Of a DNA stretch of 64,000 bases, positions 1 through 64,000 are shown piece after piece. The DNA comes from Arthrobacter echini (GTDB lineage: Bacteria > Actinomycetota > Actinomycetes > Actinomycetales > Micrococcaceae). The notes under the pieces were generated by a model. It had not been told where the DNA came from, made no database searches, and worked only from the letters and a program-made list of their open reading frames with translations. Where the stretch lies: contig NZ_SSWH01000010.1 in NCBI RefSeq assembly GCF_004803505.1, positions 1-64,000 of the forward strand. The letters run 5' to 3'. The position numbers and the translations under genes are program-made. Within the stretch, counting starts at the first letter, position 1, and every line of letters starts with the position of its first letter.

Positions 1-807
1 ACCCCACCGGCCAGGTGAACGCATCTTCGGACGCTGCGCACGATCTGCAGCTTGCTGTCGTCTTACCATCAAACACCTTCCGCTTGAGGTGTTGCGACAA
101 CCGATTGAATCCGCCTTGAGCGCCGCGATCCGAGTGAAACACCACGCCGGGCTTCTCGCTGCCTGGCTCTTCAATGTCCGCCTTCTGGCGGTCGGCGAGG
201 TATCCGTGGTCCCGGGCCATGGTCAGGGCGCTGGTGCACAGGCTCGCGCGCATGTGCTCGGCCATGGCCCAGCCGATCACCATGCCCGTGCAGAGGTCGA
301 TCACGGTTGCCAGATACAGCCATCCTTCCCCGGTGCGCAGGTAGGTGATGTCCCCGACGAGCCGGGTCCCGGGCACCTTCGAGGTGAAGTCCCGGGCACC
401 GTGGTCGTCGAGCATGTGGTTGCTGATATGCGCTGTCTTGGCCTGCGGGTCCTGCACGGTGGTCTTCTTCCACGCGGTGATGCGCACCGCGCGCAGCCCT
501 TGTTGGCGCATGATCGCGCCCACCGTCGGGGCCGACACGGAGATGCCGGCAGTGTTGAGCATCAGCGTCAGCTGATCCCGGCCGGCACGGCCCTTCTCCT
601 TGGTGTAGAGCTCGTTGATAGCGGTCGTGAGTTTGTCGTGGCGCACCATCCGCGGTGAAGGGCCGGCAGGGTTCCGCCACCGGTAGAACGAGGCCCGCGA
701 CACTTTCAGGACCCGGCACAGCCACGCGATCGGGTAGGTCGCCTTCTCTACTTCGATGAACGCGTAGAACTCTTCTATCGTTGCTTCGCTGCAAAGAAGG
801 CGCTGAC
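1..807 (-). pseudogene. IS3-family transposase OrfB (partial, runs off window)
   Basis: The minus-strand frame continuing from OrfA reads IEEFYAFIEVEK, then SRASFYRWR, the HTH-like start of IS3 OrfB, then GDITYLRTGEGWLYLATVID, which carries the first catalytic Asp of the DDE integrase core, and later HSDRGAQ with the second Asp. The frame lacks its own good start and is best reached by -1 frameshifting from OrfA at 808-814. After HSDRGAQ (about position 120) the reading frame stays open but no longer resembles an IS3 core: the usual QYTS stretch and the final catalytic Glu are not seen before the window ends. The copy is therefore probably truncated or fused to another element. Frame and motifs were read directly; the chimera is inferred. 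Confidence 0.75.
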
Positions 808-1077
808 TTTTCCCAGGAACTCGACCTCAGCCTTGAGCTTCGCGTTCTCCGCCAACGCCTTCTGGTGCTCCTGCCACGACACCGGGTCACGGGCCCCGGC
901 CGGGTCCGGTACGGCAGGATGCTTCGCCCGGTAGGTGCGCAACCAGTTCCCCAGGGTGCTTTCCTTCACCCCGATTTCCACCGCGATCTGCTTCACGGGT
1001 CGTCCTGAGGTCAGGACAAGCTGCACGGAATCTTCACGGAACGCGGGGGCGTACGTCTTCTTACTACGAGTAGTCAT
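775..1077 (-). CDS. IS3-family transposase OrfA
   Basis: Protein of about 100 residues starting MTTRSKKTYAPAFREDSVQL, with the helix-turn-helix typical of IS3 OrfA (PVKQIAVEIGVKESTLGNWLR) and a C-terminal leucine-zipper-like heptad (LAENAKLKAEVEFLGK). OrfA binds the terminal inverted repeats and in this family is fused to OrfB by ribosomal frameshifting. A TTG 18 nt upstream would add six residues, but the ATG matches relatives. The element lies inside the 3' part of an IS1380-like transposase gene: one IS3 end is near 1098-1125 (GAGACAGCTTGATTGG on the minus strand). Confidence 0.85.
   Translation of the reverse strand: MTTRSKKTYAPAFREDSVQLVLTSGRPVKQIAVEIGVKESTLGNWLRTYRAKHPAVPDPAGARDPVSWQEHQKALAENAKLKAEVEFLGKVSAFFAAKQR
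808..814 (-). promoter_or_regulatory. Probable programmed -1 frameshift site of IS3 orfAB
   Basis: On the minus strand the sequence is GGGAAAA in register G GGA AAA relative to the OrfA frame, a canonical X XXY YYZ slippery heptamer. A -1 slip here leads into the OrfB frame with no intervening stop (K-SQRLLCSEATIEEFYAF). IS3-family elements make OrfAB transposase this way. Confidence 0.7.
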
Positions 1078-1105
1078 CTGAAACGGAGGCTCCAATCAAG
1101 CTGTC

Positions 1106-2044
1106 TCACAAAACCATACGGCCGCAGACGTGCTCGTTCTTCTTCCGGGAGGAGAACGCGGTGAACGGTGTTTCGGCGACCTCGGCCTTCGAGATCCAGG
1201 TGTCAGTAGTTTCGTCGAAGACCGCGTCGGTGTAGTCGATGGTCCTCCATTGTGTTTCCTCGATGCCAGCGATGGCGCGTTTGACTGCCGGGTTCATGCG
1301 CACCGTCACCGAGACCTCCGCCCCGCCAGCAAGAGCCGCGCTCACCGGGGCGTGACCGTAGTAGGCCGAATCGAACCGGCACAATACCGGCGAACCGGCA
1401 TGAACCCGTCCCAGGGTTGCTAGGGAATCGGCGACCAGGCGTGTGGCGCCGCGCGCCGAGTTCGCCGCTCCCTTGCGTAGGCGTTGGGCAAGGATCACCG
1501 GAGCGGTGTCCTTCGTGGAAGCGATGGCCAGCAGGGCGTTGAGCCCACGGACCCCCGAATACCCGTACCCGGAGCCCTGCTTCTGATACCCATGGACCTC
1601 GATGATCGTGTCGTCGATATCCACGAACACGAACCCCTCCGCCCCGGGGCCACGCAGCAGGGGTGCCTGCTTGGCGAGGTTTCCTAAGAAGCGGGACGCG
1701 ACGGCGTCGAGTTGGCGGACATGCCCGAAAGTGAAGGCTCGCAGGAACGACCCCAAGGTGGAGGGGGCGTAGCAGGAGGAGAAGAGCCGCTTCATCCCGC
1801 CGTGGCGCAACACTGCCATGTCATCAATCGAGTCCGCCCCGGCGGCCATTCCGGCAACCAGGGCTGCGATCTTCAACCCGGCGTTGGCACCCTTGTCAGT
1901 CGGTACGCTCAACCAGGAATCGGCCAGTTCACGCAAGCCAGCGGTGCGGGCAAGATCCATGATCGGGGCCAGCCCCGCGGAAGCGATCAGGTTGGGCTCA
2001 TCGAACGAGACTGACATGGCTCTTGGACTGTGGGAAACTTGCAT
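1106..2044 (-). pseudogene. IS1380-family transposase, 3'-truncated by IS3
   Basis: 312 residues remain of a transposase that is normally about 450 or more. The N-terminal part and the first two acidic DDE residues are visible (FVDIDDTIIEVHGYQKQG and LCRFDSAYYG). The C-terminal part with the catalytic Glu is missing: the frame runs AFSSRKKNEHV and then into CGRMVL, encoded by the end of the adjacent IS3 element. The copy cannot make active transposase. Its 5' region (1684-2167) is tandemly duplicated immediately upstream. Confidence 0.85.
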
Positions 2045-2649
2045 CTGCGAGATGCCCTCTCACCGAGTTGAATTTGAACCTTAGACAGTCCTATTCTTCC
2101 CGGTCAGGCGGGCATTTCGTCTTTAATGACGTGCTATCTCGCCGATACTCATCGGTGGATCAAGGCTAAGAAGCGGGACGCGACGGCGTCGAGTTGGCGG
2201 ACATGCCCGAAAGTGAAGGCTCGCAGGAACGACCCCAAGGTGGAGGGGGCGTAGCAGGAGGAGAAGAGCCGCTTCATCCCGCCGTGGCGCAACACTGCCA
2301 TGTCATCAATCGAGTCCGCCCCGGCGGCCATTCCGGCAACCAGGGCTGCGATCTTCAACCCGGCGTTGGCACCCTTGTCAGTCGGTACGCTCAACCAGGA
2401 ATCGGCCAGTTCACGCAGGCCAGCGGTGCGGGCAAGATCCATGATCGGGGCCAGCCCCGCGGAAGCGATCAGGTTGGGCTCATCGAACGAGACTGACATG
2501 GCTCTTGGACTGTGGGAAACTTGCATCTGCGAGATGCCCTCTCACCGAGTTGAATTTGAACCTTAGACAGTCCTATTCTTCCCGGTCAGGCGGGCATTTC
2601 GTCTTTAATGACGTGCTATCTCGCCGATACTCATCGGTGGATCAAGGCT
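1684..2649. repeat. 482-bp direct tandem duplication of the IS1380 5' end
   Basis: Positions 1684-2165 and 2166-2647 are head-to-tail copies with a period of 482 bp. The only difference I noticed is one base (cacgcaagcc near 1933 versus cacgcaggcc in copy 2). Each unit holds the first ~117 codons of the transposase plus its upstream region, ending in GGTGGATCAAGGCT. Near identity implies a recent event. Confidence 0.9.
2149..2526 (-). pseudogene. IS1380-family transposase, N-terminal fragment (duplicate)
   Basis: 125 residues: the first ~117 are identical to the N terminus of the neighbouring truncated IS1380 transposase, followed by a few residues (LIHR) read from the repeat junction. It has no catalytic core and is a by-product of the 482-bp tandem duplication. 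Confidence 0.9.
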
Positions 2650-2879
2650 TAGGCCTCTAACGAGTCGAGTCAAAGACGTCCATATGGAACACTCGCACCG
2701 GGGCGTTCCAGGTAAGAACCTAAGGAACCTTCAACGCGGTGGTGCCTCCGGTTCCATTCAGGCCATGGATCGCCACGACATGGAATGATCGCAGCAGCAG
2801 GAATACCACACGTGCAGACGTGCGGACATGGCCATGTGAAAGGGGCCTGTCTCAGTAACGGTGTTTCTGGCGTTTTCAT

Positions 2880-4199
2880 TTAGTAGGTCTCCGCGGCCGG
2901 CCAGCGGTCGGCGAAGGGGAAGAGCGAATGCGTTCAGCGCGGGCTTCCAGCGGATCGTCCATCGGGCTCATCCCACGCCCGTCGGGTTGAGGGATCTGGT
3001 GACAAGGTACAGGCATTTCAGCGCGGGCTTCTAGCGGATCGTCCATCGGGCTCGTCCCGCGCCTGTCGGGTTGAGGGATCTGGTGACAAGGTACAGGCAT
3101 TTCAGCGCGGCCTGCTCTGTCGGGAAGTGTCCGCGCGCCCGGACGGCTCGGCGGTATCGGGCGTTCAACGACTCGATCGCGTTGGTGGAGCAAATCACTC
3201 TGCGGATCTCGAGGTCGTAGTCCAGGAACGGAATGAACTCCTCCCTCGCGATCTCCCACAGCCTCACGATCGCCCCGTATCTGGTGCCCCACAGCTCGGT
3301 GAACTCATCAAGGGCGGCCCTCGCGGCCGTCGGGTTAGGCGCCGAGTGGATCGGTTTGATCGCACGTTTAGTCCCGTCACAGTGTTGCTTGGAGGCAAGT
3401 TTGAAGGTGTTCCGGATCAGGTGGATCACACATGTCTGCACTGTTGCCAGCGACCAGACGTTCGACATCATCTCGGGCTGCCACTTCGGCCCGTCGCAGA
3501 CCAGGAAGAGCGAGTCTTTCACCCCGCGATTACGAATGTCAGTGAGGACGCTCATCCAGAATTTCGCGCCCACACCACAGGTGCCGGCCCAGAGGCCCAG
3601 GACGTCCTGCTCGCCTGCCAAGCTGACCCCGATCGCCGCGTGAATGGGCGGGTTCGCGACCTGCCCATCACGGATCTTCACCACGATCGATTGGGGCACC
3701 TCCCACGAAGTGGGGACGATGAAGATCGCGGCGTACACCTCATTCAGGGGCCGCGCGGACCACTCGTTCATCTCCTCGACGACCTTGTCCGTGACGCGGG
3801 AGATCGTCTACTTCGACACGGATGCACCGTAGATCTGCGCGAAATGCGCGCTGATCTCACCCGTCGTCAAGCCGTTGGCATACAACGACAAAACGACTTC
3901 CGCGACCCCGTTCAAACGACGTTGTCGCTTCTTCACGATCTGCGGTTCGAAAGAGCCATCCCGATCCCGAGGGACCTCGATCGTGACCTCCCCAGTCGCT
4001 TCCGTCAACACAGTCTTCGGGCGCTTCCCGTTACGGACATTGCCCGACGTGCGGTCACGGTCGGGACGATGCTTTTTGTGCCCGAGATGCTCGGTGAGCT
4101 CCTCGCTCAGGGCTGTCTCGAGCACGTTCTTCGTGAACAGCTTCAGCAGGCCATCAGGGCCGGTCAGCGCCAGGCCCTGTTCCTTAGCCTTGATCCACC
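2880..4199 (-). pseudogene. IS256-family (mutator) transposase, degenerate copy A
   Basis: The minus strand reads through an IS256 transposase: LALTGPDGLLK (near 4160), LETALSEELTEHLGHKKH, VPRDRDGSFEP, LTTGEISAHFAQIYG, then an in-frame TAG at 3808-3810, TDKVVEEMNEWSARPL, VVKIRDGQVANPPIHAAIG, CVIHLIRNTF and the catalytic-Glu region CSTNAIESLNARYRR. Besides the amber codon, the first catalytic Asp of the usual FIDAIVVK is replaced by a ten-residue insert (FI-VPTSWEVPQS-IVVK, near 3690-3725), the 3' end carries an 84-bp tandem duplication (2935-3103) with another in-frame TAG, and the 5' end stops at about 4199. One terminal repeat lies at 2845-2870 (CTGTCTCAGTAACGGTGTTT). Confidence 0.85.
2935..3103. 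repeat. 84-bp tandem duplication within dead IS256 copy A
   Basis: The block starting gggctt at 2941 recurs at 3025, a period of 84 bp (28 codons). Both units encode ALKCLYLVTRSLNPTG on the minus strand. The units differ at several positions, one of which turns TGG into TAG. Confidence 0.85.
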
Positions 4200-4228
4200 A
4201 CCCGCGGGTCGGTGGATCAAGGCTTAGG
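4182..4228. repeat. 18-bp inverted repeat at the IS256/unique-DNA junction
   Basis: Arms 4182-4199 and 4211-4228 match at 17 of 18 positions (GGTGGATCAAGGCTTAGG in the right arm), separated by 11 bp. The same motif closes both copies of the IS1380 5' duplication (2154-2171 and 2636-2653), so it marks every rearrangement junction in the first 4.2 kb. Confidence 0.75.
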
Positions 4229-4287
4229 TCCGGCGGTTATTCTGTGCTGAGGATCGCAAACTGTGTTCCGAAGGCGAGGTTTTACGT

Positions 4288-6795
4288 ATGGTTCGACCTG
4301 AATGGCCTCGGACGTTCGGGCGCATTATTGTGAGTCGGCCGGTAACGGCTGGGTATGTGGTGTTGTTCTGGGTGGTGGGGTTGACGACGGGAAGTTTGTT
4401 GTCCGGGCCCGCCGAACCGTTGGCTTCCGCCGTCCGTCTCTCGGTAGACTCCGCGGTGTCGAGTCCCTGGACCATAGGAACAGCCCTGTTCTGGGCGGAC
4501 TCCCTCGGCGGATATCTGGTAGCGACCGTTTTGTTGATGCTGACGGGGTGGGCGTTTGAACGACGGATGGGAAGCGGCAGGTTCCTACTCGCTGCCCTGG
4601 CGGCACACGTCGTCGGAGTCTTTCTGACTGTTGGCTTCACCGGGCTGACGAGTGCCTTGGTCGGTGACTGGACGGCAGCCCTGGTATCCGAGTCCTTCGT
4701 GGGGGTGACGGGCCTGGTGTGTGGTGCTGCAGCCGCCGGATCGGCAGCGCTCGGAACCCTGTGGAGGCGGCGCCTGCGGGTCGGCCTGTTCACCGTTGTG
4801 GTCTTGCTGGCGCTGTTCAGCGGGACCTTCCAGGACATGCTTAACCTGTTCGCTGCGGTGGTCGGCGCGATCATCGGTCCTTGGCTGAAGGGCCGCCGTA
4901 TTCATCGGCCGCGTTTCGCCGTGAGCCGGAGGGAGGCGCGGGTCCTGATCGCGCTCCTGGTGGCGGCGTGTGCGGCCGGTCCGGTGATCGCCGCGCTGAA
5001 TACGCAGGCGGCGGGTCCGCTGGCTGTCCTCGAGTATCTGTTCACCGAGGTCCAGCCCACCGATCCGGCGACTGTCACCGCGGTGTGTGCGGATTCGGCG
5101 CAGGTGGAGGACTGCGCAGCCGCGAGGCTGCAATTGCGTGCCGGCGCAGGTGCGGTATTCATGGCTGTCCTGCCGTCGTTCCTCCTGGTGGTCCTCGCCG
5201 ACGGACTCCGCCGAGGTCGCAGATTCGCGTGGTGGGCGGCGCTGATCATCCAGACACTCGCAACGATCCGGGCGGCAGCAGAGGTTTTCTCGCTCTCTGC
5301 CGGTTCGTCAGGGATCGTCGGTCTGCCCTTGGTTGAAGCAGCGTACGCCGGCCGGCTCGTAAGCGTGGCCGTAGCGTTGATCGTGCCCTTGGTGGTGATC
5401 GTTGTCCTCCTGATGAGTAGATCTCTATTCACTGTTTCCGCCCCACCTGGCACTTACAGGCGGCTCGTCGTGGTGCTGGCTGTGGCAGGAATTATGTTGA
5501 GCGCGCTGTATGTGGTAATCGGTCTGTTGTTGAGTGACGGGTTCACTCCGGAGCCGGGATTCAGGCAGCTGTTGTTCGACGCGCCCGACCGTCTCCTCCC
5601 GCTGAGTCAGTTTCTTGAACAGGTTCCGGCGATCGTGCCGCAGAGCCCGGCTGCCGTGTTGCTCTACGAGGGTGTCGGCGTCGTGTTCTGGCTACTTGCC
5701 GCTGTCCTGATGATCCTGTCGTTCCTCCGTCCAGCTCATTACGGTGCCGGGACCGATGAGGACCGGGCCCGCGAGCTGTTGCACCTCCACGGTGGGAGCA
5801 CGCTGGGCTGGATGACGACCTGGCCCGGTAATTCGTACTGGTTCTCCTCCTCCGGGTCCAGCTACGTCGCCTTTCGGGTCCTGTCAGGGGTGGCACTGAC
5901 CCTCGGTGAGCCGGTTGGACCGCGTGAGGAGCTCGCGGCGACGATCGACGAGTTCAGCGAGTTCTGCTCGATGAACGGGTGGGCTCCGTGCCTGTACTCC
6001 GTGGGGGGCCGGGTCAGTGACCTGACCGACGCCACCGGGTGGAACAGCGTCCAAGTCGCGGAGGAGACGATCCTGCCGCTGGGCTCGATCGCCTTTACCG
6101 GTAAAAAGTTCCAGGACATCCGCACTGCTCTGAACAAGGCAGGGAAAGAGGGCATCCGGGCGGAGTGGGTGAGATATCCTTCTGCGCCACGAGCTGTGGT
6201 TGATCAGATCAACGCGATCTCCGAGGAGTGGGTGGCAGACAAAAGCATGCCGGAAATGGGGTTCACCCTTGGGTCGCTGGACCAGGTCGATGATCCGGAG
6301 GTGCGCTGTCTGATCGCCGTCGACGCTGATCGGACTGTTCACGCCGTGACCTCCTGGTTGCCGGTGTACGAAGATGGTCAAGTGGTCGGGTGGACCCTGG
6401 ACTTCATGCGCCGACGTGGGACAGGGTTCCGGGCCTCGATCGAGTTCCTGATCGCCTCGGCCGCCCTGACCCTCGAGCAGGAGGGATTCGGGTTCATCAG
6501 CCTCTCGGGGGCGCCGCTGGCGCGCCTTGATCCCACCGACTCCCCGGACGCGGTGAAGGTCCTCGACCGGGTTCTTGCCGGGCTGGGCGCCCTGCTCGAA
6601 CCGGTGTACGGCTTCAGATCCCTCCTGGCCTTCAAAGCCAAATTCCAACCGACATACGAGGCACTGCACATGGTGTATCCGGACGCTTCGGCGTTACCCG
6701 CGATAGCGAACGCCGTAGGCCGGGCCTATCTACCCGAAGTCTCCCTCGGACAGGGCCTGAACCTCGCCCGCAAGGTCCTGGTACGCAGCGCATGA
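4288..6795 (+). CDS. MprF-like aminoacyl-phosphatidylglycerol synthase/flippase
   Basis: 835-residue membrane enzyme. Residues 1-480 are mostly hydrophobic and form many membrane segments; 1-210 resembles a rhomboid-like block. From about 490 a soluble DUF2156 (LPG synthase C-terminal) domain follows: RELLHLHGGSTLGWMTTW, YVAFRVLSGVALTLGEPVG, KKFQDIRTALNKAGKEG, then WTLDFMRRRGTGFRASIEFL. This family transfers an amino acid from aminoacyl-tRNA to membrane lipid and so lowers the negative surface charge, giving resistance to cationic peptides. Which amino acid and lipid are used here cannot be read. The start ATG has GAGG about 8 nt upstream, and the stop overlaps the next ATG (ATGA), suggesting translational coupling. 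The gene begins only about 60 bp from IS debris. Confidence 0.85.
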   Translation: MVRPEWPRTFGRIIVSRPVTAGYVVLFWVVGLTTGSLLSGPAEPLASAVRLSVDSAVSSPWTIGTALFWADSLGGYLVATVLLMLTGWAFERRMGSGRFLLAALAAHVVGVFLTVGFTGLTSALVGDWTAALVSESFVGVTGLVCGAAAAGSAALGTLWRRRLRVGLFTVVVLLALFSGTFQDMLNLFAAVVGAIIGPWLKGRRIHRPRFAVSRREARVLIALLVAACAAGPVIAALNTQAAGPLAVLEYLFTEVQPTDPATVTAVCADSAQVEDCAAARLQLRAGAGAVFMAVLPSFLLVVLADGLRRGRRFAWWAALIIQTLATIRAAAEVFSLSAGSSGIVGLPLVEAAYAGRLVSVAVALIVPLVVIVVLLMSRSLFTVSAPPGTYRRLVVVLAVAGIMLSALYVVIGLLLSDGFTPEPGFRQLLFDAPDRLLPLSQFLEQVPAIVPQSPAAVLLYEGVGVVFWLLAAVLMILSFLRPAHYGAGTDEDRARELLHLHGGSTLGWMTTWPGNSYWFSSSGSSYVAFRVLSGVALTLGEPVGPREELAATIDEFSEFCSMNGWAPCLYSVGGRVSDLTDATGWNSVQVAEETILPLGSIAFTGKKFQDIRTALNKAGKEGIRAEWVRYPSAPRAVVDQINAISEEWVADKSMPEMGFTLGSLDQVDDPEVRCLIAVDADRTVHAVTSWLPVYEDGQVVGWTLDFMRRRGTGFRASIEFLIASAALTLEQEGFGFISLSGAPLARLDPTDSPDAVKVLDRVLAGLGALLEPVYGFRSLLAFKAKFQPTYEALHMVYPDASALPAIANAVGRAYLPEVSLGQGLNLARKVLVRSA

Positions 6796-8099
6796 GTACC
6801 ATCTCCCTGATCTCCGGACCCGTCCCGGTCCTTGCCCTCGCCGCGGGCGCAGCAGGGCTCGGATGGTTGGTGGTGAAATCCCGCCGCTACCTGGTCCGCG
6901 TGGTGCCCGTGGCGCTGATCGCCGCAGGAGGACTCACCCTGGTCCTGGTATATGTCGCGGAGAACATCTTCCACTGGTGGGACGACACCCTCCCCCCGAT
7001 CCTGTACATCCCGGCGGGCCTCACCTTCCTCGCCCTGCTCCTGATCGTCCCGCGGATCCGCGCCAGGTCGGGTTCGAGGCTGGTCGCGGTGGTGGCCGGG
7101 GTGGTAAGCGTGGTCCTGGTCGCCGTGGCCTCGGCATCATTCGTCAACGTGCATTTCGGGCAGTATCCGACCCTCGCCAGTGCCCTGGGAGATACCGGCG
7201 TGTCGGATCAACCCATCAGCTCCGTCGCCGCCGGACCCAACACCCCCGGAACACCGGCCACATCGCAGAGTACGTGGACCGCGCCGCCGACCATGCCCAC
7301 CGGCGGGACGATCTACTCGGTGACTATTCCCGGCCCAGTCTCCGGATACGCATCAGCACCGGCACTGGTCTATCTACCGCCGGCCTACCTCGCCGCACCT
7401 AAAGCATCGAATCTGCCCGTCCTGGTCCTCTTCCACGGGCTGCCCGGAAGCCCCGTGGACTGGGTGAACGGGGGGCAGATCGCCCAGGTCATGGATACCT
7501 TCGCCGCCGCTCACGACGGCCTGGCACCGGTCGTGATCATCCCGGACATCACCAACAACGGTGCCAGTGACCCGCCCCTGTGCATGGATACCAAGGTCAG
7601 TAAATCCGACACGTACCTCTCCGTGGATCTACCGGCCTGGGTGGAATCCACCCTCGGCGCTGGAACCGCAAGCGCCCGGCAATGGGCTATCGCCGGATAC
7701 TCCTACGGCGGAACCTGCACCATGCAGCTGGCCACCAATGACTCTGAGGTCTACCCGACATTCATCGACATCGCGGGTGAGACCGAGCCGACCGTGGAGG
7801 GCGGGCGCTCGGCAGTCATCAGCACCTACTTCGCAGGAGACGCGTCCGCGTTCACCGACCAGAACGCCCTCGACCGGCTGACCAACCACTCATTCCCGGA
7901 CTCGGCCGGCATCGTCGTCGTCGGGGCCACGGACACCACCTACAGATCCCAGGGCCAGCAGGTGTTCGACGTCGCCCACGCCTCCGGCATGGACGTCACC
8001 GAGCAGGTACTGCCCGGCGGCCACTCCTGGCAGGTCTGGAAACCGGGCCTGGTCAACAACCTGGATTGGCTCGCGCAAAGGATGGGTCTCATCAAATAA
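6792..8099 (+). CDS. Membrane-anchored alpha/beta-hydrolase (esterase family)
   Basis: 435 residues. The first ~125 hold about four membrane segments; the rest is an extracytoplasmic esterase domain of the esterase D / antigen 85 type (PF00756-like). VLVLFHGLPGSPVDWV gives the oxyanion-loop strand, GYSYGGTCTM the nucleophile elbow with the catalytic Ser, and LPGGHSWQVWKPGL the C-terminal catalytic His. The gene overlaps the upstream mprF-like gene by 4 bp and precedes a second one. In Enterococcus faecium and corynebacteria, hydrolases paired with aminoacyl-lipid synthases cleave or remodel the aminoacylated lipid; that role here is inferred from context, and a general lipid esterase is the alternative. 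Confidence 0.8.
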   Translation: MSTISLISGPVPVLALAAGAAGLGWLVVKSRRYLVRVVPVALIAAGGLTLVLVYVAENIFHWWDDTLPPILYIPAGLTFLALLLIVPRIRARSGSRLVAVVAGVVSVVLVAVASASFVNVHFGQYPTLASALGDTGVSDQPISSVAAGPNTPGTPATSQSTWTAPPTMPTGGTIYSVTIPGPVSGYASAPALVYLPPAYLAAPKASNLPVLVLFHGLPGSPVDWVNGGQIAQVMDTFAAAHDGLAPVVIIPDITNNGASDPPLCMDTKVSKSDTYLSVDLPAWVESTLGAGTASARQWAIAGYSYGGTCTMQLATNDSEVYPTFIDIAGETEPTVEGGRSAVISTYFAGDASAFTDQNALDRLTNHSFPDSAGIVVVGATDTTYRSQGQQVFDVAHASGMDVTEQVLPGGHSWQVWKPGLVNNLDWLAQRMGLIK

Positions 8100-8136
8100 T
8101 CGACCGCGAAAAGCCTGGAAACATTGTGGAGTTCTG

Positions 8137-9960
8137 ATGCCTGACATGAGCGACGACGTTGCCCCCATCGATCGTTCGTCCGCAGGTGGTGCCGGGCCAG
8201 GTAGTGAAGATTCCACATCTGCGGTCGGGGCTGATTATGAAGCGACGCCCGAGTCGAGGCCGGACGAGACAGACGAGGTATCAGCTCGAGCGCAGATGGT
8301 CGGGGTCCGCCGGAATCGGCGTATCCGGCGGTGGACGGCTGTGTTGACGGTGCTGTTGGCGGTGTTGACGGTGGCGTCTGCGCTGTCGCCGCCGTTACGT
8401 GTGCGGATGGAAGTGTTGCTGGAAGTACTACCATTTCCCGCTTTGCACACCGCTGCCGCATCGACGGTGTTCGTGGGCTTTGTACTGGGGCTGTGTGCTC
8501 GTGGGTTGTTGCACGGTCAGCGGATCGCGTGGGTGGTGGCGGTTGCTCTAATGGTGACGGCGGTTGTGCTCAACCTCATCAAGGGCCTCGATGTCGAGGA
8601 AGGAGTAATCAGTCTCGTCCTGGTCGGATGGTTGGTTCTGGTCCGGCGGGCTTTCACCGTGGTGCCTGCCCGGGCTCAGCTGCGGCGGGCTGTGAATGTG
8701 GCGGTGGGGGCCACAGTGTTCGTGATCGTGGTGTCGACGGTGCTCGCTCTGACACTGGGGCGCCGTCATCACCCGCGGGCCGGTGAGACGATCCGTGCCG
8801 CTGCGGAGCGGCTCGGAGGTGACACACGTCTGCCCATCGTGGGGTTGGGGCCAGCAGGTACACCGTTGTTGGCAGCGGCTGGGATTGCTGTGGTGGTGGC
8901 GGCACTGTGGATACTTCTGTCACCTCGGCGATCGTTGCCGCGCACACCGGCGGATCACCTCGTCGACCGCGAACGTGCCAGGGCTATCGTTGCTCTCTAT
9001 GGTGGGGGAACGTTGGACTACTTCGCGCTACGCGATGACAAGGAATGGTTCTTCACGAACGACGCGGTAGTGGCCTACGCGGTGCGAGGCGGCGTCTGTT
9101 TGGTCTCACCGGATCCGATAGGCCCTCATGGAAGCCAGTACCAGGTGTGGGCAGATTTCATGGATTTTGCTGCCACACGTGGCTGGACGCCGATGGTTGT
9201 GGCAGCCTCCGCAGACCGCCTCGAGATGTATGGTCATGCGGGCCTGAAACCCATGTATCTCGGCGACGAAGCCGTCGTCGACGTGGCTTCCTTCACCCTG
9301 ACCGGGCGGGCTGTGAAGGGGTTGCGGCAATCAGTGAACCGGGTCGAGCGTGCAGGAGTGAACGCCGTTTTCATCGATCCAGCCACGGCACCGGACGAAG
9401 TGCGGGAGAAGGTGCTCGCTATCGCCGATAAATCGCGTCAGGGTGAGACGGAGCGGGGCTTCTCGATGACGCTGTCCCGAATGTTCGATCCTGCCGATAC
9501 CGGCTTGTTGATGGTGCTGGCCACCGATGAGAGGGGCCGTGTGCTCGGATTCATCCAGTGGGTTCCTGCCACCGATCTGCCCGGCTGGTCGCTGGACGTG
9601 ATGCGCCGCGACACTGCCACGGATGTCCCCAACGGGTTGACCGACTTCATGATCGTCAAGACGATCGAGCGCATCGCCGCTGAGGGGGGCAAGGGTCTGG
9701 GCCTGAACTTCGCGGTCATGAGGGACTTCATGACGAAGCCGCCCGAGAGTGTCGCCGAGCAGATCCGACGTCGCATCCTCGACATCGTCGCCAAGCACTC
9801 GCAACTGGAATCGCTGGGCAAGTTCAACGAGAAGTACGACCCCACATGGGTTCCGCGGTACGTGATGCGCGGCAGCGGGGATGAACTCCTGAAACAGGGA
9901 CTGGCGGTTGCCCAGGCTGAAGGAGTGATCGACACCCCGGGCAGGGCGGCGCGGTCATGA
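8137..9960 (+). CDS. Second MprF-like (DUF2156) protein
   Basis: 607 residues, start ATG with GGAG 6-9 nt upstream. After a charged N terminus of ~65 residues there are about six membrane segments (70-270). The DUF2156 GNAT-fold synthase domain follows: RARAIVALYGGGTLDYFALR, YAVRGGVCLVSPDPIGP, LTGRAVKGLRQSVNRVERAG, GWSLDVMRR, and LNFAVMRDF near the end. It is shorter than the gene at 4288 and lacks the extra rhomboid-like block, resembling the MprF part of mycobacterial LysX without the tRNA-synthetase part. Two different synthases around one hydrolase suggest two amino acid or lipid substrates (inference). Confidence 0.82.
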   Translation: MPDMSDDVAPIDRSSAGGAGPGSEDSTSAVGADYEATPESRPDETDEVSARAQMVGVRRNRRIRRWTAVLTVLLAVLTVASALSPPLRVRMEVLLEVLPFPALHTAAASTVFVGFVLGLCARGLLHGQRIAWVVAVALMVTAVVLNLIKGLDVEEGVISLVLVGWLVLVRRAFTVVPARAQLRRAVNVAVGATVFVIVVSTVLALTLGRRHHPRAGETIRAAAERLGGDTRLPIVGLGPAGTPLLAAAGIAVVVAALWILLSPRRSLPRTPADHLVDRERARAIVALYGGGTLDYFALRDDKEWFFTNDAVVAYAVRGGVCLVSPDPIGPHGSQYQVWADFMDFAATRGWTPMVVAASADRLEMYGHAGLKPMYLGDEAVVDVASFTLTGRAVKGLRQSVNRVERAGVNAVFIDPATAPDEVREKVLAIADKSRQGETERGFSMTLSRMFDPADTGLLMVLATDERGRVLGFIQWVPATDLPGWSLDVMRRDTATDVPNGLTDFMIVKTIERIAAEGGKGLGLNFAVMRDFMTKPPESVAEQIRRRILDIVAKHSQLESLGKFNEKYDPTWVPRYVMRGSGDELLKQGLAVAQAEGVIDTPGRAARS

Positions 9961-10021
9961 CACCGGGCAGGAACTCCTCATCTGCTTCGTCCTCGTTCGA
10001 TCGGGAAGCGAGGTTCTGCTG

Positions 10022-10840
10022 ATGGGCGTTTCCCTGGCCGCGGCCGTGGTGGCTTCCGTGTTGATGGGAAGCGCCGCGATCTTGCAGTCACTGGCGACTC
10101 GCCGTGCAGTCGGCCTCCTGGTCTTGAAGCACCCGCTGTATGTAGCCGGGACGGTGTTGGACCTTATCGGGTGGGGACTGTCGGTAGTGGCGATGCGCCA
10201 TCTGCCCCTCCTGGCGGTGCAGACGATTCTGGCCGCGTCGCTGGCGGTCACCGTGATCCTGGCAGCACGAATACTTCGGGTGAAGCCAAGTCGTAGTGTC
10301 TGGGTTGCCGTCATCGTGGTGTGTTTGGCGTGCGGTGTCGTTGTAGTCGCCGCACAGCCGGGCCCACCGGCACCCGCCCCTGCACAGTTCAGCCTGGTCC
10401 TCACCTTTTCGCTGATCCTGCTGGTAGCTGTGGCCGCGCTGTCCTACAGGCATCCGCGAACACCCGTATGCGCGGTAGTGGCCGGCATGGGGTACTCGGG
10501 TGCCGCTGTTGCGGCCCGGGCGATACATGGCTCCTCCATCGATGCGCTTTTGAAGGAGCCACTGGTATGGCTGATCGTAGGCTTCGCCATTGTGGGAGCC
10601 GTGATGTTTTCCCGGGCGCTGGAGACCCGCGCCGACGCAGTCAATGAAGCATCAGCCTGGTTGTGGGTGATCGAGATCGTCGTACCGTCCATCGTCGGTG
10701 TCATGGCTCTCGGGGACCAGGTACGTCCTGGATGGGCCATTCCCACCGTGGTGGCCATGATCGCCGCCATCGTGGCGACGATGAGGATCTCGACCTCCAA
10801 CACCCTGCTCGAACACCTAGTCAGTCCCCAGGCGTCGTAG
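10022..10840 (+). CDS. DMT/EamA-like multispanning membrane protein
   Basis: 272 residues with about nine hydrophobic helices in a small-residue-rich pattern like drug/metabolite transporters and NIPA-type proteins (AAAVVASVLMGSAAILQSLA; LPLLAVQTILAASLAVTVIL). GAGG lies about 8 nt before the ATG and the gap from the preceding DUF2156 gene is 61 bp, so it is probably the last gene of the lipid cluster. Substrate unknown; DMT members act as exporters or lipid/sugar carriers. It could be a flippase for the product of the shorter MprF paralogue, but nothing in the sequence proves it. Confidence 0.65.
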   Translation: MGVSLAAAVVASVLMGSAAILQSLATRRAVGLLVLKHPLYVAGTVLDLIGWGLSVVAMRHLPLLAVQTILAASLAVTVILAARILRVKPSRSVWVAVIVVCLACGVVVVAAQPGPPAPAPAQFSLVLTFSLILLVAVAALSYRHPRTPVCAVVAGMGYSGAAVAARAIHGSSIDALLKEPLVWLIVGFAIVGAVMFSRALETRADAVNEASAWLWVIEIVVPSIVGVMALGDQVRPGWAIPTVVAMIAAIVATMRISTSNTLLEHLVSPQAS

Positions 10841-11019
10841 TACTCAGTAGTCCCGCTGCGCTGCCGGACCGAAAACGGACGATACCCAAGGTGGATGGAC
10901 CACGACAAGCAAGGGCGTCCCGGGCCGTCACTGATCGGTTCCCTGCGAATGGCCTGTGCACTCCTCGCCGCAGCAATGACCGCTGGGGTGACTGACGGCT
11001 GGACCCGTTCGTGCTGGTG

Positions 11020-11202
11020 CTAGGTGACCCATGGAGTCCTGACGCTATCGACGCTGTGGACAATTGTTGTCGTGGGTGCTGCGGTCTGCGATGACGTGAC
11101 GGTGCTGCCCACGGCCGCTGTCACCACCAGTAGTGCACCCAGCAGGAAACTCCCTCCTGCCATCATCGCCGCCCGACGTTGCTCGCGTCCTGTCCGGTAC
11201 AT
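11020..11202 (-). CDS. Small secreted or membrane-anchored protein (60 aa)
   Basis: 60 residues, MYRTGREQRRAAMMAGGSFL then LLGALLVVTAAVGSTV: a positively charged N terminus, a 20-residue hydrophobic segment, then a Thr/Ser-rich tail. The gene is supported by a perfect AGGAGG six bases before the ATG (minus strand, 11209-11214). It faces away from the PepSY gene. No family recognised; probably a signal-anchored small protein. Confidence 0.55.
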   Translation of the reverse strand: MYRTGREQRRAAMMAGGSFLLGALLVVTAAVGSTVTSSQTAAPTTTIVHSVDSVRTPWVT

Positions 11203-11585
11203 GGTGTCCTCCTCAGAGCATCTAAGTCTGGTCAGAATCGGCCATCAGTAGGTGAAAGCTCGACAACCACAGTGTTCACCGAGGACCTTGAACAGATGCT
11301 GAGGATCTGCAGCCGGCGACACCGACCGAAGAACACCACCCAGCAACTTCGGGGCACCGCGCAAGGAAGCGATCAATGCGATTGACCAGCGATTCTGACC
11401 CTCGAAGACGAAGACGAAGACGAAGACGAAGACGAGGGCGAGGGCGGCCCCCTGCTCTCTCAGCATTCTCTAAGTGAACGGGGGTGAGAGTTGTATCAGG
11501 CAGCCAAAGCGGCGCCGGACCCGACGCACCAGCTAGAGAGCAGTATTCAAGGGTTCACATGCGTTGATTGAAAGGTAGTAGTGCC
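11203..11585. other. Intergenic region before the PepSY gene, with hexanucleotide repeat
   Basis: About 380 bp between divergently oriented genes; it should hold promoters for both, but no convincing -35/-10 pair stands out. It contains GAAGAC repeated five times followed by GAGGGC twice (11404-11445), a slippage-prone tract that on the plus strand would encode an Asp/Glu run. No start codon with a good ribosome site precedes it, so it is treated as non-coding. Confidence 0.5.
11404..11445. repeat. Hexanucleotide microsatellite (GAAGAC)5(GAGGGC)2
   Basis: Five exact GAAGAC units at 11404-11433 and two GAGGGC units at 11434-11445. Such tracts expand and contract by slippage; it lies about 140 bp upstream of the PepSY gene start. 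Confidence 0.85.
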
Positions 11586-12350
11586 ATGAACACCTCCCAG
11601 AAGAAGAAGGCCGTCGTCGGCTCGATCGCAGGTCTGGTTCTGGTCGGCGGAACCGCTCTCGGCGGTATCGCCGTCGCCAACGCCAACACCACCGGCACTG
11701 ACTCGATGGGAACCAGTGACGTTGCACAGGATGAGAGGGGCGAATCGAACGAGGCGAAGGTGAAGGGGTCGATCTCGGTCCCGGAGTCCGCGACCGAAGT
11801 CTCCGACGCCGAGGAAAGCGCCCAGCTGGCCAAGCTCGCGACGATCGACACCAGCGCAGCCGAGAAGGCTGCCGCAGCGTCGGTGCCCGGCAGCACGGTC
11901 GTCAGTTCGGAACTCGGTGACGAGGACGGGTTCGTGGTGTACGAGGTGGACGTCAAGGATGATGCGGGAACGGTCACCGAAGTCACCGTCGACGCCGGCG
12001 ACGCAAGCATCCTGGCCTCCGAAACCGGCGATGATGATGACGACCAGGAGGATGGCAATGAGGCGAAGGTGAAGGGGTCGATCTCGGTCCCGGAGTCCGC
12101 GACCGAGGTCTCCGACGCCGAGGAAAGCGCCCAGCTGGCCAAGCTCGCGACGATCGACGCCAGCGCAGCCGAGAAGGCTGCCACAGCGTCGGTGCCCGGC
12201 AGCACGGTCGTCAGTTCGGAACTCGATGAAGAAGACGGGTTCGTGGTGTACGAGGTGGACGTCAAGGATGGTGCGGGAACGGTCACCGAAGTCACCGTCG
12301 ATGCCGGCGACGCCGGCATCCTGGCCTCCGAAACCGGCGATGACGACTAA
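11586..12350 (+). CDS. Secreted protein with two tandem PepSY-like repeats
   Basis: 254 residues starting MNTSQKKKAVVGSIAGLVLV, a signal peptide or N-terminal anchor (KKK then ~22 hydrophobic residues). Two nearly identical units follow (residues ~56-158 and ~159-254), each with EAKVKGSISVPESATEVS, a helix AAEKAA.ASVPGSTVVSSEL and the strands GFVVYEVDVKD.AGTVTEV.VDAG, matching the PepSY fold. PepSY proteins are extracytoplasmic modulators, often beside sensor kinases, as here. The acidic linker GDDDDDQEDG separates the units. A TTG 18 nt upstream is in frame, but the ATG fits the signal peptide better. Confidence 0.75.
   Translation: MNTSQKKKAVVGSIAGLVLVGGTALGGIAVANANTTGTDSMGTSDVAQDERGESNEAKVKGSISVPESATEVSDAEESAQLAKLATIDTSAAEKAAAASVPGSTVVSSELGDEDGFVVYEVDVKDDAGTVTEVTVDAGDASILASETGDDDDDQEDGNEAKVKGSISVPESATEVSDAEESAQLAKLATIDASAAEKAATASVPGSTVVSSELDEEDGFVVYEVDVKDGAGTVTEVTVDAGDAGILASETGDDD
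11751..12350. repeat. 309-bp tandem duplication encoding the PepSY-like unit
   Basis: gaggcgaagg starts at 11751 and again at 12060: a period of 309 bp (103 codons). Copy 1 is 11751-12059, copy 2 12060-12350. Only scattered differences separate them, including silent ones, so the duplication is recent or maintained by conversion. Confidence 0.9.
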
Positions 12351-12839
12351 GGAGCTGGAGGCCCCTGTATCGGGCTGACCATGACGGTGATCCTGACATC
12401 AACACCATCCAGGTAGCCTCCGGGTAATTCGCCAGCGACCGTCAACCGTACAAGAGCTCCTTCTGGCAGTTTCAGCGTGAGTGAGACCCCAGGACCCCGA
12501 CCGCGTACCGCTCCCCACAGCGGTACGCGGTCGGTCCTGCGCCAAACCCGTACTCCGCGACTGGCTCACACCCAGGCACGCTGACGGAATTCATAGATGA
12601 GCCACGTGGCCCCTCGCCTGCAAGAAAAAGGTGGGCGGATACGCTCCGGAACCTTTCAGTTCCCGCTTGGGAGGGTGGCCAAGCAATCAAGTAGCTAATG
12701 CCCAAACGCTCGGTCGTGGTCGTCAGCGACTACACCGAGTACTCGGAGGCGTCAGTGGTTTCCAGTGGTTGGCACTACATAGGTTCTCCAGTGAAGTGAC
12801 CGACCGGCTATCAGCACAAAGTGTGAGAGGGAAAAGTAC
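12351..12839. other. Gene-free region between PepSY gene and dedA
   Basis: 489 bp. It contains the strong hairpin at 12491-12538 and must carry the promoter of the dedA operon. No protein-coding frame with a plausible start and ribosome site was found. Confidence 0.5.
12491..12538 (+). terminator. Strong hairpin downstream of the PepSY gene
   Basis: A perfect 14-bp stem, GACCGCGTACCGCT (12499-12512) pairing with 12519-12532 around a 6-nt loop, is extended by AGGACC/GGTCCT with a two-base bulge. No T-tract follows, as in many actinobacterial hairpin terminators. It could also be an operator. Confidence 0.55.
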
Positions 12840-13568
12840 ATGATGCATCTTATGGCTGGGTCTCTACCGGCTGGACTATCCCTGGGGAGCGTTGCGGACC
12901 CGGCAGCGCTGCTCGATAGCGCCGGAGGATGGGTTTTGCTGGTGGTCGCCGCGATTGTCTTCATCGAATCCGGGGCACTGTTTCCCTTCCTGCCGGGGGA
13001 CTCCCTGATCTTCACCGCGGGCCTTCTTCACGCTCAGCTAGGCATCAATCTGGTGGTCCTCATGGCGGTCATCGTGGGCGCTGCTATCGCAGGAGATCAG
13101 GCAGGATACTGGTTGGGTCGCCGCTTCGGACGGCGCCTGTTCACAGAGGATGCCCAGGTACTGAACACTCGATACTTGACCGGTGCGGAGAACTTCTTCA
13201 CCCGGTACGGGGGACGATCGCTTTTCCTGGCACGGTTCGTGCCATTCGCCAGGACCTTCGTTCCACTGGCAGCCGGCACTGCGCAGTACCGCTACCGCTC
13301 GTTCCTCCTGTGGAATGTCATCGGGGCGGTCCTCTGGGGTGTCGGTCTGACCCTCGCGGGCTCGCTGCTGGGTGGGGTGCCCTTCGTCACTGATCATATC
13401 GATCTCATCGCCGTGGTCATCGTGACGTTGTCCGTCGTCCCCACTGTCGTCGAGATCATGCGTCACATCACGAAGAATAGAGCGAGCAGGGCAGCTCCTT
13501 CACCGCTGGTCGAAGAACAGAAGCATGATGAACCCGTGCTCCCTCATCGTGAGGTTGAAGTACCGTGA
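12840..13568 (+). CDS. DedA family membrane protein
   Basis: 242 residues with about five membrane segments and DedA/SNARE-associated signatures: FIESGALFPFLPGDSLIFTA, AAIAGDQAGYWLGRRFGRRL, then ARFVPFARTFVPLAAGT with the conserved Arg residues of the re-entrant loops. DedA proteins act at the cytoplasmic membrane; some members (UptA type) return undecaprenyl phosphate to the cytoplasmic face, others affect phosphatidylethanolamine or membrane potential. The following gene is a PAP2 phosphatase, which fits an undecaprenyl-phosphate recycling pair. Start chosen at the first of two adjacent ATGs; a GAGGG element lies just upstream. Confidence 0.85.
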   Translation: MMHLMAGSLPAGLSLGSVADPAALLDSAGGWVLLVVAAIVFIESGALFPFLPGDSLIFTAGLLHAQLGINLVVLMAVIVGAAIAGDQAGYWLGRRFGRRLFTEDAQVLNTRYLTGAENFFTRYGGRSLFLARFVPFARTFVPLAAGTAQYRYRSFLLWNVIGAVLWGVGLTLAGSLLGGVPFVTDHIDLIAVVIVTLSVVPTVVEIMRHITKNRASRAAPSPLVEEQKHDEPVLPHREVEVP

Positions 13569-14359
13569 CAGCGTCGTCGCAGCGAGACAGCTCGCACGCT
13601 GCCCGGTCATCGCAGGTCGGGCGTGGACCAGGAGCGGATACCAAGCAGCATGAGTCCGGACACGGCAGGGCTCGTCCCTCGTTCCTGCTACGGCACTGGG
13701 TGGTCGGTCCCTTCGTGGTCGGAGTTCTCGTCATGGCCGCCGGCCTAATCCTGAAGACCAATCTTTTCCTCGCCGCGTTCGATCTTCGGTTGTTGCAAGA
13801 CGTCAGCCACCTCCATAGCGGAGTGGGAAACGCTGTCGCGCTGGCACTTCACGCCGGCCTTCGTGGGCTATCGGCAGTGGTGGTACTCGCCCTCGTGGTG
13901 GGTGCGATGATGGCTCTCACCCGGTCCGTCCGGAACGGGTTGACCATTTTCGTCCTGACCACGGGTGGGTGGGCTGCAACCGCGGTCATGAAAATACTTG
14001 TTAGCAGATCACGTCCTGATCAGTCGTTGTTGGCCGACTCGCTTCTCCCGGGCGTCCAAGGTGCGACGTCGTTCCCGTCCGGTCACACAGCGTTTGCTGC
14101 GTCCTTGGGGATCGCGGTAGCGCTCGTGATGTGGCGGACCCGATGGAGGACTCCCGCCATCGTCTCTGCCGCCGTATTCGCTGGGCTTGTCGGGGCGTCT
14201 CGAATCTATCTTGGCGTTCACTACGTCTCCGATGTCGTGGCATCCTTCGTCCTCTCCGCAGCGGTGATCGTCCTGCTGACTGGCGCGACCGGCTTCTTCC
14301 AGCGGTACCGAGCGAGTCTCATTAGGATTGGATCACCTGAAGGTGGAAGGAACCCCTGA
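13565..14359 (+). CDS. PAP2-family lipid phosphatase
   Basis: 264 residues; GTG start overlapping the dedA stop (GTGA). After a ~40-residue charged N terminus come six membrane helices with the three PAP2 motifs: KILVSRSRPDQ (motif 1), PSGHTAFAASLG (motif 2) and ASRIYLGVHYVSDV (motif 3, catalytic His). Membrane PAP2 enzymes dephosphorylate undecaprenyl diphosphate or phosphatidate-type lipids on the outer face. Next to DedA, undecaprenyl-diphosphate phosphatase is the most attractive reading (inference). Confidence 0.85.
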   Translation: MTASSQRDSSHAARSSQVGRGPGADTKQHESGHGRARPSFLLRHWVVGPFVVGVLVMAAGLILKTNLFLAAFDLRLLQDVSHLHSGVGNAVALALHAGLRGLSAVVVLALVVGAMMALTRSVRNGLTIFVLTTGGWAATAVMKILVSRSRPDQSLLADSLLPGVQGATSFPSGHTAFAASLGIAVALVMWRTRWRTPAIVSAAVFAGLVGASRIYLGVHYVSDVVASFVLSAAVIVLLTGATGFFQRYRASLIRIGSPEGGRNP

Positions 14360-15036
14360 TGCGCGTGCTGCTGGTCGAGGACGAACAAGACCTTGCCGAG
14401 TCAGTTCGTCGTGGTCTGACGAACGAGGGGTTCGTGGTCGATGTAGCCCACGATGGTGTCACCGGCGCGTGGATGGCCGTGGAGAATCCGTACGACGCCG
14501 CGATTCTGGACATCATGCTTCCGGGCAAGCACGGTTACCAGATCCTCAAGGAGATCCGCGAGGCGAAGATCTGGACCCCGGTGTTGATGCTGACAGCCAA
14601 AGATGGCGAGTACGACCAGACGGATGCCTTCGACCTCGGTGCCGACGACTACCTGACGAAACCGTTCAGCTTCATCGTCCTGGTCGCCCACCTGCGAGCA
14701 CTGATCCGTAGGGGAGCTCCGGAGCGCCCAGTTGCCCTGACGGTCGGCTCTCTCGTGCTGGATCCGGTACGACGCATGGTGACACGACGAGGATCGCCTG
14801 TACCTCTGACGCCGAAAGAGTACGCCATCGTCCATTTCCTGATGCGCCACCACGACCAGGTGGTGTCGAAAGCGGAGATCCTCGACAACGTGTGGGATCC
14901 AGCCTATGAAGGCAGCGACAACGTGGTCGAGGTCTACATCGGGTACCTCCGCAAGAAACTGGACCTGCCCTTCGACACCACAACACTGACCACTGTCCGG
15001 GGTATGGGATACTGCCTGGTCTCTGATGAGCCGTGA
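14359..15036 (+). CDS. OmpR/PhoB-type response regulator
   Basis: 225 residues. Receiver domain 1-115: VEDE acidic pocket, phospho-Asp in AAILDIMLPGKHGY (about residue 51), Thr in LTAKD, Lys in LTKPF. C-terminal winged helix (130-222): LTPKEYAIVHFLMRH, the recognition-helix region GSDNVVEVYIGYLRKKL and RGMGYCL. It overlaps the PAP2 gene by one base (TGATG) and the kinase by 11 bp, so the four genes form one coupled operon. Likely DNA targets are this operon and the PepSY gene (inference). Confidence 0.93.
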   Translation: MRVLLVEDEQDLAESVRRGLTNEGFVVDVAHDGVTGAWMAVENPYDAAILDIMLPGKHGYQILKEIREAKIWTPVLMLTAKDGEYDQTDAFDLGADDYLTKPFSFIVLVAHLRALIRRGAPERPVALTVGSLVLDPVRRMVTRRGSPVPLTPKEYAIVHFLMRHHDQVVSKAEILDNVWDPAYEGSDNVVEVYIGYLRKKLDLPFDTTTLTTVRGMGYCLVSDEP

Positions 15037-16654
15037 ACCCGGCCCAACGGTAGCTTCTCCGCCGGGTGGGACACCACGCCGCACTTCCCGCCGTGGCGCC
15101 CCACGCCTATCGGGGTGGGGTGTTCGTCGGCAAGCAGTCCTGGCCGCTGTCATGACCATGGCCGTCGTTCTGATCCTGGCCGGAGTAGTACTGCTCCTGG
15201 TCCTACGATCATCACTGCTCGACAACGCCCGGGACCTGGCAGTACAACACCGCGACAGCATCATCGAACAAAACCAGGAAAACGACTCCGAGGACCTTCC
15301 CGGCAATCTCATCCCTGACCCCGGGGGTGTCGGCGGCACCTCGGGTGCACAGGTCACACAAATCATCGACGCACGTGGCACCGTCATCGCCACGACAGAC
15401 CCATCCGTCGACGATGCGCTCTACGACGACGATTTCCTTGACCCTGGACAATCTTTCGTATCCGGCAACCCAGGGCTCAGCGGCATCATCGACGTCGATG
15501 ACTACGTTGTCGCAGCCCAAGGCGTCCGAACTCCCGACGGTGACAGGATCGTCGCGGTCGGAGTGCCGACCGACATTGAACGCGATGCCATCAGCACGGT
15601 CGGCTGGTTCCTCCTGGCAGGTGTCCCAGTGCTACTTGCTCTAGCGGGGACGCTCATCTGGTTCCTCGTCGGACGGGCATTGCGACCTGTGGAACGCATC
15701 CGCGCAACCGTGGCCGGTATCTCCCAGCAGCACCTCGACGAGCGGGTGGAGGTCCCTCCCACCCGCGACGAGATCGAACGCCTCGCTTCCACCATGAACG
15801 ACATGCTGACCAGGCTGCAGAGCGCCGACGCCGCGCAGCGCCGATTCGTCACCGACGCCAGCCACGAACTGCGCAGCCCTCTGGCCACCCTGACCACCGG
15901 ACTGGAGATCGCGGCCGCCGACCCCTCCGTAACGACCTGGCGCGAGACGTCCGGCATGCTGCAGACCCAGGCCAACAGGATGGGATACCTCGTCGAAGAC
16001 CTGCTGACCCTGGCCAAGATCGACGATGCCGGGCTCAGGTTCGTGATGCAGGACGTCGACCTCGATGATCTGCTCCTCGAGGAACTGGCCCGGCTGAAAG
16101 GCGTTTCCCAACACGCCATCCGTACACATATCGAACCGGCGCGGATCACAGCCGACCCCCAACGCATCACCCAGGTCATCAGGAATCTCCTCAACAACGC
16201 CGACCGACACGCGGCCACAACCATCACCATGAACCTCACGACCGAACCAGGACCTACCACCGTCACCAACCCAGCCGATAAGAGTCACGATCACGGCCTC
16301 GAAGCCGCAGGAAGGACAGTGATCCTGACGGTCGACAACGACGGTGACAGAATCCCCGCAGCACAACGCCAGCGAGTGTTCGACCGGTTCGTACGCCTCG
16401 ACGCGAGCCGAACCCGGGAAAGCGGCGGCAGCGGTCTCGGTCTGGCCATCAGCCAAGAAATCATCAGGGCGCACTCCGGCACCATCGTCACGACCGAAAC
16501 ACCAGCCGGTCACACACGCTTCGAAGTGATCCTCCCACTGCAAAATACTCACCCGGCGACGGTCGACGCCAGCACGAAAAAAGCAGCTCCCGATAGCGAT
16601 CCGGCACGCAGCTCCCCCGACGAAATACTCAAAACGCGTCGAGGGCGTCAATGA
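15026..16654 (+). CDS. Membrane sensor histidine kinase
   Basis: 542 residues. Two membrane segments (about 38-65 and 190-215) flank a ~130-residue extracytoplasmic sensor region; HAMP about 215-270; HisKA with FVTDASHELRSPLATLTTGL (phospho-His); ATPase with NLLNNADRHA (N box), a DNDGDRIP-like G1 box and SGGSGLGLAISQEI (G2). The C-terminal 30 residues are charged. Partner of the overlapping response regulator. A dead IS256 copy lies only 6 bp after the stop codon. The nearby secreted PepSY protein may act on the sensor domain (inference). Confidence 0.92.
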   Translation: MSREPGPTVASPPGGTPRRTSRRGAPRLSGWGVRRQAVLAAVMTMAVVLILAGVVLLLVLRSSLLDNARDLAVQHRDSIIEQNQENDSEDLPGNLIPDPGGVGGTSGAQVTQIIDARGTVIATTDPSVDDALYDDDFLDPGQSFVSGNPGLSGIIDVDDYVVAAQGVRTPDGDRIVAVGVPTDIERDAISTVGWFLLAGVPVLLALAGTLIWFLVGRALRPVERIRATVAGISQQHLDERVEVPPTRDEIERLASTMNDMLTRLQSADAAQRRFVTDASHELRSPLATLTTGLEIAAADPSVTTWRETSGMLQTQANRMGYLVEDLLTLAKIDDAGLRFVMQDVDLDDLLLEELARLKGVSQHAIRTHIEPARITADPQRITQVIRNLLNNADRHAATTITMNLTTEPGPTTVTNPADKSHDHGLEAAGRTVILTVDNDGDRIPAAQRQRVFDRFVRLDASRTRESGGSGLGLAISQEIIRAHSGTIVTTETPAGHTRFEVILPLQNTHPATVDASTKKAAPDSDPARSSPDEILKTRRGRQ

Positions 16655-16660
16655 AGACGG

Positions 16661-18042
16661 GACTGTCAGAAAAACGGTGTGTGGGAGTCCGGCCTGATCC
16701 GAGAGGAGATGGCCGTGAACGACTTCACGACCGAAGTATTAGAGGCGATGATCGATCCTGTGACGGGAGAGATCATTGATCAGAAGGTCCTTGCCGAACG
16801 GCTGCTGGCCCAGGCCAAGGAGCAGGGCGTGAGCCTTGTCGGTCCGGGTGGCTTGCTGAGTCAGCTGACGAAGAGCGTGCTGGAGACCGCGCTGGAGGCG
16901 GAGCTGACCGAGCATCTCGGGCACGACCACGGGCAGACGCCCATTGCGGCGAACATGCGCAACGGGACGAGATCGAAAACGGTGTTGACGGAGATCGGCC
17001 CGGTCGAGATCGAAGTGCCCAGGGACCGCGACGGATCCTTCGAGCCGGTCATCGTGCCCAAACGGAAGCGTCGTCTGGATGGCATCGATGAGATCGTGCT
17101 CTCGCTGTCCGCCCGCGGACTGACCACGGGAGAAGTAGCGGCGCATTTCGAGGAGGTCTACGGCGCCAGGGCCTCCAAGGACACCATCTCGAAGATCACG
17201 TCAGAAGGTCGCAGGTGAGCTCGCGGAGTGGTCTTCTCGTCCGCTGGACCCGCTCTACCCTGTGCTCTTCGTGGACGCGATCGTCGTGAAAATCCGGGAC
17301 GGGCAGGTACGGAACACACCGTTCTACGTCGTCATGGGCGTCACCGTGAATGGGGAGCGTGACATTCTGGGGATCTGGGCCGGCGACGGGGGTGAAGGTG
17401 CCCGGTTCTGGTTGCAGGTCTTCTCCGAGCTAAAGAACCGCGGCGTCGAGGACGTGCTCATCGCCGTCTGCGACGGGCTCAAAGGGCTTACCCGAGGCGA
17501 TCAACACGACGTGGGAGCGCACGGTGGTGCAGCAGTGCGTCGTGCACCTGATCCGCAACAGCTTCCGCTACGCTGGCCGGCAGCACCGCGACGGGATCGT
17601 CAGGGCCCTCAAACCGGTCTATACGGCCCCGTCCGAAGCCGCTGCGAAGGACCGGTTCGAGGAGTTCGCTGCGGAGTGGGGTAAAAGGTATCCAGCGATC
17701 GTGAAGCTCTGGGAATCCGCGTGGGCTTCAGTTTGTGCCGTTCCTCGAGTACGACGTGGAGATTCGCTTAGGTGATCTGCACGACGAACGCTATCGAGTC
17801 GATCAACGCCCGCTACCGGCGGGCTGTCAGAGCCAGGGGCCATTTCCCAAATGAGGCCGCGGCGCTGAAGTGTCTGTATCTCGTGACCCGGTCTCTTGAC
17901 CCGACCGGCGGTGGCAGAGCACGCTGGGTCATCAGGTGGAAACCAGCGCTCAACGCGTTCGCGATCACCTTCGCAAGTCGGTTCGAGAAAACCATCCACT
18001 AATGAAAACCGCCGGACCCCACACACCGTTTATCGGACAGAC
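16661..18042 (+). mobile_element. IS256-family element, type B (inactive)
   Basis: Bounded by imperfect inverted repeats: left CTGTCAGAAAAACGGTGTGT (from 16663) and right the complement of CTGTCCGATAAACGGTGTGT (ending near 18041). About 1.38 kb. The same type of left end occurs at 32655-32695 in front of the chimeric ORF. Confidence 0.8.
16709..18002 (+). pseudogene. IS256-family transposase with about four frameshifts
   Basis: Starts MAVNDFTTEVLEAMIDPVTG with a GAGAGGAG site. Conserved blocks appear in successive frames: LTEHLGHDHGQTP, VPRDRDGSFEPVIV, then FVDAIVVKIRDGQV (first catalytic Asp intact, unlike copies A and C), AVCDGLKG (second Asp region), CVVHLIRNSFRYAG and CTTNAIESINARYRR (Glu region). 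Frame breaks are near 17200, 17490, 17730 and 17768, each explained by a one-base change relative to relatives. The gene is dead. Confidence 0.88.
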
Positions 18043-18206
18043 CCTGCTATGACAGGCGGGGACTATACATGGGCTGCGGGTATCGTTTGCTGCATGCGTG
18101 CTTCCGCGGTTGGGTACCGCCGTAAGCGCCGACCTCTGCACAGGGTCTCTTAAAATTGGTGAGCTAGACATTGGAGAGAGTGTGATGTTGGGATGGTTGT
18201 ACAGCA

Positions 18207-19184
18207 GTGAATGATCAGTGGGTCAGTGGGCCAGTATGGATACCGGAGGCCCCGCCATCGTGGGCGACCTACTTGGCACCAACCTTGCAACCGATTCCGC
18301 TTATCCCCGCGATCGCGGTGGTGTTGGGTGCGCTCTATCTGGCCGCCGCGATCCGTCTGTGGTCGATGGGGCGATCATGGTCTGTATGGCGAACAGCGGT
18401 TTTTCTGTTGGGCTGCATCATCATCATGATCACGATGGGTGCGGGAGTTGAGGGCTACGGGCTGCGTATGTTCTCCGTCTTCATGTTCCAGCAACTGACT
18501 CTCATGATGGCTGTTCCTCCGCTGCTGGTCCTCGGCCGGCCTGGCACCCTGTTGCTCCGTGCAACGCCTCACCGTGGACTCGGGCGCTTGGTCCTCAGGC
18601 TCGCCCATGCGGGTCTGCGATCAAGGGCCGCCCGGATCGTTCTTCATCCGGCCTTCATGATTCCGGTGTTCCTTGTCAGCTTCTATGGTGTCTATCTCAG
18701 CGGTATCGCTGACGCTATGCTTCCCTCCTGGTATGGGCATGTCACCTTGGAACTGCTGTTCCTGATTTCCGGGGTGCTCTTCACCGTGCCTGTGCTATCA
18801 ACCGATCCGCTGCCGGTGAAGCAGTCCCACCTCGGCCGGCTCCTCGACATCTTCGCCGAAATGCCGCTCCACGCGTTCTTCGGTGTGGTCCTAATGATGG
18901 CGACCACCCCTGTCGTCGACTTCTTCGGCACGTTGCCCGTGGCGTGGGATGTTGATCCGATTACTGATCAGGGTATTGCCGGCGGTTTAGCCTGGTCGTA
19001 CGGGGAACTGCCGTCGGTGCTGATGCTGCTGATCATCATGGTGCGCTGGCAGCGCGACGATACGTTGACTTCGCGGGCAGCCGACCGGAGACACAATCGG
19101 GAGGGAACGCCGGAGCTTGACGCGTACAACGCCTACCTCGAGCAGCTCCGGCAACGCTCCGAGCGCCATGATCGGCAACGATAG
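18207..19184 (+). CDS. CtaG-type cytochrome c oxidase assembly protein
   Basis: 325 residues, GTG start with GGATGG upstream. About seven membrane segments in the Caa3_CtaG (PF09678) pattern: AVVLGALYLAAAIRLW, LRMFSVFMFQQLTLMMAVPP with LLVLGRP, and HAFFGVVLMMATTPV. Bacillus-type CtaG is needed for caa3 oxidase maturation; actinobacterial homologues are often fused to or located beside CopD-like copper proteins. Here it stands alone after IS debris but in a window rich in copper and redox genes. The last 40 residues are charged and cytoplasmic. Confidence 0.85.
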   Translation: MNDQWVSGPVWIPEAPPSWATYLAPTLQPIPLIPAIAVVLGALYLAAAIRLWSMGRSWSVWRTAVFLLGCIIIMITMGAGVEGYGLRMFSVFMFQQLTLMMAVPPLLVLGRPGTLLLRATPHRGLGRLVLRLAHAGLRSRAARIVLHPAFMIPVFLVSFYGVYLSGIADAMLPSWYGHVTLELLFLISGVLFTVPVLSTDPLPVKQSHLGRLLDIFAEMPLHAFFGVVLMMATTPVVDFFGTLPVAWDVDPITDQGIAGGLAWSYGELPSVLMLLIIMVRWQRDDTLTSRAADRRHNREGTPELDAYNAYLEQLRQRSERHDRQR

Positions 19185-19278
19185 GGAGCCTCTGGCCTGC
19201 ATCAGTCTAGATAGTGCACCGTTCCCCGTTCTAGGTCCTATACGGGGATTTTTGAGAAGAACTCGGTACTGGCACCAT

Positions 19279-20031
19279 TTAACTTGTCACGAGTCGGACA
19301 GCTTCGCGGAAGTCTTCGAGCGAGGTCAGTGTGTTGCGGTTCTGGTCATCGAGGAGGATCAAGGCGGGGGCTCGGGTAATGCCGACGCGCGTGGCTTCAA
19401 TCCGGTCGGAGTCGATGAGGGCGAACACCTCGGAGCTCTGCATGTCGGCTTCGAACTGTTCGCTGTCGAGGCCTAGCTCGTGGGCAACAGCCAGATAGGT
19501 ATCCATGGTGATGTGGCTGTGCAGCCGGGGCAATTCCTGGGCGTCTGGACCCAGTGTGATTGCTTCCAGGAAGGAAAGAAAACACCCCTGGCGGTCGGCG
19601 GCCTCAAGTGCGGTTGCACCTAGGTATGCCTGATCGTTCGTGGGAAGGTGTCGCGCGACGAAGGTGACGCGGCGGGAGTAGTCCGCTCGGAGGTTGGAGA
19701 GAAATTCCTGGGTAGAGATGGTGCCGGGGGTGTATAGGTCGATGAATTGCACCAGGATGGTCCGCTCGTGGGAGGCACGCGAGATCAGACGGTCGCTGGG
19801 AGCAAGGGTGGCACGCAAGGCGGCCTGCTGGCTTGTATGGACAGTCGAACTCGTAGTGGAACCCGCCCGAGGAGCAGGAGAATCCCTTGAGGTCGCAGGG
19901 GACGGGTCGGAGTCGAGGTCAGGCTCGTCGGGACTGTTTGACAGGTACCCTTTGAATCCGATGAGAAAGGCGATGGAACCGAGTATCAGGATGATAGCCA
20001 GGGGAATCATTGCTGCTAACCAGGGGTTCAT
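19279..20031 (-). CDS. Membrane-anchored DsbA-like protein lacking CXXC
   Basis: 250 residues: N-terminal anchor (AAMIPLAIILILGSIAFLIG), a Ser/Pro/Asp-rich linker to about residue 70, then a DsbA/Thioredoxin_4 fold: TILVQFIDLYTPGTISTQEF, VTFVARHLPTN, GATALEAADRQGCFLSFLEA, and VGITRAPALILLDDQ with the cis-Pro loop. At the place of the usual E-F-x-D-x-x-C-P-x-C motif it reads QFIDLYTPGT, so both active-site Cys are missing. It cannot be a thiol oxidase in the usual way and may be a chaperone-like or metal-binding derivative. A DsbA-like protein with an active-site motif lies at 39145. Convergent with the ctaG gene. Confidence 0.7.
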   Translation of the reverse strand: MNPWLAAMIPLAIILILGSIAFLIGFKGYLSNSPDEPDLDSDPSPATSRDSPAPRAGSTTSSTVHTSQQAALRATLAPSDRLISRASHERTILVQFIDLYTPGTISTQEFLSNLRADYSRRVTFVARHLPTNDQAYLGATALEAADRQGCFLSFLEAITLGPDAQELPRLHSHITMDTYLAVAHELGLDSEQFEADMQSSEVFALIDSDRIEATRVGITRAPALILLDDQNRNTLTSLEDFREAVRLVTS

Positions 20032-20256
20032 GAAAAGGTGCCAGTCCTGTCACGTCCGACGACATCGAACAGGTTTATAAGTTCGCGTGTGCCCGACGAG
20101 TCGTCGATCGGAACGTTTCGCCCCGAGATACTGCCATCGCGGCATATCAAATACATCCTACCGTGAACCATTCCACGCACCTTCGTGTCTCACCTGGGCA
20201 GCACAGCGAGGTGAGCCACGACGTTCATAGCTAGACCGGCGGCTGAGTGTTCGGTG
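20032..20256. other. Short intergenic region upstream of the CXXC-less DsbA gene
   Basis: 225 bp between the start of the minus-strand thioredoxin-fold gene and IS debris; expected to hold that gene's promoter. No clear motif or ORF was seen. Confidence 0.4.
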
Positions 20257-20487
20257 TCATTGTGGTATCACCAGCTCATCACAGAGCGGCGACGGCGACC
20301 TGATCATCACACCCCACAGTGTGTTGAACGTTGCGGTGCGGGCTTTGACTGCACTCGTCCTAGTGGCGTGCAGCGTCCGGATTACCTCGATAGGGCCGGA
20401 CATCGCTTTCAGGATCGCAGTTGAGGTCTGGGCAAGGACAGCTTGTGCAACCTGCTCAGCGCCCAAACGGTCGGACTTGCCGTCCAT
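20257..20487 (-). pseudogene. IS110-family transposase, internal fragment
   Basis: 76 codons reading GKSDRLGAEQVAQAVLAQT, EVIRTLHATRTSAVKARTAT and FNTLWGVMIRSPSPLCDELV, a close match to the central region of IS110 transposases (K-S-D-x-x-D-A-E-x-A-A-R-A-V-L; R-x-x-R-x-x-A-V-K-x-R-T). Neither the DEDD N terminus nor the Ser-containing C-terminal domain is present. Confidence 0.7.
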
Positions 20488-20504
20488 CCGCCGCGCGATC
20501 CTGT

Positions 20505-20924
20505 TGGGCAGGGTTAAGGTTCATTGTCGGCTCCCGCGTGGTCAAGGTACCAGAAGATCTGGACGGTCACTTTCGCTGGCATGGCGATGCCTTCTGTGAC
20601 GGGCAGGTCATCGACACCATAACCGCGCTACCGCGCGCGAGTGGCTATCCCCACGGCACAGGACGTCAACGATGCGAGCAAGCGGGCCGAATCGGTGTGG
20701 GACCGGCAGGTGCACGATCAATCGTGGCGGGCGGTGTGGGCTTACTTTGCCAAGCGAGCCTGACGTGACCACCGCACGCTCACAGCGCAGGAGGACAAGG
20801 CCAAGGCCGTCGTTGCCGGCGAATAGGCCCCCAGGAAGCCACGATTCGTCAAGACCGCCAACGGCGCCACTGGCGTGGACGATGCCGCGCTGGAGCGTGC
20901 TCGGCGTCTGGTTGGGCTGAAGGG
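20505..20924 (+). pseudogene. IS1634/IS1549-like transposase, upstream part (decayed)
   Basis: The frames read WAGLRFIVGSRVVKVPEDLD with GHFRWHGDAFCDGQVIDTIT, then after a frameshift KRAESVWDRQVHDQSWRAVW with YFAKRA, a TGA, DHRTLTAQEDKAKAVVAGE, a TAG, PRKPRFVKTANG and ERARRLVGLKG. The order matches an IS4-superfamily (IS1634) transposase. The gene was already broken by one frameshift and two stops. It is interrupted after LKG by an IS21 element and resumes at 23798. Confidence 0.75.
20919..20924. repeat. Left 6-bp target-site duplication of IS21
   Basis: gaaggg directly precedes the TG terminus at 20925; the same hexamer follows the CA terminus (23792-23797). Confidence 0.85.
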
Positions 20925-21044
20925 TGAGTATGACAACCCCATTTGGCCCCACTGTGATGGTCTGATTTGGCCCCACCCCCGGGTGGGGTCGTGCTGGCCG
21001 TCGTCGGGTGACGGCGGCCTGGTGCCGGCCTGGTGGGCCGGGGT

Positions 21045-21326
21045 CTAGAAGTCGGTGTTGGTCGCCAGGGGTGGCGGCTGATGGTCGTGGCGCGCCTGCC
21101 CGGGGGTGGTGCCCAGGGCGTCGGCGATCTGGTTCCAGTCGCGCTGGTCGGGGTCCATCTGGGCGATGGTGGTGGTGATCATCGCTTCGGCGGTGGCTGC
21201 GAGGCCGGACATGGCCTGGATGTAGGTCAGGTCGGTGTAGTCCCAGTCGCGGTCCTGGGCCAGCTGTTCGGCGGCGGTGATGATCGCGGCCAGGGCGTGT
21301 TCGTCGGTGAGAGGGTTGGGTCTCAT
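21045..21326 (-). CDS. Small accessory protein of IS21 element (third ORF)
   Basis: 93 residues from MRPNPLTDEHALAAIITAAE to the tail PPPLATNTDF. The ATG overlaps the istB stop (ATGA), so it is translationally coupled. It is predicted to be helical and contains an HTH-like stretch (WNQIADALGTTPGQAR). IS21 elements normally need only istA and istB; the role is unknown, perhaps DNA binding at the ends. Confidence 0.6.
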   Translation of the reverse strand: MRPNPLTDEHALAAIITAAEQLAQDRDWDYTDLTYIQAMSGLAATAEAMITTTIAQMDPDQRDWNQIADALGTTPGQARHDHQPPPLATNTDF

Positions 21327-22108
21327 GAGCGTTGCTCCTGGGTGGTGCGTAGTCGGTAGGAGGCGGTGCCGGTGTTGATGATGTGGGCGTTGAACGTCAG
21401 GCGGTCCACGACGGCCGCGGCCAGGCGGGGGTCGGTGAAGGTGGCACCCCATTCGGAGAAGGGAGCGTTGGTCGCGCAGGCGATCGAGGCGCGTTCCTCT
21501 CGTTCGGTGATGATCTGGAACAGCAGCTCGGCCCCGCGCGCGTCGAGGCTGACGTAGCCCAGCTCGTCCAAGCAGAGCAGGTCCAGGCGGGCGTAGCGTC
21601 CGATCAGGCGGGAGAGCTGGTTGGTGTCAGCGGCTTCGGTGAGTTCGTTGACCAGGGCCGCGGTGGTGATGTAGCGCACTCGTCGGCCTTGCTCGGCCGC
21701 AGCGGTGCCCAGGCCGATCAGGAGGTGACTCTTGCCGGTGCCGGAGTCTCCGAGCAGGACCAGGGGCTGACCGGCATCGATCCAAGTCCCGGTGGCCAGG
21801 TGAGCCAGTGTCGCCGGCGGCAGATCGGGCATGACGGTGGTATCGAAGTCCTCCAGTCGTTTGGTGCGGGGGAACTTGGCCTCCTTGACTCGCCGGGCCC
21901 GGCGGCGACTCTCACGGTCGTCGCACTCGACGGCCAGGACCTCGGCAAGGTAGGCGGTGTGGGTCAACCGTTCCCGGGCCGCGGCCTGGGCCAGCTCGGT
22001 GGCCTGGGTACGGATCGTGGGCAGGAACAGTGTCTTGCAGGCCGCGGTGATCGCTGCCTGAGCGGCGGCCTCGCTCATGGCCGTGACGGCCGGCGCCGGG
22101 GCGCTCAT
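21323..22108 (-). CDS. istB: IS21-family helper ATPase IstB
   Basis: 261 residues. DnaC-like AAA+ ATPase: Walker A LVLLGDSGTGKSHLLIGLG, Walker B region LDLLCLDELGYV, sensor motif IACATNAPFSEW. N-terminal helical region (1-85) contacts IstA. IstB assembles on DNA and activates IstA. Its start overlaps the istA stop (ATGA arrangement), as usual. The frame appears intact. Confidence 0.93.
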   Translation of the reverse strand: MSAPAPAVTAMSEAAAQAAITAACKTLFLPTIRTQATELAQAAARERLTHTAYLAEVLAVECDDRESRRRARRVKEAKFPRTKRLEDFDTTVMPDLPPATLAHLATGTWIDAGQPLVLLGDSGTGKSHLLIGLGTAAAEQGRRVRYITTAALVNELTEAADTNQLSRLIGRYARLDLLCLDELGYVSLDARGAELLFQIITEREERASIACATNAPFSEWGATFTDPRLAAAVVDRLTFNAHIINTGTASYRLRTTQEQRS

Positions 22109-23646
22109 CCTCGCACTCCGGCCAGGAGCGTGTCGTAGAGGGCCAGCGAAGGCGCCGGACGGTCATCCAGGAGCGCGGCGGGTGGAGCGCTGGCGGGAAG
22201 CGCCACCGCCGCCGCGGCCGGAGCCTGGGCCTGGGTCAGGCGGCGGGCCTCGACGGCGACCAGGTCGGGGTCGTAGCGGCCCATAGCCACCGCGCCCTCC
22301 AGTGCCGCGATGATGCCCGCGGCCCGCTGGGTGCGGTGCAGCAGCAACACCCCCACCAGTGCTCGAGTCCCTGCCCCGTCGCCTAGGTCCTTGCGGGCCG
22401 CGTCCCAGAAGCGTTGATGGGACGCGGTGAATCCGCCACCGGCTCTGGCGGCGGCCAGCGCCGTGGATCCGGCCAGCGCCCCGGGCTTACGGGCCAGAAC
22501 CTCCAGATAGTGGTCCAGGACCAGGTCCTCACTGAACTTGTGGATCGATCTGACGTGACGAGCGACCACGACCCCGTCGGCCACAGCGACCACGGTGGTG
22601 GCACCGAGCTTGACCCGCAAGCGCCGACCGGCGAAACGCGCTGGCACCGAGTAGTAGGACTGGCGCACGCAGACCCGCGCCCTGGCATCGACCCGGCAGG
22701 ACAGCGAGGCTGCCGGGTCGAAGACCTCCTGCGGCAACGCCCGCAGCCCGGGCAGCTCGCGCGCGGCCGCCGCACCGACGGTCTCGATCCGCCCGGTGAT
22801 CCGTCGCGCGTCGTCCTTCGCGTCGGCGAGAGCCATATACGAGTTGAGCTCGGCGAGGTCGGCGAAGTCGGGGACCGGGACCAGGTGACGACGCCGGAAC
22901 CGGCCCACCTCGCCCTCGACCCCACCCTTCTCATGGGCGCCCTCCAGGCCCGGCAGACAGAAGAAGGAATCGAACCCGTAGGTCGAGCGCAACGCGATGA
23001 ATCGCGGATTCTCGATCCGTTCACGGCCCAGCACCACCCTAATCACCGCCGCGGTCAGGTTGTCATACCGGATCATCCCAGTCGGGATCCCGCCCAGACG
23101 CTCGAATGCTTGCACGTGACCATCGAGGAAGGATTCCTGAGCCTGATTCGCGTAGGCGATATGGACGGCCTTGCCCGAGTGGGACAGGCGCAGCACGAAC
23201 ATCCACAACTTCATCACCACCCCACCGATCATGGCCTGGAACTCCCCGAAATCGACCTCGGCCTCCTCGGCCGGGCCATGGGCCTGGGGCACCTTGACCT
23301 GCAGCGACTGATCGAAGATCTCCCGCCGCAACTCACCGACCAGGGCCCGCACGCTGGACTCCGCCACCTCCGCCCCTTCCTCCTCGACCAGCCGCTGCCA
23401 CACCCGACGAGCGGTATGACGCTGCTTACGGTGGACCTCCTCGTCCGCGACCAACCAGCCGCGCACCGTGGCCACGTGCTCGCCCAGGACCGGCGCCTCT
23501 CGGTCGGGAACCTTGCGCGGCGGTGGTGTCGCATCGGCCAGTGCCTGACGCACCGTTCGCCGGTGGACCTTGTACTTCTCGGACAACGCCCGGATCGACA
23601 TGTCTTCATCCCTCCGGTCTCGCCGGATACTCTCGAACTGCTCCAC
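22105..23646 (-). CDS. istA: IS21-family transposase IstA
   Basis: About 513 residues. N-terminal HTH (SIRALSEKYKVHRRTVRQAL), then an rve/DDE core: EEAEVDFGEFQAM (first Asp), TGMIRYDNLTAAV (second Asp), HEKGGVEGEVGRF (Glu). The C-terminal region has the IS21 MRYDPDLVAVEARRLTQ-type tail. The GTG at 23644-23646, preceded by AGGAG at a spacing of about 9, is preferred to a TTG six codons upstream. Frame intact, so with istB the element may be active. Confidence 0.9.
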   Translation of the reverse strand: MEQFESIRRDRRDEDMSIRALSEKYKVHRRTVRQALADATPPPRKVPDREAPVLGEHVATVRGWLVADEEVHRKQRHTARRVWQRLVEEEGAEVAESSVRALVGELRREIFDQSLQVKVPQAHGPAEEAEVDFGEFQAMIGGVVMKLWMFVLRLSHSGKAVHIAYANQAQESFLDGHVQAFERLGGIPTGMIRYDNLTAAVIRVVLGRERIENPRFIALRSTYGFDSFFCLPGLEGAHEKGGVEGEVGRFRRRHLVPVPDFADLAELNSYMALADAKDDARRITGRIETVGAAAARELPGLRALPQEVFDPAASLSCRVDARARVCVRQSYYSVPARFAGRRLRVKLGATTVVAVADGVVVARHVRSIHKFSEDLVLDHYLEVLARKPGALAGSTALAAARAGGGFTASHQRFWDAARKDLGDGAGTRALVGVLLLHRTQRAAGIIAALEGAVAMGRYDPDLVAVEARRLTQAQAPAAAAVALPASAPPAALLDDRPAPSLALYDTLLAGVRG

Positions 23647-23797
23647 TCTCGACAACTCCTTCAATCGCCTCCACCGCTTCCGTGATCGTCTTGGTCGACA
23701 TCACGAACGGTAGGGCTGGTAGGTCGAGGGTGGGGCCAAATCAGAGCATCAAAACCGCTCCAGGTGGGGCCACTTCAGAGTGGCACACTCAGAAGGG

Positions 23798-24065
23798 GTA
23801 CGTCACGAACATGCCGGTCACGGTGATGCCCGCGCGTGAGGTCATCGCCTCCTACCACTGGCCGCGGCAAGTCGAAGCGTCCTTCCGGGTGAGCAAAACC
23901 GGCCTACGCGCCAGGCCGATGTTCCACCACGCCCTCGAGACCATCGAAGCCCACCTGTGCGTGGTCATCACGGCCCTAACGTCATCCCGCCACCTGCAAA
24001 ACGTCACCGGAAGGAGTATCCGCAAGATCGTCCAGACACTCCGGCCGCTGCAGCAGATACTGTGA
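23798..24065 (+). pseudogene. IS1634-like transposase, downstream part
   Basis: Continuation of the gene interrupted by IS21: YVTNMPVTVMPAREVIASYH, QVEASFRVSKTGLRARPMFH, then IEAHLCVVITALTSSRHLQN and a stop at 24063-24065. It contains the catalytic Glu region (V-E-x-S-F-R-x-S-K) and the conserved LRARPxFHH block. The tail after the stop also resembles transposase-flanking IS DNA. Confidence 0.8.
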
Positions 24066-24409
24066 GCATCGCCGGACACCAGCAGACCGCCCCTGACCCT
24101 CTCACCAACCCGGCCCGCGAGATCCTCACCGCAACCGACACCGCGTGGCAGGCACACTAAACCGGCACGAGTCGGGACAGGAGCGCCCTGCCATCCCTCC
24201 GAACTGGACGTGCGGCTTCTAGCGCATCCGGCTCTCCGCATGCTCATGCCGTGGCTGCTTGTCCCCTGAGGTCCGAAGAGCTGATTATCGGGTTGCCAAA
24301 GCTTTGTTCTACGATGTGTAGAAGTACAACTTCTACACATCGTAGAAACCAAGATGCCGGCCTGAGTACCATGTATTTTCTTCTGCGCCGGCTTGATGAG
24401 GGGCTGCTG
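24066..24409. other. cyd upstream region
   Basis: 344 bp between IS debris and cydA. It holds the double palindrome at 24307-24347, presumably the cyd promoter/operator, and no convincing gene. Confidence 0.6.
24307..24347. promoter_or_regulatory. 41-bp double palindrome, putative cyd operator
   Basis: A perfect inverted repeat with 19-bp arms and a 3-bp centre. Each arm is itself a dyad: TTCTACGATGTGTAGAA and TTCTACACATCGTAGAA, i.e. CTAC-N5-GTAG. It lies 63 bp before the chosen cydA start. Paired dyads of this kind suit a cooperatively binding dimeric repressor; the half-sites resemble BlaI/CopY-type boxes, but the regulator is not identified. Confidence 0.7.
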
Positions 24410-25993
24410 ATGGAAGCGTTGGAACTTGCCCGCTGGCAATTCGGTATCACCACGGTGTACCACTTTCTGATGGTGCCGTTGACGATCGGGCTTGGCCTGG
24501 TGGTAGCGATTATGCAGACGATGTGGGTGCGCACGGGAAAAGCGCAGTATCTGCGAATGACCAAGTTTTGGGGCAAGCTGTTTCTGATTAATTTCATCGT
24601 GGGTGTCGCGACGGGCCTGGTTCAGGAGTTTCAGTTCGGCATGGCCTGGAGTGAGTATTCCCGTTTCGTCGGCGATGTTTTTGGAGCACCGCTGGCGATG
24701 GAGTCGCTCCTTGCGTTCTTCGTGGAGTCGATTTTCTTGGGTCTGTGGATTTTCGGTTGGGATCGGTTGCCGAAGAAGCTCCACCTGGCGACGATCTGGG
24801 CCGCTAGCAGCGCGTCCATCATGTCGGCGTATTTCATCCTTGCCGCCAATTCGTGGATGCAGCATCCGGTTGGCGTTGAGATGATTGAGGGACGCCCGGT
24901 TCTGGTTGATATTTGGGCCGTGCTGACGAACAACACCCTGCTGGTGGCCTTTCCACACACTATTTTCGGCGCTTTCTCAGTCTCGGGCGGTTTCCTGCTC
25001 GGCATCAGTTGGTACCACTTGTGGAAACGCCGTCGTGATGGGATCGACACGGTTGAAGCCGACGGCAAGGTCCTTGTGGGCGACGTCGAAAGTACCGGCC
25101 GGGACAGGACGGACTATCAGGTCTGGCTCCAGTCGCTACGAATCGGCGCTGTCATTGCCATCTTTTCCTTCGCCGGTGTGGCTGTCACCGGTGATCTGCA
25201 GGCCAAGCTGATGTTCGAACAGCAGCCGATGAAGATGGCCGCCGCGGAAGCTGCCTGCCACGACGGCACCGGATTCTCCGTCCTGTCGCTGGGTAATCCG
25301 GGCTCCCAGGACTGCGATGACATCGTCGCCGTCGTCGAGGTTCCCGGCATGCTCTCGTTCATGGCCAACGGTGACTTCAACACCGAGGTCAAGGGCGTCA
25401 ATTCTCTGCTTCCCGAGTATCAGGAAAAGTTCGGCACCAACCTGCCCGATGATCCGATCTACGGCGAACGTGCCGGCAGCGAGATTGACTACGTTCCGGT
25501 CATGGAGGTCACCTATTGGGGTTTCCGGATCATGATTACCTTCGGTGTACTGGCTGCCTGCGCCGCCGCCGTCGCATTGTTGATCGTGCGCAAGGGAGCG
25601 GTGCCGGAGTCGAAGTGGCTGATGCGCCTGGCCGTCTTCGGCATCCTGGCTCCGTTCGGCGCGAACGCCGCCGGCTGGATCTTCACGGAAATGGGCCGCC
25701 AGCCCTTCGTGGTCGCTCCGAACCCGGATCCGAACGGCATCGACAACGTTTTCATGTTCACGGCCGCCGCGGTGTCTCCGGGCGTCTCGGTGGGCGAACT
25801 GGCGGCATCGCTGATCACTTTCACCGCCATCTACGGAATCCTGCTGGTGGTAGAGGTCAGGATGCTGTTCACCTATGTCCGCGGCGGGGTGCCCTCGGCC
25901 ATGCCCGAACTGCTGCATAACCACAACGGCAGGGACGACGACGGTGCTTCCGACGGGAAGGATGAGGGCGATGTGCTGGCCTTCGCCTACTGA
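24410..25993 (+). CDS. cydA: Cytochrome bd oxidase subunit I
   Basis: 527 residues from MEALELARWQFGITTVYHFL; the conserved first helix carries the heme b595 His ligand. Further marks are NSWMQHPVG (heme b558 His) and AGWIFTEMGRQPFVV (conserved GRQP motif). Nine membrane helices are expected; the periplasmic Q-loop lies after LMFEQQPMKMAAAEAACHD. Subunit I oxidises menaquinol and binds all three hemes. Start: ATG with GAGGGG upstream, giving the family's usual N terminus; an in-frame ATG at 24371 would add 13 residues. First gene of cydA-cydB-cydDC. Confidence 0.95.
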   Translation: MEALELARWQFGITTVYHFLMVPLTIGLGLVVAIMQTMWVRTGKAQYLRMTKFWGKLFLINFIVGVATGLVQEFQFGMAWSEYSRFVGDVFGAPLAMESLLAFFVESIFLGLWIFGWDRLPKKLHLATIWAASSASIMSAYFILAANSWMQHPVGVEMIEGRPVLVDIWAVLTNNTLLVAFPHTIFGAFSVSGGFLLGISWYHLWKRRRDGIDTVEADGKVLVGDVESTGRDRTDYQVWLQSLRIGAVIAIFSFAGVAVTGDLQAKLMFEQQPMKMAAAEAACHDGTGFSVLSLGNPGSQDCDDIVAVVEVPGMLSFMANGDFNTEVKGVNSLLPEYQEKFGTNLPDDPIYGERAGSEIDYVPVMEVTYWGFRIMITFGVLAACAAAVALLIVRKGAVPESKWLMRLAVFGILAPFGANAAGWIFTEMGRQPFVVAPNPDPNGIDNVFMFTAAAVSPGVSVGELAASLITFTAIYGILLVVEVRMLFTYVRGGVPSAMPELLHNHNGRDDDGASDGKDEGDVLAFAY

Positions 25994-26046
25994 GATGAGA
26001 ACACCCGCAGCGACCGCTACGCACCTCGAACACCGGGAGAACTGAG

Positions 26047-27066
26047 TTGGAATTCCTGCCCACGCTGTGGTTTGTGATTATTGCCTACCTATGGACCGGC
26101 TACCTGATGCTGGAAGGTTTCGACCTCGGCGTCGGCATGCTGATGAAGTTGACAGCCCGGAGCAATCAGGAACGGCGGGTACTGCTCAACACTGTCGGAC
26201 CCGTGTGGGACGGTAACGAGGTGTGGCTAATCACTGCCGGGGCCGCGACGTTCGCGGCCTTTCCGCTCTGGTACGCGTCCCTGTTCTCCACGTTGTACCT
26301 GCCCCTGCTGCTGGTGTTGGTCGGGCTGATATTCCGGGCCGTCGCGTTCGAGTATCGCGGGAAGGTGGACTCTGATTCCTGGCGGAATCGTTGGGATTGG
26401 GCCATCGCGCTGGGGTCCTTCGTCTCCGCTTTCGGCGTCGGTGCTACCCTCGCGCTGACCACGACCGGCCTGCCGATCAACGCCAACGGCGACCGGGAAG
26501 GCGGTGCCTTTGCCTGGCTGAACGGCTACGCGTTGCTGGGCGGCTCCGCCGTCGTACTGTTCTGCCTCATTCACGCCTCGGCGTTTTTGGTGCTCAAGAC
26601 CGACGGTGACATCCGTGCCCGTTACCGAGGGCTGCTGCTGCAGTACCTACCGGTGGGGCTGTTGCCCATGGGGGGCTGGGCCATCACAGTGCACCTGAGC
26701 GGTGGCAAGCCGCTCACCTGGCTGACCCTGGCAATTGCGGTCGCGGGTGCTATTTTTGCGTGGGTGATGGCCGCCCGGGAACGGGACGGGCTGAGCTTCC
26801 TTGGGATGGCCGTTTTCCTCACTGCGGGCACCACCACCATCTTCACTTCCATTTTTCCGGTGGTGTTGCCCTCGACGCTGGACCCCGCGTTCAACCTGAC
26901 CGCAGCAAACGCATCCTCGTCGGATTACACGCTTTCGGTGATGAGCGTGGTCGGGTTGATCGGCCTGCCGGCAGTACTTCTTTATCAGGGCTGGACCTAT
27001 TGGGTTTTCCGCCAGCGCGTGCGCGGTGATCGGATTCCCCAGGCCCACTCGGTGACCATCCAGTGA
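26047..27066 (+). CDS. cydB: Cytochrome bd oxidase subunit II
   Basis: 339 residues, TTG start with GGGAG about 6 nt upstream, 53 bp after cydA. Typical CydB: WFVIIAYLWTGYLMLEGFDL GVG at the N terminus, NTVGPVWDGNEVWLI, YASLFSTLYLPLLLVLV, and FTSIFPVVLPST near the end; eight to nine membrane helices. It forms the heterodimer with CydA. The stop overlaps the cydDC start. Confidence 0.95.
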   Translation: MEFLPTLWFVIIAYLWTGYLMLEGFDLGVGMLMKLTARSNQERRVLLNTVGPVWDGNEVWLITAGAATFAAFPLWYASLFSTLYLPLLLVLVGLIFRAVAFEYRGKVDSDSWRNRWDWAIALGSFVSAFGVGATLALTTTGLPINANGDREGGAFAWLNGYALLGGSAVVLFCLIHASAFLVLKTDGDIRARYRGLLLQYLPVGLLPMGGWAITVHLSGGKPLTWLTLAIAVAGAIFAWVMAARERDGLSFLGMAVFLTAGTTTIFTSIFPVVLPSTLDPAFNLTAANASSSDYTLSVMSVVGLIGLPAVLLYQGWTYWVFRQRVRGDRIPQAHSVTIQ

Positions 27067-30000
27067 AACCCGCCCTGCCGGTCAGCATGGCCAGCAAGCG
27101 CGCCCTGTATCTCCTCGGCCTGCTCGTCGCCGGTAAGGCCGTCGGACTTGTCCTGATAGCCCAGGCCGTCGCATCCGGGATCGCGTCGCTGGCTGCCGGG
27201 CAGCTGGACTGGCCGTCGCTACTGGTTGAAGGTGTCGGAGGGGCGGTCCTTCGCTCGGTGGCCATCTGGGGCCAGGAATCTGTTGCGCAACGGGCAGCGG
27301 CTGGAGTGAAGGAGGAACTGCGCGGTTCTGTCGTTACCCGGGTCATGGACGACGGCGGCACGGCGGCCGGTCACGGTACCGGTGCCTTGAGCGTGCTGGT
27401 CACCCGGGGGCTGGACGGGCTGGATAATTACTACTCGAAATACCTTCCGGCGCTGGTGTCCTGCGCTGTCGTTCCGTTGCTGGTTGGTGTTCGCATCCTG
27501 GCCGCGGATTGGATCACGGCATTGATTATCGTGCTGACCGTGCCGCTGGTGCCGGTGTTCATGATCCTCATCGGGCTCCATACCCAGGACAAGGCGCGGC
27601 AGGCATCGGCGTCGTTGAACCGGCTGTCCGACCATCTGCTCGAGCTGGCCCGCGGGCTGCCGGTGCTGGTGGGGCTGGGCCGGGCCAGCGCCCAGACCCG
27701 AGCGCTGCGCGACGTCGCGGAACAGTACCGTTCCCGCACCATGGAGACACTGAAAGTGGCGTTCTTATCCTCACTGGCGTTGGAATTGATCGCCACCATT
27801 TCGATTGCTGTCGTGGCAGTGTTCATCGGCATCCGGCTGCTCAACGGTGACATGAGCCTGGAACTCGGACTGCTGGCGTTGATCCTGGCACCGGAGTGCT
27901 ACCAGCCGCTGCGCGATCTGGGAGCGGCCCACCACGCCAGTGAAGACGGCCTGGATGCGCTGGAACGGGCCCGCCAGGTGACCAGCGCGCCCCCGGTGCG
28001 CAGACTGCTGGCCGATGAAGGCCGGACAGAGCAGAGACGGACGATGGCCGTCCGCGGATTAACAATCGGTTATGAGGGTCGCGACGGCGACGTCGTGGAG
28101 AATCTGGACTTTACCGTCGCGGCGGGAACAATTGCCGCCCTGTCCGGGCCGAGCGGCAGCGGTAAAACCTCAGTGCTAGAAGTACTGGCCGGGCTCCGGG
28201 GCCATGGATCGGCCACCCGCGCCCGCGGCACCATCACCGGGATCGATTCGAGCACGATCGCCTGGATTCCCCAGCATCCTGTTCTTACTGCCGAAACGGT
28301 GGCCGAAGAGATTGGACTTTACTCGGGATTGGGGAGTGGCGCCGAGCGCCGGGACGCTGCCCGGCGGGCGCTGGCACAGGTGGAATCGGCCCATCTGCTC
28401 GATGCGAACAGTGGAGAGCTTAGTCCCGGCGAGCTGCGCCGTGTTGCCGTGGCCAGGGCGCTGGCCAGAATTGAAAACACGGAGGTGACACTGCTCCTGG
28501 CCGACGAGCCGACCACGCACCTGGATGACTTCAGTGCCCGCGCCATTGAAGCAGCGCTCTCGCGACTGCGCGGGCGCGTCACGGTGGTGCTCGTGGCCCA
28601 TAATCCCGAAACTGCGGCCCTGGCCGACCAGGTCATTAAGGCCAACGGACGCTCCGTTGATGCATCGGACAATATGTTACTGACAGCCGCGCCAGCGCAC
28701 AGCGGAACGATTGCCGCCACCGGGGACCCTGGACCCGGCGATGCCGGGCAACCGATGTCTCCAGGGGACAAGGGAGAGCCGTCCGTCCGGCAGTCTTTGG
28801 GGCGGAACGTGGCCATGTTGCGGCCGTGGAGCACGCGGTTCATGGCCGCATTGTTCCTAGGCACCGGTGCCGCCCTGTTCGCTGCGGCATTGACCGCACT
28901 GTCGGGTTGGCTGATTGTGCGGGCTGCTGAGCAGATTCCGATTCTGTACCTGTTGACCGCGATTGTGGGGGTGCGCTTCTTCGGTGTTGGCCGCTCGGTG
29001 CTGCGCTACTGTGAGCGGCTGCGCCTGCACGAGGCCGTCTTTGAAAGCACCAACGCATTGCGCTTGAGGCTGTGGAATGGGCTGCTGCAGCGTCCGGCCG
29101 CCTGGCGGAGGCTGGCCCGCGGCGGCGGGGTGCTGGAGAAGTTGGTGGGTGACGTCGATGAACTGCGCGACCTCGCTCCACGGGCCGTATTTGCCCCGCT
29201 GGTTGGCATCCTGACCGCTATTGCAGCTTTAGTCACCACGGCGCTGTTGCTTCCTGCAGGATTCCTTTGGCAACTGGCGGTGGCTGCGGTGTGCCTGGTG
29301 GCGGCCCCCGGGCTTGCCCTGGCCGCCGATAGGACGGCCCGGCGCAGCAGCGTGGGCTTGAAAGCGCGAATGTTGAACGCTACGTCGCGGATGTTGACGG
29401 CGGCTCGGGACCTGACCGCCAATAGGGCAGCAGAGGCCGTCCGTGCCGACGTCGGCCGGCTCGACGAAGCCATGACCGCCAGATTGCAGCGCAGTGCGTG
29501 GGCACAAGGACTGGCCAACGCACTGACCGCTCTGGCATGCTCGCTGGGCGCCCTCGTGATGCTCGCTTCCGCTGACGGGGTGCGTCCCGCTGTGGCCGCC
29601 GTCGTCATCCTTCTGCAGCTGGCCCTGATTGAGCCATTTACCGCCGTCAATACAGCCGTGCAGCAGTTCTCGGCCTGGAGAGCTCTCGGGGATCGGGTAC
29701 TACCGGAACTGGGCACCCCCGGTCTCCACTCGGAAGAGGCACCATCTTCGACACCGGTCGAGACCATAGAGCTCCGCGACGCCAGTTACAGCTATCCGGG
29801 ACAAAGCTCCACGGTGTTTTCCTCGCTCTCGCTACAGCTCAGACGTGGAGAATGGCTGGCCGTGACCGGGCCCTCCGGCAGTGGAAAATCCACCCTGCTC
29901 GGTGTCCTGCTCGGCTTCCTGCCTCTCGTGCATGGGAACTACCTCATCAACGGCCAACCGGCAGAAACCGGCGTAGCTCCACGGATCGCATGGTGCCCGC

Positions 30001-30392
30001 AGGAGGCGCACCTATTCCAGTCCAGCATCCGTGCCAATCTGGTCCTGGCCCGCAGTGCGGAAGATCCACCGAAGGACTACGAACTCCACCTCGCGCTGGA
30101 GCGGGCAGGCCTCGGAAACTTTGTCCGAGCGCTCCCTGATGGCCTGGAAACAAAAATCGGGCCCGGCGGAACCCGGCTCTCCGGAGGCCAGCGCCAGCGG
30201 CTCGCTGTGGCCCGAGCACTGCTCACAGAGGCCGACGTCGTACTCCTTGACGAGCCAACCGCCCACCTTGACCGAGTGGCCGCACAACAACTGCTCACCG
30301 ATCTGCGCCACGGCCTAACCAGCAAACTGGTAGTGGTGGTGACCCACAACCCCGATGATGCCACCGTGTGCGATTTCCAACTGGAACTTTGA
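27063..30392 (+). CDS. cydDC: Fused thiol exporter CydDC (ABC transporter)
   Basis: 1109 residues: two complete ABC half-transporters in one chain. CydD half (1-~560): membrane domain, Walker A SGPSGSGKTSVLEVLAGL, signature LSPGELRRVAVARAL, Walker B LLLADEPTTHLDD. CydC half (~590-1109): second membrane domain (WSTRFMAALFLGTGAALFAA), Walker A TGPSGSGKSTLLGVLLGF, signature LSGGQRQRLAVARAL, Walker B VVLLDEPTAHLD. CydDC exports cysteine/glutathione-type thiols or handles heme during bd oxidase assembly. Fusion is known in some actinobacteria, others have separate genes. GTG start overlaps the cydB stop; IS256 copy C begins about 23 bp after the stop. Confidence 0.94.
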   Translation: MKPALPVSMASKRALYLLGLLVAGKAVGLVLIAQAVASGIASLAAGQLDWPSLLVEGVGGAVLRSVAIWGQESVAQRAAAGVKEELRGSVVTRVMDDGGTAAGHGTGALSVLVTRGLDGLDNYYSKYLPALVSCAVVPLLVGVRILAADWITALIIVLTVPLVPVFMILIGLHTQDKARQASASLNRLSDHLLELARGLPVLVGLGRASAQTRALRDVAEQYRSRTMETLKVAFLSSLALELIATISIAVVAVFIGIRLLNGDMSLELGLLALILAPECYQPLRDLGAAHHASEDGLDALERARQVTSAPPVRRLLADEGRTEQRRTMAVRGLTIGYEGRDGDVVENLDFTVAAGTIAALSGPSGSGKTSVLEVLAGLRGHGSATRARGTITGIDSSTIAWIPQHPVLTAETVAEEIGLYSGLGSGAERRDAARRALAQVESAHLLDANSGELSPGELRRVAVARALARIENTEVTLLLADEPTTHLDDFSARAIEAALSRLRGRVTVVLVAHNPETAALADQVIKANGRSVDASDNMLLTAAPAHSGTIAATGDPGPGDAGQPMSPGDKGEPSVRQSLGRNVAMLRPWSTRFMAALFLGTGAALFAAALTALSGWLIVRAAEQIPILYLLTAIVGVRFFGVGRSVLRYCERLRLHEAVFESTNALRLRLWNGLLQRPAAWRRLARGGGVLEKLVGDVDELRDLAPRAVFAPLVGILTAIAALVTTALLLPAGFLWQLAVAAVCLVAAPGLALAADRTARRSSVGLKARMLNATSRMLTAARDLTANRAAEAVRADVGRLDEAMTARLQRSAWAQGLANALTALACSLGALVMLASADGVRPAVAAVVILLQLALIEPFTAVNTAVQQFSAWRALGDRVLPELGTPGLHSEEAPSSTPVETIELRDASYSYPGQSSTVFSSLSLQLRRGEWLAVTGPSGSGKSTLLGVLLGFLPLVHGNYLINGQPAETGVAPRIAWCPQEAHLFQSSIRANLVLARSAEDPPKDYELHLALERAGLGNFVRALPDGLETKIGPGGTRLSGGQRQRLAVARALLTEADVVLLDEPTAHLDRVAAQQLLTDLRHGLTSKLVVVVTHNPDDATVCDFQLEL

Positions 30393-30408
30393 CGGCTCTT
30401 CACGAACG

Positions 30409-31835
30409 AGGGATGGGGGACTGTCCTGAATTCGGTGTTTCTGGCCTGACACGTCGGGCGTGAGTCTGGCGGGGAAGGTGCCGTGATGACGACACTGGAT
30501 GCTGTGAAGAGAAACAAGCCGGAGCTCTCTGCGGAGGAGCTAGCTGCTAAGGAACTGGTCCGGATGGCGGCCGAGCGGGGCCTGTCCCTGACCGGTCCCG
30601 ATGGGCTGTTAAAGCAGTTCACGAAAACGGTCCTCGAGACGGCGCTGAACGAGGAAATGACCGAGCATGTCGGTCATGAGAAACACCACGCTGAACCCGA
30701 TCGTGGGACCTCGAATGTCCGGAACGGGTCCCGGTCGAAAACGGTCCTGACCGAGGCGACGGGGCATGTCGAGATTGACGTTCCGAGGGACCGGGATGGG
30801 ACGTTTGAGCCGGTTATCGTGAAGAAGCATCAACGCCGCCTCACCGGCGTCGATGAGATGGTCCTGTCCCTCTATGCCCACGGGCTGACGACCGGGGAGA
30901 TCAGTGCGCACTTCGCGCAGATCTATGGAGCGCAGGTCTCAAAGGAGACGATCTCGAGGATCACCGACAAGGTATCCGAGGAGATGGCGAGCTGGGCGAA
31001 TCGTCCTCTCGATAGCGTCTACGCGGCGATCTTCATCGTCCCCCACTTCGTGGGAGGTGCCCCCATCGATCGTGGTCAAGATCCGCGACGGTCAGGTCGC
31101 GAATCGACCCATCTATGCCGCGATCGGGGTCTCCCTGGAGGGCGAGAAGGACGTGCTGGGCTTGTGGGCTGGGACCGGTGGTGAGGGGGCGAAGTTCTGG
31201 ATGGGCGTCCTGACTGACATCAAAAACCGCGGTGTTCAGGACACGTTCTTCCTCGTCTGCGATGGCCTCAAAGGTCTGCCGGAAGTCGTGTCGAACGTGT
31301 GGCCCCTCACCACCGTTCAAACCTGCATCATCCATCTGATCCGCAACACGTTCCGGCTCGCGTCGAAGAAGGACTGGGACGCCCTCAAGAAAGACGTCCG
31401 CCCGATCTACACGGCCCCGAACGCGGCCGCAGCAGAAATGGCACTGGAGGAGCTCAAGGAGAAATGGGGCCGGCAGTACGGGGCGATCATCCGGTTGTGG
31501 GAGAACGCGTGGGAAGAGTTCACACCCTTCCTCTCCTACGACGTTGAGATCCGTACCGTGATCTGCTCCACGAACGCGATCGAGTCCCTCAACGCGCGCT
31601 ACCGGTGGGCCGTGAGAGCCAGGGGACACTTTCCAACCGAGGCCGCCGCGCTCAAGTGCCTCTACCTGGTGACCCGGTCCCTTGACCCGACAGGTGCGGG
31701 CAGGACACGCTGGACAGTGCGGTGGAAGCCGGCCTTGAACGCGTTCGCGATCACCTTCGCCGACCGCTGGCCAGCAGCCGAAACCTACTAACCAAAAATG
31801 CCGGAAACACCGAAAACGTTACAGACCCAGGGATG
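30409..31835 (+). mobile_element. IS256-family element, copy C, with target duplication
   Basis: About 1.41 kb (30416-31828). Ends match imperfectly: left GGGGACTGTCCTGAATTCGG, right complement GGGTCTGTAACGTTTTCGG. Direct repeats agggatg at 30409-30415 and 31829-31835 fit the 8-9 bp duplication of the family, so the insertion is fairly recent. Confidence 0.8.
30486..31791 (+). pseudogene. IS256-family transposase, copy C (single frameshift)
   Basis: The N-terminal part (MTTLDAVKRNKPELSAEELA to SEEMASWANRPLDSVYAAIF) is in one frame and the C-terminal part (VVKIRDGQVANRPIYAAIGV to FADRWPAAETY) in another. The break is at a run of five C near 31040, inside the same small insertion seen in copy A (FIVP...SWEVPPS-IVVK). 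Copy A has four C here and stays in frame. The insertion replaces the first catalytic Asp (normally FIDAI), while CDGLKG and CSTNAIESLNARY are intact. Unless the insertion is bypassed or removed, no active enzyme is made. Confidence 0.85.
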
Positions 31836-31847
31836 CTCCTATATTCG

Positions 31848-32636
31848 TCAAGCGGCGGATTGAACCGTTGCCTGCTGTTCGAGGAGGGCCCGGTAGACGC
31901 TTAGGAACTCGCGATCGTTGAGGAGGCTTCTCTCGGCGCAGGAGCGCTTGGCGATGCTGCATCCCATGGTGTCTGCGGCTTGGGTGAGTGTGTAACCGGA
32001 TTGGAGCCGCAACTGGCGCAGCTGGGCGGGGTCGATGTATGCAGGAGGGGTTGTGAGCAGGTGGTAGATCTCTCGGGCGATTGCTCGTTTGAGGCACCGC
32101 AGGATGTCTTTGGGTGATTTGCCTTCGCTCCTGCGCTTGGCTGCGTACGCACGAGTCCTCGGGCAGACGTGGAGGCGCACGAGTTGCGTCCCGCATAGTG
32201 GTGTAGCGGTTGCTGGGTTCGTCGTGGTGGTGGACATGAAAGCGGTCACCGCGTGATCCTTCGAGGACACTCTCACATCACACTCGAAAGGCATCATCAC
32301 GATGACCGGTTCGAAGGACCCCTCACGGTCTCGGAGCACCTCGATCCCCACGGGGCCGATCTCGGTGAGCGCGGTCTTCGGTCTCGTGCCGTTACGCACG
32401 TTCTCCGCGATCGGCACCTCAACATGCTCATAGCCCAGGTGCTCCGTCGGTTCCGCCTCGAGCGCTGTCCCCAGCACATTCTTCGTCAGCTGGTTCAGCA
32501 GCCCACCGGGGCCGAGCAGGCTCACAACCCGTTCCCTGTCCTGGACGAGCTGTCGCTCGGCGAGTTGTTTCTGATCAATGATCTTCCCGGTCACAGAATC
32601 AATCATCGCCTCTGTTACCTCGGTCGTGTCAGTCAC
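31848..32636 (-). pseudogene. Chimeric IS256 N terminus / IS110 C terminus reading frame
   Basis: One open minus-strand frame joins two families. From about 32636 to 32305 it reads an IS256 type B N terminus (EVTEAMIDSVTGKIIDQKQL; LTKNVLGTALEAEPTEHLGY; GSFEPVIV). Then comes ~100 nt of another repeat (see 32196-32305), and from about 32190 an IS110 C terminus: CPRTRAYAAKRRSEGKSPKD and CLKRAIAREIYHLLT. The IS256 inverted repeat is at 32655-32695. The frame is open further upstream to 32777, but that part lies outside the IS. Neither catalytic domain is complete. Confidence 0.7.
32196..32305. repeat. ~110-bp IS-end-like repeat, copy 1
   Basis: Shares about three quarters of its bases with 48583-48702: gtggtgtagcg at one side, CGGTCACCG in the middle, CTCGAAAGGCATC and CACGATGACCG at the other side. 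The cgctacaccac end also appears at 50255-50265 after the chimeric transposase. It marks the joins in both IS chimeras. Confidence 0.65.
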
Positions 32637-32843
32637 GGCCGTCCTCCTTTCGGATCGGACCGGACGCTCACACACCGTTTTTCTTACAGTACCGAACGGA
32701 GCGATCAGGACCTGTCCGTTTCTGCCGAACCGTTCGGCACCCATCCTGCGCTGCGCCTGAGTATCTCGGATGCGCAACGGATCTGGGTCCGACGGCCCTT
32801 AGATGCGGTCGCCTGCTGAACAAGACCGCTGCCTGTCCTGCGC

Positions 32844-33833
32844 TTAGCAGTGGTCGTGGCGGCCTGTGGCTGGCTCGAGTTGCAGGGTGGAGTGTCGGAT
32901 GTCGAAATGCTCGCTGATACAGGAGTTGAGCTCGGCGAGGATTTTTTCGGCGCGGCCGCTGGAGAAGGCATCAGTGTCGAGCTGTACGTGCGCGGTCAGT
33001 GCCGGCAGGCCCGAGGTGATCGTCCAGGCGTGCAGGTCGTCCACGAGGACGACCCCGGGTACTTCCTCCATATGGCGGCGTACCTCGGCGAGATCGGTTT
33101 CCTCCGGCGTCGACTCCAGGAGCACCAGAACGACCGCCTTGAGGAGGCTGTAAGCGCGGGGGAGGATCAGGATTCCGATAGCGATGCTTGCCAGGCCGTC
33201 GGCGCGTGCGAACCCGGTGAACTGGATGACGAGTGCTGCGACGATCACAGCAATCGATCCGAGCATGTCGCCCAGGACCTCGAGGTACGCGCCACGGACG
33301 TTGAGGCTTTCCTTCTGCCCGCCCATGAGCAGCCGCAGGGCAACGAAGTTCGCGATCAGCCCCAGAGCCGCCGCGATCAGCATGATGGGGGCTTCGACCT
33401 CAACCGGTGCAAGGAAGCGCTTCGTTCCTTCGACCAGCATCAGGACGCCGATGACACCGACGACGAGGCCGTTGAGGAGGGCGGCGAGGACCTCCACCCT
33501 CTTCCACCCGAAGGTGCGGCGTTCCGTTGCCGGACGCGCCGATAGCCAGGTGGCGAAGATGGCGATAGCGAGGCCGAAGGAGTCGCTGAGCATGTGACCG
33601 GCGTCAGCTAACAGGGCCAGGGACCCGGACACCACGGCGCCGATCACCTCGATCAGCATGACCGAAAGAGTGATGGCCAAGGCAGCTACGAGCCGGCCCC
33701 GATGGGCGCCTCCCGCTGTCAGGCCATGGGAGTGTCCATGCCCGCCGCCGGCACTCTTACCGCCGCTGCCAGCAACACCCCGGTCATCGTCGTCACCGGC
33801 ATGGCCGGACTGACTGCCATGTCCGGCGCTCAC
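32844..33833 (-). CDS. CDF-family cation exporter (CzcD/ZitB type)
   Basis: 329 residues. A His-rich N terminus (GGGHGHSHGLTAGG) is followed by six membrane segments with metal-site motifs in TM2 (ALLADAGHMLSDSFGL: HxxxD) and TM5 (AYLEVLGDMLGS). C-terminal cytoplasmic domain 215-329 ends EPATGRHDHC. CDF proteins exchange Zn2+, Cd2+ or Co2+ for protons. The start overlaps the upstream ArsR-type gene by 4 bp, giving a regulator-exporter operon; the regulator lacks Cys sites, which favours Zn. Confidence 0.92.
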   Translation of the reverse strand: MSAGHGSQSGHAGDDDDRGVAGSGGKSAGGGHGHSHGLTAGGAHRGRLVAALAITLSVMLIEVIGAVVSGSLALLADAGHMLSDSFGLAIAIFATWLSARPATERRTFGWKRVEVLAALLNGLVVGVIGVLMLVEGTKRFLAPVEVEAPIMLIAAALGLIANFVALRLLMGGQKESLNVRGAYLEVLGDMLGSIAVIVAALVIQFTGFARADGLASIAIGILILPRAYSLLKAVVLVLLESTPEETDLAEVRRHMEEVPGVVLVDDLHAWTITSGLPALTAHVQLDTDAFSSGRAEKILAELNSCISEHFDIRHSTLQLEPATGRHDHC

Positions 33834-34249
33834 GCCGACACCACAGGACCCTTGAGAGCGGCTTCTCCTGTCGAACGGCGCCCCATGGACCCCGTATCCC
33901 CGATAGGTGTCAGCGGGGTGTCGTTGTGGTGACCCTGGTGGGCGGGGTCCTGCTCTCCCGGGGTGACGAGGCGTTCACCGGCGTGCAGGAGATCATCGAG
34001 GCCGGGGTGGGCCAGCCGGTACAGGGTTGCTCGCCCGTCGGGAGTCGCCGCGACCAACCCCGCGACTTTGAGCAGTGCCAGATGTGCCGAAACGGTCGAT
34101 TGAGATAGACCGAGATGCGCCGAAAGCTCACCGACCCGATGCGGGCCGTCGGCTAGGCAGTGGATCAGTGTCAGCCGGGAAGGCTCTGACAGGGCCCGGA
34201 AGATGCGGGCTACATCCTCGTGTTGGTGCAGCTCATAATTGATCGCCAT
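33830..34249 (-). CDS. ArsR/SmtB-family metal-responsive repressor
   Basis: 139 residues; winged HTH at about 20-95 (ARIFRALSEPSRLTLIHCLA; ELSAHLGLSQSTVSAHLALL with the recognition helix). There is no Cys cluster in the alpha-3 region; the tail holds several His/Asp/Glu (HAGERLV, QDPAHQGHHND), consistent with a Zn-type alpha-5 or tail site. It overlaps and presumably controls the CDF gene. The ATG has no Shine-Dalgarno site; a -10 box sits 7-12 nt upstream, pointing to leaderless translation. Confidence 0.88.
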   Translation of the reverse strand: MAINYELHQHEDVARIFRALSEPSRLTLIHCLADGPHRVGELSAHLGLSQSTVSAHLALLKVAGLVAATPDGRATLYRLAHPGLDDLLHAGERLVTPGEQDPAHQGHHNDTPLTPIGDTGSMGRRSTGEAALKGPVVSA

Positions 34250-34284
34250 ATAACGTTTATATCGTTAAGCGACGATGATAACAA
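34250..34284 (-). promoter_or_regulatory. Leaderless promoter with overlapping palindromic operator
   Basis: On the minus strand TTGTTA (-35) and TATAAA (-10) are separated by exactly 17 bp, and the -10 box ends 6 nt before the ATG at 34249, so transcription would begin at or near the A of the start codon. A dyad, TAACGATATAAACGTTA (34251-34267), covers the -10 box and would block RNA polymerase when the ArsR-type repressor is bound. Confidence 0.7.
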
Positions 34285-34295
34285 ACTAGGTTCCG

Positions 34296-35066
34296 TTATC
34301 CTGCAGGTTTCGCCCGAGCTGGGTCGGCGATCTGTTGTAGCAGTCGGTCCTTGAGCTTTCGTCGCAAGCGCCGGCGGGCCAGAAGCGCGGTGAGGGCGGC
34401 CGCCCAGTCGATGCCCAAGCATGCCAATGCGGCATTGAAAAGGGTGGGAGCGGGAGAAGTCGCGGAGTTCATGTCGCTAAGGAGCAGTGGTCCGAAGTAC
34501 CACAGGAGGAGAACGGCGCTGGCGAACGCTGCTGCGGCGGCGGTGAGCATCAGTGGCTGCCGGCGGGACCGCGTTCCATTGCTCGCCAGCCCGATGGGCA
34601 GCATAAGCAGGCCAATGAACGTGAGCACTGGGCCGAGCGCAAGGAAGGGGGAGGACAGTGCGCCGGTGAGCATCAGCAGCAGTGCGATGCCCACGATCCG
34701 GCGGTGGACCAAAGGCAGCCTTATAGCCCTCGGACCGGCAGTGAGCAGCGCCTGGGTAAGATGCGCGGTGATCTGGTGCTGACTCGGTAGTGGATGTGCG
34801 GAGGTGGGGGTGTTTTGTTTCGATGAGCTCCCAACGGCTAGACCTTTGGGAGGAAACGCCTGTGGAGGATCTGCCGGAACGATGGTGTCTTCGATGACGA
34901 GTGCGGGCAGGTTCTGGGGCACAGGCCTGGACGGGGTCTGCCGGGCGCCGATCTTCACGAGGGTGATATTGGCGTAGGGCGCCAAATCTGTCAGAGACCG
35001 TTCGGTCCGTTGTTGGAGCTCCGCCATTGCGGGGTCGGTGTGGGAGAAGAGGAGTTCAATGTTCAC
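34296..35066 (-). CDS. Unrecognised membrane protein of the copper cluster
   Basis: 256 residues, GTG start, weak ribosome site. The N-terminal ~110 residues are soluble (MNIELLFSHTDPAMAELQQR; LVIEDTIVPADPP); then about four membrane segments (VGIALLLMLTGALSSPFLAL, LLMLPIGLASNG, FASAVLLLWYFGPLLL, and another near 230), with a positively charged end. No family recognised. It follows the CopC gene on the same strand with a 143-bp gap, so a role linked to copper or redox is only contextual. Confidence 0.55.
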   Translation of the reverse strand: MNIELLFSHTDPAMAELQQRTERSLTDLAPYANITLVKIGARQTPSRPVPQNLPALVIEDTIVPADPPQAFPPKGLAVGSSSKQNTPTSAHPLPSQHQITAHLTQALLTAGPRAIRLPLVHRRIVGIALLLMLTGALSSPFLALGPVLTFIGLLMLPIGLASNGTRSRRQPLMLTAAAAAFASAVLLLWYFGPLLLSDMNSATSPAPTLFNAALACLGIDWAAALTALLARRRLRRKLKDRLLQQIADPARAKPAG

Positions 35067-35209
35067 GGGGTGAGTGACCTTCAGGCAGTGATGCGGGTGG
35101 GGGAGCGCTGCGCGCTGATCGTCAGGGGAGGGGACTCTGACGCCGGCTTCGCGCTTCCGTAAAGGGGCGAAGCGAGAGGCAGGCGCCAGAGATCAATTGA
35201 GTGGGCTTC

Positions 35210-35836
35210 CTAGCGTTTGTTCAGCTGGTGTCGGGCGAGTAGCGCCAGGATGACAGCGATGAGGACGCCGCCGATGGCCAGGTAGATGACGAAGTCCGGC
35301 AACCTGGTGGAGGAACCGGCAGGGTCGTCGGCCTGTGGTGACGAGGAAAGAACATCTTCGGTCGCTGCGCCTGGGGTACTTGGTTCACCTGTAGGTGATT
35401 CGACACTGCCACTGGATCCGGTTTGAGCGGCATTGCTTGTAAAGGAGTAGGTCCCTTCGATGGGGTGGTCATCGGAGGACACCACCCGCCATCGCACGGT
35501 GTAGGTGTCAGCTGGCGCACCTGCTCTCAGGGGTTGAATCGCCGTGTTGTTCACCACCCGAGCGGAACCTTCTGACCAGTTGTTGCCGGAGCTATCAGAG
35601 ACGATGATGTCTACTCCGATACCAGAGGGCGGATTGGTGAAGGTGAGGACCACTTCAGCGGGCGCCACCTCGACGGTCGAGTCGGCCGCGGGGGAGCTGG
35701 TGGCGAGCCCATCGTGCGCCTTCGCTGCGCTGACCGGCCCCAGCAGCAGCAGGGTAGAGGCCAGGACGAGAGCTGCCATCCGTGCGAAGAATCCCGGTCG
35801 AGGGGCAGGGGCGGTGGTACGTGGTCGTGGTGTCAT
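35210..35836 (-). CDS. CopC-domain copper-binding protein
   Basis: 208 residues: signal peptide (FARMAALVLASTLLLLGPVSAAKA) cleaved before HDGLATSSPAADSTVEVAPA, which begins the CopC beta-barrel with its N-terminal His; RVVSSDDHPIEGTYSFT carries the conserved D-x-H motif. A Ser/Pro linker and a C-terminal membrane helix (FVIYLAIGGVLIAVILALLA) tether it outside the membrane. Actinobacterial CopC proteins of this form are usually encoded near ycnI-like genes, as here. AAGGA lies 7 nt before the ATG. Confidence 0.9.
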   Translation of the reverse strand: MTPRPRTTAPAPRPGFFARMAALVLASTLLLLGPVSAAKAHDGLATSSPAADSTVEVAPAEVVLTFTNPPSGIGVDIIVSDSSGNNWSEGSARVVNNTAIQPLRAGAPADTYTVRWRVVSSDDHPIEGTYSFTSNAAQTGSSGSVESPTGEPSTPGAATEDVLSSSPQADDPAGSSTRLPDFVIYLAIGGVLIAVILALLARHQLNKR

Positions 35837-35905
35837 GACTGTTCCTTCCGTGCAGGATCAGGGTGGCTGCCGTTCTCGCGGCACCCACCCTGTTCTTGTG
35901 CGTCG

Positions 35906-36757
35906 TTAGTTCTGGCGCTGACCGCGGGTACGGGCAAGGGCCAGGGCGCCGACCAGGAGTCCCAGGACGCCGGCGCTTAGTCCGATCCAACCGAGGACGG
36001 TGCCCGAGGCGTCGGTCGTCGTGGCTGCCTGTTCAGGCTCGAGCTCGCTGGTGCCTGCCGCCGCTTCGTCGGTGGCTTCGGCGCTGGCCGCACCGTGGGA
36101 GTCTGTGCCCTCGGACGCAGTCGTGATGAAGGAGGGCGCCGGGTTCTCTGGTTCCTCCTCGCCTTCGATGGCCGGTTCGTCCCAGGCGCGTACGGTCCCA
36201 TCTGCGTAGGACTGGGTGACGGGGAGCTCGACCGTGGTGCCGGCCTCCGGCAGTGTTCCTACGGAGAGCGAGAACGTCTGGTACTGCTGGGCGGTGAGCT
36301 GGTGCTCCTCGTCGTCGGCCGTCCAGATCACGGTCAACGGCGCTTCGGTCAGTGTCGCCCCGTCAACCTCGATCGACTCGGGCAGGTCACCCCGAATCAC
36401 CTCGGAGGTCCACCCCTCGACGGGCTTCACACGCACGGAGGTGAAGGGTGTTTCGGTGGGAAGTGCGACCTCGATTTTGTTCGTGGTGGTGTCGGTCGAC
36501 TCGCTGGGGACGCTGAACGTCAACTGCGAGTAGCCGCCTTCCGTCGTCGACGCCGGGTCGACGCTTACGTGGGCGGAAGCGGCGCCGGCGCCAGCGAGCA
36601 GCAGGCCCGACGTCGCAGCGAGTGCGGAGATACCGCGCAGAGTCCTGCGGGCCGGACGGCTAGCAGGCCCCGTCCAGTGCGCGGTGCCAGTGCCGGTAAA
36701 AGCAGCATCGTTGGAGGACGGGCCGGTGGGCAAGGGGGTGGTGCGTGAAGCGTGCAT
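35906..36757 (-). CDS. YcnI-family (DUF1775) copper-associated protein
   Basis: 283 residues. A long N terminus precedes the signal segment (ALAATSGLLLAGAGAASA), and the mature protein begins HVSVDPASTTEGGYSQLTFS; the N-terminal His after cleavage is the expected copper ligand of YcnI. DUF1775 domain to about 205 (VEGWTSEVIRGDLPE; LTVIWTADDEEH), then an acidic/Ala linker and a C-terminal membrane helix ending RTRGQRQN. Upstream of and co-oriented with the CopC gene (69 bp gap). Confidence 0.88.
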   Translation of the reverse strand: MHASRTTPLPTGPSSNDAAFTGTGTAHWTGPASRPARRTLRGISALAATSGLLLAGAGAASAHVSVDPASTTEGGYSQLTFSVPSESTDTTTNKIEVALPTETPFTSVRVKPVEGWTSEVIRGDLPESIEVDGATLTEAPLTVIWTADDEEHQLTAQQYQTFSLSVGTLPEAGTTVELPVTQSYADGTVRAWDEPAIEGEEEPENPAPSFITTASEGTDSHGAASAEATDEAAAGTSELEPEQAATTTDASGTVLGWIGLSAGVLGLLVGALALARTRGQRQN

Positions 36758-36847
36758 GGTGGTGTGCCTTTCGTGGGCCTCTGCGACAGGTCGGGTCGCG
36801 GGCGCTGAGCAGTGATGGTTGAAGGGGTTGCGCAGGCAACCGACCGA

Positions 36848-37507
36848 TCACGTGTATGCGCGAACGATCAGCCGAGTGCCACTCTCCGGGGCGGGGAATG
36901 GTGGGGGGCCTCGTCGCACATCGCTCGGCACATTCCGTCGGGCGGGGGGAGCGACAGGCCGTTCGGCGTATTCGGCCAACTGTGGATACCCAATCACTGG
37001 CGCCGTTATGGGCAGCCCGATGGGGGGGCGCAGCCAGGCCAGGAGAGACCAGAAAGCGTCCTCACCGCGGGAGAGGACCCAGACCATCACGACGACGGCC
37101 AGCAGGTGTCCAATCACCATGACCGGAGTCGCACCACTGTCGACCAGGTGCGGGACAAGATGCCCGGACGTCGACTCGATGGGTGAGCACTGCATTACGG
37201 CGGCTGCATGATTCGCCACAACACCATGCACGCCCTGTGGTGCACAAGATGCCCGGCTCGAGAGCATCTCGAATGCATGATGCAACAGGATTTGACCGCC
37301 CCCAAGCAGACCACTTAGAACCGGGAGGGAAAGCCGGCGTCCTGCCAGAAAGGCAACTGGCATCAGGGCGAACAGTGCCAGCCCAACGAGCAGGGGCCAC
37401 GCGGGCAAAGAACCTCGACCTGTTACATGCGCGCCGAGCGCGAGGGATGTCATACAGGACGTCACGATCATGGACCGGACAAAGCGTGCTGGAGCAGTGA
37501 CCTGCAT
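36848..37507 (-). CDS. Integral membrane protein of the YcnI/CopC cluster
   Basis: 219 residues with about five hydrophobic segments (FVRSMIVTSCMTSLALGAHV; AWPLLVGLALFALMPVAFLA; TPVMVIGHLLAVVVMVWVLS). Start set at the ATG at 37507, with AGGAGG nine bases upstream; an ATG eight codons earlier would place that site inside the gene. His and Cys in the centre (LHHAFEML, CAPQGVHGVVANHAAAVMQC) could bind copper. Such proteins often sit just before ycnI in actinobacteria; function unknown. Confidence 0.65.
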   Translation of the reverse strand: MQVTAPARFVRSMIVTSCMTSLALGAHVTGRGSLPAWPLLVGLALFALMPVAFLAGRRLSLPVLSGLLGGGQILLHHAFEMLSSRASCAPQGVHGVVANHAAAVMQCSPIESTSGHLVPHLVDSGATPVMVIGHLLAVVVMVWVLSRGEDAFWSLLAWLRPPIGLPITAPVIGYPQLAEYAERPVAPPARRNVPSDVRRGPPPFPAPESGTRLIVRAYT

Positions 37508-37779
37508 GCCGCCTTTCCTCCTCGTCCCCATCGCTCATTTTTGCCCTGTTGACACTACCGTCGCACCATTGCTGACCGGTGCTTTCTCTTCGTTCTCAAC
37601 CGCGCCGCGGACCGTCCCTCAACGGCATAATCCAACCAGAAGCTGACGGTACCGGTGTGACCGGTATCGGCGTCTCGACGCCCCATCGACGCCCCATCGA
37701 CGCGTCGACAGGTCAAGTATGTTCCTGACCCATGTGTCCCACCCACCATCGATACACATGACAATGTATTATTGGTGGT
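37508..37779. other. Divergent intergenic region with metal-regulator promoter
   Basis: 272 bp between the copper cluster and the cmtR-like gene. It contains an 11-bp tandem repeat (CGACGCCCCAT, about 37675-37697) and, near 37754-37771, a TACA-N8-TGTA dyad with a TATTAT-like -10 close to the GTG start. The dyad is a likely operator for the regulator. Confidence 0.45.
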
Positions 37780-38124
37780 GTGAAAACCTTGCTGCAGTCG
37801 GCCGTACTCGCGAAGTTCGGCTACGCCCTGTCGGATCCGACCCGTGCGCAGGTGCTCTTAACCCTTCGGAAGGGGCCCGCCTACCCCAGCGACCTAGCCG
37901 AATTGGCTGGGGTGAGTCGGCAGAACCTATCCAACCATCTGACCTGCTTGCGCGGCTGTGGCCTGGTCGTCGCAGTTCCTGAAGGTCGGCGGGTCCGCTA
38001 CGAGCTTGCCGACAGGAAACTCGGTGACGCCCTGACTGCCCTCTTGGACGTCGTCGCGGTTACTGATATCGAGTGCTGCTGCACCACTACAACGAATCAC
38101 ATCAATGAAAAGGCCTGCTGCTGA
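37780..38124 (+). CDS. CmtR-like Cd/Pb-responsive ArsR-family repressor
   Basis: 114 residues, GTG start. Winged HTH: FGYALSDPTRAQVLLTLRKG; AGVSRQNLSNHLTCLRGCGL. The CLRGC motif in the recognition helix equals Cys57/Cys61 of mycobacterial CmtR, and the tail (DIECCCTTTT...KACC) supplies the third Cys ligand and more. Thiolate coordination of Cd2+/Pb2+ releases DNA. The stop overlaps the ATG of the CDF gene (TGATG). Confidence 0.88.
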   Translation: MKTLLQSAVLAKFGYALSDPTRAQVLLTLRKGPAYPSDLAELAGVSRQNLSNHLTCLRGCGLVVAVPEGRRVRYELADRKLGDALTALLDVVAVTDIECCCTTTTNHINEKACC

Positions 38125-39032
38125 TGAGCGCCCACACTCCATCCACCTCGGCGCACCCAGCACCCCCAGCGCCGACAGTGCAGCGGCGTGCGGTCCTGTC
38201 CCGGCGGATCCGACTCTTCGTCGCCGCGACCATCACCTATAACGTTATCGAAGCAATTGTCGCCATAAGCGCCGGCACTGTTGCGTCCTCGAGCGCTCTG
38301 ATTGGGTTCGGTCTGGACTCCATCGTGGAGGTCCTCTCCGCGGCGGCCGTGGCTTGGCAGTTCGCCGGCCGCGACCCCGAAGCCCGAGAGAAGACTGCGC
38401 TGCGCCTGATCGCGTTCTCGTTCTTCGGGCTCGCCGCGTTCGTGACCCTCGATGCCATCCGGACCCTGCTCGGCGCATCCGATGTCCAGCACTCGTCGGT
38501 GGGGATCGTCCTCGCCGCGGTGAGCCTTGCCGTGATGCCGTTCCTGTCGTGGGCGCAGCGCCGGGCCGGACGGGAGCTCGGTTCACGCTCGGCTGTCGCA
38601 GACTCGAAGCAGACCCTGCTGTGCACCTATCTATCCGGGGTCCTGCTGGTGGGTCTGCTGCTCAACAGCATCCTCGGCTGGTCCTGGGCCGATCCGATCG
38701 CAGCCCTGGTTATTGCCGCCGTCGCCATCAAGGAAGGCCTTGAGGCGTGGAAGGGCGACTCCTGCTGCGCGCCGTCCTTTGAAACCCTCGACGACGAAAG
38801 CAGTGATACCCATGGGGGCACCCCAGACGGCGGTACGGACTCGTGCCGTAGCACCGACACCTCGACGGACTCAATCGCTGCGATGACGGGCACTTCCCTG
38901 GGGCTCTCACCGTTGATACTGGGAGTACGACCCGCAGAACCCGTTGCCATGGGAAGCCTTCCGGCAGGCACACCAGCAAACATGCCGTCAACGCCTGCGA
39001 AGGCATCCTGTACTTGCTGCACGCACGATTAG
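38124..39032 (+). CDS. Cation transporter with Cys-rich tail (CDF-like)
   Basis: 302 residues; about six membrane segments, with SALIGFGLDSIVEVLSAAAV containing the TM2 metal-site Asp and AVADSKQTLLCTYLSGVLLV the second. It lacks the usual long cytoplasmic CDF domain; instead the C-terminal ~90 residues are Ser/Thr/Asp-rich with Cys groups (GDSCCAPSFE, SCTCCTHD). Coupled to the CmtR-like repressor, so Cd2+ or Pb2+ export is the likely job. This repressor-exporter pairing is common in actinobacteria. Confidence 0.85.
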   Translation: MSAHTPSTSAHPAPPAPTVQRRAVLSRRIRLFVAATITYNVIEAIVAISAGTVASSSALIGFGLDSIVEVLSAAAVAWQFAGRDPEAREKTALRLIAFSFFGLAAFVTLDAIRTLLGASDVQHSSVGIVLAAVSLAVMPFLSWAQRRAGRELGSRSAVADSKQTLLCTYLSGVLLVGLLLNSILGWSWADPIAALVIAAVAIKEGLEAWKGDSCCAPSFETLDDESSDTHGGTPDGGTDSCRSTDTSTDSIAAMTGTSLGLSPLILGVRPAEPVAMGSLPAGTPANMPSTPAKASCTCCTHD

Positions 39033-39144
39033 AACACGAAGCAAGCCCCGATTTACCCGGATCCACCCGGGTTCACCATGAGTTCCCCTGCATTCGGCGG
39101 GGAATGAGCAGGACCACGCAGTTCCATGACGAGGAGACACCATC

Positions 39145-39852
39145 GTGCCGACCCCTGCCCCCGCTCCAGTTAAGGCCCCTGACGCGAAAAGGGGCCTGAG
39201 CCTGCAGAACCGGATCGTGATCGGCCTACTCGCTGCCGTCGCCCTCGTCGTCGGTCTGCTGGTCCTGTTCAATGCTCTCAGTAAGGACAAGGGGCAGGCC
39301 TCGGGCACGATCACCGCAACGGCCGAGGTCGTCCGTGAGGACAGCCACCGGCTGTCCCAGGCACCGGAGGAGAAGGCCGTCCTGGTCGAGTTCCTCGACT
39401 TCGAATGCGAAGCCTGCCTCGCCGCGTACCCGGTCGTGGACGACCTCTCCGAGGAGTACGGGGAAAACCTGACCGTCGTCGCGCGATACTTCCCGTTGCC
39501 CGGGCACCGGAACTCTGAAACCGCGGCTGTCGCTGTCGAAGCCGCCGCGCAGCAGGGCAAGTTCAAGGAGATGCACGCCCGCATGTATGAGACGCAGAGC
39601 GAGTGGGGTGAAACCGATGAGGATCGGTCGCCGCTCTTCAGGGGCTACGCCGAGGACCTGGGCCTGGACATGGCCGCCTACGACGCGGCCATCGCTGATC
39701 CCGCAACGACGAAGCGCGTAACCATCGACAAGAACGACGGCATGGCCCTAAACGTCGAGGGAACCCCGACCTTTTTCCTCGACGGACGGAAAATCCAGCC
39801 TGCCACGATCGAAGAATTCCGCAGCCTCATCGAAACCGCCATCGCGGATTGA
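39145..39852 (+). CDS. DsbA-like membrane-anchored thiol oxidoreductase
   Basis: 235 residues, GTG start with GAGGAG upstream. N-terminal anchor (IVIGLLAAVALVVGLLVLFN), then Thioredoxin_4 domain: VLVEFLDFECEACLAAYPVV with active site CEAC, VVARYFPLPGHRN, and VEGTPTFFLDGR with the cis-Pro. Compared with the Cys-less paralogue at 19279 this one is redox-active. The next gene is a VKOR, which in actinobacteria reoxidises DsbA; both act outside the membrane to form disulfides. Confidence 0.92.
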   Translation: MPTPAPAPVKAPDAKRGLSLQNRIVIGLLAAVALVVGLLVLFNALSKDKGQASGTITATAEVVREDSHRLSQAPEEKAVLVEFLDFECEACLAAYPVVDDLSEEYGENLTVVARYFPLPGHRNSETAAVAVEAAAQQGKFKEMHARMYETQSEWGETDEDRSPLFRGYAEDLGLDMAAYDAAIADPATTKRVTIDKNDGMALNVEGTPTFFLDGRKIQPATIEEFRSLIETAIAD

Positions 39853-39878
39853 CCTACCCTCACCGGCGAAAGACCGCT

Positions 39879-40523
39879 ATGGCGCACCCAACAATCAATA
39901 ACGCTCCATCAGACCAGAGATCTGCACGCGACGACGACGAATCGCTACCCGGCTTCACACGCAGGGTCCCGTTCGGAATCATACTCGTGGCCACCGGCGT
40001 CACCGGCTGGGTTGCTGCCGGCATCCTGATCCTCGAAAAGCTCGAGCTGTATCGGAACCCGGACCACGTCACGAGCTGCGACATCAACCCCTGGGTATCC
40101 TGCGGGCAGGTCATGGAAACCTGGCAATCCGAGCTCTTCGGCTTTCCCAACCCCTTCATCGGACTCGTCGGCTTCACGATCATCATCACCACCGGTATGG
40201 CCTTATTCGCCGGCGCCCAATTAAACCGCTGGTACTGGGCAGGCCTGCAGGTCGGCGTCACCCTCGGGGCGGTGTTCGCGACCTGGCTGTGGAGCCAAGC
40301 CCTGTTCGACATCTACATCCTCTGCCTCTACTGCATGATCGTGTGGGCGGCGATGATCCCCTTGTTCATCCTCACCACCGTTCGCAACCTAGTTCACGGC
40401 ATCATTCCCGCACCGGTCTCATTCACCCGCGGGCTCGCGGCATGGACCGGACCGATCATTGTTCTCACCTACATTGCCGTCACCGCATCCGTGTTTTTCC
40501 GCTTCCTCCACGTCTTCACCTAG
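39879..40523 (+). CDS. Vitamin K epoxide reductase (VKOR) family protein
   Basis: 214 residues from MAHPTINNAPSDQRSARDDD. Four to five membrane helices; loop Cys pair in SCDINPWVSCGQVM and the quinone-site pair in ILCLYCMIVW. Bacterial VKOR passes electrons from DsbA to menaquinone and replaces DsbB. A TTG at 39849 is in frame, but the ATG at 39879 is preferred. An ISL3 element landed 12 bp after the stop without harming the gene. Confidence 0.92.
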   Translation: MAHPTINNAPSDQRSARDDDESLPGFTRRVPFGIILVATGVTGWVAAGILILEKLELYRNPDHVTSCDINPWVSCGQVMETWQSELFGFPNPFIGLVGFTIIITTGMALFAGAQLNRWYWAGLQVGVTLGAVFATWLWSQALFDIYILCLYCMIVWAAMIPLFILTTVRNLVHGIIPAPVSFTRGLAAWTGPIIVLTYIAVTASVFFRFLHVFT

Positions 40524-40527
40524 GTTT

Positions 40528-42044
40528 CTATAACCGGCTCTTCTTACTTGAGGTGGGGGTGGGCGAGTCCGCTGCCGATGAGGAGCATCCGCAACCGGTA
40601 GTTGTCGCGGTTGCGGAAGCCACGGGCGACGCGGCGGTGGAGCTCAATGAGTCCGTTCACGGCCTCTGTCCCGCCGTTGTTGGAGCGGTTGGTGGTGAAG
40701 TACGCCAGGAACGCCTCCCGCCACCGTTTCAAGGTCCTGCCGAGACGGGCGATCTCCGGGATCGGGCAGCTCGGGAAGGAGTCGAGGATCTGCTCGGCGA
40801 TTCTTCGCCCTTGGTGCGGGTTGGGGTGCCGGTAGGCGGAGCGGAGCTGCTGGGCGCAGGACCAGGCGATATAGACGGGCAGGTGCGCGTCCTCGTTGGA
40901 TGCGATCGCGGTATCGAACCTTGCGTTCTGTTTGTCGGTGAGCTTCTCGGCCCCAGCACGCAGGAGGTTCTGGATCCCGTAGAGCGGGTCGCCTTTCCTG
41001 CCCCGGTGTCCCAGGGTCTCTTGCTGGATCCGGCGCCGGCACTCGTCGACCGCAGCGGTCCCGAGTTTTACGACATGGAAAGCGTCCAGGACCGCGACAG
41101 CATCCTCGAGCTGGTCATCGATCGCACTCTTATAACCCTGGAACGGATCCAAAGCAGCGATCTTCACCCCCGCCCGGAAGACCTCGCCGCGCTCCGTGAG
41201 CCAGTCCGCGTAGGCCTTCCCCGAGCGGCCCGGCACCAGGTCCAGCAGCCTCGCGCGGACGCGACCACGCGCGTCACGGGTCAGATCGACCATGCCTGTG
41301 AGTTCTTTCGGGCCGCGCCCGCCCGCACTGACCGGCTTGGTGGAAACGTGGTGCCAGATGTGCTCATCGACCCCGAGGGTGGTGACGTTCTCGAACCTGG
41401 CCGGGTCAGCAGCCATCGCCTCGAGCAGCCCTCTGATGGAACGCCAGATGGTGCGCCATGTGGTCCCGAGCTGCCGTGCGAGGCCGGCCACGGAGGCGTG
41501 TTCGCGGCGTAGCTGGCCGATCGCCCACCAACACGCCCGCCTCGTGAGCAACGCCCGCGGGCCGGCGAGGTCCTCGTGCTGCTCGGTGAACGACCGCGTC
41601 GAGCACTGCTCTTGGGCGCATCGCCAGGTGCGTTTGCGCCAGATCAGCCGGACCGGCCGCCCGAAACACGGGACGTCGATCAGGCTGACATCGCGTCTGC
41701 CGTGGCTGTTCGCCACAACACCACACCCATGACAACCCACCGGGCTGACGGGTGATTCAACGATCGCCCGGACGACGCTGGCGTGCTCGCTGACGTCGAT
41801 GACGTGGAACCCTTTAAGGCCCACCAGCAGATCACACCGCGAGCAGTAAAACGGCGAGGTAGGAGGCGATGCAGAAGATGGGCATGCTCGGTCGCACGCC
41901 GTAGGCTCGGACATTGTCGAGGCCTTTCCGGTCGGTCAGCTTAGTCACTGCCGATATTGGAAGGTCTCGACCTTTTCCGCCACTCACGCACTCACGCCGT
42001 GCCACCCGGCCACACCCACCTCAAGTAAGAAGAGCCCTATAACC
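40528..42044 (-). mobile_element. ISL3-family element with 8-bp target duplication
   Basis: 1501 bp (40536-42036) with inverted repeats matching over about 22 bp (left starts GGCTCTTCTTACTTGAGG, right ends CCTCAAGTAAGAAGAGCC). The exact direct repeat CTATAACC flanks it (40528-40535 and 42037-42044); 8 bp is the family's usual size. Intact transposase, perfect duplication: very recent insertion. Confidence 0.95.
40544..41914 (-). CDS. ISL3-family transposase (intact)
   Basis: 456 residues. N-terminal zinc-finger/HTH region (CHGCGVVANSHGRRDV; WRCAQEQCSTRSFTE), then the DDE core: TLGVDEHIWHHVSTKP (first Asp), AALDPFQGYKSAIDDQL and VLDAFHVVKLGTAAVDECRR (second Asp), and SNNGGTEAVNGLIELHRRVA (Glu). 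The frame is uninterrupted and the terminal repeats fit closely, so it may be active. Confidence 0.95.
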   Translation of the reverse strand: MSEPTACDRACPSSASPPTSPFYCSRCDLLVGLKGFHVIDVSEHASVVRAIVESPVSPVGCHGCGVVANSHGRRDVSLIDVPCFGRPVRLIWRKRTWRCAQEQCSTRSFTEQHEDLAGPRALLTRRACWWAIGQLRREHASVAGLARQLGTTWRTIWRSIRGLLEAMAADPARFENVTTLGVDEHIWHHVSTKPVSAGGRGPKELTGMVDLTRDARGRVRARLLDLVPGRSGKAYADWLTERGEVFRAGVKIAALDPFQGYKSAIDDQLEDAVAVLDAFHVVKLGTAAVDECRRRIQQETLGHRGRKGDPLYGIQNLLRAGAEKLTDKQNARFDTAIASNEDAHLPVYIAWSCAQQLRSAYRHPNPHQGRRIAEQILDSFPSCPIPEIARLGRTLKRWREAFLAYFTTNRSNNGGTEAVNGLIELHRRVARGFRNRDNYRLRMLLIGSGLAHPHLK

Positions 42045-42482
42045 GCTCCGGTACCACCCAGATCGCTCTCAGCCCAATAGTTGATGGAATTGAAAATAAA
42101 CATGTCAGTACAGACAGCATCACTCCTCTGCGCAGCACTTCGTTCATAACCACTTATAACCAGCAATCACCCACCCGTGCGGCAACCCACGTCCTTGGAG
42201 CACCTGTATTCGCAGGTCCCGAACACTTTGTCTCACCCGCTAAGTTGACGAACAGATGGGGTCCTCCTTGGGGGACGCGGTCTAATCAGTGGCTCTCCGA
42301 ACTGCTTCGGGTGCTGCCAGATTCATGGTCCGTGGCTGAAGGTGATGTGCCGCTTCATTGAGGTCGGCCGGGCTCGGGGCTGAGAGGCACCTCCTGGATC
42401 AGGGACGTTACTGTCCACCGGTAGAATGGGGGGAGACCAGCTCGTTAAAGACGAACGATGTAGCAGGAGCATTGGGAGAGCC
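42045..42482. other. Intergenic region before the DUF6153-like gene
   Basis: 438 bp without a supported gene. A TAGAAT hexamer at 42423-42428 is a plausible -10 box for the next gene; no clear -35 partner. Confidence 0.4.
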
Positions 42483-42974
42483 ATGCATCGGATGATGTTC
42501 TTGAACCCCTCTGCCGTTTCCTCGCCGGCCCGGTGGCACCTGCGGGTCCTCGTTCTCCTGCTGGGCATCACCATCCTGCACGTGTGGGCCGGCCCCGCGC
42601 TTTCCGACAGCAGTGGCGTACCCGTACAGCCTGCCTCCATGACGGCCATCTTGCAGCAGGAACCTTCCGCCCCCGCAGCCCCGATGCCTGCCGACGTCCT
42701 TCACCAGAGCCCGTCCCCTCTTACAGGGCAAAACTTGGGTCAGGACGCTCTCTTGGGAGATCTGTATGCTGCCGCTTGTCCCGAGGGGCATGTGGTTGCG
42801 ACCACCTTGTGTTCGATGGTGCTCATAGTTGCTGGTCTTCTTGGCCTTTATTGTTTTCGCGCCATGTTCTTCCTACCCGGTAGTGACAGGCCGCGCGAGG
42901 TACAACCTTCGATTCCGGCCCCTCGGCACTCGGACGGCGTCTCCTTATTGCAACTGTCGATCAGCCGCATCTAG
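42483..42974 (+). CDS. DUF6153-like small membrane protein
   Basis: 163 residues from MHRMMFLNPSAVSSPARWHL, ATG preceded by GGGAG at a spacing of about 5. Two hydrophobic segments: LRVLVLLLGITILHVWAGPA near the N terminus and ATTLCSMVLIVAGLLGLYCF near 115-135, with a Pro/Ala-rich extracytoplasmic part between and a CPEGHVV motif before the second. The pattern resembles actinobacterial DUF6153 proteins found beside copper/cytochrome genes. Function unknown. It precedes the cytochrome c assembly genes. Confidence 0.6.
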   Translation: MHRMMFLNPSAVSSPARWHLRVLVLLLGITILHVWAGPALSDSSGVPVQPASMTAILQQEPSAPAAPMPADVLHQSPSPLTGQNLGQDALLGDLYAAACPEGHVVATTLCSMVLIVAGLLGLYCFRAMFFLPGSDRPREVQPSIPAPRHSDGVSLLQLSISRI

Positions 42975-43178
42975 GATTCAGCGCTCCCCTCAAGCACACC
43001 CCACTCCTTCGCCACGGTTCACGACTGCCGGACGACTCCTATCTACTTCTCGCGCAGCGCTCTCACGCTTTCCTGCTGTGTGCTGTTGCGTTCCAAGGAC
43101 CATAACTATGACCTCCACGCATCACCCTGAAACTCTCATCTGCCCGGCAATCACCACGGCCTGGCCGGTACATCACCG

Positions 43179-43928
43179 ATGACCATCGGCGAATACTTCG
43201 CGGACGGCGTCCAGTCCGGGGCGCTGCTGGCCGCGATACCGCTGGCGATGATCGCAGGGCTCGTGTCCTTCCTCTCCCCCTGCATCCTGCCGCTCATCCC
43301 CGGCTATCTGGGCTACGTGTCTGGCCTGGCAGAACCAAGCCGACCGGACAACCGGCGCAGACTGCTGACCGGGGTGGCCCTGTTCATCCTCGGCTTCGCC
43401 CTCGTGTTCACCCTCTACGGTGCTGCGTTCGGTGTCATCGGTTCCTGGCTACTCCGCTGGCAGGACCCCCTGATCCGGGTTCTCGGCGTGTTCGTCATCG
43501 TGATGGGACTGGCTCTGATCGGCCAGCTATCATTCCTCCAGCGGACCGCCAAAATGTCGTGGCGGCCTCGCACCGGCGTCGCCGGTGCACCCCTGCTCGG
43601 TGTGGTCTTCGGTCTGGGCTGGACGCCCTGCATGGGCCCCACCCTGAGCGCAGTCCTGGCACTGAGCACCACCACCGGCACGGCGTGGCGTGGCGCGCTC
43701 CTCGGTTTCGTCTACTGCCTCGGCCTAGGCATACCGTTCATCCTCGTTGCGCTCGGAGTGCAATGGGTTACCACCGCGCTGTCTTTCGTTCGACGCCACA
43801 TCCGCGTCTTCAACCTCATCGGCGGAGCCCTGCTCATCGCGGTTGGAGTCCTCATGGTGACCGGCCTCTGGATGCTGTGGATCTACCAGCTCCAGAACCT
43901 CGCAGGAACCTTCCTCACCCCCGTCTGA
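43179..43928 (+). CDS. ccdA: CcdA/DsbD-family thiol electron carrier
   Basis: 249 residues, six membrane helices. The paired Cys motifs are visible: [20 protein letters not shown] (first Cys in S-P-C) and [19 protein letters not shown] (second). CcdA moves electrons from cytoplasmic thioredoxin across the membrane to extracytoplasmic thioredoxins such as ResA, keeping apocytochrome c Cys reduced. Next genes are tlpA/resA-like and resB, as in System II clusters. Confidence 0.93.
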
Positions 43929-43986
43929 TGCTTCCGCCGAACGCATCCCACCACCGCGCACACCACGATCGAGAAGAGATCTCCTC

Positions 43987-44736
43987 ATGAGTGTTCCCAC
44001 GTATACCGCCCGAAATTTACCCTTCGCACCAGGAGCTCCGTGTGCGCCGCGTGTGCGCCTAGGGGAAGCCTCGGCGCCGCGAAGGTCGCGCCTCCACGCG
44101 CGCATGTCCAGCCTCGTAGCTCTGCTGGTGGCGACATTGCTCGTCACTGGATGCTCGGCGCAGAACAACTCCCTTGCCGAGCAGGCCGCCGCCGGCGACG
44201 AAAAAAACTATATTGCCGGTGATGGGTCAGTCGCCGAGTACGCTCCCGGTTCCCGGAGCGAACCCGTGGACGTCTCAGGTGAGCTCTTCGACGGAACGAC
44301 CGTCGACTCCGGCCAATGGGCAGGCGACGTCGTCGTCCTGAATGTCTGGTACGCGGCCTGCGCTCCCTGCCGGGTCGAAGCGCCCATGCTGCAGACACTG
44401 AACACCTTCTTCGCGCCCGAAGGCGTCCGGTTCTATGGCATCAACGTCCGCGACGAAAAACCTACGGCTGAGGCATTCGAACGGAATTTCGGCATCACTT
44501 ATCCCAGTTTCGTAGACCGCGATGGGAAGCTACTTCTTAGCCTCACCCGGTATGTTCCACCGCAGGCCGTACCCACAACCCTGGTCCTCGACCGGCAGGG
44601 GCACGTCAGCGCCCGTATCCTCGGAATCGCCGACGAAAGCACCTTGAGGACCCTGATCGCAGACACACTCGCTGAAGGCAACCCCGCCACACCACCTGCA
44701 CCGCCGACGACAGCAGGAGCCGACGATGCCAGCTAA
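43987..44736 (+). CDS. TlpA/ResA-like thioredoxin lipoprotein
   Basis: 249 residues as annotated. A lipoprotein signal ends LLVATLLVTGCSAQ, with the lipidated Cys; the 39 residues before the signal are unusually long, so the ATG at 44104 may be the real start, although it has a poorer ribosome site. Redox domain: VVVLNVWYAACAPCRVEAPM (active site CAPC), YGINVRDEKPTAEAF, and PPQAVPTTLVLDRQG with the cis-Pro. It reduces apocytochrome c disulfides using electrons from CcdA. Overlaps resB by 11 bp. Confidence 0.88.
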   Translation: MSVPTYTARNLPFAPGAPCAPRVRLGEASAPRRSRLHARMSSLVALLVATLLVTGCSAQNNSLAEQAAAGDEKNYIAGDGSVAEYAPGSRSEPVDVSGELFDGTTVDSGQWAGDVVVLNVWYAACAPCRVEAPMLQTLNTFFAPEGVRFYGINVRDEKPTAEAFERNFGITYPSFVDRDGKLLLSLTRYVPPQAVPTTLVLDRQGHVSARILGIADESTLRTLIADTLAEGNPATPPAPPTTAGADDAS

Positions 44737-46480
44737 TCCCACACCCCAACAAGCACCCGACCAAGCACCCGACCAAGCACCCGACCAAGCACCCGACCAA
44801 GCGTCCGAGCGCGGTCTCGATCCGAGGCCTGGACAGATAGACGAGATCTCGGTTTCCAGTCTGAGCGCCGGTGAAATGCTCCGCTGGGTGTGGCGGCAGC
44901 TCACCAGCATGAGGACGGCCCTGCAGTTGTTACTGCTGCTGGCCGTGGCCGCCGTCCCCGGCTCACTGTTCCCGCAACGCCGAGCCAATCCTGCGGTCGT
45001 CACCCAGTACTTGAAGGACAACCCCGATACCGGTCTCTGGCTTGACCGCCTGCAGATGTTCGATGTCTTCTCCTCGGTCTGGTTCTCGGCGATCTACCTC
45101 CTTCTCTTCACCTCTCTCGTCGGATGCGTCCTCCCTCGCACCAAAGCTCACCTGAAAGCACTGCGATCAGCACCTCCGCGCACACCCCGAGGGTTCTCGC
45201 GACTCCCTCAGCACGGGAGCATCGTCCTGAACAGTGACGGCGCGCAAACGCCTGCCCCCGACCCGGCCACGGCAGTCAGGGACGCCGCAGCGATCCTACG
45301 CAAGCTCCGGTACAGGGTCGACATCCGCGACGCAGACACGGCCACACCGTCGGTGGGTGCAGAGCGGGGTTTCATGAAGGAAGCAGGGAACCTGCTGTTC
45401 CACACCGCTCTCATCGGCGTGCTGATATCCGCTGCTATCGGCGGGATGTTCGGCTACAGGGGACAGAAACTCATCGTCGAGGGGGAAGGTTTCACCAACG
45501 CCCTCGTCGGTTATGACTCCTTTTCCCCCGGCACCAACTTCGACCCCGGCACCCTCACTCCCTTCGCGTTAACCCTGAACGACTTCGATGTCCGCTTCAA
45601 CCGGGACGAGCAAGGTACCTACGGACAGCCCTTGGACTTCACCGCGCGAATGACCGTGCAGGAAAGCCCGGACCAACCTGCTGAGGACCGGGTTCTGAAG
45701 GTCAACGCCCCCATCGGCATCGGCGGCACGAATGTATATCTCGTCGGGAATGGATATGCACCCGTCATTGAGGTCCGCGACGGGGAAGGAAATATCGCCT
45801 TCTCTGGCCCCGTTCCGTCCCAACCGACGGACTCTGCCTACACATCGACCATTGTCATCAAGGCTCCTGACTCAAATCCTGACCAGCTGGGATTCGTCGG
45901 TTTCTTTCTTCCCACTGCTGTTGTTGACAGCGAAGGTCTGGCTTTTGGATCCGACCCGGATCCTTTCAACCCGCGGCTGAACCTTAACTCCTACTATGGC
46001 GATCTCGGCCTAGACGATGGAACGCCGCGATCGGTGTATCAACTGGACACCACGGACCTGATTCAACTCAACGGGCGGGACCTGGACGGAGGCGGCATCG
46101 TGCTCGAGCCCGGGCAAACCTACGATTTACCCGAGGGGCGAGGGTCGATCACGTTCGACGATTTGAAACGTTTCGTCGCCCTCGACATCACCTACGATCC
46201 GGGCAAGATCGGTGCTCTGGTCTTCTCCTCCCTCGCCCTGACCGGCCTCATCCTCTCGCTCATCACCACGCGTCGGCGCGCATGGATCAAAGCGAGTGCA
46301 ACACCGGAGGCAGGCACGATCCTCGAGTACGGACTCCTCGCGCGGGGAGAAGACCCGGGTCTACGGAATGAGGCCACTCGACTCGAGCAGGCACTGTCGT
46401 CCTACTGGGGCGTCACCCCAGCCCACGAGCCCGAGACACTCGTACGTCCATCTGATGACCCTCGGGTTCGTGACCGGTGA
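44726..46480 (+). CDS. resB: ResB-like cytochrome c assembly protein
   Basis: 584 residues. N-terminal Pro/Gln/Asp repeat (four APDQ units, residues ~8-26), then membrane helices around 70-90, 115-135 and 225-245, a large extracytoplasmic domain (about 250-490), and a last helix near 500-520 (GALVFSSLALTGLILSLITT). WVWRQLTSMRTALQLLLLLA is the family's N-terminal signature. ResB works with CcsA/ResC to deliver heme and ligate it to c-type cytochromes. No ccsA gene follows: DUF3093 and an IS remnant come next. Confidence 0.9.
   Translation: MPANPTPQQAPDQAPDQAPDQAPDQASERGLDPRPGQIDEISVSSLSAGEMLRWVWRQLTSMRTALQLLLLLAVAAVPGSLFPQRRANPAVVTQYLKDNPDTGLWLDRLQMFDVFSSVWFSAIYLLLFTSLVGCVLPRTKAHLKALRSAPPRTPRGFSRLPQHGSIVLNSDGAQTPAPDPATAVRDAAAILRKLRYRVDIRDADTATPSVGAERGFMKEAGNLLFHTALIGVLISAAIGGMFGYRGQKLIVEGEGFTNALVGYDSFSPGTNFDPGTLTPFALTLNDFDVRFNRDEQGTYGQPLDFTARMTVQESPDQPAEDRVLKVNAPIGIGGTNVYLVGNGYAPVIEVRDGEGNIAFSGPVPSQPTDSAYTSTIVIKAPDSNPDQLGFVGFFLPTAVVDSEGLAFGSDPDPFNPRLNLNSYYGDLGLDDGTPRSVYQLDTTDLIQLNGRDLDGGGIVLEPGQTYDLPEGRGSITFDDLKRFVALDITYDPGKIGALVFSSLALTGLILSLITTRRRAWIKASATPEAGTILEYGLLARGEDPGLRNEATRLEQALSSYWGVTPAHEPETLVRPSDDPRVRDR
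44748..44802. repeat. 12-bp tandem repeats in the 5' end of resB
   Basis: CAAGCACCCGAC is repeated four times, the last unit changed (CAAGCGTCCGAG). It encodes the APDQ repeats of the ResB N terminus, a region prone to in-frame length change. Confidence 0.85.
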
Positions 46481-46650
46481 CGTGCACCTACTCATTGATT
46501 CGCCACAGCGCTAACCCCACATGCCTGCCCTATGGGATGAATCCACCAGTGACCCGGCCGCCGCCCTGCTGCTCATTGTCGACATCATCCTCACCAATAA
46601 CTTCCCAGGCACCAGTCACCACCATCCATTACGCAGATCGGACTTCACCC

Positions 46651-47184
46651 ATGGATCAGCCACACGAAATCCCGAACCGCACTCCACTCACCACGAAGCC
46701 CCCGGCTCAGGGGGGCAGTTTCCTGTACGAAGAGCGCCTTTATCCGAGCGTCGGGATCTGGGTCGTCACCATCGGCCTATCCATCGTGCCCGCTGTCATC
46801 TTCGCGCCGATCAATATGCTGATCGGCGTCGTCGCAGCCGCCATCACCTTGGCTGTTTTGGTCTTCGCGCTCATCGTCTCAACGCCCACGATCCGCGTAA
46901 CAAACGCAGAAGTACGTGTGGGACGAGCGACCATCGAGCGACAGTATCTAGGCCGAGCCCAAGGTTTCATCGGTGAGAATGCCACAGCACAACGGGGTAA
47001 TCGCTTGCATGGTCTGGCCTACCTCTGCATCCGCGGATGGATCGACGGAGTGGTCCGCGTTGAAGTGTTAGACGAGGAGGACAAGGCACCCTACTGGCTC
47101 TTCTCTTCCCGGCGGCCGCAGGTACTTAGCCGAACCCTGAACGACACCCGTTTTCAATCTAAACAGGAGGGACTATCTCATTAA
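46651..47184 (+). CDS. DUF3093 family membrane protein, C terminus trimmed by IS256
   Basis: 177 residues from MDQPHEIPNRTPLTTKPPAQ. Two adjacent membrane helices (VGIWVVTIGLSIVPAVIFAP; LIGVVAAAITLAVLVFALIV), then a conserved ~100-residue cytoplasmic part (IRVTNAEVRVGRATIERQYL; VEVLDEEDKAPYWLFSSRRP), matching DUF3093 of actinobacteria. Its last codons and TAA stop lie inside the IS256 end that begins near 47170, so the native C terminus was replaced by a few residues; the conserved part is complete. Function unknown. Confidence 0.75.
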   Translation: MDQPHEIPNRTPLTTKPPAQGGSFLYEERLYPSVGIWVVTIGLSIVPAVIFAPINMLIGVVAAAITLAVLVFALIVSTPTIRVTNAEVRVGRATIERQYLGRAQGFIGENATAQRGNRLHGLAYLCIRGWIDGVVRVEVLDEEDKAPYWLFSSRRPQVLSRTLNDTRFQSKQEGLSH

Positions 47185-47771
47185 CGGTGTTTCCGGCGGT
47201 TTTCATTAGTAGGTTTCTGCTGCCGGCCAGCGGTCGGCGAAGGTGATGGCGAAGGCGTTGAGAGCGGGCTTCCACCGTACTGTCCATCGGGTGCGGCCCT
47301 GACCGGTGGGGTCCAGGCTACGAGTGACAAGATACAGGCACTTCAACGCAGCCTGCTCTGTCGGGAAGTGTCCACGGGCCCTCACAGCACGCCGGTAGCG
47401 GGCGTTGAGAGGCTCGATCGCATTTGGTCGAGCAGATCACCTTGCGGATCTCGACGTCGTAGTCCAGGAACGGGATGAACTCTTCCCACGCGCTGTTCCA
47501 GAGCCGGGTGATCGCTGCGTACTTTTTGCCCCATTTCTCGTCGAGGTCCTCTAGCGCCGCCCTCGCGGCGATGTGGTTCGGGGCGGTGTAGATCGGTTTC
47601 ACATCTCGCTTGAGCGCGTCCCAGTCCTTCTTCGACGCCAAGCGGAACGTGTTGCGAATCAAATGGATGATGCATGTCTGGACCGTCGTGCGGGGCCAGA
47701 CGTTGCCCACCACCTCTGGAAGGCCCTTGAGCCCGTCGCAGACGAGGAAGAACGTGTCCGTGACGCCGCGT
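47170..47771 (-). pseudogene. IS256-family transposase, 3' fragment (copy D)
   Basis: Reads from about GVTDTFFLVCDGLKGLPEVV through CIIHLIRNTFRLASKKDWDA and FLDYDVEIRKVICST to FADRWPAAETY at the terminal repeat, with a one-base insertion near 47425 inside the STNAIE catalytic block. Only the last ~210 codons remain; the cut near 47771 joins directly to a methyltransferase gene. Closest in this window to copies A and C. Confidence 0.85.
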
Positions 47772-48225
47772 GCGCGAACTCTTCAATGACGGCGCTTTCG
47801 AAGAAGCCGAGGAGCAGCGCGCCGCCGGGGCGAAGCGCGCGGGCGAACTCCAGGAGGGGGATCCTGATCGTGCTGGGCTCGTGGTGGATGAGTGAGTACC
47901 ACGACAGAATCCCGCTCACCGTTCCTGGTGCGGCATCAAAGGTCTCGAGGCTGTTGACACTGAACGGCACACCGGGATATGCGCTGCGCGCTCTGTCGAC
48001 GAATTCGGGTACCAGATCCACACCATGTGCGGCAGCTCCGCGCTCACGAAGGAAGTTCGTCCAGTGGCCTGGCCCGCAGCCCGCGTCGATTATCTGGCCA
48101 TCAATAGCATCAGCCCAAGAGGAAACGAGCTGACGGTCCAAGGGGTGCACTACATCCATCGAACCGAGGATCTCGGTGTACTCGGTTGCACGACGTGAGT
48201 ATGCGTTGCCGACATCATCAAGCAT
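47772..48225 (-). pseudogene. SAM-dependent methyltransferase, 3'-truncated
   Basis: About 150 native residues: MLDDVGNAYSRRATEYTEIL, SAM-binding motif I in GQIIDAGCGPGHWTNFL, acidic end of beta-2 in GVDLVPEFV, and motif 4-5 region GILSWYSLIHHEPS with LRPGGALLLGFFESAVI. After EEFAHAA the frame enters IS256 DNA, so the C-terminal ~50 residues of a class I methyltransferase are lost. The open frame continues to 47659, but that part is IS sequence. The substrate cannot be read. Confidence 0.8.
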
Positions 48226-48577
48226 GCATCCGAGTCTAGGCGGGGGCTACAGCTGACATCGCCGCCATGATCCCTATTGCCACTATTAGTTTTTTTAGTT
48301 CTAGGAGGACCAGTTCATGGTGTGCGCGACCACGTCGATGAGGAGGCTGTGCACATCCACCGTTCGCTCGAGGTGAGTGTTCCCGCGTTGGTGAGGTAGG
48401 TGGGTGTGTGCAGGCGGTCCGTTGGTTCCTGCTGTCCAGGTGTGTGCGGGACAAGCAGCGGAGCGTGGGGAGCTTGTGCCGTGCACAGGTGGGCAGGAGG
48501 CGAGCCTCTCTAGCGACCAGTGATTAACCCCGATCCTTTGAGCACCACTTAGTTCTGCTGTCATTTTCAGTAGTAGT
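48226..48577. other. Gene-free region with no recognised content
   Basis: About 350 bp between the methyltransferase start and the IS-end repeat. ORFs here lack ribosome sites and family resemblance; probably decayed mobile DNA. Confidence 0.4.
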
Positions 48578-48582
48578 GCCCC

Positions 48583-48702
48583 TTAGAGTGGTGTAGCGCA
48601 TGGTGGCTGGGCTCGTCGATTGAGACGTGGACGCGGTCACCGTGTGGTCCTTCGAGAAAACTCTCACATCCACTCGAAAGGCATCTTCACGATGACCGCT
48701 CC
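48583..48702. repeat. ~110-bp IS-end-like repeat, copy 2
   Basis: Diverged copy of 32196-32305 in the same plus-strand order. Here it precedes the chimeric IS110::IS1081-like gene by about 250 bp. Confidence 0.65.
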
Positions 48703-48954
48703 TCATATTGTTGACAGTGATGATGGAGGTGGCATCCCCAGGAGGGGGTCTGACTCGATTGTCGACGGGCGTCGTTGACTGCCTTTGCATGGGATTTGTC
48801 GATCTTCGCCCTGGGGATGCCATGCACGTGACCGGTCGAACTGCGTGACCTCATAGGAGCGCGAGCAGAAGCCCTCATCACTGTCCTGTCCGCCAGCTCG
48901 GACCGGTACGTGCCAGTCCGCACGGTTGGCATTGAAAGGCAGGGATAGAGACGG
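48703..48954 (+). other. Possible IS110 left-end region (candidate bridge-RNA locus)
   Basis: 252 bp of non-coding DNA directly upstream of an IS110-type N terminus. In IS110 elements this segment encodes the bridge RNA that pairs with donor and target. The segment has local inverted matches (for example GGCATCCCC near 48732 and GGGGATGCC near 48813), but I cannot fold it reliably. Identification rests only on position. Confidence 0.35.
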
Positions 48955-50226
48955 ATGACAAATGACCTTATGGCACTGGATGTGTTCGGCGGCGTGGATA
49001 CTCACTCGCGAACTCATCATGTGGCAGTTGTTGATGGGCTCGGTCGGGAATTGGGAGATCGCGAATTTCCTGCAACGCCTGCTGGCTATGACGCACTGCA
49101 TTCGTGGTTGGTGGGCTTCGGTCAGCTCGTGCTCGTCGGGGTTGAGGGCACAGGCTCGTACGGGGCGGGCTTGATGCGTACGCTCACCAGGGCCGGCACG
49201 ATCGATGTCGCTGTTCCGAAGCTACGCTCTGGCACCTATTTCCCGGAGTGGTTGCTCGAGCGCCGCAAACGGGCCGAGACTGCGCTGATCACCGTCGTGG
49301 CGGACTGCTACCTCGCCGGCGGCAGCACCCGCCGGATGGACAAGCTCGTCAAAACCTTGGGCATCAACTCCCTGTCGAAGTCCCAGGTCTCCAGGATGGC
49401 GGCGGAGCTCGATGAGCAGGTCGATCAGTTCCGTCACCGCCCCCTCGGGGACGCCGGCCCGTTCACATTCGTTGCCGCGGACGCACTGACGATGAAGGTC
49501 CGCGAAGGCGGGCGGGTCATCAACGCCGTCATCCTGATTGCGACTGGCGTCAACGCCGACGGGCGCCGCGAAGTCCTCGGCCTACGCGTGGCGACCTCCG
49601 AGACCGGGTCCGCGTGGAACACGTTCTTCGCGGACCTCGTCGCACGCGGTCTGACCGGGGTCCGCCTGGTCACCTCGGACGCCCACCGCGGGCTGGTCGA
49701 GGCCATCAACGCGAACCTGCCCGGAGCTTCCTGGCAGCGCTGCCGCACCCACTACGCGGCGAACCTGATGTCGGTGACCCCGAAGAGCCTGTGGCCGGCC
49801 GTCAAAGCGATGCTGCACTCGGTGTATGACCAGCCCGACGCCGCTGCCGTGCACGCCCAGTTCGACCGGCTCCTGGACTACGTCCAGGACAAGCTCCCCG
49901 CCGCCCACGAACACCTCGATGGTGCCCGTGCGGACATCCTTGCCTTCACCGGCTTCCCCGAAGGGCTCTGGCAACAGATCTGGTCCAACAACCCCAACGA
50001 ACGACTCAACAGGGAGATCCGCCGTCGCACTGACAGCGTCGGGATCTTCCCCAACCGGGACGCGATCATCCGCCTCGTCGGGGCGGTCCTCGCCGAGCAA
50101 ACCGACGAATGGGCCGAAGGCCGCCGCTACCTCGGCCTCGACATCCTCGCCAAGAGCCGCCTCACCCTCGTACCCGACACCGGGAACGAGGTGACCGACC
50201 AGCCCGCCCTCGAACTCAGCGCCTAA
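48955..50226 (+). CDS. Chimeric transposase: IS110 N terminus fused to IS1081-like (IS256) catalytic part
   Basis: 423 residues in one uninterrupted frame. Residues 1-~80 are the IS110 RuvC-like start: GGVDTHSRTHHVAVVDGLGR (D15) and LVGVEGTGSYGAGLMRTLTR (E64). From about 82 it is an IS1081-type mutator transposase: TIDVAVPKLRSGTYFPEWLL, SRMAAELDEQVDQFRHRPL, FVAADALTMKVREGG (D175), LVTSDAHRGLVEAIN (D241) and IWSNNPNERLNREIRRRTD (E348). The complete DDE triad is present, but the normal IS1081 N-terminal DNA-binding part is missing. The join is near 49180-49205, where both parents can read ...GTIDV-like sequence. IS1081-like 3' flank (CGCTACACCACC...GACTTGACC) ends near 50281. Confidence 0.85.
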   Translation: MTNDLMALDVFGGVDTHSRTHHVAVVDGLGRELGDREFPATPAGYDALHSWLVGFGQLVLVGVEGTGSYGAGLMRTLTRAGTIDVAVPKLRSGTYFPEWLLERRKRAETALITVVADCYLAGGSTRRMDKLVKTLGINSLSKSQVSRMAAELDEQVDQFRHRPLGDAGPFTFVAADALTMKVREGGRVINAVILIATGVNADGRREVLGLRVATSETGSAWNTFFADLVARGLTGVRLVTSDAHRGLVEAINANLPGASWQRCRTHYAANLMSVTPKSLWPAVKAMLHSVYDQPDAAAVHAQFDRLLDYVQDKLPAAHEHLDGARADILAFTGFPEGLWQQIWSNNPNERLNREIRRRTDSVGIFPNRDAIIRLVGAVLAEQTDEWAEGRRYLGLDILAKSRLTLVPDTGNEVTDQPALELSA

Positions 50227-50281
50227 CCGAAACCAAGACCAGAAGGATCACCAACCGCTACACCACCTCCAGGGACTTGAC

Positions 50282-50455
50282 CATCTGCTGACCCGAAGTG
50301 AGGGAACCATCGGGGAACTCACCCGCCTGCTGACCGCTGCGGCGATCGCCGCCGTGGAAAGCGGAGAAGAATCAATCAACCGCCGCACGCTGAACTTGGC
50401 TGGCTATGACGGTCCCAGTGCCCGGCGCCAGAAGTTTGAACGTGATCTGAAGTGA
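50282..50455 (+). pseudogene. tniB: TniB (transposon ATPase) C-terminal fragment
   Basis: 57 codons, HLLTRSEGTIGELTRLLTAA through INRRTLNLAGYDGPSARRQK, the typical C terminus of Tn402/Tn5053/Tn552-type TniB. The ATPase domain is removed by the chimeric IS. The stop overlaps the tniQ GTG. Confidence 0.8.
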
Positions 50456-51678
50456 AGCCCACGCACTGGCCCCTCCACCCCGCTCCGGTCCAGGCCGAGG
50501 CTCTCTCCTCCTGGCTGCGCCGGCTCGCTAGCGCTTACGGAATGGAAGCCTCCGAACTACTGGCGCACGGGCTGGGTCACGGAAACCTTCAGGACCAGGA
50601 GCTCGACCATAATCCGCCAGCCACTCTGTTGACGGAACTAAGCCGGCGCAGCGGTGTCAGCCGAGACCGGGTGGCCGTAATGAGCATGATCGGCTGGACA
50701 CCATGGCTGTTCGACAGCATGAACCCGGATCCCGAGGCCTATCGCGCCTATGTCCACCAGTTCTCAGTGCTGCTGCCGCACAGACGACGCAAACTTCACG
50801 ATCCCGCTCAGTGGCTACCTTGGCTGCCAAAGCACAGGATTCACAAGGCCTGCCGTGAATGCCTGACATCTACCGAACCCGTGGCGCTTGTCCTTTTCTG
50901 GCAGCTGCCGCTCATGCTGAGCTGTCCGAGTCATCGCCGCCGCCTCGAAACCTACGCGGGCCAGGCGCCGGAATACCGGCGGTGGACCTTTGTTGCCGCT
51001 GCTCCATCGCAGGTATCGGACTCCGTCGCACTTATGGATCAGCGCACCTGGCAGGCGATAACGACAGGATCGGTCAACCTACCCCGGCGTCGTGTCCACG
51101 CAGGCATCTGGTTTCGGCTGCTGCGGACCCTTCTGGATGAGCTTTCGGCCGTCGAAGCACAATGTGGGCGGCGACAGCTGGAGGAGATCCGCCTTCTCTG
51201 GGAGCACTGTGGATACCCGTTCCGGGCCGGACTACTCCTCTGGCGCCCGTTCGAAAGTTTACCGTGGTCGATTCAACAGCAGCTACTCGAGGCCGCCGCC
51301 CTAGCCATGGAACACATCGAAACCGGCACGCTCACCGCGTCGGGAACCCTCGCTCACCTCCTGTCGCCCGAACCTGACCGCAGGATCAACGACGGAACCC
51401 CGCCGCGTCCTTCAGGAAGGCAGCCAGCTAGGAAACAGGCCAGCGCGCCAGCTGTGCGGGCTCTGGACGACCTGTGGAAACAAGCGGTCGATGCACAAGA
51501 GGCCGCCGTTAATGCAGCCAGAGGAAACTCCGCAAGCGCCCAGCAGCTCTACAACTTCGCACTGTACGGCCGCAGGACTGAACGATCCGTGCGCAGACTC
51601 CAGGACGACTTTGTCCAGCTTCAGATACCTACCGACTTCCTGTCGGACACTAACAAGGGCTGTGCAGACGAGTACTGA
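50452..51678 (+). CDS. tniQ: TniQ family transposition protein
   Basis: 408 residues, GTG start overlapping tniB. TniQ N-terminal domain: HWPLHPAPVQAEALSSWLRR and AYGMEASELL; zinc-binding pair CRECLTSTEP and LMLSCPSHRRRLE. The C-terminal half is helical and variable. TniQ assists target selection with TniB in Tn402/Tn5053-type transposons. Its last residues (CADEY) and stop are encoded by the first terminal repeat of the transposon, so the gene runs exactly into the element's end. Without tniA it is an orphan. Confidence 0.88.
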   Translation: MKPTHWPLHPAPVQAEALSSWLRRLASAYGMEASELLAHGLGHGNLQDQELDHNPPATLLTELSRRSGVSRDRVAVMSMIGWTPWLFDSMNPDPEAYRAYVHQFSVLLPHRRRKLHDPAQWLPWLPKHRIHKACRECLTSTEPVALVLFWQLPLMLSCPSHRRRLETYAGQAPEYRRWTFVAAAPSQVSDSVALMDQRTWQAITTGSVNLPRRRVHAGIWFRLLRTLLDELSAVEAQCGRRQLEEIRLLWEHCGYPFRAGLLLWRPFESLPWSIQQQLLEAAALAMEHIETGTLTASGTLAHLLSPEPDRRINDGTPPRPSGRQPARKQASAPAVRALDDLWKQAVDAQEAAVNAARGNSASAQQLYNFALYGRRTERSVRRLQDDFVQLQIPTDFLSDTNKGCADEY

Positions 51679-51708
51679 AATCTGTGCAGACGCGTACTGA
51701 AAATGACA
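51661..51708 (+). repeat. Tn402-type transposon right end (two TniA-site repeats)
   Basis: Two tandem units: TGTGCAGACGAGTACTGAAA and TGTGCAGACGCGTACTGAAA, ending in TGACA at 51708. This resembles the TGTCATTTTCAG... ends of Tn402/Tn5053 read in reverse. The first unit includes the tniQ stop codon. Confidence 0.8.
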
Positions 51709-51739
51709 GTTTTTGTCATTTTCAGTACGCGTCTGCACA
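51683..51739. repeat. Perfect 26-bp-arm palindrome at abutting transposon ends
   Basis: The right end of the tniQ element and the left end of the 354-bp unit face each other across gtttt, forming a palindrome with 26-bp arms. Confidence 0.85.
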
Positions 51740-52067
51740 GCGAGCCGCGTGTTTTCGGGGTTGTGCAGGCGAGTGTTGAGCACTGATTTTTCCGTACTCC
51801 TCTGCACAAATGTCGTTCTCGCTTACTACTCCTCTGCACAATAGGGAGGTAGCGGGGTGAATAGGGGAATCTGTACGTATTGGTGAGTCCGGCACGTTGA
51901 CCATTCCGAAGGTCACCTGTGATCGCGCCGTTGGCAACGCAGACGATCGTCGGCGGGCCTGAGGCTAATGTGGCTGCACCGTCCCACAGATCGTTCCCCT
52001 TCCTGTGACACGGGAGGGCTGTGCGGACGAGTACTGAAATTTGTGCAGACGTGTACTGAAAATGACA
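51714..52067. mobile_element. 354-bp non-autonomous unit with Tn402-like inverted repeats
   Basis: Begins TGTCATTTTCAGTACGCGTC and ends with the complement of TGTCATTTTCAGTACACGTC; the two 26-bp ends differ at one base. Extra copies of the TGTGCAG...TACT site lie at each side (about 51760-51840 and 52018-52045). It contains no complete gene. Five bases (gtttt) separate it from the tniQ element's end; the 5 bases after its other end are aactt, so no target duplication is seen. Confidence 0.7.
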
Positions 52068-52170
52068 AACTTCCGCTAGAACTCAAGATCCTGACTGTCT
52101 CGTAAAGTCGTCTCGCTGAAATGTGTCTCAGCGGCCGTGTCCTGAGGGCTTTGTGAGGCAGACTGTTGGA

Positions 52171-52764
52171 ATGAGGCAGCTTGGATACACCCGTGTGAGT
52201 ACATCGGCCCAGGATGCGAAGCTGCAGCTCGACGCTCTCGTCGCCTCCGGGGTGCAAAAGCGCGATGTTTTCGCTGATGTCACTTCGGGTAGCAGGACCG
52301 CGGTGGAGCGGCCCGGAATGAAGAAGCTCCTCGAGTACGCCAACGAAGGGGACACCGTGGTGGTGTGGCGCGTCGACCGGTTGGGTCGGTCCCTCATGGA
52401 TGTGCTGAACACGGTGAACCTGCTGCGCGAGCGGGGGGTCCTGGTCCGGTCCCTCTCGGATGGCATCGATCCGGAAACCTCGACGGGACGGCTGATGCTG
52501 AACATGATGGCCACCTTGGCGGAGTACGAGCGTGAACTCATCGTCGAGCGCGTCAATGCCGGCCTCGTTGCGGCCAGAGAGAACGGGACCCGCTTCGGCC
52601 GGCCACCATCGAACCCGAAGGTCATCGCCGCGAAGCTCGACGTCGTTACCGACGCCCGCAAGAAGGGAAAGACCGCAGCAGAAGCCGCGCACCTCGTCGG
52701 CTGGAGCCGCGCAACCCTGTACAGGCACCAGCAAACCCATGCTGGTCAAAGCCATGAGGGCTGA
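52171..52764 (+). CDS. Serine resolvase/invertase (TniR-like)
   Basis: 197 residues from MRQLGYTRVSTSAQDAKLQL, with the catalytic Ser in YTRVSTSAQD. Arg cluster in VVVWRVDRLGRSLMDV; long E helix (LMLNMMATLAEYERELIVER); C-terminal HTH (AAEAAHLVGWSRATLYRHQQ). A longer frame starts at 52123, but this ATG matches the family N terminus. The upstream ~100 bp has TGTCTCG/GTCTCG-type repeats that may form its res site. It probably belongs to the adjacent Tn402-type transposon. Confidence 0.9.
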   Translation: MRQLGYTRVSTSAQDAKLQLDALVASGVQKRDVFADVTSGSRTAVERPGMKKLLEYANEGDTVVVWRVDRLGRSLMDVLNTVNLLRERGVLVRSLSDGIDPETSTGRLMLNMMATLAEYERELIVERVNAGLVAARENGTRFGRPPSNPKVIAAKLDVVTDARKKGKTAAEAAHLVGWSRATLYRHQQTHAGQSHEG

Positions 52765-52840
52765 GCCCTTTCGACATGACCAGCAAAAATGCGAGCTCGC
52801 CACGGTGATGCTGGTACCCGTCCCGAACCCTTGCCGGTAG

Positions 52841-53203
52841 CTAGTTGATCGTGACTGTTAACCTGCGACCACCGGCTCCACTGACGGTGACGGTGACTGT
52901 GTCATCCGACGTGCTTCCCCCGCCGCCCCCGCCGTCATCGTCGCCACCCACGATCTTGTCGTACACCGAGATTGCCAGGTCGACGACGTCCTTGAGGCTT
53001 ATCGAAGCCACCTGGCCTGGAGGCTGGTCTTCGTTGCTCGGAGGTCGTTCGTCTCCGTCTCCTACCACGGGCTTTGTTTTGAGGTTCCCCTGCACTGTGA
53101 CGATTTCGCCGGTGTCGAGCACGATCCTTTGAACCATGGGTCGCATCCGGCCTCGACGGCCTGAGCCGAGGACAATTTTTGTTTCTGGGAGTTCGATTGA
53201 CAT
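52841..53203 (-). CDS. Hypothetical protein with C-terminal beta-rich domain
   Basis: 120 residues from MSIELPETKIVLGSGRRGRM; AAGGA 8-9 nt before the ATG. The centre is predicted beta (RIVLDTGEIVTVQGNL), followed by an acidic region, a helix (DVVDLAISVYDKIVG), a D/G-rich linker (GGDDDGGGGGG) and a terminal TVTVTVSGAGGRRLTVTIN strand pair. No family recognised. Divergent from the HNH gene. Confidence 0.5.
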   Translation of the reverse strand: MSIELPETKIVLGSGRRGRMRPMVQRIVLDTGEIVTVQGNLKTKPVVGDGDERPPSNEDQPPGQVASISLKDVVDLAISVYDKIVGGDDDGGGGGGSTSDDTVTVTVSGAGGRRLTVTIN

Positions 53204-53263
53204 GGCAATTTCCTTCGGTTGATTGCACCTGAAACCACTTTCCCCAGTAGCTCAATCTTCCGC

Positions 53264-53286
53264 TTCTTGGCTTGTCAAGCCAAGAA
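53264..53286. promoter_or_regulatory. 23-bp perfect palindrome between divergent genes
   Basis: Arms TTCTTGGCTTG and CAAGCCAAGAA around one central T. It sits 61 bp before the minus-strand hypothetical gene and about 157 bp before the HNH gene: a likely operator. Confidence 0.55.
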
Positions 53287-53442
53287 CTATAGTCCAACCA
53301 TCTGATTAAGATCGTGGAGAAGGGGTCGCCGCCGCTGCTGTCCTGATCATTGCCGGGACTGTGCGCATGGAAGGGCGCAGACCGATCTCGCAGCGCCGGC
53401 GGCTTGGTCCGGTCCGGTGACGTCGTGGTAGGGGAGCGGGTA

Positions 53443-53928
53443 GTGAGGCAGTCCAGGGCAGTAGAGGACCGGTTCTGGGAGAAGGTCGTCAAAGGCCCGG
53501 AGCCCAATGATTGCTGGGTTTGGATCGGGGCGATCGCCGACGACGGGTACGGCCGGTTCTGGGTCACCCGCGAGGGAGGTCAGCGGGCTTTGCGCCCGCA
53601 ACGCTATGCCTACGAAAAGCTCACCGGGCAGACCCTGCACCCGGGCATCATCTTGTTGCACGCGTGTGATGTGCCTTTGTGTGTCCACGCCAGCACAGGG
53701 CCAGACACGCATCTGGTACCAGGGACCCAGGCGCTGAACATGCTGGACAGGTCCCGGAAAGGCCGGCACGCCAACGCTTCGACCTTCCGGTGGCGCGGCG
53801 TCGGCCGCGCCCAGTTCCGCGCCCAGTCCCTCACACTGCGCACAGCCCTCCTCGAGCACGGATGGAACGAAACGATCATCCGGCCCTTGCTCACTGGCAT
53901 CGACCCCGAAGCGCCGACCCTTTTCTGA
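53443..53928 (+). CDS. HNH endonuclease-like protein
   Basis: 161 residues with GTG start and GGGGAG upstream. N-terminal FWEKVVKGPEPNDCWVWIGA and GRFWVTREGGQ, then the HNH block ILLHACDVPLCVHAS (LH-x-C-D-x-P-x-C-V), HLVPGTQALNMLDRSRKGR. This is the compact phage/plasmid HNH type (HNH_3-like). The normal N of HxxCDNPxCVNPxH is replaced by V and H, so full nuclease activity is uncertain. A C-terminal HTH-like helix follows (LLEHGWNETIIRPLL). Confidence 0.75.
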   Translation: MRQSRAVEDRFWEKVVKGPEPNDCWVWIGAIADDGYGRFWVTREGGQRALRPQRYAYEKLTGQTLHPGIILLHACDVPLCVHASTGPDTHLVPGTQALNMLDRSRKGRHANASTFRWRGVGRAQFRAQSLTLRTALLEHGWNETIIRPLLTGIDPEAPTLF

Positions 53929-54038
53929 CAATGCGAGGGCGCCGCAGTCATCGGCGTGTCAGGGCAGTGTTCTACGCTTCGTAGTGGAGTCCTGTCCTTG
54001 GGTGTCCGTCGTACCCGACCTACCGTCGTTGGAGCATC

Positions 54039-54983
54039 ATGCCTGTGAGCTCGATCCCGCGCCCCGCCGAGCTGGGCCACCGCGTCCGCAGCGCCTTCCG
54101 CGCCCGGGTCTCCGGTGACCCCACCGGGGCACCTGACTGGGTCCGCGACATCGCCCTGGTAGGGGAGGGACCAGGCTTGTTCGAACCCGATGGCGTCGTC
54201 TGGCAGGTCCACGGCGGCCTTTCCACTCTGGTCGGCGGCGTCGCGGCCCTCCTCGGCCAAGGCGCACACCCCCTCGCCATGGCCGGGGTCGCACGGCACT
54301 CCTCCTACCGCAGCGACCCCTGGGCCCGCCTCGCCGGGACCGCGCGCTGGCTCACCATTACCACCTTCGGCTCCGCGGAACTCGCCGAGCGGGACTCGTC
54401 ACGGGTCCGCCGCATGCACGGGCGGGTCCAAGGCACCACCGAGGACGGCCGCGCCTACTCCGCCTCCGACCCCGCACTGCTGCGCTGGGTGCACCTGGCC
54501 TTCACCGATGCCTTCCTCGGAGCCCACGAGGCCGTCGGCCACGACCTTGCCCCACGGTTCGGCCGCAACTGGGCTGATACCTACGTCGCCGACTGGTCCC
54601 GCAGCGCCCGGACCCTCGGAGCCGAAGACCTCCCGCTCAACCGCCAGGAACTCGCCGAGGCACTGCGCGCGCTTGAGCCTGACCTGGAACCCGTCCCCGC
54701 CGAGCTCCTGACGTTCCTCTCCGCACCGGACGGACTGAACCGGGCCGAGCGGATCTTCTACAGCGGCATCGCAAGCGCCGGAGCGTTGGTCATCTCTCCG
54801 TCCGTGGCTCCCCTCGCCGGGGTGCCCGGCCGCGGCGACCGCTCACTCGCAAACCGCCTCCGGTTGCAGCGCACCCGACTGCAGTTGCGGACCTTCCAGC
54901 TGGCCCTCGGACCACATAGCCCCTCCGTGGATGCGGCGCGCTACCGGCTCGGCCTCGCCGGCCCCCCGGACTGGCTCGACTAA
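54039..54983 (+). CDS. DUF2236 / MpaB-like oxygenase family protein
   Basis: 314 residues. All-helical heme-oxygenase-like DUF2236 (latex-clearing protein relatives): FEPDGVVWQVHGGLSTLVGG, AHPLAMAGVARHSSYRSDPW, RTARWLTITTFGS-type stretch, VRRMHGRVQGTTEDGRAYSA and LLRWVHLAFTDAFLGAHEAV with conserved His. Members contain a b-type heme and oxidise hydrophobic substrates in some cases; most are uncharacterised. The start has no strong ribosome site. Confidence 0.8.
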   Translation: MPVSSIPRPAELGHRVRSAFRARVSGDPTGAPDWVRDIALVGEGPGLFEPDGVVWQVHGGLSTLVGGVAALLGQGAHPLAMAGVARHSSYRSDPWARLAGTARWLTITTFGSAELAERDSSRVRRMHGRVQGTTEDGRAYSASDPALLRWVHLAFTDAFLGAHEAVGHDLAPRFGRNWADTYVADWSRSARTLGAEDLPLNRQELAEALRALEPDLEPVPAELLTFLSAPDGLNRAERIFYSGIASAGALVISPSVAPLAGVPGRGDRSLANRLRLQRTRLQLRTFQLALGPHSPSVDAARYRLGLAGPPDWLD

Positions 54984-55132
54984 ACCTCGGTCGCTGCTAC
55001 TGCCCCGACCACGCTCACTACGCGTGGCCGACGCCGATGAGTGAATGAGTATTTGAGTAAGAGGCGGTACCGATGGGTGCCGGCCCTTCATCGTTGCTGG
55101 GGTTCCCGGTCGGCGGCCGTCGTTGTCTTGCC
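54984..55132 (+). pseudogene. Remnant of a small Zn-ribbon gene upstream of leader A
   Basis: Positions about 54986-55045 read GRCYCPDHAHYAW, similar to the end of the intact small protein at 60795 (GRYYCPRHAHKA), which likewise precedes a leader copy. The 5' part is gone. Confidence 0.4.
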
Positions 55133-55509
55133 TGTAGTGCTTCCCTGTTCTCCGCCAGGGCTCCGAGCAGGGCAATGGTCCTGCGCTTCGCTCCGGCCTG
55201 ATGAGGTCCGGGCGCTCCTTCGTCGCACCCGACCCTGACGTTTTTGCTGCTGTCCTACGGATTGTGCGCCCCCGCTCCACAGCGTCAACCGGCTCCGCCG
55301 GCAGCGGGCACACCCATCCTGTCCGGCGCTCCTGCCTCGCTTATTTCCTCCCAGAAAGGGCGCACCCTTGCACCTACGGCGTTGAGCACTGCTCCGTCGG
55401 GAGCGAGCGAGCGAGCTCGCCAGCAGGCAAAAAACATGAGGGGAAGGGCAAGTACCAGCTGGCTCACCACAGGCCCTCACCCCACCTCGTGACCGAAGGA
55501 GCACCGATC
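55133..55509 (+). ncRNA. Conserved long 5' leader, copy A
   Basis: About 377 nt, diverged relative of the two identical leaders at 58737 and 61042. Shared blocks are the 5' hairpin (CCCTGTTC/GAGCAGGG), GCGCTTCGCTCCGGCCTG, TTTTTGCTGCTGTCCT, the hairpin CCGGC-TCC-GCCGG (55289-55301) and GCGAGCTCGCCAGCAGGC, then AAAAAAC and the ribosome site AAGGAG. Base changes at both hairpins keep pairing relative to the other copies. Whether it acts as RNA or as DNA is not proved. Confidence 0.6.
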
Positions 55510-55980
55510 ATGAACGCTGACTACATCACCACCGATACCGGCGAGGCCGTGGACGCCCCGACCCTGCCGTCCTACTGGGGACCCGATAATTGGCAGACTG
55601 AGGACGACGGATACGAATGGTTCCGTTGCCTGGACGGCACACCGTGGACCGTCGTCACCCGGTGGGGGACCGAAGGGCACCCGCTCGGAAACTTGTACTC
55701 GATGATGGTCGCTACCGCCGTTCACGAGGATGAGCGCGGCACCCTCTATGGGTACGGCAGCTACGCACAGGGTCGCACCTACGCTCTGTGGTTCCGCTGC
55801 GAGGCCGCATTGCACGCGGAGATCACCGAGACGGCGTTCTTCTTCTGGAAGGACGGTCAGAGCCAGGGACCGGAAAAGCTCCCAGCGACCGCCGGAGAGC
55901 TTCCCGCCGAGTACACGGTGCCCTACCAGGCACCGGCACCGGTCAAGGACACGCCACGAGCAGACGGCGCACCCTTCTAG
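55510..55980 (+). CDS. Plasmid hypothetical protein downstream of leader A
   Basis: 156 residues, AAGGAG nine bases before the ATG. Aromatic-rich: LPSYWGPDNWQTEDDGYEWF, LYGYGSYAQGRTYALWFRCE, ETAFFFWKDGQS. No family recognised; predicted soluble with mixed alpha/beta. The frame is open upstream through the leader, but that part is not conserved as protein between leader copies. Followed by a hairpin terminator. Confidence 0.6.
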   Translation: MNADYITTDTGEAVDAPTLPSYWGPDNWQTEDDGYEWFRCLDGTPWTVVTRWGTEGHPLGNLYSMMVATAVHEDERGTLYGYGSYAQGRTYALWFRCEAALHAEITETAFFFWKDGQSQGPEKLPATAGELPAEYTVPYQAPAPVKDTPRADGAPF

Positions 55981-56005
55981 CTGGCAGGCCGGCACCGGTG
56001 GCCGT

Positions 56006-56038
56006 GTGTGCCCTGTCCCTTACACGGGTAGGGCACAC
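56006..56038 (+). terminator. Hairpin after the leader-A gene
   Basis: Stem GTGTGCCCT (56006-56014) with AGGGCACAC (56030-56038), 15-nt loop, no T-tract. Confidence 0.5.
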
Positions 56039-56117
56039 GCCCCACCACCTGCCAGAACAGCCGTAGAAGAGCAGGAAACAGCACTAAGAAACATTGAATA
56101 GACGCGGTAGAAGCCTG

Positions 56118-56135
56118 TTTATTCAGATGAATAAA
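56118..56135. promoter_or_regulatory. 18-bp AT-rich palindrome upstream of nrdH-like gene
   Basis: TTTATTCA-GA-TGAATAAA, 75 bp before the ATG of the NrdH-like gene, in an otherwise GC-rich region. Possible operator or promoter core. Confidence 0.5.
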
Positions 56136-56209
56136 AGCTAGAATTGTTAGTAGCAGCGCAGCAGTCGACTCCCACTAGAACCCGCCACGTAACCCAAGGA
56201 CTGAGAGCT

Positions 56210-56467
56210 ATGACCGTCACCGTCTTCGAGAAGCCAACGGGATGCTTCGGATGCAAGAAGACCAAGGAACTGTTCGACGCCGCTGGCGTCGAGTTCGTGG
56301 CCGTGGACATCACCACCGATGACCAGGCCCTGACCTATATCACCGAGGAACTCGGGTACAGCCAGGCGCCGGTCGTGGTGTACGAGAAGGACGGCAGCGA
56401 AGACCACTGGTCCGGACTGAACCCGGCCAAGATCGCCCAGGTCATCGCCCTCGACACCACGCCATAG
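56210..56467 (+). CDS. NrdH-like glutaredoxin
   Basis: 85 residues, MTVTVFEKPTGCFGCKKTKE: thioredoxin-fold redoxin with active site CFGC near the N terminus (family usual CVQC), then AGVEFVAVDITTDDQAL and GYSQAPVVVYEKDGSEDHWS GLNP, the NrdH-type end. It would reduce ribonucleotide reductase or another plasmid-encoded partner. No nrdEF gene in the window. Plasmid copies of such redoxins are common in actinobacteria. Confidence 0.88.
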   Translation: MTVTVFEKPTGCFGCKKTKELFDAAGVEFVAVDITTDDQALTYITEELGYSQAPVVVYEKDGSEDHWSGLNPAKIAQVIALDTTP

Positions 56468-56537
56468 CCCACTCACTCATCTACTCATTCACTCATCGCT
56501 GGCAGCAGCGCACCCATAGAGAAGGCAGTTGAGCATC

Positions 56538-57077
56538 ATGGCCGGAGACACCATCATCACCGTCGTCGGGAACCTCACCGCGGATCCCGAACTCCGCTTC
56601 ACCCCCTCCGGGGCAGCGGTCGCGAACTTCACGATCGCCTCCACCCCGCGGACCTTCGACCGGCAGGCCAATGACTGGAAGGACGGAGACACCCTGTTCC
56701 TGCGCGCCTCGATCTGGCGTGAGGCGGCCGAGAATATCGCCGAGACCCTCACCAAGGGCACCCGCGTCGTCGCCCAGGGCCGGCTGAAGTCCCGCAGCTA
56801 CGACACCAAGGAAGGCGAGAAGCGCACCGTCATGGAACTCGAGGTCGACGAGGTCGGACCGAGCCTGCGCTACGCATCCGCGAAAGTCACCCGCACCCAG
56901 CGCAACAACAACGCCAGCGGCACCGGGGGAGGGAACAACCAGGGCGGGGGCGGCCAGTCCCGGGACCAGGCATGGCAGTCACAGCAGCCTGCCGATGATC
57001 CCTGGGCAGCCCCAGCGAACACCGGGACCAACGCCGGCGGGTGGGGCAACGGCCCCGACACCGAACCACCGTTCTAA
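56538..57077 (+). CDS. ssb: Single-stranded DNA-binding protein
   Basis: 179 residues from [22 protein letters not shown]-fold 1-112: [37 protein letters not shown] and [20 protein letters not shown]. Gly/Gln/Asn-rich linker ([13 protein letters not shown]) and acidic tip DTEPPF for partner binding (normally DDIPF). Plasmid SSB supports replication or conjugation. The ATG rather than a TTG three codons upstream fits the family start. Confidence 0.95.
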
Positions 57078-57102
57078 ACACTGCGCATCCACGGCGTCAC
57101 GC

Positions 57103-57127
57103 GTGGCCGCCCCAGAAGGGCGGCCAC
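57103..57127 (+). terminator. Hairpin after ssb
   Basis: Perfect 10-bp stem GTGGCCGCCC (57103-57112) with 57118-57127, loop of 5 nt, no T-tract. Confidence 0.6.
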
Positions 57128-57171
57128 CTGCGGGCCCCACACCAGGATCGTGGAACACACAAACTACAAGC

Positions 57172-57199
57172 GTAGTAGTATTACTAGTACTATTACTAC
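57172..57199. promoter_or_regulatory. Palindromic operator upstream of the KfrA-like gene
   Basis: 28-bp dyad centred on ACTAGT (57183-57188) with outer GTAGTA (57172-57177) and TACTAC (57194-57199); 12 of 14 half-positions pair. It ends 23 bp before the ATG. KfrA proteins repress their own promoter through such sites. Confidence 0.7.
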
Positions 57200-57222
57200 T
57201 ACTACGGCTTTAGGGGTCATCA

Positions 57223-57867
57223 ATGACTGAAGAGCTTGTTCCTACCGGACCATCAGCGGGGGTTGGTCCTGTTGACGCGGGGGCTCCGGTGAAGGAGCGG
57301 GTGTATGCAGCGGCGGAGACGATCAGTGCCGAACGCAATCCGACGGTCTCCAGTGTTCGGGAAGCCGCCGGGGTCAGCAACGCGGACGCGACCCGGTACC
57401 TGAGGGAGTGGCGTGAGGAGAAAGCAGCCGCGGGTTCGCGCATCGTGGCCACGCCGCAGGCAGTGCTGGAACAGGCCGCGAGACTGGCCGGCTCTGTCTG
57501 GGCCGACGCCGTGGCCCTGGCCACGGAGCAGCACGCCGCCGTGGAAGCCCAATGGGCCAGGGACAGCCAGGACAAGGACACCGAACTGGCCGAACTCGTC
57601 GCGGACCTGGACAAGGTCACCACCGAGCACACCACCGAGACCGCGGGATTGCGGGCCGAGCTCGTAGCAGCCACCGATCGAGCCGGCGCCGCTGAGTCCA
57701 GGGCAACCCAGGCAGAGGAAGCAGCCGCTACCTCTAACGCCGAGATCAGCACCCTCACCCGTGACCTCGCCGCAGCCCAGACACGCGCCGAGACCCTGCA
57801 GCACGCCCACGACGCCCTGATCCAACGCATCACCCCGGAGAACACGGCACAACAACCACGCCAGTAA
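57223..57867 (+). CDS. KfrA-like plasmid DNA-binding coiled-coil protein
   Basis: 214 residues; AGGGG about 6 nt before the ATG. N-terminal DNA-binding domain of KfrA_N type (KERVYAAAETISAERNPTVS; VREAAGVSNADATRYLREWR), then a long alpha-helical coiled coil from about 75 to 205 (ELVADLDKVTTEHTTETAGL; SNAEISTLTRDLAAAQTRAE). KfrA proteins autoregulate and aid stable plasmid inheritance by forming filaments or scaffolds. The dyad directly upstream supports autoregulation. Confidence 0.82.
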   Translation: MTEELVPTGPSAGVGPVDAGAPVKERVYAAAETISAERNPTVSSVREAAGVSNADATRYLREWREEKAAAGSRIVATPQAVLEQAARLAGSVWADAVALATEQHAAVEAQWARDSQDKDTELAELVADLDKVTTEHTTETAGLRAELVAATDRAGAAESRATQAEEAAATSNAEISTLTRDLAAAQTRAETLQHAHDALIQRITPENTAQQPRQ

Positions 57868-57931
57868 CCCATAGTGTGAACGCGCAGAACCTCCACAAAG
57901 AGCAGGGCCAAGGCAACCGTCAGGAGCAACC

Positions 57932-58360
57932 ATGACCCACATCTCGAATGATCACTACAAGGCATCCCTGGTGTTCGCTGCGGCCGCCCGGGAGCTGGAG
58001 ACCTCAGCCAGACATCACACCGACCCGACCCAGAGCACCGAGGCGATCCGGGAACTCCACGGCGCGCACGAGCACATCGTGCAAGCATTGAAGCGCTTGC
58101 ACGACTGGCACACCGCTGCACGCCCAGGTGAAGAGTATGAGGCCGGGGACCAGGAGAGCGCCCGGGCGCTGGGGGAGACCGCGGCCGAGCTCGCCGCCGC
58201 GGCAACAGCCGCCCAGGCCGTGGTCGGCGCCCTGCACCGGGCGCAGCAGGCCAGCTCACGGGTCCGGTACATTGAACGCCCCGCACAGCCGGCGGAGGCC
58301 AGTAGTGCCTCCAGTGCCGGCAGTGGTGGCGGTGATGGTGTGTCTGGCGGTAGGGGATGA
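57932..58360 (+). CDS. Hypothetical helical plasmid protein
   Basis: 142 residues, MTHISNDHYKASLVFAAAAR, almost entirely alpha-helical and Ala/Glu/His-rich (ELHGAHEHIVQALKRLHDWH; ETAAELAAAATAAQAVVGAL), with a Ser/Gly-rich tail. No family recognised. Its stop overlaps the next gene by 4 bp (ATGA), so it is co-expressed with the small RHH-like protein and probably with the KfrA-like gene 64 bp upstream. Confidence 0.6.
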   Translation: MTHISNDHYKASLVFAAAARELETSARHHTDPTQSTEAIRELHGAHEHIVQALKRLHDWHTAARPGEEYEAGDQESARALGETAAELAAAATAAQAVVGALHRAQQASSRVRYIERPAQPAEASSASSAGSGGGDGVSGGRG

Positions 58361-58614
58361 GTAAGCGGAAACCGGCGTCGTTCACGCCGTACTTCACCCA
58401 GGCCGACGCGGACCAGGTCAGGGCCGCGTTCCTGGCCACAGGGCAGGCAGAGGGCCACCGGTCTGTGACAGACTTGATCGAGGCGGCTGTGCTGCGTGAA
58501 GTGAAGCGCTTGCAGCGCAAGCACAACCAGGGCAGGCAGTGGGACCCGGTACCACCGGGGGAGCTGCGCCCAGGCCGACGGACTCTCGCAGAAGAGAAGA
58601 ACCGGGCCCCATAG
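58357..58614 (+). CDS. Small partition-type DNA-binding protein (RHH-like, ParB-C type)
   Basis: 85 residues: KPASFTPYFTQADADQVRAA, FLATGQAEGHRSVTDLIEAA, VLREVKRLQRKHNQGRQWDP, VPPGELRPGRRTLAEEKN. Resembles the C-terminal centromere-binding domain of small actinobacterial plasmid ParB proteins (beta-alpha-alpha with R-S-x-T-D-L-I-E-A-A-V-x-R-E-V). No ParA ATPase gene is in the window, so its partner is unknown. Confidence 0.6.
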   Translation: MSKRKPASFTPYFTQADADQVRAAFLATGQAEGHRSVTDLIEAAVLREVKRLQRKHNQGRQWDPVPPGELRPGRRTLAEEKNRAP

Positions 58615-58651
58615 ATTTCCCTTGTTGTGGGAAAGTGCAAGACAGCAGTAC

Positions 58652-58685
58652 GGAAGCGGGAGCTGGTGGTGCAGCTCCCGCTTCC
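58652..58685 (+). terminator. Hairpin upstream of leader B
   Basis: Perfect 13-bp stem GGAAGCGGGAGCT (58652-58664) with 58673-58685, 8-nt loop. It closes the kfrA-like operon just before the leader. Confidence 0.6.
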
Positions 58686-58736
58686 ACCATTTAAGCCACC
58701 GGTTCCGCCCGGGTCGGCGCCTGTGGGTGTCTTACC

Positions 58737-59108
58737 TTGTAGTGTTTCCCTGCTCTGCGCTGGCGCTCCGAGCAGGGCTGTGGTCCTGCGCTTCGCTCCG
58801 GCCTGTGATGGCCCCGGTCACTCCTTCGTCGCGCCCGGGTCCAGATGTTTTTTGCTGCTGTCCTTCGGATTATCCGTCCCCGCTCCACACCGTCAATCGG
58901 CTGCGCCGACAGCACCGGCCAGAAACCTCTACGGCGCTCCTACGTCGCTTACTTCCTCCGAGATTTCTCACCGGCCCTGCCCTACGGGTTGACAGTGCTC
59001 CGTCGGGAACGAGCGAGCGAGCTCGCCAGCAGGCAAAAAACGCACGGGGAAGGGATCCACTGCTGGTCACCAAGGGTCCCGACGCCACCACAACAAAGGA
59101 GCACAACC
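58737..59108 (+). ncRNA. Conserved long 5' leader, copy B
   Basis: 372 nt identical, base for base as far as I checked, to 61042-61413. It starts TTGTAGTGTTTCCCTGC and ends in the ribosome site AAAGGAGCACAACC directly before the DUF4192 ATG. Hairpins: CCCTGCTC (58748-58755) with GAGCAGGG (58770-58777); TCGGC-TGC-GCCGA (58897-58909); self-complementary GCGAGCTCGC. The ATG follows at once here, but two bases later in copy C, so the same leader is joined to its gene in different frames: it is not coding. Confidence 0.7.
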
Positions 59109-60194
59109 ATGAACGAGAACCAGCCTTTCAAGGTCACGACCACCGCTGACATCCTCGCCTACGTCCCGCGCACGCTCGGCTTCCAGCCGCGCGAGTCCCT
59201 CGCCGTTATCACCATGCGCGGGAAGCAGCTTTCCCTGAGCCTCCGGGTGGACCTCCCGGCCGAGACCGCCACCCCGGCCGACTACGCGCAGGGCATCATG
59301 GACTACATCCTCGCCGACACCGCCGCCGACGGCGCCCTGATCTTCGTCTACACCGACGAGGTAGCCGACGCAGCCAAGACCGGCACCAACCACTACGCCA
59401 AGCCCTACATGGCCCATGTGCAGGCCCTCGAAACCGAGATGGAACGCGCAGGCTGGCAGGTACGCGGCGGCTGGCTGATCACCAATCTCGGCTGGATGCC
59501 GTTCTTCTGCGAAGAAGAAGGGTGCTGCATCCTGCAGCAGCACGAAGAGATCCGCGACAGTGCCCTGAACGCGCACATGGTCGTTACCGGGCACACCGTG
59601 GATGAGGACCCGGCCCGGTCCCTGATCGACCCGGCGTTCATCGGCAGCGACACCGCGCACACCACGATCGAGAATGCAGCGTACTGGCTGAACCGGCTGG
59701 ACCCGCAGGACTTCACCCACCCGGCCATGAGCGAAGCCCGCGCCGCGTGGTCGTCGGCGCTGGGCACCACGCCCACCGAGGCCGAGGCATGCGAGTTGGT
59801 GGCATACCTGAAGAACCCGGCGATCCGTGACCGTATCCTCGTGGACATCCTCAGCACCACCGACGACCACGGCGCATTCCTCCAGATCATCGCCGGACGG
59901 TACGAGAGCACCCCGGACTGGAGCCGCGTCGAAGCCATGCAGACCCTGCTGGCGCATCTCCTGCCCTACACCCCGACCGAGGACCGGGCACCGCTGTTCA
60001 CGCTCCTGGGCTGGATCACCTGGCACCAAGGATCATCCTCCATCGCCACCGCCTACATGGAGAAGGCACTCGACATCAGTTCGCAGTACCGGCTGGCACG
60101 GCTGATGAAGGAACTCATCCGCAGGGGAGGCGTGCCACTGACAGCGATGAACGAGCGCACCAGCTACGGCGCGTACTGGAGGAACAAGCACTAA
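59109..60194 (+). CDS. DUF4192 family plasmid protein
   Basis: 361 residues: VTTTADILAYVPRTLGFQPR, ESLAVITMRGKQLSLSLRVD, then DGALIFVYTDEVADAA, WLITNLGWMPFFCEEEGCCI, and the helical C-terminal half with WITWHQGSSSIATAYMEKAL, the DUF4192 signature W-x-x-W-x-x-G. Widespread in actinobacterial chromosomes and plasmids, function unknown. Preceded by leader B. Confidence 0.88.
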   Translation: MNENQPFKVTTTADILAYVPRTLGFQPRESLAVITMRGKQLSLSLRVDLPAETATPADYAQGIMDYILADTAADGALIFVYTDEVADAAKTGTNHYAKPYMAHVQALETEMERAGWQVRGGWLITNLGWMPFFCEEEGCCILQQHEEIRDSALNAHMVVTGHTVDEDPARSLIDPAFIGSDTAHTTIENAAYWLNRLDPQDFTHPAMSEARAAWSSALGTTPTEAEACELVAYLKNPAIRDRILVDILSTTDDHGAFLQIIAGRYESTPDWSRVEAMQTLLAHLLPYTPTEDRAPLFTLLGWITWHQGSSSIATAYMEKALDISSQYRLARLMKELIRRGGVPLTAMNERTSYGAYWRNKH

Positions 60195-60550
60195 CCCGCT
60201 AGGACACCCCTAGCAGCACAGGCCGGGCCGGACACCCACCCCCACGGGAGTCCGGCCCTCTCTGCCGTCCCACCCCGAACACAGACACACGCGCACGAAC
60301 ACACAGGCACAGACGAGCAAGTAAGCGCGCATTCTCGCCCAGGTGAGCGGGCGGCGGCCTCCGCCGCACGCTCCCCCGGCCGCCGCCAGACACGCTGACG
60401 CGACCACACCACACAGCCACGAGCTACACCTGCCTGCCGGCCCCCGAGCAGGCAGGCGCACACGCAGGAGAGCAAGCAGGACGATACACCGCGAAGTGAC
60501 AGGACCAGCACGTACAGTGAACCCACTCCATCAACCAGGAAGAGATAATC
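60195..60550. other. Intergenic region after the DUF4192 gene
   Basis: 356 bp. A hairpin at 60225-60258 (GGGCCGGAC/GTCCGGCCC) probably ends the upstream transcript. The rest is GC-rich with short CA-rich tracts (acacacgcgcacg); no gene supported. Confidence 0.45.
60225..60258 (+). terminator. Hairpin after the DUF4192 gene
   Basis: 9-bp stem GGGCCGGAC (60225-60233) with GTCCGGCCC (60250-60258), no T-tract. Confidence 0.5.
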
Positions 60551-60784
60551 ATGGGACCCGTGGACTTCATCGAACACCCCGCACCACTCCTGGCCATGAG
60601 CCCGGGCCTCGAGGCGAGCATGCAGCTGCACCTACCCGAACTCCAGGCCCCCGGCCTCGAGGACATCCTCGAGGACCGACTCGAGGCCGGCAACCCCTCC
60701 ACGAACGGGACCACCGGGCACAGCTTCGGCCCCGTCGACGTCGCCGGCCCCTCCGAAGCGGCTCAGCGCTTCTTCGAGGACTAA
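60551..60784 (+). CDS. Small acidic plasmid protein (77 aa)
   Basis: 77 residues, MGPVDFIEHPAPLLAMSPGL to SEAAQRFFED; AGGAAG about 9 nt before the ATG supports translation. Acidic and Pro/Leu-rich, no family recognised. The next small gene begins 10 bp after its stop. Confidence 0.5.
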   Translation: MGPVDFIEHPAPLLAMSPGLEASMQLHLPELQAPGLEDILEDRLEAGNPSTNGTTGHSFGPVDVAGPSEAAQRFFED

Positions 60785-60794
60785 CCCCGGCCCG

Positions 60795-60980
60795 GTGGCA
60801 CCCCGAACGCCACGCGCACCGCAGACGCCGGGAACCCCTGCCCTGGCTCAATGCTGGATCTGCCGTGCCACCACGAAGATCCTCGATGAGAGCAGGCCCC
60901 TACCCGAGGGCTGGCTGTACCGGATGATCACCGTCGACGTCGGCCGCTACTACTGCCCCCGCCACGCACATAAAGCCTGA
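60795..60980 (+). CDS. Small zinc-ribbon-like protein (61 aa)
   Basis: 61 residues, GTG start. Two Cys/His pairs, CWICR and YYCPRHAH, separated by about 33 residues suggest a zinc ribbon. A remnant of a relative precedes leader A (54986-55045). Translation start uncertain. Confidence 0.5.
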   Translation: MAPRTPRAPQTPGTPALAQCWICRATTKILDESRPLPEGWLYRMITVDVGRYYCPRHAHKA

Positions 60981-61041
60981 CCAACCAGAACCCACCACGC
61001 AGTCAGCTCCGTGCGTGTTGTGATCCGTTGCCGGCTGGCGG

Positions 61042-61413
61042 TTGTAGTGTTTCCCTGCTCTGCGCTGGCGCTCCGAGCAGGGCTGTGGTCCTGCGCTTCG
61101 CTCCGGCCTGTGATGGCCCCGGTCACTCCTTCGTCGCGCCCGGGTCCAGATGTTTTTTGCTGCTGTCCTTCGGATTATCCGTCCCCGCTCCACACCGTCA
61201 ATCGGCTGCGCCGACAGCACCGGCCAGAAACCTCTACGGCGCTCCTACGTCGCTTACTTCCTCCGAGATTTCTCACCGGCCCTGCCCTACGGGTTGACAG
61301 TGCTCCGTCGGGAACGAGCGAGCGAGCTCGCCAGCAGGCAAAAAACGCACGGGGAAGGGATCCACTGCTGGTCACCAAGGGTCCCGACGCCACCACAACA
61401 AAGGAGCACAACC
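61042..61413 (+). ncRNA. Conserved long 5' leader, copy C
   Basis: Second exact copy of the 372-nt leader (offset 2305 from copy B), here followed by two extra C residues and the ATG of the ParB-like gene. The reading frame of the leader stays open into the gene, but in another phase than in copy B, so an N-terminal extension is not real protein. Confidence 0.7.
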
Positions 61414-61415
61414 CC

Positions 61416-62927
61416 ATGTCTGTTCTGGAACAGATCAATCCCGCCACCCTGACCATCGACGCGAACGTGCGCGCCGAAGCGCAGCTCGACAAGGCGTTCC
61501 TGTCCTCCGTCAAGGAGCACGGAGTCATTCAGCCCGTCGTTGCTCACCGCATCGAGGACGGCACCGTGCACGTCCTGTACGGGCAGCGGCGTACCCTCGC
61601 CGCTGTGGAGAACAACCTCGATACCATCCCGGTGTACGTGGTCGATTCCCTCACCGAAGCCGACCGGCTCGCCAAGCAGATCGTGGAGAACGACCAGCGC
61701 CGCGAACTGACGGACAACGACCGGGCCGAAGCCTTCCACCAGCTGTCCCTGCTCGGTGTATCGGCAACACAGATCGCCCGCAAAACCGGGGCGAAGAAGA
61801 CCGTCGTGGACGCGGCCCTGAAAGTCCGTTCCGACGACACCGCGACCGCGTTCCTCGCCGCAGGGATGACGCTGGACATGGCCGCAGTGATCGAGGAATT
61901 CGCCGGAGACACCGAAGCAATCGAGAAGCTGGAAGCCGCTGCGAAGCAGGCCCCGCAGAGCTTCGACCACACCGCCCAGCGCCTCCGCGACGACCGGAAG
62001 CGGGAGGCAGCGATAGCGGCAGCCAAGGCCGAGGCCGAAGCCGCAGGGTTGGCGATCATCGAGGATTCAGCATTCACGCACTACGACTACAAGGGTCCGA
62101 TTGCTGACATCACCGACCTGCGCACCGCCACGGGGGAGCGGCTGACGGCCGAGGACGCGAACGCCGCCTACGTCCGGTCAACCTACTCAGGAGTCGCGAC
62201 CGCTTACGTCAACACCGATTGGAAGGCAGCAGGGCTCACCAAGCCCGGAGCGCCGCGTGCCGGGAAGATGACCGAGGAAGAGAAAGCCGAACGCCGGACC
62301 GTGATCGAGAACAACAAGGCATGGGACGCCGCTGAGGTGGTGCGCATCGAGTTCGTGAAGGGACTGCTCAAAGCCAAGACCGCGCCGAAGAACGCGCTGC
62401 GGTTCGTCGTGCAGGCCATGGCCTCCCACTCCTACACCGTGGCGAAGGGACTGAACGACGAGAGCGACTTCGCCGCCGAACTGCTCACCGGCAAGGCGAC
62501 GGAGACTCGTTTCGGTGGGAGCCGGGAACTGGTGAAGATCGCCAGCCGCCCGACCGCACGGCATGAAACGAATATCCTCGCCATGGTTCTCGCCGGTTTC
62601 GAGAAGGGCACCTATCGCCAGTCATGGCGCGACGGTGGGGCCTCCACGAAGTTCTACCTGACCCAGCTCGCCACGTGGGGATACAACCTCAGCGACGTGG
62701 AACGCCTGATCACTCACCCAGCCCCCAAGGTTGCACCCGAAGCCGCACCCGAAGAAGCTCCTGCCCCCGAGGACGCGCCCGAGGACGGCACGAGTGAACC
62801 AGACACCGAGCAGGCCGACACCGAGGACATCTACCCCGCCGACGAAGCGGAGGAAGCCGAAGCCTTCGAGGACATCCGAGAAATGGAAGAGGGGATGATC
62901 GCGGAAGAGTACGCGGCCGCCGAGTAG
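61416..62927 (+). CDS. ParB/RepB-type nuclease-domain protein
   Basis: 503 residues. N-terminal ParB_N domain: INPATLTIDANVRAEAQLDK; LSSVKEHGVIQPVVAHRIED; VHVLYGQRRTLAAVENNLDT (the G-x-R-R motif); then the HTH (LLGVSATQIARKTGAKKTVV). A middle region of about 300 residues is unlike chromosomal ParB; the C-terminal 70 are very acidic (PEEAPAPEDAPEDG). Such proteins are common on actinobacterial plasmids, with roles in partition or anti-restriction. ATG chosen with AAAGGAG upstream, after leader C. Confidence 0.88.
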   Translation: MSVLEQINPATLTIDANVRAEAQLDKAFLSSVKEHGVIQPVVAHRIEDGTVHVLYGQRRTLAAVENNLDTIPVYVVDSLTEADRLAKQIVENDQRRELTDNDRAEAFHQLSLLGVSATQIARKTGAKKTVVDAALKVRSDDTATAFLAAGMTLDMAAVIEEFAGDTEAIEKLEAAAKQAPQSFDHTAQRLRDDRKREAAIAAAKAEAEAAGLAIIEDSAFTHYDYKGPIADITDLRTATGERLTAEDANAAYVRSTYSGVATAYVNTDWKAAGLTKPGAPRAGKMTEEEKAERRTVIENNKAWDAAEVVRIEFVKGLLKAKTAPKNALRFVVQAMASHSYTVAKGLNDESDFAAELLTGKATETRFGGSRELVKIASRPTARHETNILAMVLAGFEKGTYRQSWRDGGASTKFYLTQLATWGYNLSDVERLITHPAPKVAPEAAPEEAPAPEDAPEDGTSEPDTEQADTEDIYPADEAEEAEAFEDIREMEEGMIAEEYAAAE

Positions 62928-62936
62928 CCCCGGACA

Positions 62937-62974
62937 CCGGTGGTGCAGGGAGATAGACGGCCCTGCACCACCGG
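62937..62974 (+). terminator. Hairpin after the ParB-like gene
   Basis: Perfect 14-bp stem CCGGTGGTGCAGGG (62937-62950) with 62961-62974, 10-nt loop, no T-tract. Confidence 0.65.
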
Positions 62975-63203
62975 CCCCGGCCACGGGGGGAGGATCGGGC
63001 GGTCAGCTCACCGAAGGTGGGCGGGGCGGTTCGCCGCCGCTACGGGCACCTCGAGCTGTGGTCGCCGGCGACGAACCGCCGTCCTCGCACTCACGCCCAC
63101 CCCGGCCCCCGTGCCGCGCACCATGAACGCGCACCCCGGCCGCGCCACACACCAACACAACCCGGAACAAGAACCACGCACATGCCCGCTGGAGCTTCGC
63201 CCG

Positions 63204-63641
63204 CTACGCGGCCTTCGTCTCAGCAGAGACCTCTTCCGCGATCTCATCCGCTGTCCCCGCCAGCGGTGAGGCAGTCTCCGCGTCCCCGGAATCCGCGGAT
63301 GAAGTGCTCACGACTGCACCCTCAAGAGCCCGCCTCATCTCGGCGGGGCTGAGCCCGAGCCGGGCCGCAACCGCCGCCCGACTCTCGCCGGTGTCGAGCA
63401 TCGCCTGAACCTTCGCACCGGCTCCGGTCGCGGCCGCCTCGGCGTCCTGCTCCGCTTTGGCCAAGATCGCGTCGGCACGCTCGCGCGCCTCGGCGCGGAT
63501 CTGCTCGGCGCGTTCCTCGTGCTCGAAGAACCCCGCCGCCAGGTCGATCAACCGCTCGTGCCGATCGGTGATCTCCTTGGCCTGCTCGCGTGCTCTCTCA
63601 CGTGCCGCGAGCTGCTGCGCCGACTTCCGTGGTGCCGCCAT
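63204..63641 (-). CDS. Plasmid coiled-coil protein with HTH-like segment
   Basis: 145 residues, MAAPRKSAQQLAARERAREQ; a charged helix (HERLIDLAAGFFEHEERAEQ; IRAEARERADAILAKAEQDA) followed by an HTH-like stretch (ESRAAVAARLGLSPAEMRRA) and an acidic tail. GGAAGGG lies 10 nt before the ATG. The fold suggests a DNA-binding accessory protein; exact role unknown. Convergent with the parB-like gene. Confidence 0.65.
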   Translation of the reverse strand: MAAPRKSAQQLAARERAREQAKEITDRHERLIDLAAGFFEHEERAEQIRAEARERADAILAKAEQDAEAAATGAGAKVQAMLDTGESRAAVAARLGLSPAEMRRALEGAVVSTSSADSGDAETASPLAGTADEIAEEVSAETKAA

Positions 63642-64000
63642 GATCTTCGATCCCTTCCATTCATCCGTCCCAACGTCGGGACTTGCATTTCGGGTAAAAA
63701 TCCCACCACCAACCTAACGGTCAGCGCCCCTCAACTCCCGACCACCGCGCCGCGCCCCGACAGCGGGGCACACCGCACCGATGCCGGCGCCGCCGACACC
63801 CGCCGCTCACGCTGCGGGCGCCGGCGGGTGCTCGTCGTTCCGGTGCCGGCCTCCGGCCTGGGCACCGTCACCGAGCTACCCTCACCGACGCCCGACGCCG
63901 GTCAGCAGCATCGCGCGACATCAGGGTTGGTGGGTGTTTTGCTCGTGGTCGCCGGCGATGTTATCCACACGTGGACAGCCCTGAGAGTGCACCGGGTCTC
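63642..64000. other. Right-hand non-coding region with a DnaA-box match
   Basis: 359 bp with no supported gene. TTATCCACA, an exact DnaA box, is at 63961-63969, just inside the window end. A single box is weak evidence for an origin; the region beyond the window would decide. Confidence 0.4.

Follow-up and report, generated by a model that had tools for sequence, protein, structure and literature searches.

Until now, promoters in single-stranded DNA (ssDNA) have chiefly been described for E. coli plasmids, F among them, as presented in the excerpted literature on which this comparison is based (PMC11541004, PMC9849209, PMC7690428, PMC8708921, PMC12826799, PMC10494377 and PMC6305408). In those excerpts, the Frpo elements of the F plasmid (Frpo1 and Frpo2) are repeated leaders, a few hundred nucleotides long, found within the leading region ahead of ssb and further entry genes, and their transferred strand is predicted to form a stem-loop carrying −10 and −35 boxes, both described as double-stranded. 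Likewise, the ssi/Frpo-like repeats of ColIb-P9 (IncI1) are described there as single-stranded promoters placed before several operons. The EGeRS1 leaders of the Bacillus pLS20 family (400–600 bp, with a higher G+C content than the plasmid) are conserved and highly structured, and stand before genes for establishment on a conjugative plasmid of Gram-positive hosts; in the excerpts their authors judge ssDNA promoters highly unlikely, no promoter being seen and the nicked strand being the non-template strand.

How does the locus studied here compare? The window, 64,000 nucleotides of Arthrobacter echini DNA (contig NZ_SSWH01000010.1), contains three copies of a leader before plasmid genes. It is quite likely that each leader serves as an ssDNA promoter within the leading region of the conjugative plasmid, and the leader is probably an actinobacterial counterpart of the Frpo and ssi promoters of F and ColIb-P9. 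It resembles Frpo in the features listed above, with the antisense strand as the presumed transferred one, and differs from it in that the −35 is predicted to be paired and the −10 mostly open, in its host phylum, in the genes it precedes (DUF4192, DprA and ParB-like) and in being known from sequence and prediction. The ColIb-P9 and EGeRS1 leaders are likened to it by their published descriptions, and the former also belong to another host phylum. No match to leader B was found in 20,395 E. coli records (E 0.01, distant mode), which we assume to include F-type plasmids, so that the comparison with Frpo is indirect.

The original prediction, made from this DNA alone, did not recognise the element, which was fair, yet such repeats were already in print: Mihasan & Brandsch 2016, as cited, described conserved DNA repeats 5′ of Duf4192, DprA and ParB on 12 Arthrobacter plasmids, and these are very likely the same repeats. 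Whereas we propose a promoter, the repeats were tied there, as cited, to partitioning or conjugation and to common descent, and the passages citing that work contain no fold, promoter or single-strand reading of them. (We draw on Mihasan & Brandsch 2016, Masai & Arai 1997, Bates 1999 and Nasim 2004 through the excerpted papers that cite them.) We found no ssDNA promoter from actinobacteria in the open-access literature, and the proposed mechanism appears to be new.

Leader copies and the genes behind them

Copies B (58737–59108, plus strand) and C (61042–61413, plus strand) are identical at 372 of 372 nucleotides, and the neighbouring bases differ on both sides. Copy A (55126–55509, plus strand; match span 55126–55504) is a diverged third leader with 78% identity. 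Every copy ends in AGGAGCA followed by an ATG, at 55510 (A), 59109 (B) and 61416 (C), with two additional bases (61414–61415) between copy C and its start codon, which carry that leader to 61415. The identity, the diverged copy, the ribosome site just before each gene and the two-base offset had all been predicted, and the sequence comparison bears them out. The three genes are unrelated, again as predicted: that behind A encodes a 156-aa protein without a Pfam or NCBIfam match (55510–55980, plus strand), that behind B a DUF4192 protein (59109–60194, plus strand; E 1e-35) and that behind C a ParB-like protein (61416–62927, plus strand; ParB_N E 1e-9). Because the leader frame differs before B and C, the block cannot be put down to a conserved protein frame, the kind of explanation that the original prediction had named as telling against it; the leader joins genes in different frames, no protein family accounts for it, and a coding explanation is ruled out.

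The array behind leader A continues on the plus strand with a glutaredoxin-family (NrdH-like) gene (56210–56467), a single-strand DNA-binding protein (SSB) frame (56529–57077; PF00436, E 1e-29) and a gene for a KfrA_N-domain protein (57223–57867). SSB and glutaredoxin genes are present in several arrays. Among 50 genes found behind leaders, 44 fall into four unrelated families and 12 are ParB-like; in 46 of 52 longer copies the start codon stands directly at the leader end. Homologues of the 156-aa protein lie behind the same leader on other plasmids, and in genome contigs only two relatives were found. Behind one diverged copy (L083), a primase-like gene (DNAG_N, Toprim) comes second.

Fold and promoter-like elements

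The paired changes between copy A and copies B and C on which the original prediction relied are present in the sequence, and the covariation above background that it proposed to look for is clear: the leader alignment holds 130 double-change cells against 39.3 expected, a number reached by 0 of 500 shuffles. Paired cells amount to 95.7%, compared with 84.0% in shuffles, and pairing falls to 38–50% once the partners are slid. A model alignment that mixed in reverse-strand self-matches (A3) was left out of all counts.

On which strand is the fold kept? The folding core, read on the minus strand, spans 55241–55434 in copy A, 58849–59040 in copy B, where this is the presumed transferred strand and the closing stem P1 pairs 58849–58860 with 59027–59040, and 61154–61345 in copy C. 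As DNA, positions 58846–59045 of copy B fold at −48.5 kcal/mol on the minus strand (z −3.96) and at −39.2 kcal/mol on the plus strand (z −2.65). Across the alignment the antisense core fold is better conserved than the sense fold, beyond what composition accounts for: a difference of this size arose in 0 of 60 shuffles and in 1 of 60. The sense core is also well conserved (against column shuffles, z −13.0 and −12.9), and over the whole leader the strand difference does not exceed its null expectation (5 of 60 shuffles and 10 of 60). Single-sequence folds give the antisense strand the lower energy in 43 to 45 of 45 leaders, a difference that is weak against shuffles (mean z −1.0, 20 cores). Wobble pairs, tested on a strand-neutral structure, show no bias by strand over the whole leader (124 vs 123) and little in the core (36 vs 29), where an excess of 69 vs 29 is carried by two pairs. 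The copy A change CCCTGTTC/GAGCAGGG gives G-T on the sense strand and therefore a mismatch on the antisense strand.

The antisense strand of 45 leaders carries a sigma70-type promoter-like motif, about TNGACG-N16-TANAAT. In the −10, bases two, five and six are invariant, A-11 and T-7 occur in 45 of 45 leaders, as does the −35 G, and the spacer is 16 in 43 of 45. The commonest −35, TAGACG (26 of 45), matches the consensus at four of six positions. In copy B the −35-like hexamer TTGACG (58891–58896, minus strand) is inside a conserved duplex and the −10-like hexamer GATAAT (58869–58874, minus strand), across a 16-nt spacer, is largely unpaired where two stems meet. The equivalent minus-strand elements lie at 61174–61201 in copy C (−35 61196–61201, −10 61174–61179) and at 55261–55288 in copy A (−35 TTGACG 55283–55288, −10 CACAAT 55261–55266). 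Within 54900–61500 these elements of the three copies are the sole promoter-like hits, three in number and every one on the minus strand (shuffles, 0.6 ± 0.6).

Over 28 folds the mean unpaired value is 0.18 for the paired −35 and 0.66 for the mostly open −10, against 0.34 overall. Column 182, the second −35 base, varies in step with its partner (TA 16, AT 5, CG 2, unpaired 5). Copy A, folded as a single sequence, does not leave the −10 open (mean unpaired 0.34), and its −35 is just partly paired. Among 16 weakly matching cores the best promoter score was reached by more than 35% of shuffles in five, and the best site stood at the homologous place in only eight.

Direction of transfer and competing explanations

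In each of the 20 replicons checked, MOBF and MOBP alike, the relaxase shares a strand with the leader. By distances worked out on circular records it lies downstream of the leaders, no more than about 30 kb away in 18 of the 20 and farther in W05 and W13; on our own contig a MOBF relaxase domain occurs just past the window, at contig position 64377, on the strand of the ParB-like gene. By a general rule given in the excerpted literature, the relaxase side is the lagging side. A candidate oriT sits between leaders and relaxase in 11 MOBP plasmids, and its motif AGCTTGCTCCG is opposite to the leader strand in 11 of 11, the backward control pattern giving a single hit, in W10. In five aligned MOBP plasmids the motif stands, by eye, behind an inverted repeat. 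As a rule, the inverted repeat of an oriT lies 5′ of nic. For MOBF, a conserved block with DnaA-box-like inverted repeats precedes the relaxase on our contig and on three other plasmids, with no match in two further MOBF plasmids; it was set aside as an oriT, as oriT is not separable from oriV there and the nicked strand is not readable from the block. Read from gene and motif order, the arrays lie in the conjugative leading region.

We propose that the strand antisense to the leader genes enters the recipient first and folds, in the form whose conservation is described above. Pairing of the arms would make the −35 hexamer double-stranded and leave the −10 (TANAAT) mostly open between two stems, resembling a ready-made transcription bubble. 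Host RNA polymerase would then bind and, with the opposite arm as template, transcribe into the gene, so that ParB-like, DprA, DUF4192, SSB and related entry proteins could be made ahead of the second strand. In the double-stranded plasmid the hairpin would be lost and the −35/−10 pair would face away from the gene, and the genes would therefore fall silent. We lean towards the fuller proposal that these leaders form a separate ssDNA-promoter family, without detected Frpo similarity, on Micrococcales plasmids with two unrelated relaxase types, whose fold prebuilds the bubble (−35 duplex, −10 open loop, downstream duplex) and drives ParB-like, DprA, DUF4192, SSB/NrdH and an unknown protein of 143 aa solely during the plasmid's single-stranded phase.

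The original prediction rightly saw a structured, non-coding element in several copies, showing compensatory changes and placed before unrelated plasmid genes; its first choice, a structured RNA, is not supported, since the core fold is better kept on the antisense strand and a near-invariant promoter lies there, which faces the gene only in the folded single strand. A folded mRNA leader that starts at a more distant upstream promoter and controls translation or termination would account for the covarying fold, the well-conserved sense core and the start codon at the end of most longer copies. However, it is unlikely: the core fold is stronger on the antisense strand, the invariant −35/−10 on that strand would go unexplained, no sense-strand promoter-like site was found within 54900–61500, and no Rfam family matches within the window at gathering score. 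An ordinary duplex promoter directed away from the gene and yielding an antisense or small RNA would fit the −35/−10 pair, which is a good minus-strand duplex promoter, but would explain neither the covariation of the upstream arm with the promoter, −35 included, nor the link to start codons, and we hold it to be very improbable.

An sso/ssi priming or conversion site, with hairpins that let RNA polymerase or primase prime the complementary strand and with gene expression secondary, is possible if rather doubtful, and is compatible with an ssDNA promoter. The strand logic is the same, RNA primers from Frpo have been shown in vitro according to an excerpted review, and there is the primase-like gene behind L083; yet at least three matches on 14 of 16 plasmids, and copies fused to start codons, exceed what priming needs. 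The ParB-like genes behind 12 of 50 leaders might suggest parS-like repeats bound by the ParB-like protein, as a double-strand partition or regulatory site, but duplex binding requires no nested stems that covary over 200 nt and no constant spacing from the start codon, and we give this reading very little credence. Against the ssDNA promoter itself stand the similar Bacillus pLS20 leaders, which by the excerpted account are on the wrong strand for such a mechanism.

Spread of the leader

The leader occurs far beyond chance: in addition to the strong covariation, it matches 37 distinct Micrococcaceae plasmid records (27 in one search, 31 in another, 21 common to both), and the model matches in 139 of 395 Micrococcaceae genomes. 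Six further families have weak matches, and a phylum-wide search gave six weak matches beyond the leader's own genome.

If the ssDNA-promoter proposal is correct, it would add the first promoter of this kind from Gram-positive bacteria, judging by the open-access literature; early protein synthesis from the incoming single strand would not be peculiar to F-like plasmids and would have arisen at least once more, in another phylum. Furthermore, the model R1 or the antisense pattern TNGACG-N16-TANAAT could serve as a simple marker of actinobacterial leading regions, pointing also to anti-defence and entry genes, and what DUF4192, the DprA of plasmids and the 143-aa family do could be tested directly in a soil bacterium that carries a conjugative plasmid. 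Finally, all leader copies listed share one strand in each of the 39 contigs with two or more, and one weak match, on plasmid W02, has the reversed orientation.

The leader family and its fold

What kind of element precedes unrelated genes on the plus strand of the Arthrobacter echini contig (122,794 bp)? The original description of the copies holds: leaders B (58737-59108) and C (61042-61413) share one and the same 372-nt sequence, and leader A (about 55126-55509) is a diverged third copy. Its identity is 78%, and all three end in AGGAGCA followed by ATG. The genes behind A, B and C are indeed unrelated: they encode, respectively, a 156-aa protein without a Pfam or NCBIfam match, a DUF4192 protein and a ParB_N protein. 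The array also holds genes for a glutaredoxin, an SSB and a KfrA_N protein, and a 43-nt inverted repeat (55022-55064 and 56469-56511; 77% complementary), with GAGTGAATGAGT-like stretches, encloses leader A together with the gene behind it and the glutaredoxin gene.

The leaders belong to a sequence family. BLASTN hits fall in 27 plasmid records when copy B is the query and in 31 when copy A is, 37 distinct records in all, and every host is Arthrobacter, Pseudarthrobacter, Paenarthrobacter or Citricoccus. In 16 of the 37 plasmids, hand-picked for spread, and our own contig, iterated nhmmer gave 58 hits or pieces, which lie on one strand within every locus. Six of the 52 longer hits were removed as partial or misaligned; the other 46, taken as full length, have a start codon at their end and, by eye, a purine-rich, ribosome-site-like run ahead of it. 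Copy C was omitted from the resulting alignment because it is identical to B, leaving 45 leaders. A covariance model of the core, the folding part of the leader (58849-59040 in copy B), was built on the antisense strand from 28 sequences. It matched 139 of 395 Micrococcaceae genomes (at most six candidates scored per genome), 22 of 396 at the order level, 11 of them from six other families and with weaker scores, and 7 of 396 at the phylum level, our own genome counted. Among the Micrococcaceae matches listed (150 places), 39 contigs have at least two, on a single strand in 39 of 39.

The fold of the core is real. The compensatory changes originally claimed between copies are present in the sequence. 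Across 28 distinct, sequence-aligned cores, a structure of 46 pairs forms in 95.7% of cells versus 84.0% in shuffles, a measure that is favoured since the structure was derived from this same alignment of related sequences. A shuffle-based covariation check gave 130 double-change cells versus 39.3 ± 4.9 in shuffles, with double changes in 23 pairs versus 15.2. None of five measures was matched by any of 500 shuffles, and pairing falls to 38-50% once partners are slid by 1-3 columns. On either strand, the consensus energy of the core in 24 non-redundant leaders is lower than in column-shuffled alignments, by 12.9 to 14.5 SD. On the sense strand of many copies, a terminator-like pairing, CGTCGCAGA ... 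TCTACGACG, followed by a T-tract, lies directly ahead of the core (e.g., locus L009, about 4610-4675); by eye, it is absent from the window copies.

An antisense promoter motif and the evidence for strand

The antisense strand of the 45 leaders reads about TNGACG - 16 nt - TANAAT. In the −10 element, bases 2, 5 and 6 are invariant and base 1 is T in 37; in the −35 element the G is invariant and the T is present in 44; the spacer is 16 nt in 43. A generic promoter scan of 54900-61500 returned three sites versus 0.6 ± 0.6 expected, all of them leader motifs on the minus strand. Predicted folds place the −35 element mostly in paired and the −10 element mostly in open DNA (mean unpaired over 28 DNA folds: 0.18 and 0.66, spacer 0.32, versus 0.34 overall), with the exception of copy A (−10, 0.34; −35, 0.36). 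Base 2 of the −35 element alternates between T and A and its partner co-changes (column pair 55-182: TA 16, AT 5, CG 2, unpaired 5). The best antisense promoter scores of 16 weakly matching cores have a mean of 7.19 out of 12; shuffles give 5.12 ± 0.38, and no shuffle mean exceeds 6.12. The best site is at the homologous place in eight, and in five (at loci L061, L064, both L081 copies and one L022 copy) more than 35% of shuffles reach the score.

Which strand folds better? The antisense advantage of the core exceeds what composition explains: column shuffles reach it in 0 of 60 cases when folded with DNA parameters and in 1 of 60 with RNA parameters. Over the whole leader, the strand difference lies inside the null (5 and 10 of 60). 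Single sequences have lower antisense energy in 43 to 45 of 45 cases, an advantage much of which is composition (mean z −1.0). A strand-neutral wobble count has no clear bias in the whole leader (124 versus 123) or the core (36 G.T versus 29 A.C); symmetric helix extension makes the core count 69 versus 29, two pairs giving the gain. Because of these shuffle, z and wobble results, the pairing-based evidence for strand is supportive but not strong.

Relaxase geometry and the transferred strand

The leading region is the part transferred first, and the relaxase typically lies on the lagging side (PMC11541004). From the named plasmids, a relaxase was expected downstream on the leader strand of our own contig, and a MOBF relaxase is found there: a TrwC domain (E 9e-82), in a 1605-aa plus-strand frame, begins at contig position 64377, 377 bp beyond the window. 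Relaxase and leaders share a strand in 16 of 16 plasmids (5 MOBF, 11 MOBP). TrwC was present in 6 of 16 further genomes and on a leader-bearing contig in three (G665, from another family, G217 and G079), where the strands agree. In 18 of 20 replicons, some 3 to 26 kb separate the relaxase from the closest leader; the gap is larger in plasmids W05 and W13. Two matches are reversed: a weak one in plasmid W02, and one in W15 that echoes a strong match on the opposite strand.

Exact TAAN6AGCTTGCTCCG occurs once in each of the 11 MOBP plasmids (e.g., W06:C1:73122-73141) and in none of the five MOBF plasmids, about 610 to 735 bp ahead of the relaxase domain and on the strand opposite the leaders; it is a candidate oriT core of the MOBP plasmids. 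By eye, a variable inverted repeat precedes it in five aligned MOBP plasmids. On the transferred strand, nic usually has such a repeat on its 5' side; if this rule is valid here, the strand transferred in MOBP plasmids is the leaders' template strand. A block mostly just beyond the window end (G000:C1:63957-64224) is conserved before the MOBF relaxase of our own contig and three other plasmids, and is a candidate oriT or oriV. It carries repeated GTGGATAAC/GTTATCCAC inverted repeats, which we take to resemble DnaA boxes.

Proposed single-stranded promoters and the genes behind them

We propose that the leaders are probably single-stranded promoters. Placed in duplex DNA, the antisense −35/−10 motif would direct transcription away from the gene. 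Once the single strand is folded, the arm opposite the motif, which is continuous with the template of the gene, would serve as template instead. In this reading the antisense strand would be transferred and transcribed, with transient expression in recipients. An ordinary duplex promoter leaves both this inversion of reading direction and the covarying partner arm unexplained, as does an mRNA leader. That the hairpins are start sites for complementary-strand synthesis (sso/ssi) is less likely, and compatible with single-stranded promoters.

On paper the element works like Frpo, but a search with leader B gave no match in an E. coli collection of 20,395 records. A leading-region survey counts 6,006 elements with Frpo homologues, and the stem 'actino' is absent from its main text. 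Similar leaders occur on Bacillus pLS20; there the authors saw no promoter and took the nicked strand to be the non-template one, and on these grounds considered ssDNA promoters highly unlikely. Repeats on 12 Arthrobacter plasmids, ahead of Duf4192, DprA and ParB, have already been published (Mihasan & Brandsch 2016, as cited); we found no single-stranded promoter reading of them in the open-access literature.

Leaders of the window and of stretches fetched from the 16 plasmids are followed by 50 genes, reference proteins counted: 13 encode homologues of the 156-aa protein, 12 of DUF4192, 12 of the ParB-like protein and 7 of DprA, and six are unassigned, two of these being truncated where the locus ends. 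Of 11 genomes fetched from other families, eight are informative: the genes directly or second behind the element, some of them tested by Pfam, encode ParB-like, glutaredoxin, SSB, DUF3560, M78-peptidase-like and primase-like (DNAG_N, Toprim) proteins or are unknown genes. Near leader arrays there are genes for umuD/Y-family polymerase (loci L007, L015, L019), DNA ligase (L006, L007, L019) and SOS-peptidase (L007, L009).

Finally, we note that a single 423-aa frame in the window (48955-50226) appears, by eye, to combine the beginning of an IS110-type transposase with the main part of an IS256-type one. Two 53-nt repeats (51656-51708 and 52015-52067; 94%, with internal subrepeats) adjoin TniQ-like (50452-51678) and resolvase-like (52123-52764) frames, also named by eye, and together these resemble a Tn402/Tn5053-like transposon end.
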